Below, piece after piece: positions 1 to 56,328 of a stretch of 56,328 nt of DNA. Location of the stretch: positions 1-56,328 of the forward strand of contig CAIVDS010000102.1 of the NCBI GenBank assembly GCA_903904685.1. Reading direction: 5' to 3'. The notes under the pieces were generated by a model, which did not search any database, was not told the origin of the DNA, and saw nothing but the letters and a program-made list of their open reading frames with translations. The translations under genes were made by a program, and so were the position numbers. The DNA is from an uncultured Verrucomicrobiota bacterium. Its GTDB lineage: Bacteria > Verrucomicrobiota > Verrucomicrobiia > Opitutales > Opitutaceae. Each line of letters starts with the position of its first letter. Positions within the stretch are counted from its first letter, which is position 1.

Positions 1-176
1 CGCACGGTCTCAAGATCGAGCCCCATCTTCTGCAGCACGCTCACGGCGATGCCCTGCCCGAGCTTGATCAAGCCCAGGAGGATGTGCTCCGTGCCCACAT
101 AGTTGTGGTGGAAGCGGTCGGCTTCCTTGCGGGCCAGAGCGAGCACTTGCTGCGCGCGAGGAGTGAAGTTGTTCAT
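1..176 (-). CDS. clpC: ClpC ATPase, N-terminal fragment (partial, runs off the window)
   Basis: Only the first 58 codons are present; the gene continues beyond base 1. The translation begins [20 protein letters not shown] and continues with a Clp N-domain repeat ([20 protein letters not shown]), the usual start of ClpC/ClpA AAA+ unfoldases. ClpC unfolds substrates for the ClpP protease in the cytoplasm, and in Bacillus it is the partner of the McsB arginine kinase. It lies 27 bases downstream of mcsB on the same strand, so mcsA-mcsB-clpC is probably one operon. The ATPase modules cannot be seen, so ClpC rather than ClpA or ClpB rests on the N-terminal sequence and the neighbours. Confidence 0.9.
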
Positions 177-203
177 CGGTTCCATAGGCGGCGTATTAGC
201 GGG

Positions 204-1289
204 TTAGTTCTGACCGTTGATAATAAAAGTCGGCTTGGCAAAGGCGGCAAATTCCGCACGAAGTTTATCGGCGCGAAGCACATCGCGCTGCATCGATTCC
301 AGATCATGCTTGGCGACGTTCTGGATATGCCCGGGCTGAGCCTCGATAAAAAGGCGGTCGATCACGGCGCGGCTGTCCTCGGGGAAAACGTTCAGGTCGA
401 TGCCGAGGCGCAGCAACGAGAGCAGGTTCATCGCCTCGGTGGAGGTGAGGAGGTGGCTGTTTTGCAAAATGCCGTAGGCGCGGCCGATCTTGTCGTAAAG
501 CTTGGACGCGTCGGTTTCGAGGAGCTTGGCGCGGGCGTTGAGTTCGTGCTCGATGATCGACTCCAATACGCTGCCGAGGCGTTTGATGATCTCCTCCTCG
601 GACTCTCCGAGGGTCGTCTGATTGGAGATTTGGAAAATGCTGCCGCTGGCGTCGGAACCTTCGCCAAAAAGACCGCGCACGACCATGCCGAGCTGGTTGA
701 CTGCGCGAACCACTTTTTCCATCTGGCTGGAGATGACGAGCGCCGGCAGGTGCATCATAGCCGAAGCCCGCATGGCGGTGCCGAGATTGGTCGGACAGGC
801 GGTCAAATAACCGAGCCGGGCGGAGTAGGCGTAGTCGAGACGCTCCTCGAGTTCGGTATCGAGCGCGTTGATGACGCTCCATGCTTTCTTGAGTTGAAAG
901 CCGGCGCGCAGCACCTGAATGCGCAGATGATCCTCCTCGTTGATCATGACGGACACCGTCTGGTCTTTGTTGATGACCACACCTGCGCCATCTTTGGAAC
1001 CGCTCAACTCGCGCGAGATGAGATGACGTTCGACGAGTATCTGTTTTTCCAGGTCGGAAAGATCGGCCACGGTCGTGCTCACGCTGCGTTTCATCGGCGC
1101 GGTGGTCGAAAGCGCCTCGCGGCAGACCGCCAGCACTTCGGCGCGCTGGGCCTCGCGCGACCATCCTGGAAAAGAGCGGCCGGCAAGATTGCGCGCCAGA
1201 CGGATGCGCGTCATAAGCACGATCGCGCACTTGCTGCTCGCGGTGTCCGTGAGCTCGGAGGGCGTGGAAAGCAGTGACGCGATGGTCAT
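204..1289 (-). CDS. mcsB: Protein arginine kinase McsB
   Basis: A 361-residue ATP:guanido phosphotransferase of the McsB type, which phosphorylates arginines and so marks proteins for ClpCP. Visible family motifs are RIRLARNL near the N terminus, NEEDHLRIQ, the catalytic-cysteine segment CPTNLGTAMRAS, and the late segment SDASGSIFQISNQTTLGESE. The start at 1289 (MTIASLLS) lies 4 bases after the mcsA stop; longer reading would overlap mcsA. Family knowledge: McsA is its activator and ClpC its downstream partner, and both flank it here. No CtsR repressor gene is visible next to the cluster, unlike Bacillus. Confidence 0.93.
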   Translation of the reverse strand: MTIASLLSTPSELTDTASSKCAIVLMTRIRLARNLAGRSFPGWSREAQRAEVLAVCREALSTTAPMKRSVSTTVADLSDLEKQILVERHLISRELSGSKDGAGVVINKDQTVSVMINEEDHLRIQVLRAGFQLKKAWSVINALDTELEERLDYAYSARLGYLTACPTNLGTAMRASAMMHLPALVISSQMEKVVRAVNQLGMVVRGLFGEGSDASGSIFQISNQTTLGESEEEIIKRLGSVLESIIEHELNARAKLLETDASKLYDKIGRAYGILQNSHLLTSTEAMNLLSLLRLGIDLNVFPEDSRAVIDRLFIEAQPGHIQNVAKHDLESMQRDVLRADKLRAEFAAFAKPTFIINGQN

Positions 1290-1293
1290 AGGT

Positions 1294-1803
1294 TTAACAC
1301 GCGGACTTCGGCTGTTCGACGGCTTGTTTGAGCTGGCTGATTTCATCGCGATAACGGGCGGCGTCTTCAAAACGCTCGGTTTTGACCGCTTGGCCGAGGC
1401 TCGATTCGAGCTCGGTCAGGCGGTCGTGAAGGGTTTTGCGTTCAAGGGACTTTTGCGGCACCTTGCCGGTGTGCGCCGTGCCTTTGTGCATGTTATCGAG
1501 CATGGGCTCGATGAGACTGGAAAAAGTCGCGTAACACTGCGGACAGCCGAAACGTCCCTGTTTCTTAAAATCAGCCTGGGTGAAACCGCATTGCTCGCAG
1601 CGCGCAGCGGTAGTGAGATTCTCCGGATTCAGGGCGTCCTTGTGAAGAAGATCAGCAAGGGAAAATCCGTTGGGATCCGTCACGCCCTTTGCTTGGGCGC
1701 ATGACTCGCACAGGTCCACCTTGTGCACCTTGTTGTTCACGATCTGCGTGAGGTGCACGGTCGCCTGATTGCTGCAAAGATCACATTTAAGCGGACTGGC
1801 CAT
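1294..1803 (-). CDS. mcsA: McsA-type zinc-binding UvrB/UvrC-motif protein, activator of McsB
   Basis: A 169-residue cytoplasmic protein with two pairs of zinc-binding CxxC motifs: CDLCSNQATVHL and CESCAQAKG at the N terminus, then CEQCGFTQADF and GCPQCYATF. A C-terminal UVR helix hairpin follows (LTELESSLGQAVKTERFEDA). This is the McsA architecture; McsA activates the McsB arginine kinase and senses metal or oxidative stress in Bacillus. It is the first gene of the leftward mcsA-mcsB-clpC set. The 233 bases between it and ilvE (1804-2036) must hold its promoter; I saw no clear -35/-10 pair, RNA gene or CtsR-like operator there. Confidence 0.9.
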   Translation of the reverse strand: MASPLKCDLCSNQATVHLTQIVNNKVHKVDLCESCAQAKGVTDPNGFSLADLLHKDALNPENLTTAARCEQCGFTQADFKKQGRFGCPQCYATFSSLIEPMLDNMHKGTAHTGKVPQKSLERKTLHDRLTELESSLGQAVKTERFEDAARYRDEISQLKQAVEQPKSAC

Positions 1804-2036
1804 GGTAGTAAGTTAGCACGTCATGCGAAAAGTTCGAATCTTGGACTGAAATTTATGAAACGGATAAAATATTGGTTCTGCTTGCACCGATCATGCCAAC
1901 CGATGGACGGGGGGCAAGGCAAGGCCTCATCACTGGAACGAAGCGAACGGCCCGGCGCTCGCCTGCGCCGAAAAGTCGCGCCGCCCGGCAGGCCGCGCGC
2001 GAGATTGGCGCATGCGACCGGCACAGGAACACTCGC

Positions 2037-2903
2037 TCAAATGCGCGTACCCTCGACCAGAACTTTGCGGCGGAAAGCCTCCAGCACGCGGTGGGTGATC
2101 GGACCGGGTTTCGCCGTGCCGATCTCCCGCCCATCCAGTTTTACCACCGGGATCACCTCGGCGGCGGTGCCGGTCAGGAAACACTCGTCGGCATTCCAGA
2201 TGTCATAGCGCGTAAGATCGACCTCTTGCAACGGTATGCCGAGCTCCTTCGCGACATCAATGATCGAGGAACGCGTGATACCTTTAAGCGCGCCCTGCGA
2301 TGCCGCCGGCGTGAGGATCGTCCCCTTGTGGACGATGAAGATATTGTCTCCGGTGCACTCGGCCACGTAGCCTTGGTCATTGAGCATGATTGCCTCCAGC
2401 GCCCCGGCCTGCCGCGCCTCGATCTTGGCCATGATGTTGTTGAGGTAGTTGAGGGACTTGACCGACGGGGACAGCGCCGCGGAATTCATGCGGCGGGTGG
2501 CCACGGTCACGATCGCTAGACCGGTCGTATAATGTTCCGCCGGATACAGCGCGATCTTGCTGGCGATGATGAAAATGGACGGCTTCGGACAAAGCCAAGG
2601 CGAGAGGCCGAGATCGCCCACCCCGCGGGTCACAACCAGCCGGATATAACCATCCGTCAGATTATTGCGTCGGCACGTCTCGCAGATCGCCTCGGCGATT
2701 TCAGCATGCGTCAAAGGCAGTTTGAGCATAAGCGCCTTGGCCGAGTATTCCAACCGCTCCAGATGTTCATCCAGACGGAAGACATTCCCTTGATAGAGGC
2801 GGATGCCCTCAAAAACCCCGTCGCCATAAAGCAACCCGTGATCGAACACGGACACCTTGGCTTCGCTTTCATCGACAAACTTCCCATCAAGATAAATAGT
2901 CAT
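2037..2903 (-). CDS. ilvE: Branched-chain amino acid aminotransferase (class IV, PLP)
   Basis: A 288-residue fold-type IV PLP aminotransferase. It shows the N-terminal signature SVFDHGLLYGDGVFEGIR, the PLP-lysine region SVKSLNYLNNIMAKIEA, and the C-terminal segments VAECTGDNIFIV and GTAAEVIPVVKLDGR. It would catalyse the last step of leucine, isoleucine and valine synthesis with glutamate as amino donor. Start 2903 (MTIYLDGKFVDES) was chosen because the family begins here; upstream codons are unrelated. D-amino-acid aminotransferase or aminodeoxychorismate lyase are the alternatives, but the motif set fits IlvE best. No other branched-chain synthesis genes are in the window. Confidence 0.88.
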   Translation of the reverse strand: MTIYLDGKFVDESEAKVSVFDHGLLYGDGVFEGIRLYQGNVFRLDEHLERLEYSAKALMLKLPLTHAEIAEAICETCRRNNLTDGYIRLVVTRGVGDLGLSPWLCPKPSIFIIASKIALYPAEHYTTGLAIVTVATRRMNSAALSPSVKSLNYLNNIMAKIEARQAGALEAIMLNDQGYVAECTGDNIFIVHKGTILTPAASQGALKGITRSSIIDVAKELGIPLQEVDLTRYDIWNADECFLTGTAAEVIPVVKLDGREIGTAKPGPITHRVLEAFRRKVLVEGTRI

Positions 2904-3014
2904 TTGCGAAGAGCGTAGGAAACGCGGGGCGAATTTGTCCAGCTTTGGCCGGACTTTCTTCTTGCATCCTTGAACCCCAAACGAAAACTGCATGTCTTCA
3001 ACTTTCCCCCCACT

Positions 3015-3803
3015 ATGATTAAACCCACCCATCGGTCCAACGCAGGCTTTACCCTGATCGAGCTTCTCACCGTCATCGCGATCATCGGTATTCTTGCCGC
3101 CATCATAATCCCCACCGTCGGCAAAGTGCGCGAGACCGCTCGCCGCTCCAACGATGCGTCCAATCTTCGCCAGATCGGCCAGGCCTCGCTGATCTTCGCG
3201 GCGGACAATAAGGACAAATTACCTGGCCTTAAGATTTCCACGGCCGCCGCTTCGTATGGCCTTAATGATTCCGTCGCAGGCACCGCAGCAACCACCCAAC
3301 TCGTGGCGGCCGCGCTGGCTAGCGCTGGTGGCTTGGCCGATGCTCACATGTGGGTTTCCGCCGGTGATCTCACGGCCGGTGGCTCTGGAACACCTGCGGT
3401 CAATGATGTCGTTTCCTCGGTGTTAAATGCCACCAAAACCGATATGGATACCAACTTCAAAGCCGCCATTCTCGCCTTTGGTTACGTTTGCGGCCTGAGC
3501 ACTTCGACACCCTCAACCACCCCTATAGCATTTACTCGTGGTTTTGATTTTGTCGGCGGCACCGGCAAGTGGCTAAAAACAGAAGGTGTTTACGCTGACG
3601 CAGGCGGTCATGTGGTTTACATTGGTGGCAATGTGGCTTATTATAAATCTCTCGGAGCCACGGCAAGTGTCGGTGAATTGACTGGAACCGACGGCAACCG
3701 AACAAACAATATCGCGGCAACCATCAAGGGGACGGGCGTCCAGATAGTGTATCAGACGGCTGCCGCTGGCACCGAAGCGACCCAAGCCGCAACGGGCCTA
3801 TAA
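3015..3803 (+). CDS. Type II secretion / type IV pilin-like pseudopilin
   Basis: A 262-residue protein with a classical type III signal: short basic leader [11 protein letters not shown], prepilin peptidase cleavage before [20 protein letters not shown], and glutamate at mature position 5. The hydrophobic helix is followed by [20 protein letters not shown], common in Verrucomicrobia and Planctomycetes pseudopilins. The remaining 180 residues are Ala/Thr/Gly-rich with few charges, as expected for an exported, surface-exposed domain. It stands alone between divergent ilvE and its own terminator, with no secretion machinery nearby, so its pilus or secreted partner is unknown. The ATG at 3015 is chosen because it gives a proper prepilin leader; the Shine-Dalgarno sequence is weak. 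Confidence 0.85.
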
Positions 3804-3826
3804 TCCTCTCCTGAATTTCATTTATC

Positions 3827-3860
3827 ATCCCAGCCCTTCTCTAAGGGGCTGGGATTTTTT
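3827..3860 (+). terminator. Rho-independent terminator of the pseudopilin gene
   Basis: A 10-bp perfect stem, ATCCCAGCCC (3827-3836) with GGGCTGGGAT (3846-3855), has a 9-base loop and runs into a T-rich tail at 3855-3860. It begins 23 bases after the pseudopilin stop, which is the classical intrinsic-terminator layout. Confidence 0.93.
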
Positions 3861-3904
3861 ATTTCCAGTTTCGGGATTTCATTTCATACCCCTACTTGTC
3901 TCGC

Positions 3905-5623
3905 ATGGCCTCCATTTCCCCCATCACCTACATCGTCGGCCATAAAAATCCCGACGCGGACGCCATTTGTTCCGCCATCGCCTACGCGGCGTTCAAGGAA
4001 GCCAAGGGAGAAACGGGCTTTGTTCCCGCTCGCTGCGGCAACTCCAACGCCCGGATTGACACCATTCTGGAGCGTTTCAGCCAGCCGTTGCCCGTCTATC
4101 TGAGCGATGTGACTCCCCGCGTGCGAGACGTCATGGTGACCGACGTCGTCTCCGTTTCCCAACATGCCACCTGCGCCGAGGCGCTGGAGTTGATCGACGA
4201 GCACGACGTGCGCGTGCTTCCCGTGATGGCCGACGGCCATCGCGTGGTCGGCAGTGTTTCCATCTTTCAACTGGGCGGCTTCTTTGTGCCCCGCATGCGC
4301 GAACCGCGCGAAATGCGCAAAGTCTTCAGCACCCTCGCCCACATCTCCCGCGCGCTCAAGGCGAGCGTTGTTCATCTGGACCAGGCCGACAAACCGGAGG
4401 AGCTCTTTGTGCGCGTCGGTGCGATGGACGTCAGCTCCTTTGGCGTGGTGTCCAAAGACGAAGGCGTCCCTATCGGAAAAACCATCATCATCGTCGGCGA
4501 CCGTCGCGACATTCAGCTTCGTGCGATCGAACTGGGTGTGCGCGCCCTCGTTGTCACCGGAAACCTGCCGATTGATGAAGACGTGATCCTCCTGGCCCAC
4601 ACTCAGGGAGTCTCACTCATGGTCAGCCCGTATGATTCGGCCACGACGGCGTGGGTTATTCGCAGCGCGACGACGCTGGATCGCCTGGTCGACCGTAATT
4701 TCGCCTCCATCGGATCGGAACTGCGCCTCTCCGACGTGCGAAGGAAACTCGCGACTTCCTCCGCAGTCGCCTACATGGTGATCAACGACGAGGGGGTGCT
4801 TCAGGGCATTCTCTCCAAGACAGACGTGATCAAACCGGTAAAAACCCGCCTTGTGCTCGTCGATCACAACGAGATTACCCAGGCTGTCACCGGCGCCGAA
4901 CAGGTCACCATCACCGAAATCATCGATCACCATCGCATCGGGTCGCTCAATACGCAGCAACCCATCCTGTTTATCAACGAACCGGTCGGCTCGACCTGCA
5001 CCATCGTTGCGGATCTTTTCCGGCGCGAAGGACTGCTGCCCTCCCCCGAAATCGCAGGCATCATGATGAGCGGAATCATCTCCGACACGCTTCATCTCAA
5101 TAGCCCCACCTCCACGGAGAAAGACGCTTGTGTCCTCTCCTGGCTTTCAAAAATCGCCAAGGTCAATCCCCGCGAGCTGGCGGATACGATTTTCAGCTCA
5201 GGTTCGGTCATTCTCGCCAACCCCCCAGGCAAGGTCATCCGAACGGATTTCAAAATCTATGCGGAAGAAGGCGTGCGCTTTTCGGTGTCGCAAGTCGAGG
5301 AGCTCGGCTTCGGCAATTTCTGGCAGCATTCACGGGATCTGACCAAAGCTCTCAATGAGCTGCGCACCGCGGAGAACCTGCTTTTCGCCTGCCTGCTGGT
5401 AACCGACATCAACACCCAGAACTCGCTGTTACTCGTCAAGGGTGACGCCGAATTCATCTCGCGCATCAATTATGCGTTCGTCGAAAAAGACGAGATATTC
5501 GACATGCCCGGAGTCGTGAGCCGCAAAAAACAGCTCATCCCCTACATCGGCAGCGTGCTCAAGGAAATGCAGACCTACGGAGTCCTGCCCTCGTCCACGC
5601 CGCCCGACTCCACCAAAGGGTGA
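3905..5623 (+). CDS. Family II manganese-dependent inorganic pyrophosphatase with CBS and DRTGG regulatory domains
   Basis: A 572-residue cytoplasmic enzyme of the DHH superfamily that hydrolyses pyrophosphate. Order: N-terminal DHH half with GHKNPDADAICSAIA; a CBS domain (about 65-130) with VRDVMVTDVVSV; a DRTGG-like domain (about 150-260); a second CBS (about 260-310); then the rest of the DHH domain with VLVDHNE and the signature EIIDHHRIGS; and a C-terminal DHHA2 domain. CBS/DRTGG inserts bind adenine nucleotides or diadenosine polyphosphates in characterised homologues, so allosteric control by energy state is likely. An in-frame TTG at 3896 is an alternative start; neither has a strong ribosome site. 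Confidence 0.9.
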   Translation: MASISPITYIVGHKNPDADAICSAIAYAAFKEAKGETGFVPARCGNSNARIDTILERFSQPLPVYLSDVTPRVRDVMVTDVVSVSQHATCAEALELIDEHDVRVLPVMADGHRVVGSVSIFQLGGFFVPRMREPREMRKVFSTLAHISRALKASVVHLDQADKPEELFVRVGAMDVSSFGVVSKDEGVPIGKTIIIVGDRRDIQLRAIELGVRALVVTGNLPIDEDVILLAHTQGVSLMVSPYDSATTAWVIRSATTLDRLVDRNFASIGSELRLSDVRRKLATSSAVAYMVINDEGVLQGILSKTDVIKPVKTRLVLVDHNEITQAVTGAEQVTITEIIDHHRIGSLNTQQPILFINEPVGSTCTIVADLFRREGLLPSPEIAGIMMSGIISDTLHLNSPTSTEKDACVLSWLSKIAKVNPRELADTIFSSGSVILANPPGKVIRTDFKIYAEEGVRFSVSQVEELGFGNFWQHSRDLTKALNELRTAENLLFACLLVTDINTQNSLLLVKGDAEFISRINYAFVEKDEIFDMPGVVSRKKQLIPYIGSVLKEMQTYGVLPSSTPPDSTKG

Positions 5624-5652
5624 ACGCGGGAACACGGTCGATTATTGCCGAC

Positions 5653-5744
5653 TGACGTGATGCCGCCAAAACTAGGCCGGTGACAGAGTTAGTCTGGGGG
5701 GATGCCTAACTTTGCAACCGGCTCATTTTCGAGGCATCACGTCA
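5653..5744. repeat. Nested inverted repeat between convergent genes
   Basis: Three colinear, nested complementary pairs occur in 92 bases. The outer is a perfect 12-bp pair, TGACGTGATGCC (5653-5664) with GGCATCACGTCA (5733-5744). The middle is GCCGGT (5676-5681) with ACCGGC (5717-5722), and the inner is AGTTAG (5687-5692) with CTAACT (5706-5711). They can form one long interrupted hairpin. It lies between the convergent pyrophosphatase and receiver-kinase genes and has no T-tract, so it may be a bidirectional terminator, a transcript-end stabiliser or a structured RNA. Confidence 0.6.
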
Positions 5745-5779
5745 CAGGCTCGTCAAAGGCAGAAAAACGATCCCGCCGA

Positions 5780-7009
5780 TCACGTTTTCAGCGGGAAGTA
5801 AAGCGTGACGGTCGTGCCGTGATCCAGACGCGTTTTCAGGTGAATGAATCCACGGTTGTTTTGAATCAGGCGCGCGACGATCGAGAGACCCAGCCCGGTG
5901 CCGGTTTGCCCCTTGGTCGTGAAATAAGGGTCGAAAATTCGCGCGAGATGTTCGCGGTCAATGCCTGCTCCCTGGTCGCTGATGCCGAGTGCCAGTAACG
6001 GCGGCTGATTGGGAAAGCCCGCCTCACCGACGGAGATCTCGGTATCCGCATCCAAAGCCAGCGGAAGCGGCAGCGGATCTTCCAGTCGTCGGGCGGTCAG
6101 CCGCACGGATTGCGTCTTGGCAGTGCTTTGAAACGCGTTGATCGTGAGATTAAGCAGGATTTGAATCAGATCGGTTGCATCGACCAAGGGAACGGCATCC
6201 ACCGCGAGCGGTTGCATGACGAATTTACTGGCGTGCGCCGCTGGATGGATTTCGAGGATGGCTTTCAGGTCCCCGAGGATTTGATTGATTGGCAACTGGG
6301 TGCCGGGCGAATCGCGATGATGGACAAAACGCAGGTAGCGCGCGGCGATCGCGGTGCAGGTTTCGACCTGTTTGCCGATGTAATTGATGTCGGCGCGCAC
6401 CTTGTTGAGCTCCGGGCCGTGCAAGGCGCTGATGTTTTTCAGGCGCAAATCAAGGAGCTCGACGTAACCGCTGATGACGGTGAGCGGGTTGTTAATGTCG
6501 TGGAGGACGCCGGCGTAGATCTCGCTCGTGGTGCGGGCGACTTCTTCGCGCAGCGAGACATCGTCCAGCCGGCTGACAAGATCGCGCAGGCGATCCGATG
6601 CGCTCGAAAGGCTCTCGGATATTTTCCGGAGGTGCAGGGCGCGGGCCGCGGATTCGCGGATGGTGGCAAGATCGAAAGGCTTGCTCAGATAATCGCAGGC
6701 GCCCAGTCGCAGGGCCTGGCGGGCGGTGTCGAGGGTTTCGTAGGCGGTCAGCATGATCACCTCGATCTTCGGGTCGATCTGCTTGAGGGTTTTCAGCACC
6801 TCGATGCCAGAGGCGCCGGCCATGCGGATGTCGAGGATGGCGACATGCACGGGGTTTTGCCGGGCGAACGCGATGGCCTTGTCCCCAGATTCAACGACAT
6901 GAACGTTGAAGTCATTGCGAAACACCATACGGATCGAATGCCGAGGTCCCTCCTCGTCGTCCACCACAAGGAGGGTATATTTATGCTGATCGGCGGGAGG
7001 CGAATTCAT
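5780..7009 (-). CDS. Receiver-histidine kinase hybrid (REC-HisKA-HATPase)
   Basis: A 409-residue soluble protein. Residues about 12-125 form an intact receiver: acidic pair in LLVVDDEEGPR, phospho-acceptor Asp60 in VAILDIRMAG, and Lys110 in YLSKPF. A coiled linker leads to the H-box VLHDINNPLTVISGYVELL (His170), and the ATPase domain ends with DQGAGIDREHLARIFDPYFT and GTGLGLSIVARL. No membrane segment or DNA-binding domain is present, so it probably relays phosphate received from another kinase. It lies 18 bases after the FadL-like gene, as last gene of a three-gene leftward operon facing away from the LuxD-like operon. Confidence 0.9.
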   Translation of the reverse strand: MNSPPADQHKYTLLVVDDEEGPRHSIRMVFRNDFNVHVVESGDKAIAFARQNPVHVAILDIRMAGASGIEVLKTLKQIDPKIEVIMLTAYETLDTARQALRLGACDYLSKPFDLATIRESAARALHLRKISESLSSASDRLRDLVSRLDDVSLREEVARTTSEIYAGVLHDINNPLTVISGYVELLDLRLKNISALHGPELNKVRADINYIGKQVETCTAIAARYLRFVHHRDSPGTQLPINQILGDLKAILEIHPAAHASKFVMQPLAVDAVPLVDATDLIQILLNLTINAFQSTAKTQSVRLTARRLEDPLPLPLALDADTEISVGEAGFPNQPPLLALGISDQGAGIDREHLARIFDPYFTTKGQTGTGLGLSIVARLIQNNRGFIHLKTRLDHGTTVTLYFPLKT

Positions 7010-7027
7010 GGCGGATGGCCTGAGACC

Positions 7028-8224
7028 TTAGAAACGGTAATCGACGGACGCTGCGATCGCCTGGGTGCTATTGTGGTAGGTGCCGTCGGCAAGTCCTAAT
7101 GGACTGCCGCTGACCGTGCGGCTGGGCGAATAACCAAACTGATAGGTGAGACTCAGCTTGAGGCCGCCCGTGTGATAGCTTCCACCAAGGGCGAAAAGAT
7201 TCCGGTTCGAATCAGGAATGGCCGGAGTAAAGGTGGAGTCAGGGATGGAATTCTCGGCGTAGGTGTAACCCGCACTGACCGCAAAGCCGTTGTTGAAGGT
7301 GCGCGTAACGCCAAAATCGTAGAAAAAGCCAGACTTCCAGTTAAAGGCTTGGGCGACTCCGAGGGGGGCGGGCGAACCGGAGATAATCGTGAGGCTGTTG
7401 ACGCGGTCCCAGTTGGTCCAGTCGAGATTGAACTCAAGGTTCCAACCCGGCGCTGGGCGGTAGGAGTAGCCGGCGATGATCACCTCAGGGAAAACAAAAT
7501 CGGTGTTGGCCGATTGGGCGGGAACGGCTCCGGCGATTGCGGCAGTGCCATCGAGCTTGATCGTGTAGTGATGCTGGTAGCTCAGGCCGAAGGAGTGCTC
7601 CTTGGCGGGTTGCCAGCGGATGCCGGCGTTGAAACCGAGGGCGTTGCCGCTGCCGTCGAAGGTGTATTCGCCGAGGATGGTCTGGCGGCTGAGCTTGGTG
7701 TCCGCCCGTTGAAAGACCGGTCCAGCTCCGATGGAAAGCGTCGGGGTGATTTGCAACGCTCCGACTGCGGCCAGCGAGTATGTTTTTTGTTCGGCCTTAG
7801 TCGTGAGCGGACTGAGCACCGAGGCACTGCCCCAATTGGTGGAGAGGCCGAAGGGGGAATATCCGCCGAGGCCGAAGGCGTAGTTTTTGCCCTCGGGAGC
7901 GTAGGCGTAATAAAAATGAGGAATGAGATTGTTCTCCCGTTTCATTTTGGCGGCGCCGGCCGGACCGGAGAAACTGGTGTCAAGCTGGACCACGTAGGCG
8001 GTGGCGGAGAATGACTGGCCTTGAAGCTGGGTAAGCCCCGCCGGATTGTAATAGATCGCCGCCGGTGAATCGGCGGTGGCGGTGAAGGCGTTGCCTCTCA
8101 TGGTGGCATCCGCATCCTGAAAGCCGATGCGGGTGGCCGAGCCAAACAATGCAGCCGGCGTCACGATTAAAACAAATGCAAGGGCGCGGAGCGTAGAACG
8201 GGATGGGTTGAAACGATGATGCAT
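7028..8224 (-). CDS. FadL/OmpP1-type outer-membrane hydrophobic-compound channel
   Basis: A 398-residue outer-membrane beta-barrel of the FadL/TodX family, whose members carry long-chain fatty acids or hydrophobic aromatics across the outer membrane. A signal peptide covers the first 28 residues (LRALAFVLIVTPAALFGSA). The mature N terminus shows RIGFQDADATMRGNAFTATA and the hallmark YYNPAGLTQL plug region; alternating strands follow, and the chain ends in aromatic Phe (VDYRF). It sits between two kinase genes with gaps of 18 and 22 bases, so it is co-transcribed with them. That location suggests a hydrophobic signal or nutrient connected with the kinases (inference). ATG 8224 is preferred over an in-frame TTG at 8254, which would overlap the upstream gene. 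Confidence 0.9.
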   Translation of the reverse strand: MHHRFNPSRSTLRALAFVLIVTPAALFGSATRIGFQDADATMRGNAFTATADSPAAIYYNPAGLTQLQGQSFSATAYVVQLDTSFSGPAGAAKMKRENNLIPHFYYAYAPEGKNYAFGLGGYSPFGLSTNWGSASVLSPLTTKAEQKTYSLAAVGALQITPTLSIGAGPVFQRADTKLSRQTILGEYTFDGSGNALGFNAGIRWQPAKEHSFGLSYQHHYTIKLDGTAAIAGAVPAQSANTDFVFPEVIIAGYSYRPAPGWNLEFNLDWTNWDRVNSLTIISGSPAPLGVAQAFNWKSGFFYDFGVTRTFNNGFAVSAGYTYAENSIPDSTFTPAIPDSNRNLFALGGSYHTGGLKLSLTYQFGYSPSRTVSGSPLGLADGTYHNSTQAIAASVDYRF

Positions 8225-8246
8225 ATTATACGGGGTTGATGACGGG

Positions 8247-10289
8247 TTAAACAAGGGGAAGATGGAGAACTATGTCGGGGTCTTCTCCCGCAACGCGGGC
8301 GCAGACTTCGATCTGGCCAGAGTGATTTTCGATGATGCGACGGGCCACGGTCAGTCCCAGGCCCACTCCGGTATTTCTAGTGGTAAAGAAGGGTTCGGTC
8401 GCGCGGCGGGCGTTTTCGGGCGAGAAACCGGGGCCTTGATCGCGAAAGCGCAGGGTCAGGTAGGGCGACCAGGAGGTTCCCGTCCCACTTGCAATGTCCA
8501 CCTGAAAGACCCCGCCGGGGCCGCTTTCCTGAAGACCGTTGAGGAAAATCTCCTCCAGTGCATGGACGAGGCTCACCCGGTGGATGCGGACGTCAACATC
8601 CTCCTGACTGCCGGTGATCTTGAGGCGGGCGTCCGTCCCCGATGAGCGAACGGCCTGTTGGAATGCCTCATTCAGCAGCGACACAATGGACACGCACTCA
8701 TCCGCAGGATACGCCGGTTGCGAAAGAAACAGCATTTGCTCGGTAAAACGCTGGATGCGGCCGGTCTCGCGCCCGAGCGCGGATTTGAGCGATTCGCGGA
8801 ACTCCGGGTTTGCATAATCGGTATCCAGCAACTGGTGATGCGTGCTGAGCGGCACGAGGGAGTTGCGGATTTCGTGGGCAAAACGCTTGGCGATGAGTGC
8901 GATGAGCTTGAGGTTGGAGGCCTCGATCTCGGCGCGTTGCACGGACTGTATCTGGGTGAAATCCTCCACGAGAGCCATGGCGGGCTGCGGCAGGCTGCGG
9001 TCATTGGTGGGAAACGAAACCAGACTTGCGCGGTAGATGCGGTCGGGGGTTTGGGGAAAGGTGATGAAGAAGGGTTCGGCGGTCCGTCCTTTTTCGGCCA
9101 GATCGTGCAACGCGGCGGCCAGCGGCGCTGGCAGGTCCGCAAAGTCTACGCGCGGTTCGTTGCGTCCCTCTCCTCGGAGAAAGCCGATGAAGGCCCGGTT
9201 GGCGTGCAACACCGAGAGATCGGCGCCGACCACCAGACTACCACTGGTAATGGACCCAAGCACATCGGAGAAGAGCTGGTGACTGGCGGAAAGCTGGCGA
9301 TGCAACCAGCTGTTTTTCACGGCCAGACCGAGTTCTTCCAGCAGGTGGTAAACCAGCTGCAGTTCAGCATCGGTGAACGGACTGCCGGTGACTCGCCCGC
9401 CGATAAGCGCGACCCCCAGCGTGCGTTCCCGGTCATTGATCGGCACCGCGACCTGACAGCCGAGGATTTCGAATTCCCTCCGGATTTTGGGATCCTCCAC
9501 GGGGAAGGGATGGGCGGTGGTCGCCTCGCCGCGCAGGATTTGGGCGCAGCGGGTGATGTGCTGGCCGATGCCCGTCTGGCGGGAAAGCTCTATGCAGGCC
9601 AGCAGATCATTGGAGATACCCACTGAGGCGATGCAGGTCAGGCGGTCCTTGTTGCGGACATCCTGAGCCTGAGCCGGAGTGCCGGAGGGGGCCGCTTCCA
9701 TGAAAATGGCAATGCGGTTGACGCTTATGATTTCGCGCAGCTTTAGCACGAAATGCTGCGTGAAGAGCTCATGATCGAGCGAGTAGCTCAGCACCTTGGA
9801 AAAGTTGCGCAGCACCTCAAGCGCGGAGGTCGTCACTGAATCCGCAGGCGCAGGCGACGGAGCTGTTTTTGCAGGAGGAGTGACGCCTTTGGCCGGATTG
9901 ACCAACAGGTGACGAGTAGACGTGGTAAACGAGGAGAGGGCGACTGGAGCATGTAACACCAAGTCGGCTCCGGACTCATACGCACGCTGTTCCGCTTCGG
10001 AGGAGCCAGTCGTGATCAGGGCAATCAGCGGCAACGAACCCGTGGCCGTACGGATGGAGTTGAGGTTCGTGAATGCTCCGACAGCGCCGTCAGTCAACAC
10101 AACCAAAAGATCAAATACTCCTGATTCCAAAAGAGACCGGGATGAATCGATATCATCTTTGCGGATGATCTTGTGGTCTGGGGAAGCGAGAAGAGCGGCG
10201 GTCTGCGCGAGCGCCTGGGGTTCTTCTGCGATAAGAAGGAGATGGATCACGGGAAAGTACGATGCCGCAGCAGAGTGCTTGAGGAGCAT
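8247..10289 (-). CDS. Histidine kinase with N-terminal pseudo-receiver, GAF and PAS domains
   Basis: About 680 residues. The N terminus (about 14-130) has a receiver-like fold, but the phospho-acceptor position in FDLLVVLTDG is Leu65 and the switch lysine is replaced (VLHAPV), so it is a pseudo-receiver. A linker rich in Pro/Ala leads to a GAF domain (about 160-340), a PAS domain (about 355-460), the H-box RFAHEIRNSLVPLSTHHQLL and an ATPase domain with FRDQGPGFSPENARRA and GVGLGLTVARRI. No membrane segment is seen. It is the first gene of the leftward operon with the FadL-like and receiver-kinase genes, and shares a divergent promoter region (10290-10425) with the LuxD-like gene. The start is uncertain: TTG 10331 and the internal GTG before IHLLLIAEE are alternatives. 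Confidence 0.85.
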   Translation of the reverse strand: MLLKHSAAASYFPVIHLLLIAEEPQALAQTAALLASPDHKIIRKDDIDSSRSLLESGVFDLLVVLTDGAVGAFTNLNSIRTATGSLPLIALITTGSSEAEQRAYESGADLVLHAPVALSSFTTSTRHLLVNPAKGVTPPAKTAPSPAPADSVTTSALEVLRNFSKVLSYSLDHELFTQHFVLKLREIISVNRIAIFMEAAPSGTPAQAQDVRNKDRLTCIASVGISNDLLACIELSRQTGIGQHITRCAQILRGEATTAHPFPVEDPKIRREFEILGCQVAVPINDRERTLGVALIGGRVTGSPFTDAELQLVYHLLEELGLAVKNSWLHRQLSASHQLFSDVLGSITSGSLVVGADLSVLHANRAFIGFLRGEGRNEPRVDFADLPAPLAAALHDLAEKGRTAEPFFITFPQTPDRIYRASLVSFPTNDRSLPQPAMALVEDFTQIQSVQRAEIEASNLKLIALIAKRFAHEIRNSLVPLSTHHQLLDTDYANPEFRESLKSALGRETGRIQRFTEQMLFLSQPAYPADECVSIVSLLNEAFQQAVRSSGTDARLKITGSQEDVDVRIHRVSLVHALEEIFLNGLQESGPGGVFQVDIASGTGTSWSPYLTLRFRDQGPGFSPENARRATEPFFTTRNTGVGLGLTVARRIIENHSGQIEVCARVAGEDPDIVLHLPLV

Positions 10290-10425
10290 CCTGCGTGTAC
10301 GCAAAACAAGGAAGCGCGTTTTCCATAGCAACAGGAAAGTAACTGACGCAAATTGATGCCAAAAGATTATTACCAGTTGCGGAAAAGCCGTAAGCTGCTC
10401 AAAAAATCAGACACCACAGGCTTCG

Positions 10426-12144
10426 ATGAACATCAACGACGTTTCCGCCCAGCTTGAAGAAATTAAAAGTGAACTGGTCATTTTCCCCAGTCGCAACGGA
10501 CTGAAGATCACCGCCTATCTAGATTTTCCGCAGGGGAGAAAAGAGTCTTTGGGCTATGTCGTGATGGCGCCAAAATACGGCGAGACCAAGAAAAACAACC
10601 TCCAACTCGCCTACTACCTTGCGGCTAATGGTCTGGCTGTTTTGCGGTTCGACCACACGAATCATGTGGGCGAAAGCGAGGGCGAGATGTTGCGCTATAC
10701 GTTGCCTGGGGCGGTGGAGGATATTTTAGGGGCTTTTGATTATCTTGAACAGCAGCGCGGCATTAAGCACGCAGGACTGGTGGCCAGCAGTCTGGCGGCC
10801 CGCATGGCCATACGGGCCGCCAGCATGGACATCCGAATCAGCCATCTTACCTGTCTTGTCGGGGTCGTTAATATTCAGCGGACACTGGCAACTGTTTATC
10901 AGGAAGACGTGGTTTCTAATTATTTGGACGGGAAACGCTGGGGGGTGAATGACGTGCTTGGGTTCGAGATCGATTTCGAGAATTTTGCCTCAGCGATGAT
11001 CGACAGTAATTTATATAGTCTGAGCAGTACGTGTGATGATCTGACTTTGATTCGAGTGCCGGTTTCGCTGCTGGCGGCGCAGAACGACGCATGGGTGGAT
11101 ATCGAAGAGGTCAAACATGCCATAAGTTTTACCAAAAAAGGCCATTTCCATCATATTCAGGATGCCATGCACGAGGTTCGTGAAAATCCTGAAGCGGTTC
11201 AAAAGACGTTTCAGCAATTGGTAGCCATTTGCGTGGGGCATGCGGTCGGTGGTGATGTCCTATCGGACAGAATCGTGGCTCCGGGCAAAAAGAACCTGAT
11301 CCAGCAGAATAAAGCAGAGAGAGAAAGACTGCGTCGGGCCAATCCTGTACAACAAAATGAAATTGATTTTTGGAGCCAGTATTTATCAAAGTATAAATAC
11401 TTCCAAAGCGTGGATGTTTACCAAAATTACATCAATTTGGTCGGTGAACTTCTAGGTGGGTTTCGTGCCGGTGAACTGGTTCTTGATGCAGGTTGCGGCA
11501 ACGGGATGTTTGGGGCTTGGGCGATTCGCCATCTTTTGGCGCGTGGTCAGGTGCGTTTTGACGCCCCAGTCATCTACAGCGGTTTGGATCTTACCCATGA
11601 CGGTATTTTCGATGCTGCACAGAAGCATGAGTCGTTGGTCAAATCGATTTCACAATCCGCGAATCCATCGGAAGCGGGTATTAATTTCATCTATGGGCGC
11701 ATGGATTTTGACCATTTGGGCGGACCTACGGATGCCACTAATGAACCGGTCATACATTTTGCCGATAACACCTTTGATAAAATATGCTGCAGCCTGCTTA
11801 TTTCTTATCTTAAAAATCCAACTGAACTTGTCCGTCATCTCCATCGGGTGCTCCGCCCCGGCGGAACGTTGGTGCTATCAAGCATGAAGCCGTTCTGCGA
11901 CCTTTCCGAAATGTATCGGGTGTATGCGGAAAAGCATCTTAGCGGGAAAAGTGAGCAGGAGATCGAGTCTGGACGTAATTTGCTCACGGCGGCTGGCAAA
12001 ATCAAATTCAAGGAAGAGTTGGGAGTTTATACCTTTTTCTCTTCTGAAGAATTGAACGACATGCTTGTGGATTGTGGATTCAAAAAGTTGCAGACTTTTT
12101 CCTCATTCGGTAATCAGGCCAACGTAGTCCGTGCTGAAAAGTGA
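10426..12144 (+). CDS. LuxD-like acyl thioesterase/hydrolase fused to a SAM-dependent methyltransferase
   Basis: A 572-residue two-domain protein. Residues 15-270 resemble LuxD, the myristoyl-ACP thioesterase/acyltransferase of bacterial bioluminescence. Shared features are LAYYLAANGLAVLRFDHTNH, the nucleophile segment VASSLAARMA (Ser122, an AxSxA elbow where LuxD has AxSxS), VGVVNIQRTL, the acid region QNDAWVDIEE (Asp221) and His249 in DAMHEVRENP, so the catalytic triad appears complete. Residues about 300-570 are a class I methyltransferase with motif I LVLDAGCGNGMFG (351-363) and HRVLRPGGTLVLSS. No luciferase genes are near. The stop overlaps the start of the membrane kinase gene (GTGA), so the two are translationally coupled. 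It probably releases or transfers a fatty acyl group and methylates a product; the product is unknown. Base composition is clearly more AT-rich than the flanks. Confidence 0.85.
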   Translation: MNINDVSAQLEEIKSELVIFPSRNGLKITAYLDFPQGRKESLGYVVMAPKYGETKKNNLQLAYYLAANGLAVLRFDHTNHVGESEGEMLRYTLPGAVEDILGAFDYLEQQRGIKHAGLVASSLAARMAIRAASMDIRISHLTCLVGVVNIQRTLATVYQEDVVSNYLDGKRWGVNDVLGFEIDFENFASAMIDSNLYSLSSTCDDLTLIRVPVSLLAAQNDAWVDIEEVKHAISFTKKGHFHHIQDAMHEVRENPEAVQKTFQQLVAICVGHAVGGDVLSDRIVAPGKKNLIQQNKAERERLRRANPVQQNEIDFWSQYLSKYKYFQSVDVYQNYINLVGELLGGFRAGELVLDAGCGNGMFGAWAIRHLLARGQVRFDAPVIYSGLDLTHDGIFDAAQKHESLVKSISQSANPSEAGINFIYGRMDFDHLGGPTDATNEPVIHFADNTFDKICCSLLISYLKNPTELVRHLHRVLRPGGTLVLSSMKPFCDLSEMYRVYAEKHLSGKSEQEIESGRNLLTAAGKIKFKEELGVYTFFSSEELNDMLVDCGFKKLQTFSSFGNQANVVRAEK

Positions 12145-14240
12145 TCTACCTGGGCTTAGTTTCCGCTTTAATTAATGTCATCGCCAGTTTGGCGCTCGGC
12201 ATTGCTGTTTTTTCAAAAAAACCGCGGGACGCAAAAACCCGCATGTTTACGTGGGCCATGGTCACTGTGGCGGCCTGGTCGGCCATGTATTTTTGCTGGC
12301 TATTGTCGCACGATGCGGTGAGGGCACTTTTTTACTGTCGTATGCTCTCGGCTGCGGCGATATTGATTCCGATTTGTTATGCCCACTTTATCATTCGGCT
12401 TACAGGTGTATCCCCTGGTAAGGAAATGGCGGTTGGTTATGGTGTCGCTGTCATTCTCTCGGGACTGTCCTTTACACCGTGGATCGTTTCTCATGTTGAA
12501 GCCAATCGCTGGTTCCCTTTTTGGCCCAAGGCCGGTCTTTTATACCCAGTTTATCTCAGCTTCTTTTTTTATATTTTCGTGCGAGTCACGATGATTCTTC
12601 TGGGCGCGTTTAGGAAAGCTACGTTTTTACGGCGGAATCAGTTATTATATGTAATTATTTTTACGCTGATTGGGCTTTTGGGGGCATCCACCAATTATTT
12701 TTTATGGTATGATATTCCTATTCCTCCGGTGGGTAATATTTTTGTGGTGGTTTACGTGATAGGGGTCGCTTATGCCGTGATTCGTTTCCGTCTGATGGAG
12801 TTCAATCTTTTGATTGCCCGGTCCGTAAGCTACATGGCAATTATCCCGGTCCTCGCAATCGTTCAAACCGTATTTGTAGTCTGGATTTATCGGGTGGCGG
12901 GAGAGCCGGTTGAATCACGGGTTGGTATTTTTATAGGGGCGCTAACTGGCACTGCACTCTTGCTTGGGTGGGGACCCAGACTACGCAGACGGGTTGAATA
13001 CATGCTAGAGCAGCGATTGCTGGGCGAAATGTCGTCGCAGAGGGCTCGGCTTCGGCAACTGGCGCAACAAATCAGCACGATCAAAGATGAGGAGGGCATC
13101 TTTAAGGAGACTGTGCAGGCCGTGTCCGAGACGTTGGCAATTAATCATGTCGGCTTGTTTCTGCGTTCTGAATTTGAGCCGAATTTCATCTTGCGGGCGG
13201 TTATCAGCGATCAGGCGTCACGCTTGCGCAGTTTGCAATTAAACGATGCTACTCCGCTGATTTCCGTGTTACAAAATTCACCAAACTCTGTGCTTCTCGA
13301 CGAGCTGGAGCATAACGTGGCTACGTCTGATAGTCAGGCAATCGCCCGGTTGCGCCGCGAAAGTGGAGTTGAGCTGGCTGTGCCCGTGTATGCCGGCACA
13401 TTTTTCTATGGATTTTTGGCGCTGGGACCACGTCAAATGGACGTCTTTTTTACTGATACGGATGTTTCCTTGCTGGAAGCTGTAGGATTGCAGGTCGGCT
13501 TGAGTCTCCGCGCACGGCAACTGGAGCGACAGTCCAACCAGGCTGAAAAGCTGATCGCCCTTGGCACCTTGGCGGCGGGACTGGCACATGAAATACGCAA
13601 TCCGCTCGTGTCTATTCGCACATTCAGCGAATTGATCGGCGAGCAGGGAGGAGATGCCGAGTTTTGCCGTGAGTTTAAAAACATTGTCGGTCGCGATGTA
13701 AGCCGTATCGCCACCATCGTTGAAAATATCTCCGCGTTCGCCGATAATGCCCAAGTCAAGACGGAGCCCGTCGATATTCGCGAGGTGATCAATGGCGTCT
13801 ACGACATTGCCCGTCCCGAGTTTATGCAGGCGGGCGTCACTTTCGACGCGCCCAGAGCGGAGATTCCTTTGGTGCAGGGCAACTACAGCCAGCTCCTCCA
13901 GGTTTTCCTGAATCTTTTCCAGAATGCGATTCATGCGCTTGAGGGCAGACCCGAGCCGAAGGTAACGGTGGCTTACCGTCTCGTGAATGACGACGAGGGC
14001 GGCCACACGTTAATCGTGTCCGTGGCCGACAACGGCGCGGGCATCGATGACTTCGTGCGGGCGAGGATTTTCGACCCGTTCATCACCACCAAAGCCACCG
14101 GTGACGGACAGAAACGCGGCATGGGTCTGGGACTCGCCATCGTCAAACGCATTATTGAAGGTCACCGCGGAGCCATTACAGTGACCAGTGAGACGGGTCG
14201 CGGGACCACGTTTTTTGTACATTTACCCTGTCTGCCATGA
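12141..14240 (+). CDS. Membrane histidine kinase: multi-TM sensor, GAF, HisKA, HATPase
   Basis: A 699-residue kinase. Residues 1-275 hold about eight hydrophobic helices and resemble the 7TM N-terminal domain of histidine kinases; a conserved-looking segment YAVIRFRLMEFNLLIARS precedes the last helices. A GAF domain (about 305-455) follows, then H-box GLAHEIRNPLVSIRTFSELI (His483) and an ATPase domain with FLNLFQNAIHAL, DNGAGIDDFVRARIFDPFIT and GMGLGLAIVKRI. The GTG start overlaps the stop of the LuxD-like gene, and the stop overlaps the next ATG (ATGA). A membrane-embedded sensor coupled to an acyl-processing enzyme suggests it senses a lipophilic ligand (inference). The sensor half is AT-rich and the transmitter half returns to local GC content. 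PrsK of exosortase systems has similar architecture, but no exosortase gene is nearby. Confidence 0.88.
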   Translation: MIYLGLVSALINVIASLALGIAVFSKKPRDAKTRMFTWAMVTVAAWSAMYFCWLLSHDAVRALFYCRMLSAAAILIPICYAHFIIRLTGVSPGKEMAVGYGVAVILSGLSFTPWIVSHVEANRWFPFWPKAGLLYPVYLSFFFYIFVRVTMILLGAFRKATFLRRNQLLYVIIFTLIGLLGASTNYFLWYDIPIPPVGNIFVVVYVIGVAYAVIRFRLMEFNLLIARSVSYMAIIPVLAIVQTVFVVWIYRVAGEPVESRVGIFIGALTGTALLLGWGPRLRRRVEYMLEQRLLGEMSSQRARLRQLAQQISTIKDEEGIFKETVQAVSETLAINHVGLFLRSEFEPNFILRAVISDQASRLRSLQLNDATPLISVLQNSPNSVLLDELEHNVATSDSQAIARLRRESGVELAVPVYAGTFFYGFLALGPRQMDVFFTDTDVSLLEAVGLQVGLSLRARQLERQSNQAEKLIALGTLAAGLAHEIRNPLVSIRTFSELIGEQGGDAEFCREFKNIVGRDVSRIATIVENISAFADNAQVKTEPVDIREVINGVYDIARPEFMQAGVTFDAPRAEIPLVQGNYSQLLQVFLNLFQNAIHALEGRPEPKVTVAYRLVNDDEGGHTLIVSVADNGAGIDDFVRARIFDPFITTKATGDGQKRGMGLGLAIVKRIIEGHRGAITVTSETGRGTTFFVHLPCLP

Positions 14241-15628
14241 TCCAACCGATTCAATCCACCAGCCGCGTCGTGCTTCCCGGTCCTGCGGCTTTGCGCGAAC
14301 TTGCCCGTGCCTTCGAGCACATCGCGGATTTCCGCCGGTTTGCGGAGATGCTGGAGGGCGTCCTCGGCAAGGCGGGGTTTTTTGAGGAGACACAAATCCA
14401 ACTTTTCGACGAGGCGCCACCCACCGGAGTGTTTGCCGCCGGTCAGCTCACGCTGCCGCTGCCCGGGCGCGAGGACATGCACGGGGTATTGCGCGTCGTG
14501 GGCGGCACACCCGAGCGACCGTTCGGCCCGGAGGATCTGCACCTGCTGTCGGCGTTGGGTGCGGTAATCGCCGCGGCCATGGACCACGCGCTGCGGCACG
14601 GGGATATCCACCGCAATCTGGAGATCATGTCCTTTGTGCTGAACCTCGCGCCGGTCGGGTTGCTCGCGGTGGACGGACAGGGAAAAGTGATTCTGGCCAA
14701 TGATCTCGCGCTTCGCTGGCTGGGTGCGGAGACCATCGATATGGTGGCCGCACGGCTCGCGCCGGAGGTGCTGGGCGTCGATTGGCATGCGCAGCCCAAG
14801 TTTCATTTACGCACGGGAGGAAAACTCATTTACGGCGAGGCACGCACGGCGGGTGCGCCTCCGGCGGAAGGCGGCCAGACCCGCGCACTGGTGCTCACCG
14901 ATCTTACGGCCGAGCAAGTCCGCCTCATGGACGGTTTGCAGCGGGAGCTTTACCGTTGCCGTTGGCTGGGACGGAAACTGGCGTTTGTATTGGTGGAATC
15001 AACGCAGGCCGGCGGGGCCTTGCTCCAGTGCTTGCCGGAACTTCGCGCTTTGCTTGGACCGGGCGAGTTGGTGGGGCCTTACGATGCGTCTCGCATCGGA
15101 CTGGTGCTGCCGGAGTCGGACCGCGCGCAGGTGCTGGCGCGCTTGCGGTCATGGGTGGAGAAGATGCCGGCCGCAGGATTGCGGGCGTCCGTCGTGGTTT
15201 CGACCGAAGCCTCCGGCGAGCGGGTGTTGGGGCAGGCGTTGGACGGGATGCAACCCGTGGAGCGCCTTCTGCGCCGCGTGCTGCTGTTGCACGACGATTA
15301 TGCTGCGGTGAACGATATGCTGGCAATGGTGCTGGGCCGCGATTACGACATCGTGAAAAGCTCACGGTTGGATGAAAGCATGGCGCTGCTTCGGACGCGC
15401 TCGTTTGACGCACTGGTGACCGAGGTTGAGTTGCGCGCGGGCGGGAGCGGAGTCGAACTGGCGCTGCTGGCGAAACAGTTGCAGCCGTCGATCCGACCCT
15501 TTTTCACGACGGTGGCACATTCGGAACGTCTGGTGACCAACGAGCCCTCGCTCGCCGATCATGTGGTGATCCGCAAGCCCTTTGATGTGCGTCAACTGGA
15601 GGCAACGGTGCGCACCGCGTTGGTGTAA
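14237..15628 (+). CDS. GAF-PAS protein with C-terminal receiver carrying Glu at the phospho-site
   Basis: A 463-residue cytoplasmic protein. Residues about 20-120 are GAF-like, about 130-225 PAS-like (LNLAPVGLLAVDGQGKVILA), and about 235-340 an unassigned region with weak resemblance to a degenerate GGDEF fold. From 346 there is a receiver: acidic pair HDD (353-354), switch lysine in IRKPFD (Lys447), but the phospho-acceptor position in FDALVTEVEL is Glu396. Asp to Glu at this site often mimics the phosphorylated state. It has no DNA-binding or enzymatic output domain that I recognise. It is the third gene of the operon with 4-base overlap. A weak stem (TTCAGTC 15630-15636 with GACTGAA 15663-15669) follows before convergent prmC. 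Confidence 0.8.
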   Translation: MIQPIQSTSRVVLPGPAALRELARAFEHIADFRRFAEMLEGVLGKAGFFEETQIQLFDEAPPTGVFAAGQLTLPLPGREDMHGVLRVVGGTPERPFGPEDLHLLSALGAVIAAAMDHALRHGDIHRNLEIMSFVLNLAPVGLLAVDGQGKVILANDLALRWLGAETIDMVAARLAPEVLGVDWHAQPKFHLRTGGKLIYGEARTAGAPPAEGGQTRALVLTDLTAEQVRLMDGLQRELYRCRWLGRKLAFVLVESTQAGGALLQCLPELRALLGPGELVGPYDASRIGLVLPESDRAQVLARLRSWVEKMPAAGLRASVVVSTEASGERVLGQALDGMQPVERLLRRVLLLHDDYAAVNDMLAMVLGRDYDIVKSSRLDESMALLRTRSFDALVTEVELRAGGSGVELALLAKQLQPSIRPFFTTVAHSERLVTNEPSLADHVVIRKPFDVRQLEATVRTALV

Positions 15629-15718
15629 GTTCAGTCCGGACGATAGCATTCAAAAAACAGTCGACTGAATGGCGCCCACGTCGGCAACCACCAGTGCGTT
15701 AGAGCCAAGCGCGGCACT

Positions 15719-16564
15719 TTATCGCCACGCAAAGAAAAAACGGTCTCGCCTCGTCATATCTTGGAGCGACTCGCCGCGCACAAAACCCGCGGCCGAAACC
15801 AAAATTTTCAGTGCGTTGTGATGATCAATACCCGTTTCCATCGCCAGCAATCCACCGGGGCTCAAAAATGCCGGCGCCCCCGCGATGATCTTGCATAAAT
15901 CGTCCATCCCTCCATCAGCCGAGGCGAGTGCCGCCATCGGTTCATACTCACGCACCTCGGGTGCGGCAGCCGCCGTTTCATCGGTGGTGAGATAGGGAGG
16001 GTTAGCCACGATCAGATCGTAGCTGGCACCCGCCGGCAGCGCAGCAAACCAATCCGAGCGCAGCAACGTCACGCGCCCATCCAGCTCCAAGGCTCGGGTG
16101 TTTTCCGTCGCCAGAGCCAACGTATCGTCATTGGCGTCGACCGCCGTAATATTGGCGGCGGGATACAGCTTGGCCAGAGCCAGCGCGATCGCTCCACTAC
16201 CCGTGCCGAGATCCAGTATCTTCGTTGGGCAAACAGGCAATGATGCCACAATTTTCTCGATTAGAAATTCGGTTTCCGGCCGCGGGATCAAGGCCCGGCG
16301 ATCAACCTTGAGCCGCAAGCCGGACCACTCGGTTTCACCCAGGATATATTGCAATGGCTCACGCAGGCTGCGGCGTTTGACCAGTGGTCGGATTCGCTCC
16401 AACTCCGACTCTGCCAGCACGCGTTCAAATTGAAGATAGAGCTGCATGCGCTTCAACCCAAGCGCATGTCCGATGAGCAACTCGGCGTTGAGACGTGCGG
16501 ACTCCACTCCTTTTTTGGTTAAAAAATCGGCGGTTTTTTGGATGATGTCCAGGAGCGTAGCCAT
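15719..16564 (-). CDS. prmC: Release factor glutamine N5-methyltransferase PrmC (HemK)
   Basis: A 281-residue SAM-dependent methyltransferase. It has the helical N-terminal domain (LLDIIQKTADFLTKKGVE, LLIGHALGLKRMQLYL), the SAM motif ILDLGTGSGAIALALAK and the diagnostic catalytic NPPY (VANPPYLTTDE) that recognises the glutamine of GGQ in release factors. It lies 23 bases downstream of prfA on the same strand, the standard pairing of enzyme and substrate. Length and order match E. coli PrmC. Confidence 0.95.
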   Translation of the reverse strand: MATLLDIIQKTADFLTKKGVESARLNAELLIGHALGLKRMQLYLQFERVLAESELERIRPLVKRRSLREPLQYILGETEWSGLRLKVDRRALIPRPETEFLIEKIVASLPVCPTKILDLGTGSGAIALALAKLYPAANITAVDANDDTLALATENTRALELDGRVTLLRSDWFAALPAGASYDLIVANPPYLTTDETAAAAPEVREYEPMAALASADGGMDDLCKIIAGAPAFLSPGGLLAMETGIDHHNALKILVSAAGFVRGESLQDMTRRDRFFFAWR

Positions 16565-16587
16565 GGGGTGATATCAGGTAAAAGGAC

Positions 16588-17709
<1,122 letters not shown>

Positions 17710-17829
17710 GCAGGGAGGGAAAAGCCATGATGCGCTGACGATTTATGCATTGCGCAGACCGTCATGAGCGGCTTGGTTGAGCACACTCAACGTATCCGCA
17801 GCAATGATGCCTAGCGGTGTTGATCAGCA

Positions 17830-18855
17830 ATGGCCACGACGCTTTTCACTCAGAACACCATCGCGTGCATCTGGGATTTCGACAAGACCTTAATCCCAGA
17901 CTACATGCAGGCACCGTTGTTTCGCCGTTACGGCGTCAACGAGGCCCACTTTTGGGCCGAGACCAACAGTCTCGTGGAGCATTATCAAAAACGCGGCTAC
18001 CGGCTCTCCGGCGAGATCGCCTACCTCAATCACATCCTCACCTACGTGCTCGCCGGAAAGTTGCCCCACCTCAACAACCGCCTGCTGAGGGAATGCGGAG
18101 CTGATATCAAATTTTATCCCGGCATGCCGGATTTCTTCGACCGCAGTCGCGCCTTTGTTAAAGAAAAACCGGAGCACGCCAAGCATGAGATCGTCCTCGA
18201 ACATTACATCGTCAGCACGGGTCTGGCGGAAATGATCCGCGGCAGTGCCGCCGCCGTCGATGTGGATGGCATTTGGGGCTGCGAGTTTGTCGAAAATCCA
18301 CTCCAGCCGGGCTTCTTGAGACAAAAAGAGATGGATCTCAGCGCCGAGGCCGGCATCGCGCAAATCGGCATGGTCATCGACAACACCACCAAGACCCGCG
18401 CCATTTTCGAAATCAACAAAGGGACCAACAAAAATCCGGCCATCGACGTCAACTCGAACATCCGACCGGAGGATCGCCGCATACCCCTGCAAAACATGAT
18501 CTACATCGCCGACGGCCCGAGCGATATCCCCAGTTTTTCCGTGGTCAAAAACGGCGGAGGCAAAGCCTATGCTGTTTACAACCCCGATTCGACCGCCGAG
18601 TTCGAGCAGAACGACCGTCTGCGGCAGGTGGGCCGCATTGACCACTATGGCCCGGCTGATTATTCCGAAAAAAGCCAGACATCGAAATGGCTGCGTCTGC
18701 AGATCCACAAGATCTGCGATCGCATCGTGTCGGATCGCGAAGCGGCGGTAGCCCTGCGCGTATCCCGCCCTCCGCGGCATCTCTCTACCTCACCTCAGGA
18801 AGATGCCAGTGCCAAGGCCCCCAAGCAGACCTCGTTTCTCGACGAGACCAAATAA
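17830..18855 (+). CDS. HAD-superfamily phosphatase-like hydrolase
   Basis: A 341-residue haloacid-dehalogenase-fold protein. Motif I is IWDFDKTLIPDY (Asp16 nucleophile, Asp18 acid-base) and the late metal-binding motif is IYIADGPSDIPSFSVVKNGG. A large cap inserted after motif I (about 30-130) carries YRLSGEIAYLNHILTYV. Such proteins are often labelled phosphoserine-phosphatase-like, but the substrate cannot be assigned. The C-terminal 40 residues (SPRQ-rich, Lys-rich) look disordered. It is monocistronic; the 211 bases to hemH show no further gene. Confidence 0.75.
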   Translation: MATTLFTQNTIACIWDFDKTLIPDYMQAPLFRRYGVNEAHFWAETNSLVEHYQKRGYRLSGEIAYLNHILTYVLAGKLPHLNNRLLRECGADIKFYPGMPDFFDRSRAFVKEKPEHAKHEIVLEHYIVSTGLAEMIRGSAAAVDVDGIWGCEFVENPLQPGFLRQKEMDLSAEAGIAQIGMVIDNTTKTRAIFEINKGTNKNPAIDVNSNIRPEDRRIPLQNMIYIADGPSDIPSFSVVKNGGGKAYAVYNPDSTAEFEQNDRLRQVGRIDHYGPADYSEKSQTSKWLRLQIHKICDRIVSDREAAVALRVSRPPRHLSTSPQEDASAKAPKQTSFLDETK

Positions 18856-19056
18856 AAAGGTCGGAAAGCCCCGTGGCCCTCGACCACTTGCCCCTGGTGG
18901 AAGTGCCTCTGCCCAAGCTGGAACAAGGCACCAGAACCGATGGCAAAATAATCATCGCCACATTCGAGCCAAAACAAGCTTCGGGGCATTGGGGCCATCC
19001 TTATAAAAAACCTCGTGGTCCGCCTCGTTTGACATGGCCAAAATTGTCCGCCCAAT

Positions 19057-19062
19057 AGGAGG
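19057..19062 (+). promoter_or_regulatory. Strong Shine-Dalgarno sequence that fixes the hemH start
   Basis: AGGAGG lies 4 bases before ATG 19067. It decides for MSKRAVLL over the upstream in-frame ATG at 19034. It stands out because most genes in this window have weak or no Shine-Dalgarno sequences. Confidence 0.85.
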
Positions 19063-19066
19063 CTTT

Positions 19067-20149
19067 ATGTCCAAGCGCGCCGTCCTCCTCGTCAATCTCG
19101 GTTCTCCTGATTCCACGTCGGTCCCCGATGTGCGCCGTTATCTGCGCGAGTTTCTCGGCGACGAGCGCGTCCTCGACATGCCCGCCGCGCTGCGCTGGCT
19201 GCTGCTCGAAGGTATCATACTGCGCACCCGTCCCAAAAAATCCGCCCACGCCTACGAGCAAATCTGGACACCCGAAGGCTCCCCGCTTGTTGTCACCTCG
19301 GGAAAAGTCAGCGATAAACTCGCCGCCGATCTCGGCGCGGTGACGCCCGTTTATCTGGCGATGCGCTACGGCAACCCGTCCATCGCCTCCGTCCTCGCTC
19401 AAATAGCCGCCGATGGCGTCGATGAACTGCTGCTCTTTCCCCAATACCCGCACTATGCCATGTCGTCATGGGAAACGGTGACGGTTAAAGTTTATGAGGA
19501 AGCCGCCCGTCTGGCTCCCGCGCTCAAGATCACCTGCGTGCAGCCGTTCTACGAGGACGCCGACTACATCGAGGCGCTCTATCAAGTCACCGCGCCCTAC
19601 CTCGCGCAGCCCCACGACTTCGTTCTTTTCTCCTATCACGGTATTCCCGTCCGCCATCTGCGCAAAGCCGACTCGTCCAAGGCTCATTGCACGCTCGTCA
19701 AGGATTGCTGCAACACCTGCAGTTCCGCCCACGCCACCTGCTACAAGGCGCAGATCACCAAAACCACGCAGGCTCTCGTGAAGCGCGCCGGCATCGCCGC
19801 CGACAGGCATATGATCTCTTTCCAATCGCGTCTCGTCGGCGAACCATGGCTCACACCCTACACCGATTACGAACTCAAACGCCTGCCGCAAGAGGGTAAA
19901 AAACGCATCCTCGTGATGACTCCCGCGTTCGTCACCGACTGCCTTGAGACGCTCGAGGAAATCGCCGGCGAGGGGAAAGAAACGTTCCTGCACGCGGGTG
20001 GCGAATCTTTCCAACACGTGCCCTGCCTCAACGACCAACCGCCCTACATCCACTTCCTCGCCGACCGGGTTCGGACCTGGCTGGACGGACGCACTCCGAC
20101 CACCGTGCAGGTAAGCCAGCGGGCGACGACGTTCGCGACCGCTAAATAA
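19067..20149 (+). CDS. hemH: Ferrochelatase
   Basis: A 360-residue ferrochelatase that inserts ferrous iron into protoporphyrin IX, the last step of haem synthesis. Diagnostic parts are VLLVNLGSPDS at the N terminus, LLLFPQYPHYAMSSWET, the catalytic histidine in FVLFSYHGIPVRHL (His191), and the C-terminal VMTPAFVTDCLETLEEI. An unusual cysteine group follows the active site: Cys208, 214, 215, 218 and 225. Some bacterial ferrochelatases bind a 2Fe-2S cluster in a comparable internal position, so a cluster or structural metal is possible here. It stands alone, without other haem genes. Confidence 0.95.
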   Translation: MSKRAVLLVNLGSPDSTSVPDVRRYLREFLGDERVLDMPAALRWLLLEGIILRTRPKKSAHAYEQIWTPEGSPLVVTSGKVSDKLAADLGAVTPVYLAMRYGNPSIASVLAQIAADGVDELLLFPQYPHYAMSSWETVTVKVYEEAARLAPALKITCVQPFYEDADYIEALYQVTAPYLAQPHDFVLFSYHGIPVRHLRKADSSKAHCTLVKDCCNTCSSAHATCYKAQITKTTQALVKRAGIAADRHMISFQSRLVGEPWLTPYTDYELKRLPQEGKKRILVMTPAFVTDCLETLEEIAGEGKETFLHAGGESFQHVPCLNDQPPYIHFLADRVRTWLDGRTPTTVQVSQRATTFATAK

Positions 20150-20263
20150 GATTGTGCCAGCACTGCTCTACGCAAAAAGTCCCACCGTGAATATCTTTCT
20201 ACGCCAAGCCAAAAGCGGCATTCGCCCCTTTCGCTCTGATGCGTCCTCACGACTCTTTTCAGT

Positions 20264-22939
20264 GTGAACTCTTCGTCAGCAAGCACCCCATCGCGTCCGT
20301 CCTCACAATCAAAATCCGCACCCGCCCCGGCGCTGCTGGTGCTTGATGCGTCTGGGATTGTTCGCTCGGCGGGCGAGACCGCCGGCACTTTTTGGCAGAC
20401 AAGCCCGGCCAGTCTCGTCGGACAACCGGTCGCCAACTTGTTTGTTTTTGAAGTAACCTCGCAGGAGGACGGCTGGGCGGAGGCCCAGTGGGAAGCGCTG
20501 CTCGCCGCCGCGTTGAACCGGTCTCTGCCGCTTCAGGCGCAGCCCTTCGAATCAGCACCCGTCAATGCCCTGCTTGAAATCCAACCCGCGCACGGAGAAC
20601 CGGCCGCCTATTTCGCGCAAGTCCGCCCCGCCTCCGCCATCGTCCTACCGACCGTCGCCGCCGCCCCGTCCGCCAATGGCGAAAGCGGACCCGATCTGCT
20701 CGCCGCCCGCAGCACGATCGGTTTCTTTGACCTCGATTTGAAAGCTGGCGTCGCGCGTTATTCGCCGGGCTGGAAGCGCCTGCTCGGCTACGCCGACACC
20801 GAACTGGCCGGCACCTATGAAACCTGGCTTAAATTGATCCACCCAGAAGACACCTCCGCCGCGCCCGATCGCGTGGGTAAACGGACCGGTGAAGACAGCC
20901 GCAATTTCGCCGTCGAATTCCGCATGCGGCACCGTCTCGGCCATTATGTGTGGATCGAGTGCATCGGCACCCGGTTACTGCAAGGCGACACCGTGCAGCG
21001 AGTGTTGGGCATTCACCGGGATATCACCGAACAAAAGGAAACCGAGGAACGCGGCATCGCCAACGAAGAGCGCCTCCAACGCCTCTCGGAAGATGGACAA
21101 CTGGCGATCTTCGACCTCGATTTCATCACGCAGACCCACTGGTTCTCGGAATCCTGTCAGGCTTTGTTCGGCGGCGAGTCAGGACAAACCTCATTGGACA
21201 CCTTTCTCCACGCCCTGCCCGAAGCGGCTGCCGGCAGCGGCGTGGCCGCCTTCTTGTCGACTCCTTCCACCGGCGAACCTTTCTTCACCCAACCGCTCAT
21301 CCTGCGCACTCCCGACGGCAAGACTGCACCGGTCCTGCTCGGCGCGCACCGCCAATGGTCGCGAAAGCAAGAACTGCTCCGCGCAGTGGGCTTTGTCGTT
21401 CAACTTCCCGCCGGCGCCGGTGCCAGCGACGGTCTTGTGCCTCCGGTCGTGCTGCCCGCCTTGTTCTCGGCGCTCGGCGAAGGCGTCATCATTACAGACA
21501 AGCACTCCCGTATCGTTTATCTCAACCCCAAGGCCGAAACCCTCACCGGCTGTGTCCTTGACGAGACAGTCAAACTCAAGCTTGGCGATGTTTTCAAACT
21601 CGTCCGCCAAGACGATGGAAAGCCCGACGGCACCGCTCTCGATCTCATTCTCGCCACCGAGGAAAAACCGCGGCTTTACTCCGAGCACGCACTCACGTCC
21701 GCCGCCGGCACCGCGCCCGCGCCTATCATCTGGACCGCGCGCCAGATATGGGACGACAAGGGAGGATCGGCCGGCGTGGTGGTGATTTTCCGCAATCCCG
21801 TCGAGATGTCGCTGAGTCCCGAGGAAATCGTGCGCGCCAACCGCTTCGAATCACTCGGCCAACTCGCCGGCGGCATCGCCCACGATTTCAACAATCTGCT
21901 CACGACGATCCTCGGCGGCCTTTCCCAGGCCAAGGACAACCGCGACTACTCCAAGCTCAACGACGCCGAGAGCGCCTGCCTCGCCGCCAAACTGCTTACG
22001 CGCCAGCTCCTGACGTTCTCCAAAGGCTCTTCCGCCGCCAGCCAGCAGGTCGTGGCCACCGCCGACGTTCTGAACGACGCAGTGCGCGTCGCCGCCGCCG
22101 GCAGCACCGCCGTCGTCACCGTCGAAGCGGCGGCGGACACCGCGCCCATCCACGTGGATCGCGGCCAGATCCTCCAGGTTTTCCAAAACCTTATCATCAA
22201 CGCCATGCAGGCCATGCCCGATCAGAGCAAAGGCCGGCTGCAATTGCGCGCTTCCAACCTCGCGCTTGCCGACGGCGATGTGCCTCCACTGCCCGCCGGC
22301 CCGTATGTTCAAATCGAGGTGCAGGACAACGGCGGCGGCATCGCCAAGGAAAACCTCGAAAAAATTTTCGAGCCCTTCTTCACCACCAAAAAACAGGGCA
22401 CCGGCCTCGGCCTCGCCACCGTGCTCTCGATCGTGCGCAAGCATGGCGGCCAGATCGGCGTCGACTCGACGGTCGGCGCCGGCACCACGTTCACGCTCTT
22501 CTTCCCGCAGGCGACCCGCCCGGTAGAAGTTCCCGTGCGCCGCGCACCCACCCTGCGCTTTGGCACCGGCCGCTTGTTGTTCATGGATGACGATCCAAAA
22601 ATCTGCGACCTCACGGCCGGTATGCTCACGAGCCTCGATTACACCTTCGACATCGTGAAGAACGGCGCAGACGCCATCACCTTCTACAAACGCTACCTGA
22701 ATATCGGCCGGCCTTATGACGCCGTCATTCTGGACCTAAACATCGTCGGCGGCATGGGCGGCGAGGAGTGTTTCAAGGCTCTTCGCGACCTTCATCCCGA
22801 TGTGCGCGCCATTGTGAGCAGCGGCTACGACAGCGACGAGATGGCCCGCCGCTATTACGATATGGGCTTCGTCGGCTATCTCGCCAAACCCTACCGCGCC
22901 GCCGAACTCGGCAAGGCGATCAAGACCGCGCTCGGCTGA
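20264..22939 (+). CDS. Multi-PAS hybrid histidine kinase with C-terminal receiver
   Basis: An 891-residue soluble kinase. Four PAS-like units occur in order: about 20-110, 150-265 (ending [15 protein letters not shown]), 270-385 and 400-520 ([20 protein letters not shown]). Then the H-box [20 protein letters not shown] (His540), ATPase motifs [20 protein letters not shown] and [12 protein letters not shown], and a receiver with DDDPKICDL, Asp824 in [10 protein letters not shown] and lysine in YLAKPY. All phospho-relay residues are intact. The start is a GTG, since no in-frame ATG fits. Signal and output partner are unknown. It converges on the Ehr-like operon with only 3 bases between stop codons, leaving no room for separate terminators. 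Confidence 0.9.
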
Positions 22940-22942
22940 AGA

Positions 22943-23737
22943 TCAGGATTTCCGCTTCTCCTCCAGCCGGCCAAGCAACCGCAACAGGCCGTCGAGGATC
23001 GTCAGCGGATGCGGCGGACAGCCTGGAATGTAGAGATCGACCGGCACGACCGAAGCCGCCCCGCCCAAGTGCTCAGAATGGCCCACAAAAGGACCGCCTG
23101 AAATCGCGCACGCGCCGACCGCAATGACGATCTTCGGCTCCGGCACGGCTGCCCACGTTTTCTTCAGCGCCAGCTCCATATTTTGGGTGACGGGGCCGGT
23201 GATCAGCAACCCGTCCGCATGCCGAGGTGAAGCCACGAACTGGATACCGAAGCGCCCCAAATCCCAACCGATGGTGCCCAGCACATTGGTGTCGGCCTCG
23301 CAGGCGGCGCAACCGCCCGCGCTCACCTGCCGCAGTCGCAGCGAACGACCGAAGAGCCGCCGCAGCTTCTCGTCGAGCGCCGCGCCAAGGCGCACCTCCT
23401 CGGCCCCTGGATCGCCGAGCAAAAGATCCTCCCGCCAACGCACCGCCATGCGATGGTCGCCCGTCTGTGTGATCGCCTTGGTCGGGCAGACCGCGATGCA
23501 TTCCGCGCAAAAAATACAACGCCCAAGATCGAGCGCGACGGGCCCGCCCGCCGACCGCGTGACCGCCTTGGTCGGACAGACCGGCACGCAGGCGCTGCAT
23601 CCGGCGGCGCACTTGGCGGCGTCCACCCGCAGCGCGCCGCCGTGACGGTCGGGCAGCGCCGGGGCCGGACCGTTCGGATAGGCCATGGTCTCGCAGCCGC
23701 GTTTCAAACGATGGACCAGAGTGTCAAAGACGAACAT
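22943..23737 (-). CDS. Fused ferredoxin and small (NuoB/HyfI-like) subunit of an Ehr-type complex
   Basis: A 264-residue iron-sulfur protein. The N-terminal ferredoxin part binds two 4Fe-4S clusters (Cys43, 47, 50, 54 and Cys74, 77, 80, 84; CIFCAECIAVCP). The C-terminal part is a NuoB/hydrogenase small-subunit fold with proximal-cluster cysteines Cys143, Cys146, Cys210 and Cys240 (GGCAACEADT, VGACAISGGPF, GCPPHPLTIL). In Hyf these are separate proteins (HyfH and HyfI), so this is a natural fusion. It would pass electrons to or from the large subunit on the cytoplasmic face. Last gene of the operon, 15 bases after the large subunit gene. Confidence 0.88.
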   Translation of the reverse strand: MFVFDTLVHRLKRGCETMAYPNGPAPALPDRHGGALRVDAAKCAAGCSACVPVCPTKAVTRSAGGPVALDLGRCIFCAECIAVCPTKAITQTGDHRMAVRWREDLLLGDPGAEEVRLGAALDEKLRRLFGRSLRLRQVSAGGCAACEADTNVLGTIGWDLGRFGIQFVASPRHADGLLITGPVTQNMELALKKTWAAVPEPKIVIAVGACAISGGPFVGHSEHLGGAASVVPVDLYIPGCPPHPLTILDGLLRLLGRLEEKRKS

Positions 23738-23752
23738 GGTGGAGAAGCAGCG

Positions 23753-25234
23753 TTACAAGTCGAAGCCGCAGTAGGAAAGGTTGAAACTCTTGTTGCAGAT
23801 CGGAAAATCCGAGATGGCCGCGCCGCGCAAGGCGAGCGCGAGTCCCGTCCAGTTGTGAAAGGACGGATCGACGATCTTGTAACGGCGGAAGCGGCCGACC
23901 GCATCAGTCAGGGCCACATGGCAAACCTCGCCGCGCCAGCCTTCCACCAATGACACCGCCAGCGTGTCGGGCGCGGGTGCGGTCGGTTCCTGATACAGTT
24001 CTCCGTCAGGGGGAGAGGCCAGCTGATCCAGAAGGAATGCGCCCGAACGCTGAATCTCCAGTGAACGCACGCGGGCTCGGGCAAAGACGTCGCCGCTTGG
24101 CCAGACCACGACGGAAGCCTGGGCGAAACGATGCCAACCCGCCGGGTGGTCGTAGCGCACGTCGCGCACCAATCCGCAGGCGCGAGCCGCCAAGCCGACC
24201 AACCCGATCTCCGCAGCCTGCGAGGGAAACACCGTGCCTACGTCCTCGAAACGGCTGCGGACGGAGGCGGCGTCCCAGAGCCAGGCGACGGCCTGCTCCG
24301 TATCCGCGAGCGCGACTTGCAGCTGCCGAGTCAACCGCGCCGCTCGCTCTGCCTCGAGATCGTGACGACCGCCGCCGGGCCGCACAAGGCCACGACCGAA
24401 ACGGTTGCCGCAGATCAGCGCCGTGAGATTGAGAAAATCGCCCCGAATTTTGCCGCAGGCTGACGAAGTGGGCAGGAACGCGACATCGTTGGCCAGCGCA
24501 CCGAGGTCACCGGTGTGGTTGGCGAGACGCTCAAGCTCGAGCGCGATCGCCCTCAACCATTGGGCGCGAAGCGGGGCCTCGGTTCCGGCGAGGGCTTCCA
24601 TGATCGTCGCGTGGGCCGTGGCATGCGCGATAGTTGCGTCCCCCGCCACGGTTTCCATCTGACTGAGGGTTGCGCGATGCGGACCACCGGCGAGCGCCTC
24701 CTCCACGCCGCGGTGCTGATAGCCGAGGGCGATCTCCAGGTGCAGCACCTCCTCTCCTGCGCATTGGAAACGAAAGTGTCCCGGCTCGATGATGCCGGCA
24801 TGCACGGGCCCGACCGCCACCTCGTGTATTTCGCAGCCATCGACACGGAAGAAATCCCCATTGGTCGGCGCATCGCCCGCCGTGCGTCGCACGGGTTTTA
24901 GCCAAGGGTGTCCTTCCGGTGTGAGACCGTGTTGCTCCCAGACTTCACGCTCAAACAGATGCGCCTGAGGATGCGCCGGTGTCAGCGAATGATAGCCTCC
25001 GGTAAAAGGTCGGCTGCGAGCGGTCGCCAGAGTATTGTCGGCGTCAAAGGCCAGCACGGCCACCAGCCTCGTCGCGCCAGCCTCGGGCACGCCAAACCAC
25101 GCGCATAAGCGCGCGCCACGGGCCAGTTCATTGGCCGCGGCTCGAACAAATTCATCGACCGGCCACTCGGGCACCTCCGCCCAAGGGAGACTGGATGCAT
25201 TGGCCAACAGGGCAAATGGAGTGGAGGCGCTCAT
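23753..25234 (-). CDS. HyfG-like (NuoCD-fused) large subunit without NiFe ligands
   Basis: A 493-residue protein with a NuoC-like N-terminal domain (to about 130; GYHSLTPAHPQAHLFEREVW) and a NuoD/hydrogenase-large domain (about 140-493; FRFQCAGEEVLHLEIALGYQ). The two CxxC motifs that bind NiFe in real hydrogenases are absent. Where RxCGxC is expected the sequence reads METVAGDATIAHATAH (Ala197, Ala200), and where DPCxxC is expected it reads VDPSFHNW, followed by NKSFNLSYCGFDL. This matches the energy-converting-hydrogenase-related (Ehr) families, not active group 4 hydrogenases. The ATG overlaps the upstream stop by 4 bases (25231-25234). The catalytic role is unknown. Confidence 0.87.
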   Translation of the reverse strand: MSASTPFALLANASSLPWAEVPEWPVDEFVRAAANELARGARLCAWFGVPEAGATRLVAVLAFDADNTLATARSRPFTGGYHSLTPAHPQAHLFEREVWEQHGLTPEGHPWLKPVRRTAGDAPTNGDFFRVDGCEIHEVAVGPVHAGIIEPGHFRFQCAGEEVLHLEIALGYQHRGVEEALAGGPHRATLSQMETVAGDATIAHATAHATIMEALAGTEAPLRAQWLRAIALELERLANHTGDLGALANDVAFLPTSSACGKIRGDFLNLTALICGNRFGRGLVRPGGGRHDLEAERAARLTRQLQVALADTEQAVAWLWDAASVRSRFEDVGTVFPSQAAEIGLVGLAARACGLVRDVRYDHPAGWHRFAQASVVVWPSGDVFARARVRSLEIQRSGAFLLDQLASPPDGELYQEPTAPAPDTLAVSLVEGWRGEVCHVALTDAVGRFRRYKIVDPSFHNWTGLALALRGAAISDFPICNKSFNLSYCGFDL

Positions 25235-26673
25235 GGGGCCGGATGAAGCTGTTGCACGGCGGCCTCCCATGCCTCGCGCAGCAGCGGTGGCGTGAAAAGA
25301 CCCAGCCAAAGCGAAAAGCAAAGCAACGCGAGCGGCGGCAGGATCACGCCGGCGGTTTCAACAAAACGTTTGCCCCCCGTTCTCATCGCGGGCCTCGGCC
25401 GGCCATCCACTATGCCAAAGACCACGCGGGTGATCCCGAAGAACGCGAAGAGCAGGCAACCAAGCAACATCGCGATGGCAAAGACATGCCCGGAACCAAA
25501 GCCTGCCTTTACCAGCGCGAGTTCGCTGAAGAACGGCCCAAAAGGCGGACAGGCGGTGACGGCGAACATCCCAGCGACAAAGATCGCCGCCGAGCGCGGC
25601 GTAATCATGGCCATGCCTCGCACCTCGTCCATCGAGGCCGAGCCGGCGGCGCGGCGGATGTTGCCCGCGCTCATGAACAGCGCGCCCTTGGTCAGGCTGT
25701 TGCTCCAGACGTGGAACAAAGCCGCCTTCAAACCGATGCCACCGAAAGCCGCGCCAATGGTCAGGATGCCCATATGCTCGACGCTCGAGTAGGCGAGCAT
25801 GCGCTTGAAATCTCGCGTTCCGAGAAGGAACAACGCGGCCACCACCATCGAGAAAAGCCCGATCGCCAGCAGCGTGCGATCCGCGAGCGCGCCTTCGCCC
25901 GCCGCGCCGACCACCGCCCTCACCCGCAGGATCGCCGTGAACGCCACGGTGGTCACCCCGCCCGCCAGAATCGCCCCCACGATGCCCGGCGCCTCGCCGT
26001 AGGCGTCGGGTTTCCAAGTATGCATCGGTGCCAGGCCCATTTTTGTGCCGTAGCCGACAAGCAACAATACCCACGCGATCAAAACCCACGGGCGCGACAG
26101 TCCGGCCCCCTGCGCCATGAGGCTTGCGAAAGTCAGGTCGCCACTGCCGCCGCTGTGCAACGAGGCATAGCCAAGGCAGAATGAACCCAGCAGTGACAGC
26201 GCGATCCCGGTGCCGCCCACCAGCAGGTATTTCCACGTGGCCTCGAAGGCTCGCGGCGTGCCGTTGAAGTGGAGCAGCGGCACCGCCGCCAAAGTAACCG
26301 CCTCGGTCGCGATCCAAAGCAGCCCGAGATGCCGTGCCTGATGACCTGCGCTCAGCAGGCCCAGTACCGCCAACAGTGCGGCGACAAACACCCGGTTGGA
26401 CCGCTCCGCGCGCACCGCAAGGTAGGAAACCCCGTAGCAGGCGCAGACGAAAAACAGCAGCGACACGGCCGGCAACACCGCCCGCGCCAGCTTATCGAAC
26501 CCCAGCCATGCGTCCGGCGCGACCTCCGGAGGCACAACCAAAAGCCGGAAACAAAGCACGACATGGACCAGGCTGACGGACGGCAGAAACCAGGGCCGTG
26601 TGCGATTGTCGGACCAGGCGGCCGCCAACGCCGCCCCCGCCAGGGGCACGAAGATGAGGAGCAGTGAGATCAT
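25231..26673 (-). CDS. HyfF/NuoN-like proton- or cation-translocating membrane subunit
   Basis: A 480-residue polytopic protein of the Mrp/NuoN antiporter-like family with about 14 predicted helices. Key charged residues expected for ion transfer are visible: Glu124 in WIATEAVTLAA and Lys211 in GYGTKMGLAPMHTWKPDA, then LAYSSVEHMGILTIG and SNSLTKGALFMSAGNI. It belongs to the membrane arm that couples electron transfer or transport to ion movement. It overlaps both neighbours by 4 bases, which argues for stoichiometric expression. Confidence 0.9.
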   Translation of the reverse strand: MISLLLIFVPLAGAALAAAWSDNRTRPWFLPSVSLVHVVLCFRLLVVPPEVAPDAWLGFDKLARAVLPAVSLLFFVCACYGVSYLAVRAERSNRVFVAALLAVLGLLSAGHQARHLGLLWIATEAVTLAAVPLLHFNGTPRAFEATWKYLLVGGTGIALSLLGSFCLGYASLHSGGSGDLTFASLMAQGAGLSRPWVLIAWVLLLVGYGTKMGLAPMHTWKPDAYGEAPGIVGAILAGGVTTVAFTAILRVRAVVGAAGEGALADRTLLAIGLFSMVVAALFLLGTRDFKRMLAYSSVEHMGILTIGAAFGGIGLKAALFHVWSNSLTKGALFMSAGNIRRAAGSASMDEVRGMAMITPRSAAIFVAGMFAVTACPPFGPFFSELALVKAGFGSGHVFAIAMLLGCLLFAFFGITRVVFGIVDGRPRPAMRTGGKRFVETAGVILPPLALLCFSLWLGLFTPPLLREAWEAAVQQLHPAP

Positions 26674-27311
26674 TCGTGAAGCACGGTAAGTTTGCGGGTG
26701 TCGAGAGAGTCGAAGGCGCGCTGGATACGGTCCACGATGATGCCGATGACGAACACGCCCACCGTTACGTCGAGCAAGACGCCCGCCTCCACCATCAGCG
26801 GGGTCGAGCGAATAAGCAGGAGACCAAACAGGTAGATGCCGTTTTCCAAGATCAGATAACCGCAGACCTGCGAGATGGCCTTGACTCGTCCGATGAGCAG
26901 GATGAAGCCGGTCAAAATCGAGGCCATCGCGCCCGGCACCAGAAGTAAACCGGCATGTTCCGGCAGCAGGGGCAGTGACTGCGAAAAGGCCACCGCCGCG
27001 ATCATGCCGCCTGCGCCCAGCAGGAGCGACGGCACGAAGCCGATCAGCGGTTCCAGCTCACGCTCGATGTTCGCCGCCCGCATCGCCCGGCGCAGCAGAG
27101 CGGGGATTACCAGGCCCTTGCCGCCAACGGTCGCCACAACCACCGCCAGCAACATCCAGCTCCAATCGTGCTCCAGTAGCAACGGCATCACACCAAGCAG
27201 CATGCCCTGCGCGGAAACAACCAAGATTAGCGAAGGCAGCCGACTGCTGCCCAAGGCGATCAGGTTCAGCCCCATCGCCAACCCGATCAGCAGATTCAAA
27301 TGGGTGTTCAT
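26670..27311 (-). CDS. HyfE-like (NuoK-related) membrane subunit
   Basis: A 213-residue hydrophobic protein with six or seven helices. It matches the hydrogenase-4 component E family: SSRLPSLILVVSAQGMLLGV at the start and YLILENGIYLFGLLLI in the middle, where the glutamate corresponds to the conserved membrane glutamate of NuoK. MNTHLNLL at 27311 is chosen as start because it overlaps the upstream stop by 4 bases, like its neighbours. It would link the proton-channel subunits to the NuoH-like base. Confidence 0.87.
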   Translation of the reverse strand: MNTHLNLLIGLAMGLNLIALGSSRLPSLILVVSAQGMLLGVMPLLLEHDWSWMLLAVVVATVGGKGLVIPALLRRAMRAANIERELEPLIGFVPSLLLGAGGMIAAVAFSQSLPLLPEHAGLLLVPGAMASILTGFILLIGRVKAISQVCGYLILENGIYLFGLLLIRSTPLMVEAGVLLDVTVGVFVIGIIVDRIQRAFDSLDTRKLTVLHE

Positions 27312-28216
27312 GCGGCCCCTCCCTTCCATGCGACCAGCAGCGCAAACAGGCATAGCAGCACGGCCGTCGTGAGCAGAAGAGGCACGCGCTGGAAGGCAAA
27401 CCTCGCCAGCAGCGACTCAACCAAACCGACCCCAACGGTGGCAGTCAGCACGCCTCCCAGCAACACGCCCGTCGCCGCAAAGGGAGACAAGTCGCCCATC
27501 GGCAGGACCGCCTCGGTCAGCAGTACGGAGAAAAGCAGCAGCTTCATCGACGCCCCGTGCAGAATCACGGCAAGCGGCGGACCGCTGTGGTCGAGGATCA
27601 TCGCCTCGTGAATCATGGTCAGTTCCAAATGGGTGTTGGGATCGTCAAACGGCACCCGGCAGTTTTCCGCCAGCAGCACGGTGAAAAGCCCCGCCGCGAG
27701 CAGCACCGCCCCCGCCCCGGCCGACGGCGCCAGCATCGTCGCCAGCGAAACACTGCCGGTCTGCACGCAGAGGGAAAGCATGGCCGCCACCATGGCGGCT
27801 TCCGCGAGGACGGCGTAGCTCACCTCGCGCGCCGCTCCCATGCCTTCGAAGGCCGAGCCTGTTTCCATGGCTGCCCATGCGGTGCAAAACCGCGCCAGCG
27901 CCAAAAGATAAAGCATCAGCAGCACATCGCCTCGGAAACTCAACGCCGCCCCGGCGGGGCCGAGCGGCACGAGAATCACCGCACCCAGCAGCGCCACCCA
28001 CGCAACCGCCGGGCCGATCACAAAACCGGGCGACGCCAGCGTGCTCATCACCACGCTCTTCCGCCATAGACGCGCCAGGTCGTAGTAGAGCTGGAGCACA
28101 GGCGGGCCGCGGCGACCGGCAACCCAAGCCTTCACCTTGTTGATGATACCGGGCAGCAGCGGGGCGAGGATGAGCCACCACGCCAGACGGAAAATCAATT
28201 CCAACACCGTGTTCAT
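27308..28216 (-). CDS. HyfC/NuoH-like membrane anchor subunit
   Basis: A 302-residue protein with about eight helices, of the complex I subunit 1/HyfC family. It has the conserved early segment INKVKAWVAGRRGPPVLQLYY and the cytoplasmic loop ENCRVPFDDPNTHLELTMIH, which in complex I and group 4 hydrogenases docks the iron-sulfur and large subunits. This is the strongest single marker that the membrane module is coupled to the soluble HyfG/HyfI-like part. Four-base overlaps on both sides. Confidence 0.92.
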   Translation of the reverse strand: MNTVLELIFRLAWWLILAPLLPGIINKVKAWVAGRRGPPVLQLYYDLARLWRKSVVMSTLASPGFVIGPAVAWVALLGAVILVPLGPAGAALSFRGDVLLMLYLLALARFCTAWAAMETGSAFEGMGAAREVSYAVLAEAAMVAAMLSLCVQTGSVSLATMLAPSAGAGAVLLAAGLFTVLLAENCRVPFDDPNTHLELTMIHEAMILDHSGPPLAVILHGASMKLLLFSVLLTEAVLPMGDLSPFAATGVLLGGVLTATVGVGLVESLLARFAFQRVPLLLTTAVLLCLFALLVAWKGGAA

Positions 28217-30165
28217 GGTTTACCTCCAAACAAGACCAAGCAGCCGAGGGCGGCAATACCTGCGACAACATAAAGAACATAAGCCTGCAACCGGCCGTGT
28301 TGCAGACGACGGACCGCGGACGAAACCCGGAGGACTCCCTCGCCCATCGGTGCGATCACCCGTTCCAGAACAGTTTCAGGCATACGTTCCTGGCGAAACG
28401 CACTCGCCGGCAACACGCCCCGCAGCCGACGCAGACTGCGCTCAGGCTGAAGAATCCACGAGAACCAACCGACGCCGATGCCGGCAAAAGAGCCACCGGT
28501 ATATTGCATCCGCGCCGTGGGCGTTGCGTAACCGCAGTCCCAGGTCAGGCCGCGTTGCACACCGTTGGTCTGTGCTTTCCACCACAGACCTGCCGCCACA
28601 CCCACGACCGCCAGCGCCAAGGCGACATGCACCAGTCCCAAAGTCACCAGCGGCGCCGGTGACTCCGCCAGCGCCCACGCCGGATGCCAGCTCCCGGCCG
28701 CCCGCGTTACCACCGGCCAGACCAATGCCGGCACGAGCCCGATCACCGCACAGACAACCGCCAGTGCGATCATCGGCCCGAGCATCCATCGCCCACATTC
28801 ATGCGCCCGCATGGCCGTCTGCGTGCGAGGAGCACCGAGGAAAATCATCGCCCCCGCCTTTGCGAAGCTGGCGAGCGCAAGAGCTCCCGCCAGAGCCAGC
28901 AGGATGACGGCGGGAATGGCCGCCCATGCCGCCGGCGCCTTGCTGGTGATGGCCCCAAGAAGCCCGAGATACACCAGCCACTCGCTCACGAAGCCATTCA
29001 GCGGCGGCAGACCCGACACCGCCAAGGCGCCAAGCGCAAAAAGTCCGGCAGTCCACGGCATCGCACGCCACAACCCGCCCAGCCGGCTCATTTCCCGCGT
29101 GCCCGTGGCATGCAGCACCGAACCGGCGCTGAAAAACAACAATGATTTGAACGCACCGTGGTTCCACACGTGAAGCAAGGCTCCCGCCAAGGCCAGCCGT
29201 CCCCAAGGCGCGTCACCCTGCGTGACAGCGAGCAACGCGCCGCCGAGGCCAATCAAGATGACGCCTACGTTTTCCACCGAGCAATACGCGAGCAGCCGCT
29301 TGAAATCATTCTGCGCAAAGGCAAAGGCGATGCCGAGCAGCGCGCCCAGCGAACCCAACCCGATCACCACCCAGCCGGCGGCCGGCGGCACGGGCAGCCA
29401 ACCGTTGAAACGCATGATCCCATAAACGCCCATCTTGAGGGCCACGCCCGACAACATGGCGGAAACATGGCTCGGCGCATTGGCATGAGCGGAGGGCAGC
29501 CACACGTGAAGCGGGAACACGCCGGCCTTCACGCCAAAGCCAAACAGCGCCAGCCAGAACAGCGGGGCCAGGCCCGCCTGTTCCCTCATGGCGGGGCCCA
29601 GGTCCCAATTGCCGTTGTGAGACGCCAGCGTGGCGAACAAGGCGAAGAGCACGAGCGTACCGACGTGCGATGCCGCCAGATACAGCCAACCGGCCGCGCG
29701 CACCGCCGGTCGTTTGTTTTCAAGAGTGATAAGGAAATAGGCGCTGACCGTAAATAGCTCCCAGGCGATGAGAAAATGGAGCCCGTTGGAAAGCGTCAGC
29801 ACCAGTCCCATGCACAAGACCAGCGAACTCCACCACGCGCGACCGCGCGGCGCAGAAACAGGAAACTGCCGGTCCGACCAATACCCGCGGGCATACAGGG
29901 CGCCGCTCGCGCCCACCACGCACAGCAGCGCAAGAAACAGGGCGCTCAGCGCGTCGAGGCGCAAATGCAGCCGTTCGCCGCCCACGGTTATGTCACTCAG
30001 CCATTCCCAATCGGTGGAGCCCAGCAGCACCCAAAGCGAGGCTCCCAACGCGGCAGCCGTGCCGATCACGGTCAGCGTAAGCCAAGTCCGCGGCCAGCGG
30101 AGTCCGCTGACAATCCCAGCCACAAGACATCCTGCGGCAACCAGCAAGAGCACACCGGGGCTCAC
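28213..30165 (-). CDS. HyfB/NuoL-like antiporter-like subunit (copy 1)
   Basis: A 650-residue polytopic protein of the hydrogenase-4 component B/NuoL family. It shows the helix-5 glutamate in HFLIAWELFTVSAYFLI, the lysine in GFGVKAGVFPLHVWLPSAHA, then SHVSAMLSGVALKMGVYG and HVWNHGAFKSLLFFSAGSV. The C terminus TWDCGYATPTARMQYTGGSF is typical of HyfB. It starts with GTG 30165, overlapping the HTH-EIIA stop. It is clearly paralogous to the product of 30949-32895, with long shared blocks through the whole length, so one arose by duplication. Confidence 0.92.
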   Translation of the reverse strand: MSPGVLLLVAAGCLVAGIVSGLRWPRTWLTLTVIGTAAALGASLWVLLGSTDWEWLSDITVGGERLHLRLDALSALFLALLCVVGASGALYARGYWSDRQFPVSAPRGRAWWSSLVLCMGLVLTLSNGLHFLIAWELFTVSAYFLITLENKRPAVRAAGWLYLAASHVGTLVLFALFATLASHNGNWDLGPAMREQAGLAPLFWLALFGFGVKAGVFPLHVWLPSAHANAPSHVSAMLSGVALKMGVYGIMRFNGWLPVPPAAGWVVIGLGSLGALLGIAFAFAQNDFKRLLAYCSVENVGVILIGLGGALLAVTQGDAPWGRLALAGALLHVWNHGAFKSLLFFSAGSVLHATGTREMSRLGGLWRAMPWTAGLFALGALAVSGLPPLNGFVSEWLVYLGLLGAITSKAPAAWAAIPAVILLALAGALALASFAKAGAMIFLGAPRTQTAMRAHECGRWMLGPMIALAVVCAVIGLVPALVWPVVTRAAGSWHPAWALAESPAPLVTLGLVHVALALAVVGVAAGLWWKAQTNGVQRGLTWDCGYATPTARMQYTGGSFAGIGVGWFSWILQPERSLRRLRGVLPASAFRQERMPETVLERVIAPMGEGVLRVSSAVRRLQHGRLQAYVLYVVAGIAALGCLVLFGGKP

Positions 30166-30869
30166 GCGGTCGCCTCCGGTTTTGAAATGCCTGCGGACGC
30201 CGCGTCCACCGCCATCACCGCGTGGAACAGTTCCTCGTCCGCAGCCCCCTTTGTCACAAGTTCGCGGAACGGCCCACGCGTCAGCAACCGGCTGAGCCGC
30301 CCGAGCAGGTCCAGATGCGCCCGTGGCGAAGGCGCGATGAAGAACATGAGCCGGGAAACCGGCACATCATCCACGCATGGTTCCACCTGAGCCAGCGGTT
30401 CGCGCAGAAAAATCAGAGCGACCGTGCCGGCCTCGCGACCAAGCGCGATGCGCTTGGCGGGGTGCGGCAGGGCAAAACCTCCGCCCACGGGTGCCATCGT
30501 CACGCCGCCGTTCGCACGCAGCCTCTGTCCGATCATCTGGCGAACGGGAGGCGGCGTTCCCGGAAGCGCATTCACGATCCGCTCTAGCACGTTCGTCAAG
30601 TCGGCAGCCGGCACGTCGCGCCAGATGCCGCCCGCACGCAGCAGGGGTTCCAGCCTCCAGCCTGAAACCATCGCCGTGTTTTCAGGCGCAAGGAAACCGG
30701 CCTGCGTGGCGAGCCCGCGCTCGGCCGCCCATTGCGCCACCTGCGCCCGGTCGAACAGCAACCGGCCGCGGTCGGGGGTGTGAGGAAGGCCTTCATTGCG
30801 TATCCAGTCATCGATGATCTTCTCAGCGACTCCAAAAGATTCCGCCAGTTGGACAAGGTTCAGATACAT
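30162..30869 (-). CDS. HTH (excisionase/MerR-like) - PTS EIIA-like regulatory protein
   Basis: A 235-residue protein. Residues 1-55 form a small winged-helix of the excisionase/MerR type (LVQLAESFGVAEKIIDDWIR, then GRLLFDRAQVAQWAAE). Residues about 75-225 form a PTS EIIA type 2 / PtsN-like domain with the phospho-histidine motif GGFALPHPAKR (His136). PtsN-type EIIA proteins regulate potassium transport and stress systems according to phosphorylation by the PTS. Embedded in the operon by a 4-base overlap with the HyfB-like gene, it is likely to regulate either the complex or a transporter, or to bind DNA. No EI, HPr or sugar EIIB/EIIC gene is nearby. Confidence 0.85.
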   Translation of the reverse strand: MYLNLVQLAESFGVAEKIIDDWIRNEGLPHTPDRGRLLFDRAQVAQWAAERGLATQAGFLAPENTAMVSGWRLEPLLRAGGIWRDVPAADLTNVLERIVNALPGTPPPVRQMIGQRLRANGGVTMAPVGGGFALPHPAKRIALGREAGTVALIFLREPLAQVEPCVDDVPVSRLMFFIAPSPRAHLDLLGRLSRLLTRGPFRELVTKGAADEELFHAVMAVDAASAGISKPEATA

Positions 30870-30948
30870 GGGGATTGGGGGAAATTAAAGTGCCCTTGAA
30901 ATTCAGTCACCCACAATATGATCGGCGACGTGCGGACGGTTCGTAGTT

Positions 30949-32895
30949 TCATGGCCTGCCTCCCGTCAGTATTATGCAGGCCAGCACCGCAAGCCCGATC
31001 ACCACATAAAACACATAAGCCTGCACGCGGCCGTGCTGGAGGCGACGCATGGCCGTCGAGAGTCGCATGGCCACGTCACCGATCGGCGCGACGACATGCT
31101 CTAGAACCGTTTCGGGAGTGTGCTCCGTCCATTTCGCACGAGCAGGGAAAAACGCGACCGAGCGTTCGTCATGCCGAACGGGTCGCAGAATCCAGTCGAA
31201 CCATTCCGTGATGATGCCGGCAAAGGAGCCGGCGGTGTATTGCATGCGGGCGGTGGGCGCCTTGTAGCCGCAATCCCAGGTCAGCACCCGTGTGAGCGCG
31301 ATCCGGTTTGCCCGCCGCCACAGCCACCAAGCCGCCAGCCCCGCCGCGATCGCCAACGCCATATGAAAACACCCCAGCGCAAGCAGCGGTGCGGGCGGAA
31401 TCGCGCCACCCCAGGCAGGACGCCAGGCCCCAAGCACCCGATCAAGCGCCGGCCAGAAGATCACCGGCGCAAGCCCGATCACCACGCAACCTCCGGCCAG
31501 CAGCAGCATGGAGCCGCGCATCGCAGGTCCGGATTCGTGGGCGCGTGACGCGGCCGGCGAACGCGGTGCGCCGAGAAACACCACGCCGCAGACTTTGACA
31601 AAACACGCCAGCGCCAGCGCCCCGGTTACGCCCAATAAAATCGCCGCCGGGATGGCGGCCCACGCCGTGGGTCCGTGCGTCACGGTCGCGTCAAACAGAC
31701 CGAGAAAAACCAGCCATTCGCTGACAAACCCATTGAGCGGTGGCAGGCCGGAAATCGCCGCTGCGCCCAAGGCGAACAATCCCGCTGTCCATGGCATCGT
31801 GCGCCACAGACCACCCAGTTGACTCATCTCGCGAGTGCCGGTGGCGTGCAGCACAGAGCCGGCGCCTAGAAACAGCAGCGCCTTGAAAAGCCCGTGGTTC
31901 CACACATGCAGGAGACCACCGGCGAACGCCAGTCGGCCCCATACCGTGTCTCCCTGCTCCACCGCAACGAGCGCAAACCCGAGCCCGATGAGAATGATGC
32001 CGATGTTCTCGACACTGTGATAGGCCAGCAGGCGCTTGAGGTCATGCTGCCCCAGCGCAAAGGCCACGCCCAGCACCGCGCTTACGACTCCCAGCACCGC
32101 CACCACCCACCCTGCGCCAACAGGGACTGGCAGCCAGCCGCTGAAGCGCACGAGCCCGTAGATGCCGATCTTAAGCGTCACCCCCGAAAGCATGGCGGAG
32201 ACATGGCTCGGAGCGCTGGCGTGCGCAGACGGCAGCCAGACATGGAACGGAAACACGCCGGCCTTCAGACTGAAACCGAAGAGCGCCAGCCAGAACAGCG
32301 GAGCCAACTCCGCACGCTCGCGCATCGGCCCCAGTTCCCAACTCCCGGTGCGCGCCGCCAGCAGGGTGAAAAAAGCAAACAGGGCCAGGACGGCCGCGTG
32401 CGAAGCCGCAAGATACAGCCACCCCGCCGCACGCACCTCGCGCCTTGGACGGTCCAGCGTGACTAAAAAATACGCGCTGAGGGTGAACAATTCCCACGCG
32501 ATGAGAAAGTGCAGCCCGTTGCAGACGAGCAGCACGAGCCCAAGGCTCGCCACCAGCGCACTCCACCACCCGCGGCCGGTGCCGGCGGAGCGCGGATGGG
32601 CGCGATCCGTCCAATATTCCCGCGAATACACGGTTGCCGCCCCGCCCACCACGCAGAGCAAGACGAGAAAAAAAGCGCTGAGGCTGTCGAGCCGAAGATG
32701 CAGAGACTCGCCGCCCACATGAAAGGCGCTTCGCCACTCCCAAGGCATCCCGCCGGCCAGCACCGAGACGGCGGCCGCGAACGCCGTTCCCTGGCCCGCG
32801 AGCATCGCCACCAACCAGAGTCGCGGCGCAAACCGTCCGCTCAGCATGCCTGTTAGCATGCTGCCGGCGGCAACGAGCATGAGGGCGTCTATCAT
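30949..32895 (-). CDS. HyfB/NuoL-like antiporter-like subunit (copy 2), paired with SulP
   Basis: A 648-residue NuoL-family protein. It has the same motifs as copy 1: HFLIAWELFTLSAYFLV, GFSLKAGVFPFHVWLPSAHA, SHVSAMLSGVTLKIGIYGL, HVWNHGLFKALLFLGAGSV and TWDCGYKAPTARMQYTAGSF. Its ATG overlaps the stop of the SulP gene (ATGA, 32892-32895), while 79 bases separate it from the HTH-EIIA gene. The tight coupling to an anion transporter resembles the pairing of NuoL-like DabB with DabA in bicarbonate-accumulating DAB systems, here with SulP instead of DabA (inference). Confidence 0.9.
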   Translation of the reverse strand: MIDALMLVAAGSMLTGMLSGRFAPRLWLVAMLAGQGTAFAAAVSVLAGGMPWEWRSAFHVGGESLHLRLDSLSAFFLVLLCVVGGAATVYSREYWTDRAHPRSAGTGRGWWSALVASLGLVLLVCNGLHFLIAWELFTLSAYFLVTLDRPRREVRAAGWLYLAASHAAVLALFAFFTLLAARTGSWELGPMRERAELAPLFWLALFGFSLKAGVFPFHVWLPSAHASAPSHVSAMLSGVTLKIGIYGLVRFSGWLPVPVGAGWVVAVLGVVSAVLGVAFALGQHDLKRLLAYHSVENIGIILIGLGFALVAVEQGDTVWGRLAFAGGLLHVWNHGLFKALLFLGAGSVLHATGTREMSQLGGLWRTMPWTAGLFALGAAAISGLPPLNGFVSEWLVFLGLFDATVTHGPTAWAAIPAAILLGVTGALALACFVKVCGVVFLGAPRSPAASRAHESGPAMRGSMLLLAGGCVVIGLAPVIFWPALDRVLGAWRPAWGGAIPPAPLLALGCFHMALAIAAGLAAWWLWRRANRIALTRVLTWDCGYKAPTARMQYTAGSFAGIITEWFDWILRPVRHDERSVAFFPARAKWTEHTPETVLEHVVAPIGDVAMRLSTAMRRLQHGRVQAYVFYVVIGLAVLACIILTGGRP

Positions 32896-34724
32896 GGTTT
32901 CCGAGTTGGAACCTCTTCGGTCGGGCGGTCGAGCGTCTTCAGGATGCGCTGAGCCCGATCGAGCGCCTCGGTGAGTTCCTTGCGCGCGGCCTCGACGGCA
33001 TGACGCTCGCTGAAGAGCTGCTCATGCGGCTCGGGGCTCTCCTGCACCGGCGGCAGCTTGAGGATTTCCCGCGCCCGGGCGAGGGCAGCGGTGATGTGCG
33101 GACAGACATTCTCAGCTCCCAGACGGTCAATAAAACCCGAGTTGATCATGACCGAAAGCGGCTGGGTGTGGGGCGCGCTGAGAATGAGATGCTTGCCCTT
33201 GGACTGGAGTTTGACGCGCAAATCTTCCAGCGCATGCAGACCCGTGGCATCCATCGCCAGAACTTTTCGCACACGAAGAATAAGAATGACGGGCTCAAGC
33301 TTGGCCCGCTTCAACTCGTCATCGAGTTTGTCCACCACCCCGAAGAAGAACGCTCCGAACACGCGGAAAATAAGCACGCCCTCCGGCACGACTTTACCCA
33401 CCAGTGAATGCTGTGATCCTTCGGTTTCGGTGGACTCGTCCACCGCGGTGATCTGGGAAGTCTCGGAGATGCGCTTGACCATCAACAACGCCGCCAAGAC
33501 CACTCCCACCTCGACCGCCAGGGTCAGGTTTGTCAGCACCGTAAGCGCGAAAGTGGCGAGGAAAACCGACGAGTCGCTGAACGGCCATTTTGTCAGCCGG
33601 GCGAATTGCTTCCAAGATACCATGCGATAGGCCGCCGCCACCAGAACGGCGCTGAGCGTCGCCAGCGGAATATACTGAATCAGGGGCGCCGCCGTGAGCA
33701 GCAGAATCAGGATGAGCAGCGCATGCGTGAGACCGGCCACCGGAGTGCGTGCGCCTGAGCGCACATTGAGCACCGAGCGCGCCACCGCACCCGTCACAGG
33801 AAGGCAACCGAACAGTGGCCCCACCATGTTCGCCACACCCTGCCCTACCAGTTCCTGGTTTGAGTCATGCCGGTCGTCGAGCAGACCATCCGTCACCACG
33901 GCCGCCAGCAAAGCCTGCATCGCGACGAGCATCGCGATGGTGAACGCGGGTTGGATCAGTTCGTGAATCGTCCCCCATTCCACCGAAGGCAATTGCAGCA
34001 CGGGCAATCCGCCCGCCAACGCACCGTAAGCCGAGCCGATGGTGGCAACTCCCCACTGGGTGTGCAGCCCGAAAATGGCGGCGACCACGGTAGCAATGAT
34101 CAGACCGGCCATTGATCCGGGGACGTAGCGCGAAAGTCTGGTCGGCCACAGTCCGATCAAGGCCACCGAAAAGACCGCCAGACCGATGGTAGGCCAGTGG
34201 ACCGCGTCCAGATTCGCCGCCAACATCCGGATCTTCCCCACAAAATCCACCGGCAGTTTGTCCACATTCAGACCAAGGAAACTCTTGATCTGGGAACTCA
34301 TGATCAGCACGGCAATACCCTTGGTGAATGCGCGTGAAACCGGATAGGGAATGAACCGGATGATCGATCCCAGCTTGGCAAAACCCATCACGCACAGCAT
34401 CGCCCCCGCCATGATCGTGCAGAGAAACAACCCGTTGTAGCCATAGCCCTGCATGATGCCGTAGCTGATGATGACAAACGCTCCGGTCGGCCCGCCAATC
34501 TGCACCCTCGATCCGCCCAGCAACGCGATGATTCCGCCGCCGATGATGGCCGTGTAGAGGCCCATCTCCGGTGTGACACCCGAGGCGATGGCGAAGGCCA
34601 TCGACAGAGGGAAGGCCAGAATCATCACGTTCAGCCCGGCCCCCAAATCGGCGCGAAACTGCTTTGCCGAGTAGTCGCGGAGCGCCTCGATTATCTTCGG
34701 TCGGAATGGAATCGTGATATTCAT
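32892..34724 (-). CDS. SulP-family inorganic anion transporter with STAS domain
   Basis: A 610-residue transporter. The N-terminal 400 residues hold the SulP membrane fold: FRADLGAGLNVMILAFPLSM, VTPEMGLYTAIIGGGIIALL, GGPTGAFVIISYGIMQG and PVTGAVARSVLNVRSGARTP. A STAS domain (about 435-545) follows, with VLAMDATGLHALEDL; a charged coiled-coil tail ends the protein. SulP proteins carry sulfate, bicarbonate or other anions, often by sodium or proton symport. Here it is first gene of the Ehr-like operon and overlaps the NuoL-like gene, which favours bicarbonate or ion coupling over plain sulfate uptake. The AT-rich stretch 34808-34845, about 85-120 bases upstream, probably holds the operon promoter. 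Confidence 0.92.
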   Translation of the reverse strand: MNITIPFRPKIIEALRDYSAKQFRADLGAGLNVMILAFPLSMAFAIASGVTPEMGLYTAIIGGGIIALLGGSRVQIGGPTGAFVIISYGIMQGYGYNGLFLCTIMAGAMLCVMGFAKLGSIIRFIPYPVSRAFTKGIAVLIMSSQIKSFLGLNVDKLPVDFVGKIRMLAANLDAVHWPTIGLAVFSVALIGLWPTRLSRYVPGSMAGLIIATVVAAIFGLHTQWGVATIGSAYGALAGGLPVLQLPSVEWGTIHELIQPAFTIAMLVAMQALLAAVVTDGLLDDRHDSNQELVGQGVANMVGPLFGCLPVTGAVARSVLNVRSGARTPVAGLTHALLILILLLTAAPLIQYIPLATLSAVLVAAAYRMVSWKQFARLTKWPFSDSSVFLATFALTVLTNLTLAVEVGVVLAALLMVKRISETSQITAVDESTETEGSQHSLVGKVVPEGVLIFRVFGAFFFGVVDKLDDELKRAKLEPVILILRVRKVLAMDATGLHALEDLRVKLQSKGKHLILSAPHTQPLSVMINSGFIDRLGAENVCPHITAALARAREILKLPPVQESPEPHEQLFSERHAVEAARKELTEALDRAQRILKTLDRPTEEVPTRKP

Positions 34725-34907
34725 CGCTTGGACGAGAAAACGCGCATGGGAAGGACCGACGCGGACGCATGCCCGGCAGCTTGGGCGGATGGCATCGGAT
34801 GCAGTCGAAAATTTCGCATTATTGAATCGATAAAGTTAAAAATCGTTGCGGCTGCTCAGGAAGAATCGCCAAACACAAAGGCGCGCTTCCATCCGGAGTC
34901 GCCAACC

Positions 34908-35282
34908 CTACAGCTTGGCCTTGCGCTTGCGCGCTGGTTTTTCAACTGGAGCCACGATGGGTTGCACGTCGGCCCAGAGAAACACCCCGCAGTTGGGGCA
35001 CACGCCGAAGCGCCCTGGCGCCGCCAGTTCGCCGCACAGTCCGCGCGGCAGTTTCAGGTGGCAGGCGCTGCAGCTTTCGCCGTTGACCTTGACCGCGCTG
35101 GGCTGGCCTCGGGCCGCGAACCGGTCGTGGTAACCCAGAATCGAGTTCGGCAACCGCGCCCGCAAGGCCTCGATCTGTTTTTGAAGCAGGATAGATTCCG
35201 GATTTTCCCGGGGCAGGCTGCGGATCTCCTGATTCATGTGATTGAGGGAACGTAACTGGCTCAAGACTTCGGCGGAATACAT
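34908..35282 (-). CDS. Small coiled-coil / C4 zinc-ribbon protein
   Basis: A 124-residue protein. The N-terminal half is a short helical region (VLSQLRSLNHMNQEIRSLPR, ESILLQKQIEALRARL), and the C-terminal half a C4 zinc ribbon: SCSACHLKLPRGLC then GVCPNCGVFLW. It ends in a basic tail (KPARKRKAKL). This is the CT398/DksA-like zinc-ribbon type often found in bacterial regulatory proteins, with unknown function. The start at 35282 (MYSAEVLSQ) is chosen because upstream codons are not protein-like. It is divergent from the sigma-54 activator gene and upstream of the SulP operon on the same strand. Confidence 0.75.
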   Translation of the reverse strand: MYSAEVLSQLRSLNHMNQEIRSLPRENPESILLQKQIEALRARLPNSILGYHDRFAARGQPSAVKVNGESCSACHLKLPRGLCGELAAPGRFGVCPNCGVFLWADVQPIVAPVEKPARKRKAKL

Positions 35283-35454
35283 ACCGGTCTCTATGCATCG
35301 CTTCGGCCAAGTCGGCCCATCATTCCGTAACTCACTCACTGGTGAACTCCTAAAAATATCGGCACCCGCCCTACCATGCTTATCCGACCTCGAAATTACC
35401 AGGAATGCGCAATACTTGCAGACACTATGCGCATAATATGCACTCTTAACCTCA

Positions 35455-36819
35455 ATGAACCCGGCCAAAATCACCATCGTCGTGCTGGATCAAAACTCCG
35501 GCGACCTCGCATTGCTGTCCGACGCACTGTCGGCGGGCGGATATCACGTCCTGCCGGCTACGACGGAAGCACAGGTGCTGCGCCATGTCCGTCAGGAACC
35601 CGTCAACTTGGTCGTCAAAGGATTCGAGGCGGGCCGGGTTGATGTGATCGCGCTGATGCGAAAAGTGCGCGCCCTGTCCCGCGATACCGAGTTCGTGCTC
35701 TGCGGCCGCGGCGGTACCATCGCCATCGCGGTGGACGCCGTTCACCAAGGCGCCTGCGATTACCTCGTCAAACCGGTCGCTCCCATCGCGCTCCGCGGGG
35801 CGGTGCAGAAGGCGCTGGAGCGGCAGGCCTTGGTCGCCGAGGACCCGAAACTCCGGCAAAGCCTGAAACGCCGCGCAAACCCCGATGTCTTTGTGGGCAC
35901 CAGCGCGGCCATGCGCGCCGTCTCCGAAACCCTCGCCGAAGTCGCCACCACCGACGTGCCCGTGCTCGTCACCGGTGAAAGCGGCACCGGCAAGGAGTTG
36001 GTCGCGCGGGCGCTCCACGATCGCAGCCGCCGGCAGGCAGGCCCCTTCGTTGCCATAAACTGCGCCGGCCTCACGGACTCGCTCCTCGAATCGGAACTCT
36101 TCGGCCATGTGCGCGGCGCCTTCACCGGCGCGATCAACGACCGGCCCGGAGCCTTCAAGCTGGCCGGCGCCGGCACTCTTTTTCTCGACGAAATCGGCGA
36201 CCTTCCACCCAAAGGCCAGGGTGATTTGCTGCGCATTTTGGAGGATGGCGTTTACCGCCCCGTGGGCAGCCCCGAGTCCGTGCGGGCCGATGTGCGCATC
36301 GTCGCCGCGACCAACCGCGATCTCGCGCGATTGGCCAACGAGGGTCGCTTCCGCTCCGATCTGCTCTACCGGCTCAATATCGTGGAACTGTTTCTGCCGC
36401 CGCTCCGCGACCGTGTTGAGGATATCCCCGCGCTAATCAGCTCTTTCAACACCCATTTTTGCGCCCGGCATGATCGCCGGCCAAAGACGTTCACACCCGA
36501 GTTCCTCGCGCAAGTCGCGCTTCATCCCTGGCCCGGCAACATCCGACAGCTGCGCAATCTGATTGAGCGACTCGTCGTCACGGTGCGCTCCTCGACGATT
36601 GGCGTCGAGCATGCGCCACCGCTGCCAGCCATGGAGTCTTCCTCGGCACCCAAGCCACTTCTGGTCGTGTCGGCCGGTATGACCATCACCGAGGTCGAAT
36701 CCCTGATGATCCGGCGCACGCTGGAAAAAGTGACCTCCCAGCGCAGCGAGGCCGCCCGCCTTCTCGGCCTCAGTCGCCGGGCGCTTCATTACAAGCTGAA
36801 GGCGCTCAAGCTGGAATGA
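35455..36819 (+). CDS. Sigma-54-dependent NtrC-family activator with defective receiver
   Basis: A 454-residue regulator. The N-terminal domain (about 5-125) is receiver-like, but the phospho-acceptor position in NLVVKGFEAG is Lys55 and the acidic pair is reduced to Asp12 (VVLDQNSGD), although a lysine remains in YLVKPV. The AAA+ domain (about 145-375) is intact: Walker A GESGTGKELVARAL, sigma-54 contact loop GAFTGA, Walker B LFLDEIGDL, and an arginine-finger region FRSDLLYRLNI. A Fis-type HTH closes it (RSEAARLLGLSRRALHYKLK). It should activate sigma-54 promoters but by a phosphorylation-independent or unusual signal. Targets are unknown; I found no convincing -24/-12 element in the leaders of this window. 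Confidence 0.9.
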   Translation: MNPAKITIVVLDQNSGDLALLSDALSAGGYHVLPATTEAQVLRHVRQEPVNLVVKGFEAGRVDVIALMRKVRALSRDTEFVLCGRGGTIAIAVDAVHQGACDYLVKPVAPIALRGAVQKALERQALVAEDPKLRQSLKRRANPDVFVGTSAAMRAVSETLAEVATTDVPVLVTGESGTGKELVARALHDRSRRQAGPFVAINCAGLTDSLLESELFGHVRGAFTGAINDRPGAFKLAGAGTLFLDEIGDLPPKGQGDLLRILEDGVYRPVGSPESVRADVRIVAATNRDLARLANEGRFRSDLLYRLNIVELFLPPLRDRVEDIPALISSFNTHFCARHDRRPKTFTPEFLAQVALHPWPGNIRQLRNLIERLVVTVRSSTIGVEHAPPLPAMESSSAPKPLLVVSAGMTITEVESLMIRRTLEKVTSQRSEAARLLGLSRRALHYKLKALKLE

Positions 36820-36840
36820 GCCGGCGCACGCCGCGCCCGT

Positions 36841-37452
36841 TCACTCCCGCCAAGTGAACGCGTGACACAACGCCACACCCGCCGCGTCGGCCTCGTCGAG
36901 CGCCAACGGACGCCCATGCCCGAGCATGGCCATGACGGTCCGCGCCATCTGCTCCTTGCTAGCCCGCCCCGAGCCCACCACCGCCTGCTTCACCCGCAGC
37001 GGCGCGTATTCGAAAACATCCTTCCCGCTGATCGCCGCCGCCGAGATCGCCGCGCCGCGCGCCGCGCCCAAGATCTGCGCCGTCTGAAAATTCTGCACGA
37101 AAATCGTCTGCTCCAGCGCAACGTGCCTCACATCGAAATCCGCCAGAAACTTCGCCACCGACCGGTGAATCTCGCCAAGCGCATAAGCCATCGGCCGGCT
37201 TGCCGGGATCTTCAACGTCTGGCAGCGCAGCAGCACCGGCTGGCGCGACGGTGAAAACTCGATCAACGCCAGACCTGTCCCGCGCAACGATGGATCGATG
37301 CCCAGCACTTGCCCGTTGAACGGCGTTCGTTGCAGCGAAAACGTAGTTTTCGCACCAACCACCGCCATCCGTCCGGGCAGCGGCTTCGCGGTGGACATCG
37401 CCCCGCCCTCCAGTTTCGCCTTCCACATCTGACGGACGTTCATGCGTGCCAT
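36841..37452 (-). CDS. ruvC: Crossover junction endodeoxyribonuclease RuvC
   Basis: A 203-residue Holliday-junction resolvase. Catalytic acidic residues appear in VLGIDPSLRGTGLAL, VALEQTIFVQNFQTA and LALDEADAAGVALCHAFTW. The catalytic core starts about residue 48, so the annotated N terminus has a 45-residue basic extension; later methionines (MSTAKPL, MAVVGAK) are possible starts. No ruvA or ruvB nearby. It is 5 bases downstream of the TSUP transporter gene, so it belongs to the recF-TSUP-ruvC run. Confidence 0.9.
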   Translation of the reverse strand: MARMNVRQMWKAKLEGGAMSTAKPLPGRMAVVGAKTTFSLQRTPFNGQVLGIDPSLRGTGLALIEFSPSRQPVLLRCQTLKIPASRPMAYALGEIHRSVAKFLADFDVRHVALEQTIFVQNFQTAQILGAARGAAISAAAISGKDVFEYAPLRVKQAVVGSGRASKEQMARTVMAMLGHGRPLALDEADAAGVALCHAFTWRE

Positions 37453-37457
37453 GGTGA

Positions 37458-38195
37458 TTAGAACAACAGTTTTATACCCGCCACCGCGCTCAGGCCAAGC
37501 GCGAGGTTTTCAAACAACTTCTGGTTGATCTTCGGCAGCAGCTTCCGACCCAGCATCGCGCCAAGGAACACCGCCGGCGCCAGCATGAGATTAAACCCAA
37601 AACTCCCCGTCGTGATCAGCCCGAGATTCACCATAAACGGCACCTTGAAACAATTCAGCAGCAGGAAAAACACCGCACCCGTCCCCACGTATTCCATCTT
37701 CGGAAGTCGCATCGCCAGCAGATAAATTGCCATAAGCGGACCCGCCGCATTCGCCACCAACGTGGTGAACCCCGCCAGCACCCCCACCGTCGGCGCAAAC
37801 CACGCACCATGATCGTCGATCACGCCCGGCTTCGCCCGAGCACGCCGCCACATCTGCACCGATACCATTACGAGAATGATCGCACCAATCAACACGCGCG
37901 CCTGCCGGTCGTCGATCCGGTCCATCGCAAAATAACCCAGCACCACCCCGGCCGCCGTCCACGGCATCAGTCGCCACACATGCGCCCATTTCGCGTGCGT
38001 CCGATACGACCACACCGCGACAACATCCCCGAAGATCAGCAATGGCAGCACAAACCCGCTCGACTGCTTCGCCGGGATCACGTTGGCAAACATCACAACG
38101 AACAGCATCCCCAACCCCGATATGCCTGTCTTGGACACACCCACGAGAAGCGCACCTACAATCACCAGCATCAATTGCCACGGCTCAAGATTCAT
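37458..38195 (-). CDS. TSUP-family (TauE/SafE) sulfite/sulfonate exporter-like membrane protein
   Basis: A 245-residue protein with about eight helices. It contains the TSUP signatures [15 protein letters not shown] near the start and [20 protein letters not shown] in the second half. TSUP proteins move sulfite, sulfoacetate or related anions, but substrates cannot be read from sequence. Its ATG overlaps the recF stop (38192-38195), so it is translated from the recF transcript, which is an unusual partnership. Confidence 0.88.
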
Positions 38196-39274
38196 ACCAC
38201 CGCCTCCTTCGCAAACGTTCCTCCCTCCACGTTGAACACCTCCCATGCGCCAAGCTCCGCATCTGGCAGGCTCGTGCCGGTCGCGATCACCTGCCGCTCC
38301 ACGCCCAGCGTCGCCCAAAACCGCCGCCGCCGTGTCGGATCAAGTTCGCCCAACACGTCGTCCGCCAGCAACAACGGCTCCACGCCCGCCCGCTCTCGGA
38401 AAAAACTCACCTGCGCCAGCCGCAACGCCAACACCAGACTGCGCTGTTGTCCTTCCGACCCGAAATCCCGCGCCGCCCGTTCCTCCAGCGTGAACGCCAG
38501 ATCATCGCGATGCGGCCCGGCGATCGTCGTGCGAAACTGCTGGTCGCGTCCGCGGTTCTTCGCAAACACTCCCGCCCACGCCGCCGCGTTCTCCGCCGTG
38601 AGGTCCGGCGCCAGTCGCAATCCGGCCCGCTCCGCGTCGTCGGAGATTTGCTCGTAGGCAGCGGTCACGTGCCCCGCTAGCTCCGCCACGCCCGCCGCCC
38701 GCTTTGCCTGCAAATCCGCCGCCGCCGCCGCCAACGGACGCTCAAACGCCGCCAGTTCGCCGGCCTCCGCGACGCGCTTGAGCAACGCATTCCGCTCGGC
38801 TAGCGCCTTGTGGTAGGCCTGCAACGCCTGCAAATACGACGTGTCCATCGCCGCAAGGGTGAAGTCGAGCCACCGCCGACGCAGACTCGGCGCCCCGCGG
38901 ATGAGCTGCTGGTCCTGCGATGAAAACACCACCGCGGGAAACCTCCCGAGGTAGTCGCCCAGCCGGGTGACTTTTTCGCCGTCGCACCACACTTCCTTGC
39001 CGCCGGGACGCAGCTTGATGACGAGCTTCGTCACCCCGAGTTTTTCGTGCTCAAACTCGCACGCCACCGCCGCTTCAGACTGGCCGTGCGCGATCAGAAT
39101 CTTGGTCTCGGCCGTGCGGAAGGATCTCAATGCGCTCACGAAGCCAGCCGCCTCCAGTAAATTTGTTTTTCCCTGCCCGTTGTCGCCCACGAAAAATTGT
39201 TGCCGTCCGTTAAACTCAAGGTCGGCAAAGGCAATGTTTCGAAAGTGCTGAAGCGTGATACGGCGAAGACGCAT
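38192..39274 (-). CDS. recF: DNA replication and repair protein RecF
   Basis: A 360-residue SMC-like ATPase that loads RecA at gaps. Start 39274 ([16 protein letters not shown]) gives the typical RecF N terminus. Walker A is [14 protein letters not shown], the signature region is [15 protein letters not shown], and Walker B is [13 protein letters not shown]. recF usually sits in a dnaA-dnaN-recF-gyrB cluster; none of those genes is here, so it has been relocated in this genome. Its stop overlaps the TSUP gene. Confidence 0.92.
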
Positions 39275-39330
39275 AAACGAGACATGTTGCTGAAGGCCCG
39301 ACGCCCAGACCTCAAGACGCTTCCCATCAT

Positions 39331-42114
39331 TCACGTTAAAATCCGTGCCCTCTCGGGAGTGTTGACGAAGACCGCGAAGTAAAATGACCGGATACCAAGT
39401 AAACACTGACTCCCTCCCCTCCCTCGATCCCTTAGGCTCCGTCTGATCTTCTGGTCGCGCGGTGCGGTGCTTGCCACTGGCGTGTCAACTGTCGACCCGC
39501 TGGTGCCGGAGGGAGTGGAAGGAGCTTGGGCGGGTTGCCATATTTTATCCTGCCACGGTGAGCTTTCCGGCGGGCAGGTAAGCAGTATCTGGCAGATGTG
39601 TTCGTAACGCTGGCGCTCCCATCCCTCGTGTTGAATCGCGCCGAAGATAAAACTGGCCGTAAACTCGGCCCAGGAGGTAAACGTGCCGCGCAAGGCTTCG
39701 CACGCGCCAGTGCAGATTTGATCGGCTTCGGACTCGGGTATGTAACCGGCAATCGCTCCGAGGCGGGCGAGATGGATGAGGTGGCTCTTGCGCCAGGCCA
39801 GGGGACCGGTTTTAGCCGGCATGCCGGCGTAGAATATCTGCCCCACCATGTTGTCCAACCGGGCGGCATACTGGGGGTATTTTGCATCGAGGCGGGTGGC
39901 CAGTTTGTTCGTGTGATTGAAGGGCAGGAGGCGGTCGGTTGAGATGATTGCTTCCTTGAAGGCTTCGGCGCTGGCTATGCCGAACTGGCTTTTGAGAGCT
40001 TCGATGGCTTGTTTTTTCACTTTGGCCGGTGTGGCTTTGAGAATGGGTTCAAGCGGCAGGCCGTGGATGAGGGCGATGGGCAGGGTGAATGCGTTGAGCT
40101 CGGCGTCGGTGTTTGTCGCATCGTCTGGCCTGGCCAGCATTGGCAGTGTCCAAGGCAATACCGGAGGCGGGCCTCCGGTTATGGCCTCCATGCGGGCGGC
40201 CAGCTTTGCGTAGCCGAGGAGGTGGGCGGCGGCGATGGGGGTGACGCCATTCTTATCGGCGATGAGTGGATTGGCCCCGTGCCGCAGAAGTGCGTCGGTC
40301 AACTGCGAGGTTGGCGTGGGCTGGATGGCGCAGCGGAGGGCGGTGCGCCCCTGGCGGTCTTGGGTGTTTACCTCGGCACCGGCTTCGAGCAGCGTAACGA
40401 GGGCGTCGGGGTGGCGATAGTCCAGGCAGGTCGCCATCAGCGGGGTTTCCCCATCTTTGGAGTTGGCGAGATTGATGTCGGCGTGGTGATCGAGAAGCAT
40501 GCGCACGATGTCGGCCTGCCCGTAGCCGGCCGCAACGTGCAGAGCGGTGCCGCGCTGGGTGGCGCAGATATTCAGGTCGATGCCAGGGTGGTTGATCAGC
40601 ATGCGGGCGGTCTTCCATTCATATCCCTGGACGGACATGGCCAGAGGAGTCTGGCCCCACTGATCGAGGAGGTTGGAATTGGCCCCGGCGGCGAGAAGCA
40701 GTTGCACGCAGGCGGGTTGTTTGAATTGCGAGGCGTAGTGAAGCGCGGTGTCGCGATTGACGTCTGCCAGATTGATCCTGGCTCCGGCGGCCAGCAGGGT
40801 TTTGACGATCTCAGTCCAGCCGAGGTGTGCGGCGGTCATGAGGGCGGTGGCATGATATTTTTGGGAGACGGTATCGACAGGCGTGGTGGCGAGCAGGCTG
40901 CGAACGGCGGCGATATCGCCGCTCTCGATAGCCCGGAACCACGGAGTGTCGTCGGGTCCAGTGATCGCGGGCACATATTTGTCCTGCCAGTTGATTGTCC
41001 CGAGCTTCAACAGAGCTTCACAGGCACCGGGCATGTCCTCCATCACGGCGATGCGGCCAAGGAGCACGGCGGCGACCTTGTCATTGGGATCGAGTTTCAG
41101 GGCTTGCTGTAGGAACAGGCGGGCCAGGTCGGGATAACCCGCCGCGAGGGCCTGCTGACCTGTGCTCAATTGCCAGTCATACCGCCCTTCCGGTGGAATC
41201 CGAAGCCATGTATTCAAGGCCTCCTCACAGCGGTCCATCGCCCAGAGAGCGTTGCCGCGTGTTGCAAGGGCGTGGGCGGATTCAGGGGTTTGCGCCAATG
41301 CTTCATCGCTGAGATCCAAGACTTCCTTCCAACGCCCGAGCCGTTCGAGGGTAGTGGCGGCGTTTTCAAGCGCCCAGGGGAGCCGTGCCCGCTCCTGCAC
41401 GATCCGGTAGTGTTGCAAGGCGGTCGAGCTGTCCTCCATCGCGGTCAACAAATTGGCGAGGGTTTGGTGAACGAGAGTAGGACCGACGCCGGGGGCGAAC
41501 TGGGCCAGCACGGTGCGATACTCCTCGATGCCGTAAGCGATGATGCGTTGCCGGGTAGCATCGGCGAGCGAGTTGGTGGAGTCTCGGGTGAGGGCGCGCG
41601 ACATCACGGCCACCATCCAATGGATCACGGTGTCTTTGGGATTGTTGCGAGCCACGACCATCAGGCCGCTGAAGTAATACAGGGCGGTCGGTGTATTGGT
41701 CGCCAGATCCTGGCCAAGAATGCAGGCGGCGGCTTGCCCCATGGGGGTTTTGGGAGAGCGCAGCAGTATCTGCACCCAGCCCATTAGCGCTTCGCCGATC
41801 TCAAAACGGCTGCGCAAACACGCCGTGTTGAGAAAGACGACTTCCGGGGTGGCGAAGCTGGATTTGCAGGCGGCGGCCAGCATGCCCTCGGCAACCTCTT
41901 GTTCGCCTTTGGCAATGTGCTCCAGCGCCAGCCGTGCGATATCGACAGGAATCGGTGGCGGCGTAACGGCGACCACTTTAACAGGTGTGGGCGGTGTTGG
42001 CGCGGGAGGCGTGGCTTTCGGGGTTGAACAGCCGACGAGTAACAGGAGTCCGGCGACGGCAAGGAATGCGGATCCATTAAGGAGTCGCTGGTGGAGGTTT
42101 GTCTTGAATGACAT
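39331..42114 (-). CDS. Large TPR and ankyrin-repeat lipoprotein
   Basis: A 927-residue exported protein. The N terminus has a lipoprotein signal with lipobox [11 protein letters not shown] (Cys29) and a Pro-rich linker. Residues about 60-440 form a helical TPR-like solenoid ([40 protein letters not shown]). Residues about 460-720 hold about seven ankyrin repeats ([40 protein letters not shown]). The C-terminal 200 residues are unassigned and end in a Thr/Ser/Pro-rich stretch. It is probably a periplasmic or outer-membrane scaffold for protein binding. Start 42114 (MSFKTNLHQ) is chosen for the signal peptide. Confidence 0.82.
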
Positions 42115-42149
42115 AAAAATGAAGTGGGCCGATCTCAGTGTCCGCCGGT

Positions 42150-42455
42150 CTAGGCGGGCCTGAAGGCGGTGACAAAATACACGTCCGCCATGATGAGTGC
42201 GAAACTCACGGCGTAGCTCCAAGTGAGCTTTTCTTTGAGCACCCACCAGGCAAAGACCATGAATATGCTCAAGGTGATCGCCTCTTGGACGATCTTGAGC
42301 TGATAGCCGCTGAATTCGCCACTCAGGTAAAGGATCATCCACAGGGTGGGACCACCTGCACAGAGCGCTATCGCCAGAACCAGCAAGACATAAATCAGAG
42401 CGCGATAGCCCCTGATCATTTTGAAAATCAGCACCGAGTCACGACTGGAATCCAT
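42150..42455 (-). CDS. Small DMT/DUF486-like membrane protein, possibly shortened
   Basis: A 101-residue (or 89 from Met at 42419) membrane protein with three helices. The C-terminal part YQLKIVQEAITLSIFMVFAW and LKEKLTWSYAVSFALIMADV resembles DUF486, a four-helix drug/metabolite-transporter relative. The family's usual first helix is poorly matched, so it may be a shortened or diverged member. It lies 35 bases upstream of the TPR-ankyrin lipoprotein gene on the same strand. Function unknown. Confidence 0.55.
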   Translation of the reverse strand: MDSSRDSVLIFKMIRGYRALIYVLLVLAIALCAGGPTLWMILYLSGEFSGYQLKIVQEAITLSIFMVFAWWVLKEKLTWSYAVSFALIMADVYFVTAFRPA

Positions 42456-42593
42456 TGGCTCAGGCTTCAGATAGTTTTCATCCAGTCAATACGGCGAGGT
42501 TGGGAAACCGTTGGGGTAATTCTCCAGTGAGCTGGTTGTTACGACACATCCGAGATTGCCAGCACACTACCAAGACTTGATTCTATTCCCACT

Positions 42594-43115
42594 ATGTCCA
42601 ATGAACACCCCCAACCTGATGTCCGGCATCATTACCGTTTTCATCTCCCCCATCAGCACCTGACGACGGTCTTCGGGAATGATTGGTTTGCCCTGAAGGC
42701 CGAATCCTTCGCCCGTTTTTTTGGCACCCCGCTTTTTCTGGTTGGCCAAACCCTTGTCGTTTCCGTCTGGATTGTCCTGAACATCGTCGGAGTCTTCAGT
42801 TTTGATTTGTATCCCTTTATTCTTCTGAACTTGGCCTTCAGTCTTCAGGCCGCCTACGCCGCCCCGCTGATTCTGCTGGCGCAGACCCGGCAATCGGATC
42901 GCGACAAAGCTCATGCCGAGGCCGATGCCCAGCACCGTGAAGCCCTCGCCATAGACAATAAAGAACGGATGAGTCTCGCTGCCCAGCAAACCGCCCAACT
43001 GATGGTCCTCGTCGAGCAAAACACCAAGCTAACCGAACTCACGAAGGATCTGAGCCAACGCATCGTAGCCCTCACCGAAGAGATGCACCGGCATGTGCTG
43101 CCCGGCCAAAAATAA
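42594..43115 (+). CDS. DUF1003 family membrane protein
   Basis: A 173-residue protein with two membrane helices (FGTPLFLVGQTLVVSVWIVL and YPFILLNLAFSLQAAYAAPL) separated by a short loop. The DUF1003 hallmark follows: APLILLAQTRQSDRDKAHAE. A long amphipathic coiled coil occupies residues about 105-165. The function of the family is unknown. It is monocistronic and convergent with the sugar isomerase gene; the 191 bases between them include a 7-bp hairpin. Confidence 0.85.
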   Translation: MSNEHPQPDVRHHYRFHLPHQHLTTVFGNDWFALKAESFARFFGTPLFLVGQTLVVSVWIVLNIVGVFSFDLYPFILLNLAFSLQAAYAAPLILLAQTRQSDRDKAHAEADAQHREALAIDNKERMSLAAQQTAQLMVLVEQNTKLTELTKDLSQRIVALTEEMHRHVLPGQK

Positions 43116-43255
43116 ACAGATTACGCACTGACGAGAACGGTAGCGGAGGCAATGCTCCCGTGAGCTGTTTTCAAGACACAGTAGGAATTGCCTGAATAAA
43201 CTGACCACTTCTATCTAACGCGCTGCGCGAAGAGCCCTGCACCAGCCTCGCCCAC

Positions 43256-43275
43256 GGAGCGCTGGCGGGCGCTCC
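43256..43275. terminator. Possible bidirectional terminator hairpin without T-tract
   Basis: GGAGCGC (43256-43262) pairs with GCGCTCC (43269-43275) around a 6-base loop, in the gap between two convergent genes. No run of T or A follows on either strand, so intrinsic termination is uncertain. Confidence 0.35.
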
Positions 43276-43306
43276 CGCTCTCGGCAGCCTAGAAAAGCAA
43301 ATCCCG

Positions 43307-44194
43307 TCAGGGATTAATCCGCGCCGTCAAAGCCATCAATCTCCGCCCGTATTCCACATAGGTCGCGTAACAATTTTCCTGCTGCGACAACGACGGATCG
43401 TTCAACGCCGCTCCCATGTGCGGCTCGATCGACAGGCCTCCGGAATAACCATCCGCCAGCAGATCGCGGAGAATGCGCTCCACGTCGCCTTGCCCTTCAC
43501 CGGGGAAGCATTGCTTCAATTTTCCCGTCGGCGCGTCCCATATTCCATCCTTCACATGGATATAGACGACATGGTCTTTCACTTGCCGGTAGAACTCCCA
43601 CGCCGACTGTTTGGGATGCGACTCCGGCTTGGTGTAATCGGTGTCATTCACCGGGTTGCCCGTATCAAAGACCAACTTGAGGCCCGGCACATTCTCAAGC
43701 AATCGCAGCGTGTAGGTCCATCCCATGCCGCCGTAATTGCCGCAGTTTTCATGCACAACGGTCACCCCTGTGTCGGCGAAAATCGCCACGATCTCGCGCA
43801 AGCGCCGGAAGCGTTCCTTCTCGTGCAAATCCGCAATATCCCCGATCGGGTAGCTCATGATGCGGATGAACTCCGCATGGAGCTTCGGCGCTCGCTTGGC
43901 CGCCCGCTTTGTGGCTTCCAGGCAGCCATCGAAAGGCTTGAGGATGCTCTTCGCGCCATTGGCGATCGCGGAACCGAGGGAATTGACGCGGACTCCGGCG
44001 GTTGCGAGTTGTTCCGCGAGCGCCTCAAATGCGTCGTCGGAAATATCATGCAAGTTTCCGCTCTCGAAGCCGCACACTTTCACATTGCGCATTTCAATGG
44101 CGTTCCAGCCGAGTTCGCGCGTGGCTTTGATTTGCGTTTCCAATTCCTGCCCTGCTTCGTCGGCGAAACCGGTGTAATAGATTGATGATGCCAT
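43307..44194 (-). CDS. Sugar phosphate isomerase/epimerase family TIM-barrel protein
   Basis: A 295-residue AP endonuclease family 2 / xylose-isomerase-like TIM barrel. Metal-ligand residues are visible in VTVVHENCGNYGG, LKLVFDTGNPVNDTDY, VVYIHVKDGIWD and GGLSIEPHMGAAL. Members isomerise or epimerise sugars, inositol derivatives or keto-sugars; the exact substrate cannot be read. The gene is 18 bases downstream of the Gfo/Idh oxidoreductase, and this pair is a common catabolic duo for oxidised or modified sugars. Confidence 0.87.
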   Translation of the reverse strand: MASSIYYTGFADEAGQELETQIKATRELGWNAIEMRNVKVCGFESGNLHDISDDAFEALAEQLATAGVRVNSLGSAIANGAKSILKPFDGCLEATKRAAKRAPKLHAEFIRIMSYPIGDIADLHEKERFRRLREIVAIFADTGVTVVHENCGNYGGMGWTYTLRLLENVPGLKLVFDTGNPVNDTDYTKPESHPKQSAWEFYRQVKDHVVYIHVKDGIWDAPTGKLKQCFPGEGQGDVERILRDLLADGYSGGLSIEPHMGAALNDPSLSQQENCYATYVEYGRRLMALTARINP

Positions 44195-44212
44195 GACGGA
44201 TATTCAGTGGGT

Positions 44213-45373
44213 TTAATGCTTGAAGGATGCTCCCATGTCCACGGACGTCGCCGCCTTCGCAACGGGCTCATGCAGACGGAACCTGGAGGTGGCGATCTTC
44301 GTTTTCAAGAACGCTTCATACGCCGCGCCATCCAGCGGCAGTTCTACGGTTTGCTCCGTCATGGATGAGTATAATATCGCGTTCGCCAACTCCACCGAGG
44401 CGATGCCCTCCTCCGCTCGCGCGACCAGCGGCGCGCCGTTTTGAATGGCATTGACGAAGCGTTGGATGACTTCCACATGCCTCCCCGCTTTGCCATGGAT
44501 GGGAATGCTGATTTCCCAACTCCCCGGAGTGGCAAAGCTCTGCGGCGTGGTGCGGCAGAACTCGGAGGTCGGCGTCTCCGTGCGCGTGAACTCCAGCCGG
44601 TCGGCATGCACGATTACGCGTCCGCGATCGCCTACCACCTCACGCCGGTCGGTTCCGGGCGCTTCTCCCGTGGTCGCCGTGAGCAGTGCCGTCGCCCCGT
44701 TTGGATACTCCAGATACGCGTTGATCTCGTCCTCGACTTCGATGTCGTGGTATCTGCCGATGCCGCAGAACCCCCGCACGCGGCTGGGCATCCCAAAAAT
44801 CCATTGCAGCAAATCGAGATCGTGGGGGAGTTGGTTGACGAGAATTCCGCCGCCTTCACCCGCCCACGTCGCCCGCCAGTTGCTGGAGGCATAATACGCG
44901 TCCGAGCGAAACCAGTTGGTAAGAATCCAGTTGATGCGCTTGATCTGACCCAGCTCCCCGCTTTGCACCAACTCGCGCAGCTTGATGTAACGCGGTTCGG
45001 TGCGGGTATCGAACATCGCGGCAAAGACCTGTTTCGGGTTCTGATGCGCGGCGATGAGCCGTTCGCAATCGGCCTTGTGCACAGAGATCGGTTTTTCAAC
45101 CAACACATGCAAGCCTTGCTGAAGGGCGGCGATGCCGATGGTGGTGTGAAAATAGTGCGGCGTGGCGATGAGGATGCCGTCAATCTCGCCCGAGCGAATC
45201 AAATCCTCGCTGCGGAAAAAATGCTTCACGTTTGGAAAACGCGCCAGCGCGGCTGGATTGATGTCGCAAATCGCCGTCAGTTCAACATTGGCGACTTTCC
45301 CCTCAAGGAAATTATTCGTATGGAAAGCTCCGATATTGCCAATGCCCACGATGCCGATGCGGATAGGTTTCAT
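44213..45373 (-). CDS. Gfo/Idh/MocA family NAD(P)-dependent oxidoreductase
   Basis: A 386-residue oxidoreductase. The Rossmann fold begins IRIGIVGIGNIGAFHTNNFL, followed by the conserved EKPISVHKADCERLI catalytic-lysine motif and the C-terminal sheet domain with GGGILVNQLPHDLDLLQWIF. The family oxidises sugars, inositols or sugar acids. Start 45373 (MKPIRIGI) fits the family; Met at 45403 is possible. It forms an operon with the isomerase downstream and is divergent from a cytochrome P450 gene across a 274-base leader. Confidence 0.9.
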   Translation of the reverse strand: MKPIRIGIVGIGNIGAFHTNNFLEGKVANVELTAICDINPAALARFPNVKHFFRSEDLIRSGEIDGILIATPHYFHTTIGIAALQQGLHVLVEKPISVHKADCERLIAAHQNPKQVFAAMFDTRTEPRYIKLRELVQSGELGQIKRINWILTNWFRSDAYYASSNWRATWAGEGGGILVNQLPHDLDLLQWIFGMPSRVRGFCGIGRYHDIEVEDEINAYLEYPNGATALLTATTGEAPGTDRREVVGDRGRVIVHADRLEFTRTETPTSEFCRTTPQSFATPGSWEISIPIHGKAGRHVEVIQRFVNAIQNGAPLVARAEEGIASVELANAILYSSMTEQTVELPLDGAAYEAFLKTKIATSRFRLHEPVAKAATSVDMGASFKH

Positions 45374-45647
45374 GACCGAGAATTCTGCCACGATTTCTCC
45401 CATGTGTCGTGCCAATAATGACGGGATGCATTTTTTCGCCCCGCCCAAAGACTTTGCATGATGGCCGATCTGACGGCAAATCTCACAACTTATCGATTGA
45501 TGTAAAAAGCATTTCCATTATCCAACGAATCAATGGCTTTTCAACTTCTCCGGGCTTGGCTCGGATAACTCGTCGGCCACGGTTTTGTACCCGCGTGAAA
45601 TCTTCATCGTCCTGACGAAGCGCCTCCCGAATACAACCCTGTTCGAT
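45374..45647. other. Divergent leader between oxidoreductase and P450 genes
   Basis: The longest gene-free stretch in the window (274 bases). It must hold the promoters of both divergent genes. The part around 45485-45545 is AT-rich, with imperfect inverted pieces (ATTGAT with ATCAAT, AAAAGC with GCTTTT) that could be an operator. I see no RNA gene and no confident -35/-10 pair. Confidence 0.45.
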
Positions 45648-46808
45648 ATGTCCTGCCCGTTTCACAACCCGACCAATCCAACCGACCCTTTCCGTGAGCC
45701 ACGTGAGCGCGATGGTGTGCTCGTGAACAACTTTCAGGGCAGGGAAATCCCCATGGTTCTGCGTCACGAAGACCTCCGTAACGCGGCTCGGGACTGGCGG
45801 ACCTTCAGTTCTGACGCGCCGTTCAAGGTTCCGATTCCTACCGAGGAGGATGTTCGCACGGTGCGCCAACTGCCGCTCGAGGTCGATCCGCCGGAGCAGC
45901 AGGACTACCGCGCATTGGTTGAACCCTTTTTCAACCGCGCGAAGCTGCCTGAGGTGATCGCCCGCATGGAAATGCTGGTCGGTGAACTCGTGACGGCCGT
46001 GCGCGATCGCGACTCGTTTGAGGCGGTGCGCGAGTTTGCGATTCCCCTGCAGTCACGTGCGCTGGCAATACTGCTCGATATGCCTGATACCGAGGCGAAA
46101 ATCTGGATCGGTTGGGGTACCCATGTTTTTCGTGATGGCGACGGCGCCAGCAAAGGGGCGGCACTTGAGGCTTACACCAACGCGTTGCTGGACTGCGCGC
46201 AGGCCAAGCCCGGCTCCGATTTCTTCAGTGCGCTCACTCAGGCGAAGATTGGCGACAGACCTCTCACCCGCCAGGAAATGCTTGGTTATTGCAGCATCGT
46301 TTACGCCGGCGGTCGCGACACTATAATCAACTCCATCACAGGCATTGTCGCCCACCTCGCCCATACGCCTGCCGACTTCGAGTATCTCCGGGCGGATCGC
46401 AAACGCGTGATTGGCGCGAGCGAAGAGTTTTTTCGCGTGCTTTCTCCCGTCACCCACCTCTCGCGCCAATGCACCCGAGACACCGAGGTCCATGGGGTGA
46501 AAGTTGCGGCCGGTGAATTTGTTTCGCTTTGCTTCTCATCGGCCAATTTCGACGCGACGGTGTTCGAGTCGCCCGACGAGGTAAAGCTCGACCGGCGCCC
46601 CAACCCGCACGTGGCCTTTGGATTCGGACCGCACCTTTGCCTCGGTGCGGCTCACGCTCGTCTCGTCGTGCGCACGCTGCTCAATGTTCTCTGCGATCAG
46701 GTGGCCAAAATCGACATCCTCGAACACACTTGGAAAAACGAAGATGAACCAAGCTTTACGCGCCAAGTCGCCGCCGATCGTCTAGAGATGAAATTTACCA
46801 GGCTTTGA
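45648..46808 (+). CDS. Cytochrome P450
   Basis: A 386-residue soluble bacterial P450. The haem-binding loop is FGFGPHLCLGAAHARL with the axial cysteine, the I-helix oxygen-binding region is VYAGGRDTIINSITG, and the K-helix ExxR is in SEEFFRVLSPVTHL. The N terminus begins MSCPFHNPTNP with no membrane anchor. Length and layout match class I P450s that use ferredoxin and ferredoxin reductase; neither gene is next to it. It is divergent from a Gfo/Idh-isomerase pair. Some marine P450s demethylate methylated sugars; that link is only a hypothesis here. Confidence 0.92.
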   Translation: MSCPFHNPTNPTDPFREPRERDGVLVNNFQGREIPMVLRHEDLRNAARDWRTFSSDAPFKVPIPTEEDVRTVRQLPLEVDPPEQQDYRALVEPFFNRAKLPEVIARMEMLVGELVTAVRDRDSFEAVREFAIPLQSRALAILLDMPDTEAKIWIGWGTHVFRDGDGASKGAALEAYTNALLDCAQAKPGSDFFSALTQAKIGDRPLTRQEMLGYCSIVYAGGRDTIINSITGIVAHLAHTPADFEYLRADRKRVIGASEEFFRVLSPVTHLSRQCTRDTEVHGVKVAAGEFVSLCFSSANFDATVFESPDEVKLDRRPNPHVAFGFGPHLCLGAAHARLVVRTLLNVLCDQVAKIDILEHTWKNEDEPSFTRQVAADRLEMKFTRL

Positions 46809-46973
46809 GGGGAAAGCCAATGGCTTTGCCTCGTTCTCGATTGGACGCAACAAGTGGACGACAAGACCTCGTAGCGCTTCCCGTCCGCATCTAGCGTCAC
46901 GAGGAGATAAAGTCACCCTGTTCGGGCTGTTAGAACCCACCGCGCCAGAGACGGCTTTGCCTCCTTCACCTCA

Positions 46974-48743
46974 TCATTTCGCAAACAAGAGTTTCACCAA
47001 GCGTTGATTTCCGCTGTCGAAGACGACCGCACGATTGTCTCGGGATTCGACGACCTGCGGCGAGTCGAGATGGGCGAGATCGTTGCCCGCCTCTCCTTTT
47101 TTGCCGAACGAAGCAATGAAGGTTCCGTCGGCCGGATTGAGGCATAGGACGCGATGATTGTTGGTGTCGGAAATCCAGAGCCGTCCCGCATCGACGGTGA
47201 GGAAAATCCGGCTGCCAAACAAGCCGTCCGGCGCCGTATTCCACCGGCGGGTTTCCTTCCAATTCACCCCGGCGCGCATCATTTCGATGACAAACCCATC
47301 ACCGGCGCCGAGGAGCGTGTCGGCGTCCTTCATTGCCAGCGAGGTCCACTCCTTGACCGGGTTGGCGGTTCCAAGCACGACCTCCCTGCGAATCTCCATG
47401 GCGCGCCCGGTGTAGGAGTCGATTCGGTAAGACTGCGACTTTCCCGTTTTGTCGATGGCGAGGAGCACCAAGGCGCCTTTTGCATCCTTGTAAACAGCCG
47501 AGCCGTTGAGAAATCCGGTTTTGGGCGCCGTTTCCTTCAAGTCGCTGAAAACATTATTCCAGGTAAAACCGCCGCCCATGACCCACGGGGTGCCACGCAG
47601 AATCGGGGCCGAAAAGCGGTCATTGGGCAACATGACAGCCTGACCCATTTCGATCGGGGCGGATCCTTCGCGCTGAGGCATGTCTGGTGGATCGTTCCAT
47701 CGCCACAGTCCTGAGTTATACCAAACGTCGCCTTGATGATTGAGGGCGAGGCCGCGGCAGGATTGCATTGCGCCGATGCGTCGGACAATCACGAATTGGA
47801 GTTTGGCCTTGTCCCATTGGAGAATATGAACGACCCCGACGATGCCCGAGACGGCATAGAGGCCGTCCCGAGTCTTGATCGGTCCCCACGGAACGCCGAT
47901 TTCCTCGTTTTGATCGACATGCCCGATGAACGCGCCGCTTCCGCCGCCGAGCACGACGCCGGGATCGGGCTCCAAGTTCGCGTTGAAACGGCGGAGCGTG
48001 CCGTGCCCGGTGGCGCCATACCAGTAGTTGTCGAGAAATTCTAGATGTTCGCCCGGCGAGGGACGGGGCCAACCGTCCGTGACTTCCTTGCCAGCGTGAT
48101 AGAGATGCAATTCGTGAATACCGTTCACATGGGCATCTCCTAGCGTCGTCCCCGGAATGTGCACCACGAGATCGCCATGGGGGAGAAGTTCGATCTGCCG
48201 GACGTTGGCCAGAAGATCAGTGACCAGAGGGGTCGTTTTGCCGGTATCGGCATTGTAGATCGAGATCTGCCATATCTTGCGATCCGGCGTGGAGGCAATG
48301 GCGATGCCGCCGTTGGATGAGCCTGCGGAGATGATATCTGCCTTGATTTTCAGTGGCGTAGGAGCCGTGCCGGAAGGAGCGTCGATGGGGAGTGCGTAAA
48401 GCATTCCGCCGACAGTCATAAGGAGACGATTTCCGACGCGGGTCAGGCGGTCGTTATTCGATATGGGCACCAGTTTTGGGATCGGGTAGGTGGCGCGCAG
48501 TCGCCCGTCGAGCGCGTAACGGTTGAGAACGCCGTCACCCGCGCGAGCCCACAGGGACTCGGTGGGCTCGTCGTAAGCGATGCCCATTCCCGTGGCCGCA
48601 GCAGCGCCGAAGCGGACGAGGGTCAAGCCTTGCTCGCCCGAGTTGCCGAGCGTGCCCTGGCAGACAATTTGTTGTGCTTCGAGAGGGAGCGGCGCAAGAA
48701 GAACAAGGCCAGCCAGCAGAGAGAAAAAGGGATGCGATTTCAT
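46974..48743 (-). CDS. Secreted NHL-type beta-propeller protein
   Basis: A 589-residue exported protein. The signal peptide MKSHPFFSLLAGLVLLAPLP ends before EAQQ, giving start 48743. The body is made of propeller-like repeats (GMGIAYDEPTESLWARAGDG, LWISDTNNHRVLCLNPADGT, QVVESRDNRAVVFDSGNQRL), and the last ones are recognisable NHL repeats. There are no catalytic motifs that I recognise. It is 22 bases downstream of the CBM9-like propeller gene, so it belongs to the same secreted set. A role in binding or processing polysaccharide is inference. Confidence 0.75.
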   Translation of the reverse strand: MKSHPFFSLLAGLVLLAPLPLEAQQIVCQGTLGNSGEQGLTLVRFGAAAATGMGIAYDEPTESLWARAGDGVLNRYALDGRLRATYPIPKLVPISNNDRLTRVGNRLLMTVGGMLYALPIDAPSGTAPTPLKIKADIISAGSSNGGIAIASTPDRKIWQISIYNADTGKTTPLVTDLLANVRQIELLPHGDLVVHIPGTTLGDAHVNGIHELHLYHAGKEVTDGWPRPSPGEHLEFLDNYWYGATGHGTLRRFNANLEPDPGVVLGGGSGAFIGHVDQNEEIGVPWGPIKTRDGLYAVSGIVGVVHILQWDKAKLQFVIVRRIGAMQSCRGLALNHQGDVWYNSGLWRWNDPPDMPQREGSAPIEMGQAVMLPNDRFSAPILRGTPWVMGGGFTWNNVFSDLKETAPKTGFLNGSAVYKDAKGALVLLAIDKTGKSQSYRIDSYTGRAMEIRREVVLGTANPVKEWTSLAMKDADTLLGAGDGFVIEMMRAGVNWKETRRWNTAPDGLFGSRIFLTVDAGRLWISDTNNHRVLCLNPADGTFIASFGKKGEAGNDLAHLDSPQVVESRDNRAVVFDSGNQRLVKLLFAK

Positions 48744-48765
48744 GGGGTTTCTACAAATGACTCTG

Positions 48766-51039
48766 CTACGGTAAAGGCGCGGCTTGGAAATGAAGCGTGC
48801 CCCACAGTTTTGGGATGATGCGCACCTCGTTTGAGAGGTCGTTGACGAGGCCGGTCGCTTGGTTTGACCAATAGGACCGGAGGATATCGACGGTGCCGGG
48901 CTCATCGCCATAAATCACGCCAAAGTCGCCCTTGAGTTCCATGGCTGCGCCGCCCTGCGGCAGGCCAAGATCAGCCAGCGGAATGGACACGATGAGCGTA
49001 TAGGAATTATCTGTTTTCTGGACCGTGATTTTGGCCGATGTGAGTTCGGTGATGCGATCCACGGTTTCCGTGCCCGTGGAGCTCGTGAAGGAAACCGGGG
49101 TTGCCCCACTGCCCGGTTCGCGGAAGGAGTAGAGTATGGCAATGGAACCATCGCCATGCGGCGCAATCAGCAACCGCCGGTCGCCCGGGACGGGGGCGCT
49201 CCGGTCAGGCCGGGCTTTCGGGTCCGTGGAGAACTGGAAGTCGACACAATCCCCCGTCTTGAAAAGCTGGGTGATGTCCGTGCCATGATTGAACCAAGGC
49301 GAAGGATCCTTGACGGTGTAGGCAAGGTTGAGACGGTCGCCCTGCCGGACGGCCCGCACTTCGGCGTAGGGATACGGGAGTGTGCGGTTGCCCCAGACAA
49401 GCGGATCGGCCACCGGCCACAGGCGGCAATCCTGGGATAACGCTTTGCCCGCAGACACTTCGGCGACATCGACCGACTTTGGCCGCAGGATTTGCGCCGC
49501 TTTTGCCTCCCGGTTCGTCTGTGCGGCGAGCATCTGCTGGTTGCTGACCGTAAGGGTCCCCCCCGAGCGATGCAGTTGGTCCAAGCCGTCGATGCGGAAA
49601 ACCCGATAGTCCGTATGGCCGCTCTGGAGATAGTATTTGCCATCCTCGCCACGGGCAAAAGTTCCGCCGAAGGGTTCACCGCCGATGAGGTAGGCGTCCG
49701 CATTCTGGGTGACGCGAACGTCCCGGAACATTTCATCGAGATAGAAACCATCCGTAGTCAGGACAAAGAACCGCCCGTGATTGCCATCGACGACCGTTAC
49801 CTCGGATTTGTCATCGAGAGGCGCGCTCCCGAGAAAAAAATTGCAACCCTGCATCACGCCCGGTTCGGGCAGCGGGGAGAGATGCGAACCACCGACGCCG
49901 ACCCAGTTGTTCGGGAAAGTCCATTCGACTTTCCCGTCGGGTGTCAGGCCGGTCATCGGCGAAATGTTCACCACCACCCGTCCAAAGCGGTCCTGAATCG
50001 TGACCGGTTCCCCCCCCCATGTGCCTTGCGGAATGGGAACCGCCGCAGCCAGCGCCCTGGCCAGACTATAATTGGGAGCACCCGAGGGGAGAAAGCCGTC
50101 TGGCCTGACATGAAGGATCGATTCCCTGCCGTTGACGACTGCGGGAAGCGCGAGATCTAGCGTCGAATTGGCCGCACCCCACGAGATCGTGCGGACACTG
50201 CTGCCTTCGGGGAAAACCTCGATTTCATCAGGCTGCATGATGCCATCCCCGTTTTTATCCACCCAGAGAACGCTCACCGGGGAACCCGTTTTGTAGTTGC
50301 GCATGATGCGTTCGTTGAACCAAACTGTATCACCCCATGTGCCAAATGGGGATGTCTCGGAGCTCACCGCGGGATTGCTGGTCTTCGCGTTTTGCGCAAA
50401 AAATGTTTGAATTTCAGGCAGGTCGGTGAGGGCTTTCGGCAAGGTCCAGCGGGGAAGCTGCGAGATGTTGGACAGAGTCGAACAGAACGCCCAGATTTTC
50501 GCGGAGCCGTCTTTTTTCAATTCATAGACCGCATCCCCATACCCGGCCCCGATGAGGAAGGTGCGCCCATCCTGATGATAAAAATGCCAGCGCATGCCAA
50601 GCATCCGGGAGAAGGGTTCGCCAGGCTTGGTTTTGCGATAGAGCGTTGAGACAGGCGTCGCCGTTTTTTGATCGAAATCGAGCTTCCACTGGATGCCGCC
50701 TCCCAGCCACCGGGTATGATCGGCAGGGTCGATGGCGCCATACGGCGATCCGTAATAAACCGGCCCGAGGAACTCCCGGATGAATGCGCCGCTTTTTGCA
50801 TTCCAAACACTGACGCGGCGCGGATATTCGTCGGTCTCGGTAACCCAGAGCTTGCCCTCGCGGTCAACCGCAACGCCGTGAGGCTGATAGACCCCGGTTG
50901 GATCCCACTGCCCCTTAAGCGACCGCCCTCCCTTTTTGCCGATCTCTCGCAGGAGTTTGCCCTGCGAATCGTAAACTTTGACATCCTGGTCAGTCCCGTT
51001 GTCAGAAAGAAAAATTTCACCACCGGCTCCGATGGTCAT
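48766..51039 (-). CDS. Downstream part of a secreted NHL propeller with C-terminal CBM9-like domain
   Basis: A 757-residue frame that lacks a signal peptide and begins inside a propeller blade (MTIGAGGEIFLSDNGTDQDV). NHL repeats continue (YQPHGVAVDREGKLWVTETD), then a second propeller-like region (about 250-500). The C-terminal 190 residues resemble a family 9 carbohydrate-binding/DOMON-like domain (VRAVRQGDRLNLAYTVKDPS, MELKGDFGVIYGDEPGTVDI). The frame is open upstream of the ATG and reads FVGENPTG, a natural blade continuation, which suggests this is the second half of the protein starting at 52601. The ATG overlaps the stop of that frame (ATGA), so coupled translation is the alternative. 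A run of nine C (50010-50018) lies within it. Confidence 0.7.
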   Translation of the reverse strand: MTIGAGGEIFLSDNGTDQDVKVYDSQGKLLREIGKKGGRSLKGQWDPTGVYQPHGVAVDREGKLWVTETDEYPRRVSVWNAKSGAFIREFLGPVYYGSPYGAIDPADHTRWLGGGIQWKLDFDQKTATPVSTLYRKTKPGEPFSRMLGMRWHFYHQDGRTFLIGAGYGDAVYELKKDGSAKIWAFCSTLSNISQLPRWTLPKALTDLPEIQTFFAQNAKTSNPAVSSETSPFGTWGDTVWFNERIMRNYKTGSPVSVLWVDKNGDGIMQPDEIEVFPEGSSVRTISWGAANSTLDLALPAVVNGRESILHVRPDGFLPSGAPNYSLARALAAAVPIPQGTWGGEPVTIQDRFGRVVVNISPMTGLTPDGKVEWTFPNNWVGVGGSHLSPLPEPGVMQGCNFFLGSAPLDDKSEVTVVDGNHGRFFVLTTDGFYLDEMFRDVRVTQNADAYLIGGEPFGGTFARGEDGKYYLQSGHTDYRVFRIDGLDQLHRSGGTLTVSNQQMLAAQTNREAKAAQILRPKSVDVAEVSAGKALSQDCRLWPVADPLVWGNRTLPYPYAEVRAVRQGDRLNLAYTVKDPSPWFNHGTDITQLFKTGDCVDFQFSTDPKARPDRSAPVPGDRRLLIAPHGDGSIAILYSFREPGSGATPVSFTSSTGTETVDRITELTSAKITVQKTDNSYTLIVSIPLADLGLPQGGAAMELKGDFGVIYGDEPGTVDILRSYWSNQATGLVNDLSNEVRIIPKLWGTLHFQAAPLP

Positions 51040-52601
51040 CCCTGTCGGGTTCTCACCAACAAAACCGTAAAAGTCCTCTCGGGATTGCCCACTTTCAACA
51101 GCGGGCCGAGCAAGGGCTTGAACAGCGGCGTGGACTGGAGCGTTGCCGGATCGATCTTCACCAGAGCATCGCCTGAAAAGGCGGCAAGCAACCCTTTGCC
51201 GTCGCTGGCAAGAAGTCCCGGCTGGTCGAGCTTGATCTCGCCGAGCGTCTGACCGCTATCGGCGTCAATAACGAGAATGCGGTTTTCCTGCCGGAGCGAG
51301 ATGTAGAACTTCCCATTGAGCAACACCGCGCCTGCCAGGTTGTGTGGGTCGGGAATGCATGGGTGCGTCTGGTTGGCTATCTGGAATGCCGTGGGCTTCG
51401 GCCCGGAACCGACGAAGAGGTTGTCGCTGATGACCTTTTCCCCGAGCTGACCGTTGTAACGCTTGAGTTGGAAGTCGGCACCCCAGCGGAGGATGCTCAG
51501 GCTGCGGCGGAAACTCCATTTGCCATCAGGCAACTCCTGGAAGGCAGGATAATTCGGCTTACCCTCCATGATGGCGTAGAAGCACCGGTCATCGGCGGCG
51601 AGAAAGAGTTTTCCTCGCCCGACAATCGAACTCGGCAACTCGACATGCCCGCTCTTGTTACCGGAGAGATCAACCTGGATGATGTTGTGCCCCGACTCGG
51701 CCTGGGGCGCACCGAGGTAAACCCGATCCTGAAAGGTTGCGGCTGCCACCGGATTGCTCTCGTCGGCGAGCCAATCGCTCTCCGGCGTCCCCGCACGCCA
51801 CGGCGGCTTGCCATAATTGAAGAACGAGAAGAGATAATGAGGCGTGATGCCGGGATGAGAAACCGCGCGCCAGCGATAATGACCGGCAGGCACCACGTTG
51901 CCTTTGTCGTCAAGGCCATCCCACTCGATTTTTTGCATCCCCTTCGCAAACGGGAGCCCGGAAACAAGATTGCGCACGCGGTGTCCCTGGTCGTCCTCAA
52001 TGACCACCGTCGCCTTGCCGTCCAGCGGTTGATCCAAGTTGACGAAAATCCGCGCCTGGCGGTTCGCCACCACTTTGGCGTGATCGGCAAGATCGAACGG
52101 CAGCCAGTCTTGGGGATTGGCGGAAAGACCATCGAAGGTGGCCCCGTTCGATTGGAAGAAATGTTCGCGATGCAAGTCTTGGTTGAAAGGGCCTCCCGGC
52201 CACGTGACGGCAAAGGCAAGCCGGAATTTTTCCCAGTCGGACGGCCGGTCGATAAGCTTTGATTGGGGAATTGTGAAAGTGAAACGGTTTCCGTCGCCCG
52301 TTCGCTCTGCAACCACCCTGGCTCCGTCGAGAACGACGCTCCGCTCCGCGCTCACCCCAAGTTTCACGGTCCCGCGGCTTCCACCTTGCGATGCATCCTG
52401 AACATCTATCGTAATCTGGATATTATTGGCACTTTGTTCCAAAGCATAGGCGACGCGGGGACAAGCCGGGTTCGACACCTCCATAAAAGCATCATCCGCC
52501 CAAGCGGTTTCAACCATCGTGGAAGCTCCAAGCCAAAAGGCTGCAGTATAAATAATCGCCAACCATGCGGCTGCTGGCCGAACTCGTGCTGAAGTATTCA
52601 T
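51036..52601 (-). CDS. Upstream part of the secreted CBM9-like/FlgD-Ig/NHL propeller protein
   Basis: A 521-residue frame with a signal peptide (AAAWLAIIYTAAFWLGAS) cleaved near TAWADDA. Residues about 40-155 resemble a CBM9-like domain (IQITIDVQDASQGGSRGTVK, FRLAFAVTWPGG). Residues about 190-255 are a FlgD-type Ig domain (RVRNLVSGLPFAKGMQKIEW, VVPAGHYRWRAVS). Propeller repeats follow to the end. The last residues (TFTVLLVRTRQG) do not look like a propeller, while the -1 frame does, so the natural protein is probably about 1,270 residues, interrupted by a frameshift between about 51040 and 51110. No classical slippery heptamer is visible there. Confidence 0.7.
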   Translation of the reverse strand: MNTSARVRPAAAWLAIIYTAAFWLGASTMVETAWADDAFMEVSNPACPRVAYALEQSANNIQITIDVQDASQGGSRGTVKLGVSAERSVVLDGARVVAERTGDGNRFTFTIPQSKLIDRPSDWEKFRLAFAVTWPGGPFNQDLHREHFFQSNGATFDGLSANPQDWLPFDLADHAKVVANRQARIFVNLDQPLDGKATVVIEDDQGHRVRNLVSGLPFAKGMQKIEWDGLDDKGNVVPAGHYRWRAVSHPGITPHYLFSFFNYGKPPWRAGTPESDWLADESNPVAAATFQDRVYLGAPQAESGHNIIQVDLSGNKSGHVELPSSIVGRGKLFLAADDRCFYAIMEGKPNYPAFQELPDGKWSFRRSLSILRWGADFQLKRYNGQLGEKVISDNLFVGSGPKPTAFQIANQTHPCIPDPHNLAGAVLLNGKFYISLRQENRILVIDADSGQTLGEIKLDQPGLLASDGKGLLAAFSGDALVKIDPATLQSTPLFKPLLGPLLKVGNPERTFTVLLVRTRQG

Positions 52602-52769
52602 TTGATTATTCGATGATCACAATGACGGGATACATTTTTCGAGCCACCGAAAGAGTTAGTCTGGGTGGTTAGATGAGGTTGTGGTATGGGTTGTGGTTTG
52701 TCGACCGCTCATCCCTCGGCGTGAATTGTAGCGTTGCCGCCGGTGCTTCGCGTGGTAGTTTGAGCTTTT

Positions 52770-54569
52770 ATGACCGTTGAGAACAACGCCGCTCCCGCAT
52801 CCGCCACACCCACCGATTTCATTCGTGACATCGTCGCCGCGCATCTCGCCGAAAAGCGCTACGACAGCATCGTCACCCGCTTCCCACCCGAGCCCAACGG
52901 TTATCTCCACATCGGCCATGCCAAGTCCATCTGCCTGAACTTCGGCATCGCCCTCGAAAATAACGGTCGCTGCAACCTGCGCATGGACGACACAAACCCG
53001 ACCAAAGAAGATGTCGAGTATGTCGATGCCATCATCGCCGACGTGAAGTGGCTGGTCGGAGGCTGGGCCGACGCCCATCTCGGTTTGAAACGCAAAGGCG
53101 CCACCACCGAGACCCGCGCCGTCAAAGGCCGCACGGATTACTACGCCGCCCCAGCCGCGCCTGGCGAGGCTCCCATCGAGCCGTTTTTCGCCAGCGACTA
53201 CTTCGACGCCCTCCATGCCTGCGCCGTCGAACTCATCCGTCGCGGCAAGGCCTACGTCTGCGACCTCAGCCCCGCGGACACCGACGCTTACCGTGGCTCG
53301 CCCGACCAACCCGGCAAGGACAGCCCGTTTCGCAATCGCAGTGTTGCAGAGAACCTCGCCCTCTTCGATCGCATGAAGGCCGGCGAATTTCCCAATGGCG
53401 CCCGCTCGCTCCGCGCCAAAATCGACATGTCCTCGCCCAACGTCTGGCTGCGGGATCCGCTGCTCTACCGCATCCGCCACGCCGACCACCACCAGACCGG
53501 CTCCAAGTGGCGCATCTATCCCCTCTACGATTTCGCCCACTGTCTGAGCGACTACTTCGAAGGCATCACCCACAGCATCTGCACGCTTGAGTTCGTCGAT
53601 CACCGCGCGCTTTACGACTGGATTCTGGAGGCGCTCGACCTGCCCAGGCCGCTTCCGCACCAATACGAATTCGCCAAGCTCAACCTCGGCTACACCCTCG
53701 TGAGCAAGCGCAAGCTGCTCCAGCTTGTGCAGGAAAAAATCGTCTCCGGCTGGGACGACCCACGCATGCCTACCATCTCCGGCCTGCGCCGCCGCGGCGT
53801 CCCCGCCGCCGCCGTACGCCACTTCGCCTACAACATCGGCATCACCAAGGCCGACAGTCTCACCGACGTCGCCGTTTTCGAGCACGCCATCCGTGAAAAT
53901 CTCAACGCTGCCGCGCAGCGACGCCTCGGCGTGCTGCGCCCGGTCAAGATCGTCCTCACCAACCTCTCCCCCGGCGATGTCATCGAGTGCGACGCCACCG
54001 ACAATCCGCAGGACGAGCATCCCACCACCCGCAAGATCGCCCTCACCCGCGAGGTATTCATCGAGGGCGACGACTTTGCCGAGGTTCCCCCGCCCAAGTA
54101 TTTCCGCCTCAAGCCAGGCGGCGAAGTGCGCCTCAAATACGCCTGCATCATCAAACTCGATGAAATCGTCAAGGACGCGACCGGCGCGATCACCGAGCTG
54201 CGCTGCACCGCCGACCTCACCACGCGCCCCGGCGGCGCCAACGTGGACAAGAAGGTCAAGGGCACCATCCACTGGGTGAGCGCCTCGCACTGTATCGACG
54301 CCGAAGTGCGCCTCTACGACCGTCTCTTCACCGTTCCAGAACCGGCCGCCGAGGAGGATTTCATCAAGAAAATAAATCCACAGTCCCTTGAGTTCGTAAC
54401 GGCAAAATTGGAAGCCTCATTGGGCGGCGCCCTGCCGGGTCAATCATTTCAATTCGAGCGCATCGGTTATTTCACGCCTGACGTGAAGGACTCGCGCCCC
54501 GGCAAGCCCGTCTTTAACCGCACGATCTCGCTTAAGGATGCCTGGGCCAAGGCGCCAGGCGTCAAGTAA
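52770..54569 (+). CDS. glnS: Glutaminyl-tRNA synthetase
   Basis: A 599-residue class Ic synthetase. The HIGH motif is in FPPEPNGYLHIGHAKSICL, the KMSKS-like loop is TLVSKRKLLQLV, and the GlnRS-specific segments are CNLRMDDTNPTKEDVEYVDA and MPTISGLRRRGVPAAAVRHF. The C-terminal anticodon-binding barrels are present (LLFTVPEP-like region and FERIGYFTPD). It charges tRNA-Gln directly, so the cell need not use only the GatCAB transamidation route. The 168-base leader shared with the divergent propeller gene contains a 14-base sequence also seen at 5685-5698. Confidence 0.95.
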   Translation: MTVENNAAPASATPTDFIRDIVAAHLAEKRYDSIVTRFPPEPNGYLHIGHAKSICLNFGIALENNGRCNLRMDDTNPTKEDVEYVDAIIADVKWLVGGWADAHLGLKRKGATTETRAVKGRTDYYAAPAAPGEAPIEPFFASDYFDALHACAVELIRRGKAYVCDLSPADTDAYRGSPDQPGKDSPFRNRSVAENLALFDRMKAGEFPNGARSLRAKIDMSSPNVWLRDPLLYRIRHADHHQTGSKWRIYPLYDFAHCLSDYFEGITHSICTLEFVDHRALYDWILEALDLPRPLPHQYEFAKLNLGYTLVSKRKLLQLVQEKIVSGWDDPRMPTISGLRRRGVPAAAVRHFAYNIGITKADSLTDVAVFEHAIRENLNAAAQRRLGVLRPVKIVLTNLSPGDVIECDATDNPQDEHPTTRKIALTREVFIEGDDFAEVPPPKYFRLKPGGEVRLKYACIIKLDEIVKDATGAITELRCTADLTTRPGGANVDKKVKGTIHWVSASHCIDAEVRLYDRLFTVPEPAAEEDFIKKINPQSLEFVTAKLEASLGGALPGQSFQFERIGYFTPDVKDSRPGKPVFNRTISLKDAWAKAPGVK

Positions 54570-54629
54570 GCCTGCGCGTGATCGGAAAGACCGAGGCACG
54601 CCTGTGACGATGGGCGCTTCCACCCTGCC

Positions 54630-56003
54630 TTAACTCCCTGCGATGGCTTCGAGTATTTTTTCAGAAGCGCGTATGCCGCGCTCCATCACGTTGAGGTTAA
54701 AGCTCTCATTGGGCGCGTGCAGGTTGTCCTCGGGCAGGAACAGACCCATCATCACCGAGTCGAGGCCGGTCACGCGCTTGATGTCGGCGATGATCGGCAC
54801 GCTGCCACCTTCGCGCAGGTAAAGCGGCGGCTTGCCAAACACCTCGGCGATGGCCCTGTCCGCAGCGCGGAAGGCCTTCGCCAGCATGGGAGACTGTTTT
54901 TTGGGGGTGTTGGAGCGGTCGGGTGGCACGACGACGTAAGGCGTACCCTCGTGCTGGTCGATGATCTCGCAGGTCACATCCTTCGGCATACGTTCGCGAA
55001 TGGCCTCATAGAGAAGCGCCCGGATCTTCGCCGGTTTCTGGTTGGCCACGAGACGGCAGCTGATTTTCACGAACGCTTTGCTGGGGATCACAGTCTTGGT
55101 CCCCTCGCCCTGATAGCCGCCTCCAATGCCGTTGAACTCCAGCGTGGGCAACACGCGCGTCGCCTCGAAAGGCGTGAACCCCGGCGGCGTGTGAAACGCC
55201 GGGATGCCGAGAAACTCTCGATATTTCCCCAGGTCCGTGCCGAGCTTGCGAATCTGCTCCCGCTCCCACTCCTCTACCGGCATCACATCGTCATAAAAAC
55301 CGTTGATCGCCACCCGCCCGTCGGGCGTGTGCAACGAGGCGCACAGCTCCGTCACGGCTTGGATCGGATTACGCAAAACGCCGCCGTGCAGACCGGAGTG
55401 CAAGTCGCTCTTCGGACCGGTCACGATCACGTCGCACAACACCAACCCGCGCAGGCCGCAGGTGATCACGATCTGGTCCGGCGTCGGAATGCCGGTGTCG
55501 GAGAGGAACACAAAGTCGCCCTGTTTGAGACGATCGCTGTGCGTTGCCAGAAATTTAGGAAAACTCGGGCTGCCCATTTCTTCCTCCCCCTCGATCATAA
55601 AGGTAATGCGTAGCGGCAGATCGGGGCGGCGCTCCAGCAAGCGGGCCACCGCCGAGATGTGCGTCATAAGAGGTCCCTTGTTGTCGGCGGAACCGCGACC
55701 ATAGAGACGATCGCCACGGATCTCCGGCTCGAACGCGGGGGATTTCCAGAGGTTGAGCGGATCGGCCGGCTGCACGTCGTAGTGGCCGTAGATGATCACG
55801 TGCGGCCAGGTCGGATTGGCGCCGCGCGTTGCCAAGATGATCGGGTGCAGGTCGGTTTTCACCACCTCGACCGAAAAGCCGATCGAGGTCAGCAAGCCGC
55901 CGACAAAGTCCTGCGCGCCCTTCATGCCCGCCTTGCATGCGGGATCAGCGGATACGCTGGGATGACGGATGAATTCCTTCAGCTTTTCGACGGGATCGAA
56001 CAT
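54630..56003 (-). CDS. M20-family dipeptidase
   Basis: A 457-residue dinuclear zinc peptidase of the M20 family (carboxypeptidase/dipeptidase type). Metal ligands and catalytic acids are visible in IIYGHYDVQPAD, YGRGSADNKGPLM, the EGEEEMGSPSF glutamates, FLSDTGIP and LHAPNESFN. A lid domain lies at about 195-320. It probably hydrolyses short peptides in the cytoplasm. It converges with glnS across 60 bases and is 85 bases downstream of the M48 gene, which is on the same strand. Confidence 0.92.
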   Translation of the reverse strand: MFDPVEKLKEFIRHPSVSADPACKAGMKGAQDFVGGLLTSIGFSVEVVKTDLHPIILATRGANPTWPHVIIYGHYDVQPADPLNLWKSPAFEPEIRGDRLYGRGSADNKGPLMTHISAVARLLERRPDLPLRITFMIEGEEEMGSPSFPKFLATHSDRLKQGDFVFLSDTGIPTPDQIVITCGLRGLVLCDVIVTGPKSDLHSGLHGGVLRNPIQAVTELCASLHTPDGRVAINGFYDDVMPVEEWEREQIRKLGTDLGKYREFLGIPAFHTPPGFTPFEATRVLPTLEFNGIGGGYQGEGTKTVIPSKAFVKISCRLVANQKPAKIRALLYEAIRERMPKDVTCEIIDQHEGTPYVVVPPDRSNTPKKQSPMLAKAFRAADRAIAEVFGKPPLYLREGGSVPIIADIKRVTGLDSVMMGLFLPEDNLHAPNESFNLNVMERGIRASEKILEAIAGS

Positions 56004-56088
56004 GGCCGCAACGGTGGAGGATTCGACGAATGGGCGCTAGCGGAAAGCGCAACGGGCTTCACCGGACCAGCCCGTCCTTCGGCAACGC

Positions 56089-56328
56089 CTATTTTGAGGC
56101 TTCGTAACGCGCCTTGCTCGCCTGGTAGAGCGGCATGTATTGCGGGGCGAGTTGCGAGAGGTTCGCGATGCGATCCGCGTCGGCCGGATGCGTGGAGAGA
56201 AACGCCGGCGGTTTCGTGCCGCCCTGCGCGGCCATTTTCCTCCAGAACACCGCCGCCGCCCGCGGATCGTAACCCGCCCCGGCGGCGAACTTGATGCCGA
56301 TGCTGTCGGCCTCCGACTCGTGCAAGCG
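56089..56328 (-). CDS. M48-type zinc metalloprotease, C-terminal fragment (partial)
   Basis: Only the last 79 codons are in the window; the gene starts beyond base 56328. The remaining sequence begins LHESEADSIGIKFAAGAGYD, in which ESEAD provides the third zinc ligand of M48/BepA-LoiP-type proteases, followed by AAVFWRKMAA and FLSTHPADADRIANL, typical of the family's C-terminal part. The HExxH motif must lie outside. These are usually periplasmic quality-control proteases. Confidence 0.85.
   Translation of the reverse strand, partial: RLHESEADSIGIKFAAGAGYDPRAAAVFWRKMAAQGGTKPPAFLSTHPADADRIANLSQLAPQYMPLYQASKARYEASK

Follow-up and report, generated by a model that had tools for sequence, protein, structure and literature searches.

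Why does an operon for a complex-I-like membrane complex begin with the gene of an anion transporter, and why does it hold a PTS-type regulator between two copies of an antiporter-like gene? The locus that raises this question lies on contig CAIVDS010000102.1 (assembly GCA_903904685.1) of an uncultured Verrucomicrobiota bacterium (Opitutaceae), within a window, i.e. the whole stretch of DNA analysed, of 56,328 nucleotides. An earlier note on this DNA had described the locus as an Ehr-type complex in one operon with a SulP transporter and an EIIA regulator, and had proposed that SulP and a second NuoL-like protein act together in anion transport in the manner of DabA-DabB.

Layout of the operon and subunits of the complex

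All nine reading frames were found on the minus strand between positions 22943 and 34724. Six neighbouring pairs overlap by four bases (SulP/HyfB2, EIIA/HyfB1, HyfB1/HyfC, HyfC/HyfE, HyfE/HyfF and HyfF/EhrL), EhrL and EhrS are separated by 15 bases, and the HyfB2/EIIA junction is a gap of 79 bases. The compact nine-gene operon, with seven of its eight junctions being overlaps or the 15-base gap, and the overlap of the second NuoL-like gene with the SulP gene were thus confirmed, the count using the ATG starts at 27311 for HyfE and 25234 for EhrL, both internal to longer open reading frames. Since the gene order HyfC-E-F-L-S recurs across the surveyed loci, the arrangement goes beyond chance. 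Two peptide patterns located 93 loci, of which the 80 best were named for this survey, and 36 extra regions were hand-picked from the genome match list; six duplicate loci were removed from the locus table, and two loci, L024 (EhrL outside the stretch) and L023 (contig edge), are represented among the SulP rows and not in that table.

Pfam and NCBIfam models identified every subunit of the complex-I-like module that had been proposed (HyfB, C, E, F, G and a fused H/I). The HyfC/NuoH-like membrane subunit of 302 residues (27308..28216) matches PF00146 with 97 bits. The HyfE-like membrane subunit (26670..27311; frame open to 27353) reaches 65 bits to the NCBIfam hydrogenase 4 membrane subunit model (cut-off 136), and the HyfF-like antiporter-type subunit of 480 residues (25231..26673) scores 156 bits to PF00361 and 241 bits to hydrogenase 4 subunit F (cut-off 543). 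EhrL, the HyfG-like or 49/30-kDa-like large subunit (23753..25234; frame open to 25321), matches PF00346 (96 bits) and PF00329 (26 bits), and its best PDB match is HycE (5.9e-40). The suggestion that this subunit cannot bind Ni-Fe was borne out, as a CxxC motif at either Ni-Fe position is absent from the window EhrL and from all 116 EhrL sequences, one of which (L178) ends before the C-terminal site. In EhrS (264 residues, 22943..23737), an N-terminal 2x[4Fe-4S] domain of the HyfH type is fused to a HyfI/NuoB-like domain (PF01058, 93 bits, with Fer4 matches). The eight ferredoxin-type cysteines occur in 83 of 83 close loci and the four NuoB-type cysteines in 71-77 of the 83 close rows, the misses not having been inspected singly; EhrS is predicted to coordinate two clusters of the ferredoxin type and one of the N2 type. 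A large subunit lacking the Ni-Fe site, a NuoB-type small subunit, and antiporter-like and NuoH-like subunits are therefore encoded in one operon, which supports the Ehr-type identity of the complex. By homology, it would perform redox-driven ion translocation; ion pumping by known Ehr complexes is inferred rather than demonstrated in the accessible text of the papers describing them (PMC7894505, PMC6349859, PMC10284858).

No electron donor or acceptor for the complex was found in the genome. Formate as donor was rejected: no formate dehydrogenase-type protein was detected in the genome, and its lone match to the molybdopterin family PF00384 (37.3 bits) is read as NuoG, lying beside NuoH of an ordinary complex I.

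The operon is flanked by genes for an NtrC-type activator (P0011) and for a histidine kinase with a PAS domain (P0012). Among close loci with enough flanking sequence, the kinase gene is found again in only 7 of 54; for the activator gene the count is 3 of 16. A scan for -24/-12 promoters returned 20 matches with 29 expected by chance, and a looser rule gave one candidate upstream of the operon among nine in the whole window. Control by sigma-54 was set aside.

The EIIA regulator and the second HyfB subunit

The third gene (30162..30869) encodes a helix-turn-helix domain joined to a PtsN-type EIIA domain, 235 residues in all. Both domains of the window protein score just below the Pfam cut-off of 27 (EIIA 26.5, HTH 20.2). 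The assignments are nevertheless upheld because family, profile and fold agree: both domains are found in 28 of 28 relatives (E<=0.01), the profile matches PtsN chains with 1.9e-24, and the structure model (mean pLDDT 90.7) has PtsN 3urr as its best Foldseek match (2.8e-06). His136, the putative phosphorylation site (codon verified at 30462..30464), and His185 are invariant in the 28 sequences. Control by the PTS is plausible, given the conservation of His136 and an HPr gene in the genome.

The regulator accompanies the complex in 51 of 52 close loci, in support of the claim that both belong to one operon, and in 16 of 24 mid loci; no EIIA above threshold was detected in the other 8 mid loci and in all five far loci by BLAST at E<=1e-6, a threshold that may miss divergent copies. 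Conversely, of 48 genomes in which HTH-EIIA matched strongly, 46 (counted by eye) also contain an EhrL match with E<1e-90. The conserved partner of the Ehr complex is the EIIA-HTH regulator and not SulP. In 13 of the 52 close loci SulP lies next to the complex; the other 39 lack it, as do all 29 more distant loci. Among the 52, L063 holds a further SulP remnant, and remnants of the STAS end were seen in L066 and L072. Part of the loci stem from metagenome bins, where an isolated remnant may be an error of assembly. SulP is optional, repeatedly lost and not a core subunit, while regulator and pump are nearly always together among close relatives.

HyfB2 (648 residues, 30949..32895) and HyfB1 (650 residues, GTG start, 28213..30165) are both antiporter-type subunits. 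HyfB2 matches PF00361 with 165 bits, and the two reach 526.1 and 484.7 bits, respectively, to the NCBIfam hydrogenase 4 subunit B model, whose cut-off is 667. The two proteins share 64% identity and form separate clades of 41 rows each. E135, K211, H330, H334, K338 and E393 are present in every one of 130 HyfB rows, and 122 of these also have K242; judged from the place of the motif, Glu135 would correspond to Glu144 of NuoL. By sequence, HyfB2 is a duplicate of HyfB, both copies keeping the conserved putative pumping residues, and the complex has three predicted antiporter-like subunits: HyfB2, HyfB1 and HyfF.

These data bear directly on the analogy to DabA-DabB, according to which SulP and the NuoL-like protein would form a unit that drives, together with the complex, the uptake of bicarbonate or sulfate. 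We regard this as very improbable. The 4-base overlap of the SulP and HyfB2 genes, seen in the window and in locus L095, speaks for such a unit, as does the presence of bicarbonate and sulfate transporters within the SulP family (accessible text of PMC10880623 and PMC8298490). However, the earlier note had named lack of conservation of SulP and the NuoL-like protein alongside the complex as refuting its proposal, and for this pair such a lack is observed, with SulP absent from most close and all more distant loci. SulP is also equally frequent in close loci with two HyfB genes (7/26) and with one or none (6/26; Fisher p=1.0). HyfB2 also keeps the TM5 glutamate at position 135, which in DabB2 is replaced by isoleucine (Ile151) according to the accessible part of PMC13144422. 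Moreover, the genome contains no match to DabA (PF10070, positive in 2 of 14 control genomes) or to RuBisCO; a beta carbonic anhydrase is present. Bicarbonate is not favoured as substrate either, since SulP reaches only 255.6 bits to the NCBIfam BicA model (cut-off 880), lacks the aspartate of BicA and has Arg316 in place of its glycine. Because SulP is independent of HyfB2, HyfB2 retains its residues and DabA is absent, this tempting but unsupported reading was dropped.

The SulP transporter: coupling site, tail and alternative roles

SulP, the first gene product (610 residues, 32892..34724), has the features of the SulP/SLC26 family, with matches to PF00916 (280.7 bits) and to the STAS domain PF01740 (44.3 bits). 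Its best NCBIfam model is DauA, at 447 bits with a cut-off of 614. Gln270 (codon verified at 33915..33917) aligns to Glu347 in TM8 of SULTR4;1 and to the Na+-binding aspartate of BicA; Arg316 in TM10 is arginine also in SULTR4;1. In the plant protein SULTR4;1, the E347Q exchange nearly abolished the response to a proton (pH) gradient, as stated in the accessible text of PMC8298490, and the window SulP is probably a proton-uncoupled anion transporter. Glutamine occupies the coupling site in 11 of 11 rows of one SulP clade, whereas glutamate is retained in the five Ehr-linked members of the other clade. The split follows the two clades and so may reflect one event, and the linked SulPs with glutamate mean that lost proton coupling is no general rule. 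An association of Gln270 with HyfB2 was rejected, as L087 and L135 have the glutamine without HyfB2, the residue tracks the SulP clade, and in L073 the SulP gene lies downstream on the other strand.

A second feature is a C-terminal tail (residues 566-598, 32931..33029), modelled by AF2 as a helix with low to moderate confidence. Its motif, defined after inspection of the linked rows, occurs in 15 of 16 SulP orthologues from Ehr loci, the exception being L087 of the Gln clade, and in none of 12 unlinked SulPs; the SulPs of L112, L113 and L114 (23-28% identity, other strand) are paralogues and were excluded from the 16. When the SulP matches of 77 genomes were aligned to the window SulP (P0001), the alignment ran beyond residue 579 in only four genomes, and their SulPs are the four known to be Ehr-linked in that set. 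The SulPs of these loci appear to bear marks of adaptation to the operon, namely the tail helix and the glutamine at the cation-coupling site, both new here, and on these marks rests the support for the functional tie between SulP and locus that the earlier note had supposed.

Are these marks merely neutral features of clades, and is SulP an unrelated first gene that hitch-hikes with the operon? Its absence from most close loci and its decay in some fit this idea, and tail and glutamine each mark clades, therefore few independent events. Yet two Ehr-linked clades with different residues at the coupling site have the tail in common, and it is absent from L179, the sole unlinked row within the linked Glu clade. 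In addition, among 387 genomes, SulPs of at least 69% identity occur only in those with a close EhrL (3/3). Hitch-hiking is thus rather unlikely in our view. In the manner proposed for FocB, the formate channel of the E. coli hyf operon, SulP could instead serve the redox partner of the complex, supplying or removing that partner's anionic substrate as a channel or exchanger. The hyf-like setting of the gene, the glutamine that suggests uncoupled transport, the carriage of formate and oxalate by SLC26 proteins (accessible text of PMC8298490) and the C4-dicarboxylate transporter DauA as closest named model are in line with such a role. Against it stand the lack of a formate dehydrogenase-type protein and the genes found where SulP is missing: among ten genes just upstream of the first operon genes in other loci, a scan that covers part of the loci, there was no other anion transporter, two genes encoding EIIA domains, one having no family and seven being unrelated. 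We consider this role possible but doubtful.

Proposed function and comparison with known systems

We favour, at somewhat better than even chances, the reading that the operon specifies a redox-driven cation pump (for H+ or Na+) of the Ehr type, akin to complex I, together with its own PTS-linked regulator; in this lineage SulP is added as an accessory anion transporter. A soluble donor of low potential would deliver electrons to EhrS, from where they would pass to an acceptor, most likely quinone, at the EhrL/HyfC interface, and the redox energy would drive cations outward through the antiporter-like subunits, with the second HyfB lengthening or varying the membrane arm. By sensing PTS phosphorylation at His136, and with it PEP/pyruvate or nitrogen status, the HTH-EIIA protein would adjust how much of the pump is made or how active it is. 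SulP would most likely move a substrate or counter-anion without proton coupling, the candidates being an organic dianion, a formate-like anion, sulfate or bicarbonate, and would probably be anchored by its C-terminal helix, either on the EIIA protein or on the complex. In a stronger version, which seems unlikely to us, SulP would be an integral part of a redox-driven relative of complex I and conduct anions there, uncoupled by the Glu-to-Gln change, docked by its tail on EIIA or the Ehr membrane arm and with its flux set by the complex and by PTS phosphorylation. If true, an anion transporter would here have come to depend on a complex-I-like pump, with no relation to DabA or to the NDH-1 CO2 systems of cyanobacteria.

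For the widespread Ehr complexes, whose function is unproven, a regulator retained in one branch offers a handle, the PTS state probably signalling the times at which the pump is required. With the tail helix and the Glu-to-Gln change, what was a loose association within an operon yields claims on docking and uncoupled transport that can be tested; if the tail docks, it would be a new way of tying anion transport to a complex-I-like machine.

Ehr complexes are known from Geobacter sulfurreducens (GSU0739-45), Margulisbacteria and comammox Nitrospira (accessible text of PMC7894505, PMC6349859 and PMC10284858). They share with the window the large and small subunits resembling group 4 hydrogenases without Ni-Fe ligands, and the NuoL/HyfC/HyfE/HyfF-like membrane subunits. 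Compared with what these texts describe, the EIIA-HTH gene in the operon, two HyfB copies, the fused ferredoxin-NuoB subunit and the optional SulP set the window locus apart; no mention of SulP or a sulfate permease was found in their accessible parts. Our search of openly accessible papers found none linking SulP or EIIA to Ehr operons. The DAB system (PMC13144422, in part accessible) likewise has a NuoL-like gene adjoining one for inorganic-anion handling; in the window genome DabA is lacking and the NuoL-like protein is a HyfB duplicate with the residue that DabB2 lost. The regulator resembles PtsN/EIIA-Ntr in its EIIA fold, active-site His136 and second invariant histidine, but carries an excisionase/MerR-like HTH at its N-terminus and has its gene within the Ehr operon. 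SulP shares with DauA and the SULTR/SLC26 proteins the 14-TM core, the STAS domain and, as in SULTR4;1, the TM10 arginine, and differs in the TM8 glutamine, the extra tail helix and a score below the DauA cut-off. Finally, Hyf/FHL-2, as far as described in the accessible text of PMC7384014, resembles the window locus in its HyfB, C, E, F, G, H and I-type subunits, in a membrane arm with additional HyfB-like copies and in a nearby sigma-54-type activator gene (HyfR; P0011 in the window). In contrast to Hyf, no formate dehydrogenase was found in the window genome, its HyfG-like subunit lacks the four Ni-Fe-binding cysteines, and a second HyfB takes the place of a subunit named HyfD.

The Ehr complex and its HTH-EIIA regulator

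The genes for SulP, HyfB2, HTH-EIIA, HyfB1, HyfC, HyfE, HyfF, EhrL and EhrS run from 34724 to 22943 on the minus strand of contig C102 (the window) in a genome of 3.2 Mb and 114 contigs. We checked the junctions, namely six 4-base overlaps, one 15-base gap and one 79-base gap (HyfB2/EIIA), and the unusual nine-gene operon of the earlier note proved to be real. The closest PDB match of the large subunit EhrL was HycE of formate hydrogenlyase (5.9e-40). The cysteine pairs of the Ni-Fe site are absent from the window EhrL at both sites and from all 116 EhrL rows (86 close, 25 mid and 5 far by relatedness to the window's complex; the C-terminal site is not covered in locus L178), and conserved GD[ST] and NKSFNxSY motifs occupy these positions instead. 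The small subunit EhrS is a HyfH-like 2x[4Fe-4S] domain fused to a NuoB-like domain, with all eight ferredoxin-type cysteines in 83/83 close rows and the four NuoB-type cysteines in 71-77 of these 83. The complex has those Ehr features that were open to test, and it would act as a redox-driven cation pump. The tests run rejected its identification as hydrogenase-4 (EhrL without a Ni-Fe site) or as a DAB complex (genome without a DabA match).

Ehr sets can also be doubled. Genome G015 carries a second complete set (HyfB, C, E, F, L, S; 33-43% identical) nested between hyfF and ehrL of the first (L024:15277-19901 and L029:91-8107); L089 and L072 show a partial version of this arrangement, and in L142 the additional set lies downstream.

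The HTH-EIIA regulator is the conserved partner of the Ehr complex, being encoded in the operon of 51/52 close loci (all but L112), 16/24 mid and 0/5 far loci. Profile and fold comparisons both show the EIIA domain to be PtsN-like, two of its histidines are kept in 28/28 rows, His136 being at the active-site position, and the protein may sense the state of the PTS. Counts tallied by eye over 387 sampled genomes of the phylum gave 48 with a strong profile match (E<=1e-70), 46 of them with EhrL at E<1e-90 (the exceptions, G119 and G139, are one family); since Ehr-adjacent proteins went into the profile, it is biased toward them. Strong HTH-EIIA occurred in 41/44 genomes with top EhrL (at least 613 bits) and in only 5/64 next-ranked genomes with EhrL at E<1e-90. 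Thus HTH-EIIA marks one branch of Ehr, not all. A second HTH-EIIA of a different subtype precedes HyfB2 in L071, L118, L128, L142 and L165 (26-31% identical, starting MQL/MKL), a pattern suggestive of duplicated EIIA-HyfB pairs. Besides PtsN, a fold search with the EIIA model matched cytoplasmic domains of the SLC4 anion exchangers AE1 and AE2, whose superfamily is related to SulP.

Two NuoL-like subunits

HyfB2 is part of the complex. In the window it is 64% identical to HyfB1 over 645 residues. Of seven acidic, lysine and histidine positions along the pumping path, six are conserved in 130/130 HyfB rows and the seventh, K242, in 122/130; by motif and place, these positions would correspond to named NuoL residues. 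In the tree of the 130 rows the copies from close loci formed two clades of 41 each, HyfB2 in the position before EIIA and HyfB1 in that before HyfC (L123 and L117 were unresolved). In all of the 52 close loci counted, the sequence reaches 2 kb or more beyond the first Ehr gene on its upstream side. Two HyfB occur in 26 of these loci, a single copy in 25 (before EIIA in 8, directly before HyfC in 17) and none in one; the last, L130 from metagenome bin LacPavin_0419, begins HTH-EIIA-HyfC, no HyfB being detected. A tandem pair is also found in 6/24 mid loci. An excerpt of PMC7384014 describes HyfD and HyfF of FHL-2 as extra versions of HyfB.

SulP as an optional gene of Ehr loci

SulP at Ehr loci is optional: an intact copy is the first gene in 13/52 close loci, and none was found in the 24 mid or 5 far loci. 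Seven of the 13 have two HyfB and six have one, so that the pairing of SulP with the second NuoL-like protein proposed earlier did not hold. Remnants persist in L063 (residues 7-114 only), in L066 (the STAS end only, ahead of HyfB2 and after a 76%-identical copy of the window's upstream zinc-ribbon gene) and in L072 (a STAS fragment after EhrS), and in L079 the contig ends within SulP. Nine sampled genomes have a close EhrL (>900 bits): four carry SulP of at least 57% identity, in another four nothing matched SulP at the threshold, and the ninth has a 41% SulP elsewhere. The HyfB tree does not separate HyfB2 copies of loci with SulP from those of loci lacking it, and L164/L095/L167 as well as L073/L088 group alike by SulP and by HyfB2. 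This record is most simply explained by an old SulP that was lost several times, and repeated gain may also account for it. Neither SulP nor sulfate permease is mentioned in the excerpts of Ehr literature consulted (PMC7894505, PMC6349859, PMC10284858), and our literature search found nothing tying SulP or EIIA to Ehr.

Further genes surround the operon. A small zinc-ribbon protein (34908-35477, minus; PF02591-like at 24 bits, cut-off 29.1) lies just upstream of SulP and recurs ahead of HyfB2 or SulP in L020, L066, L098, L122 and L135. The operon is flanked by a sigma-54 activator with receiver domain (35455-36819, plus; counterparts in 3/16 close loci) and a PAS histidine kinase (20264-22939, plus; 7/54 close loci). 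Some 2.7 kb from the operon start, a TauE/SafE-family transporter (37458-38318, minus) sits between RuvC and an SMC-N-like gene, and a 1003-residue frame with ankyrin repeats, TPR and DUF1266 occupies 39331-42342 (minus). A signalling cluster (5780-15628) comprises three histidine kinases (two GAF, one 7TM), a weak receiver/GAF protein, a FadL-type outer-membrane protein and a protein with acyl-transferase-like and methyltransferase domains (10426-12144).

Substrate and distinguishing marks of the linked SulP

Named models scored the window SulP at 447 bits for DauA (cut-off 614), 359.5 for generic SulP (380.45) and 255.6 for BicA (880); DauA, although the best-scoring, and BicA were both rejected. 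SulP Arg316 aligns with Arg393 of SULTR4;1 and with Gly in BicA, and by this alignment would lean against bicarbonate. Neither RuBisCO nor DabA was matched in the genome, a single beta carbonic anhydrase and HPr are present, and the sole molybdopterin-family match was read as NuoG; there is therefore no obvious role in concentrating CO2 or in oxidising formate. With the BicA score, the Gly/Arg difference and these missing matches, the bicarbonate reading of the earlier note was not upheld. Its suspicion of a link between SulP and the complex was justified, in that the optional SulP bears two marks at Ehr loci.

One mark is a C-terminal tail. SulPs at Ehr loci extend some 50 residues past STAS with a helix motif, which a pattern composed after viewing these rows found in 15/16 linked orthologues and in the cut L079. 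The exception, L087, is the only full linked SulP without it; there an EIIA-domain gene (L087:1436-2434, 332 residues) overlaps the SulP start. The motif was missing from 12/12 unlinked SulPs and from four examined paralogues, and a scan of 8,621 ORFs from the loci matched no further frame. L179, the sole unlinked row of the second SulP clade, also lacks it. In a pattern-independent check, SulP matched in 77/387 genomes and only four alignments, those of the window, L164, L167 and L024, passed residue 579 of the window SulP, ending at 599-610; no Ehr genes lay within 12 kb at 12 checked of the other 73. AlphaFold2 predicted residues 566-598 as a single helix after a loose linker, with low to moderate confidence, and the tail could tether SulP.

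The other mark is Gln270, aligned with Glu347 of SULTR4;1, Asp of BicA and Glu of SLC26Dg. The SulP clade to which the window belongs (support 100/100) has Gln in 11/11 rows, which all come from Ehr loci; ten are in first-gene place and that of L073 is encoded downstream of EhrS, on the opposite strand. Glu stands at this position in the five linked SulPs of the second clade (L024, L099, L108, L119, L139), and Glu or Asp in all 12 unlinked SulPs examined. Anion transport by this SulP may thus be uncoupled; for SULTR4;1, an excerpt of PMC8298490 reports that E347Q retained ~40% activity and barely responded to a two-unit pH gradient.
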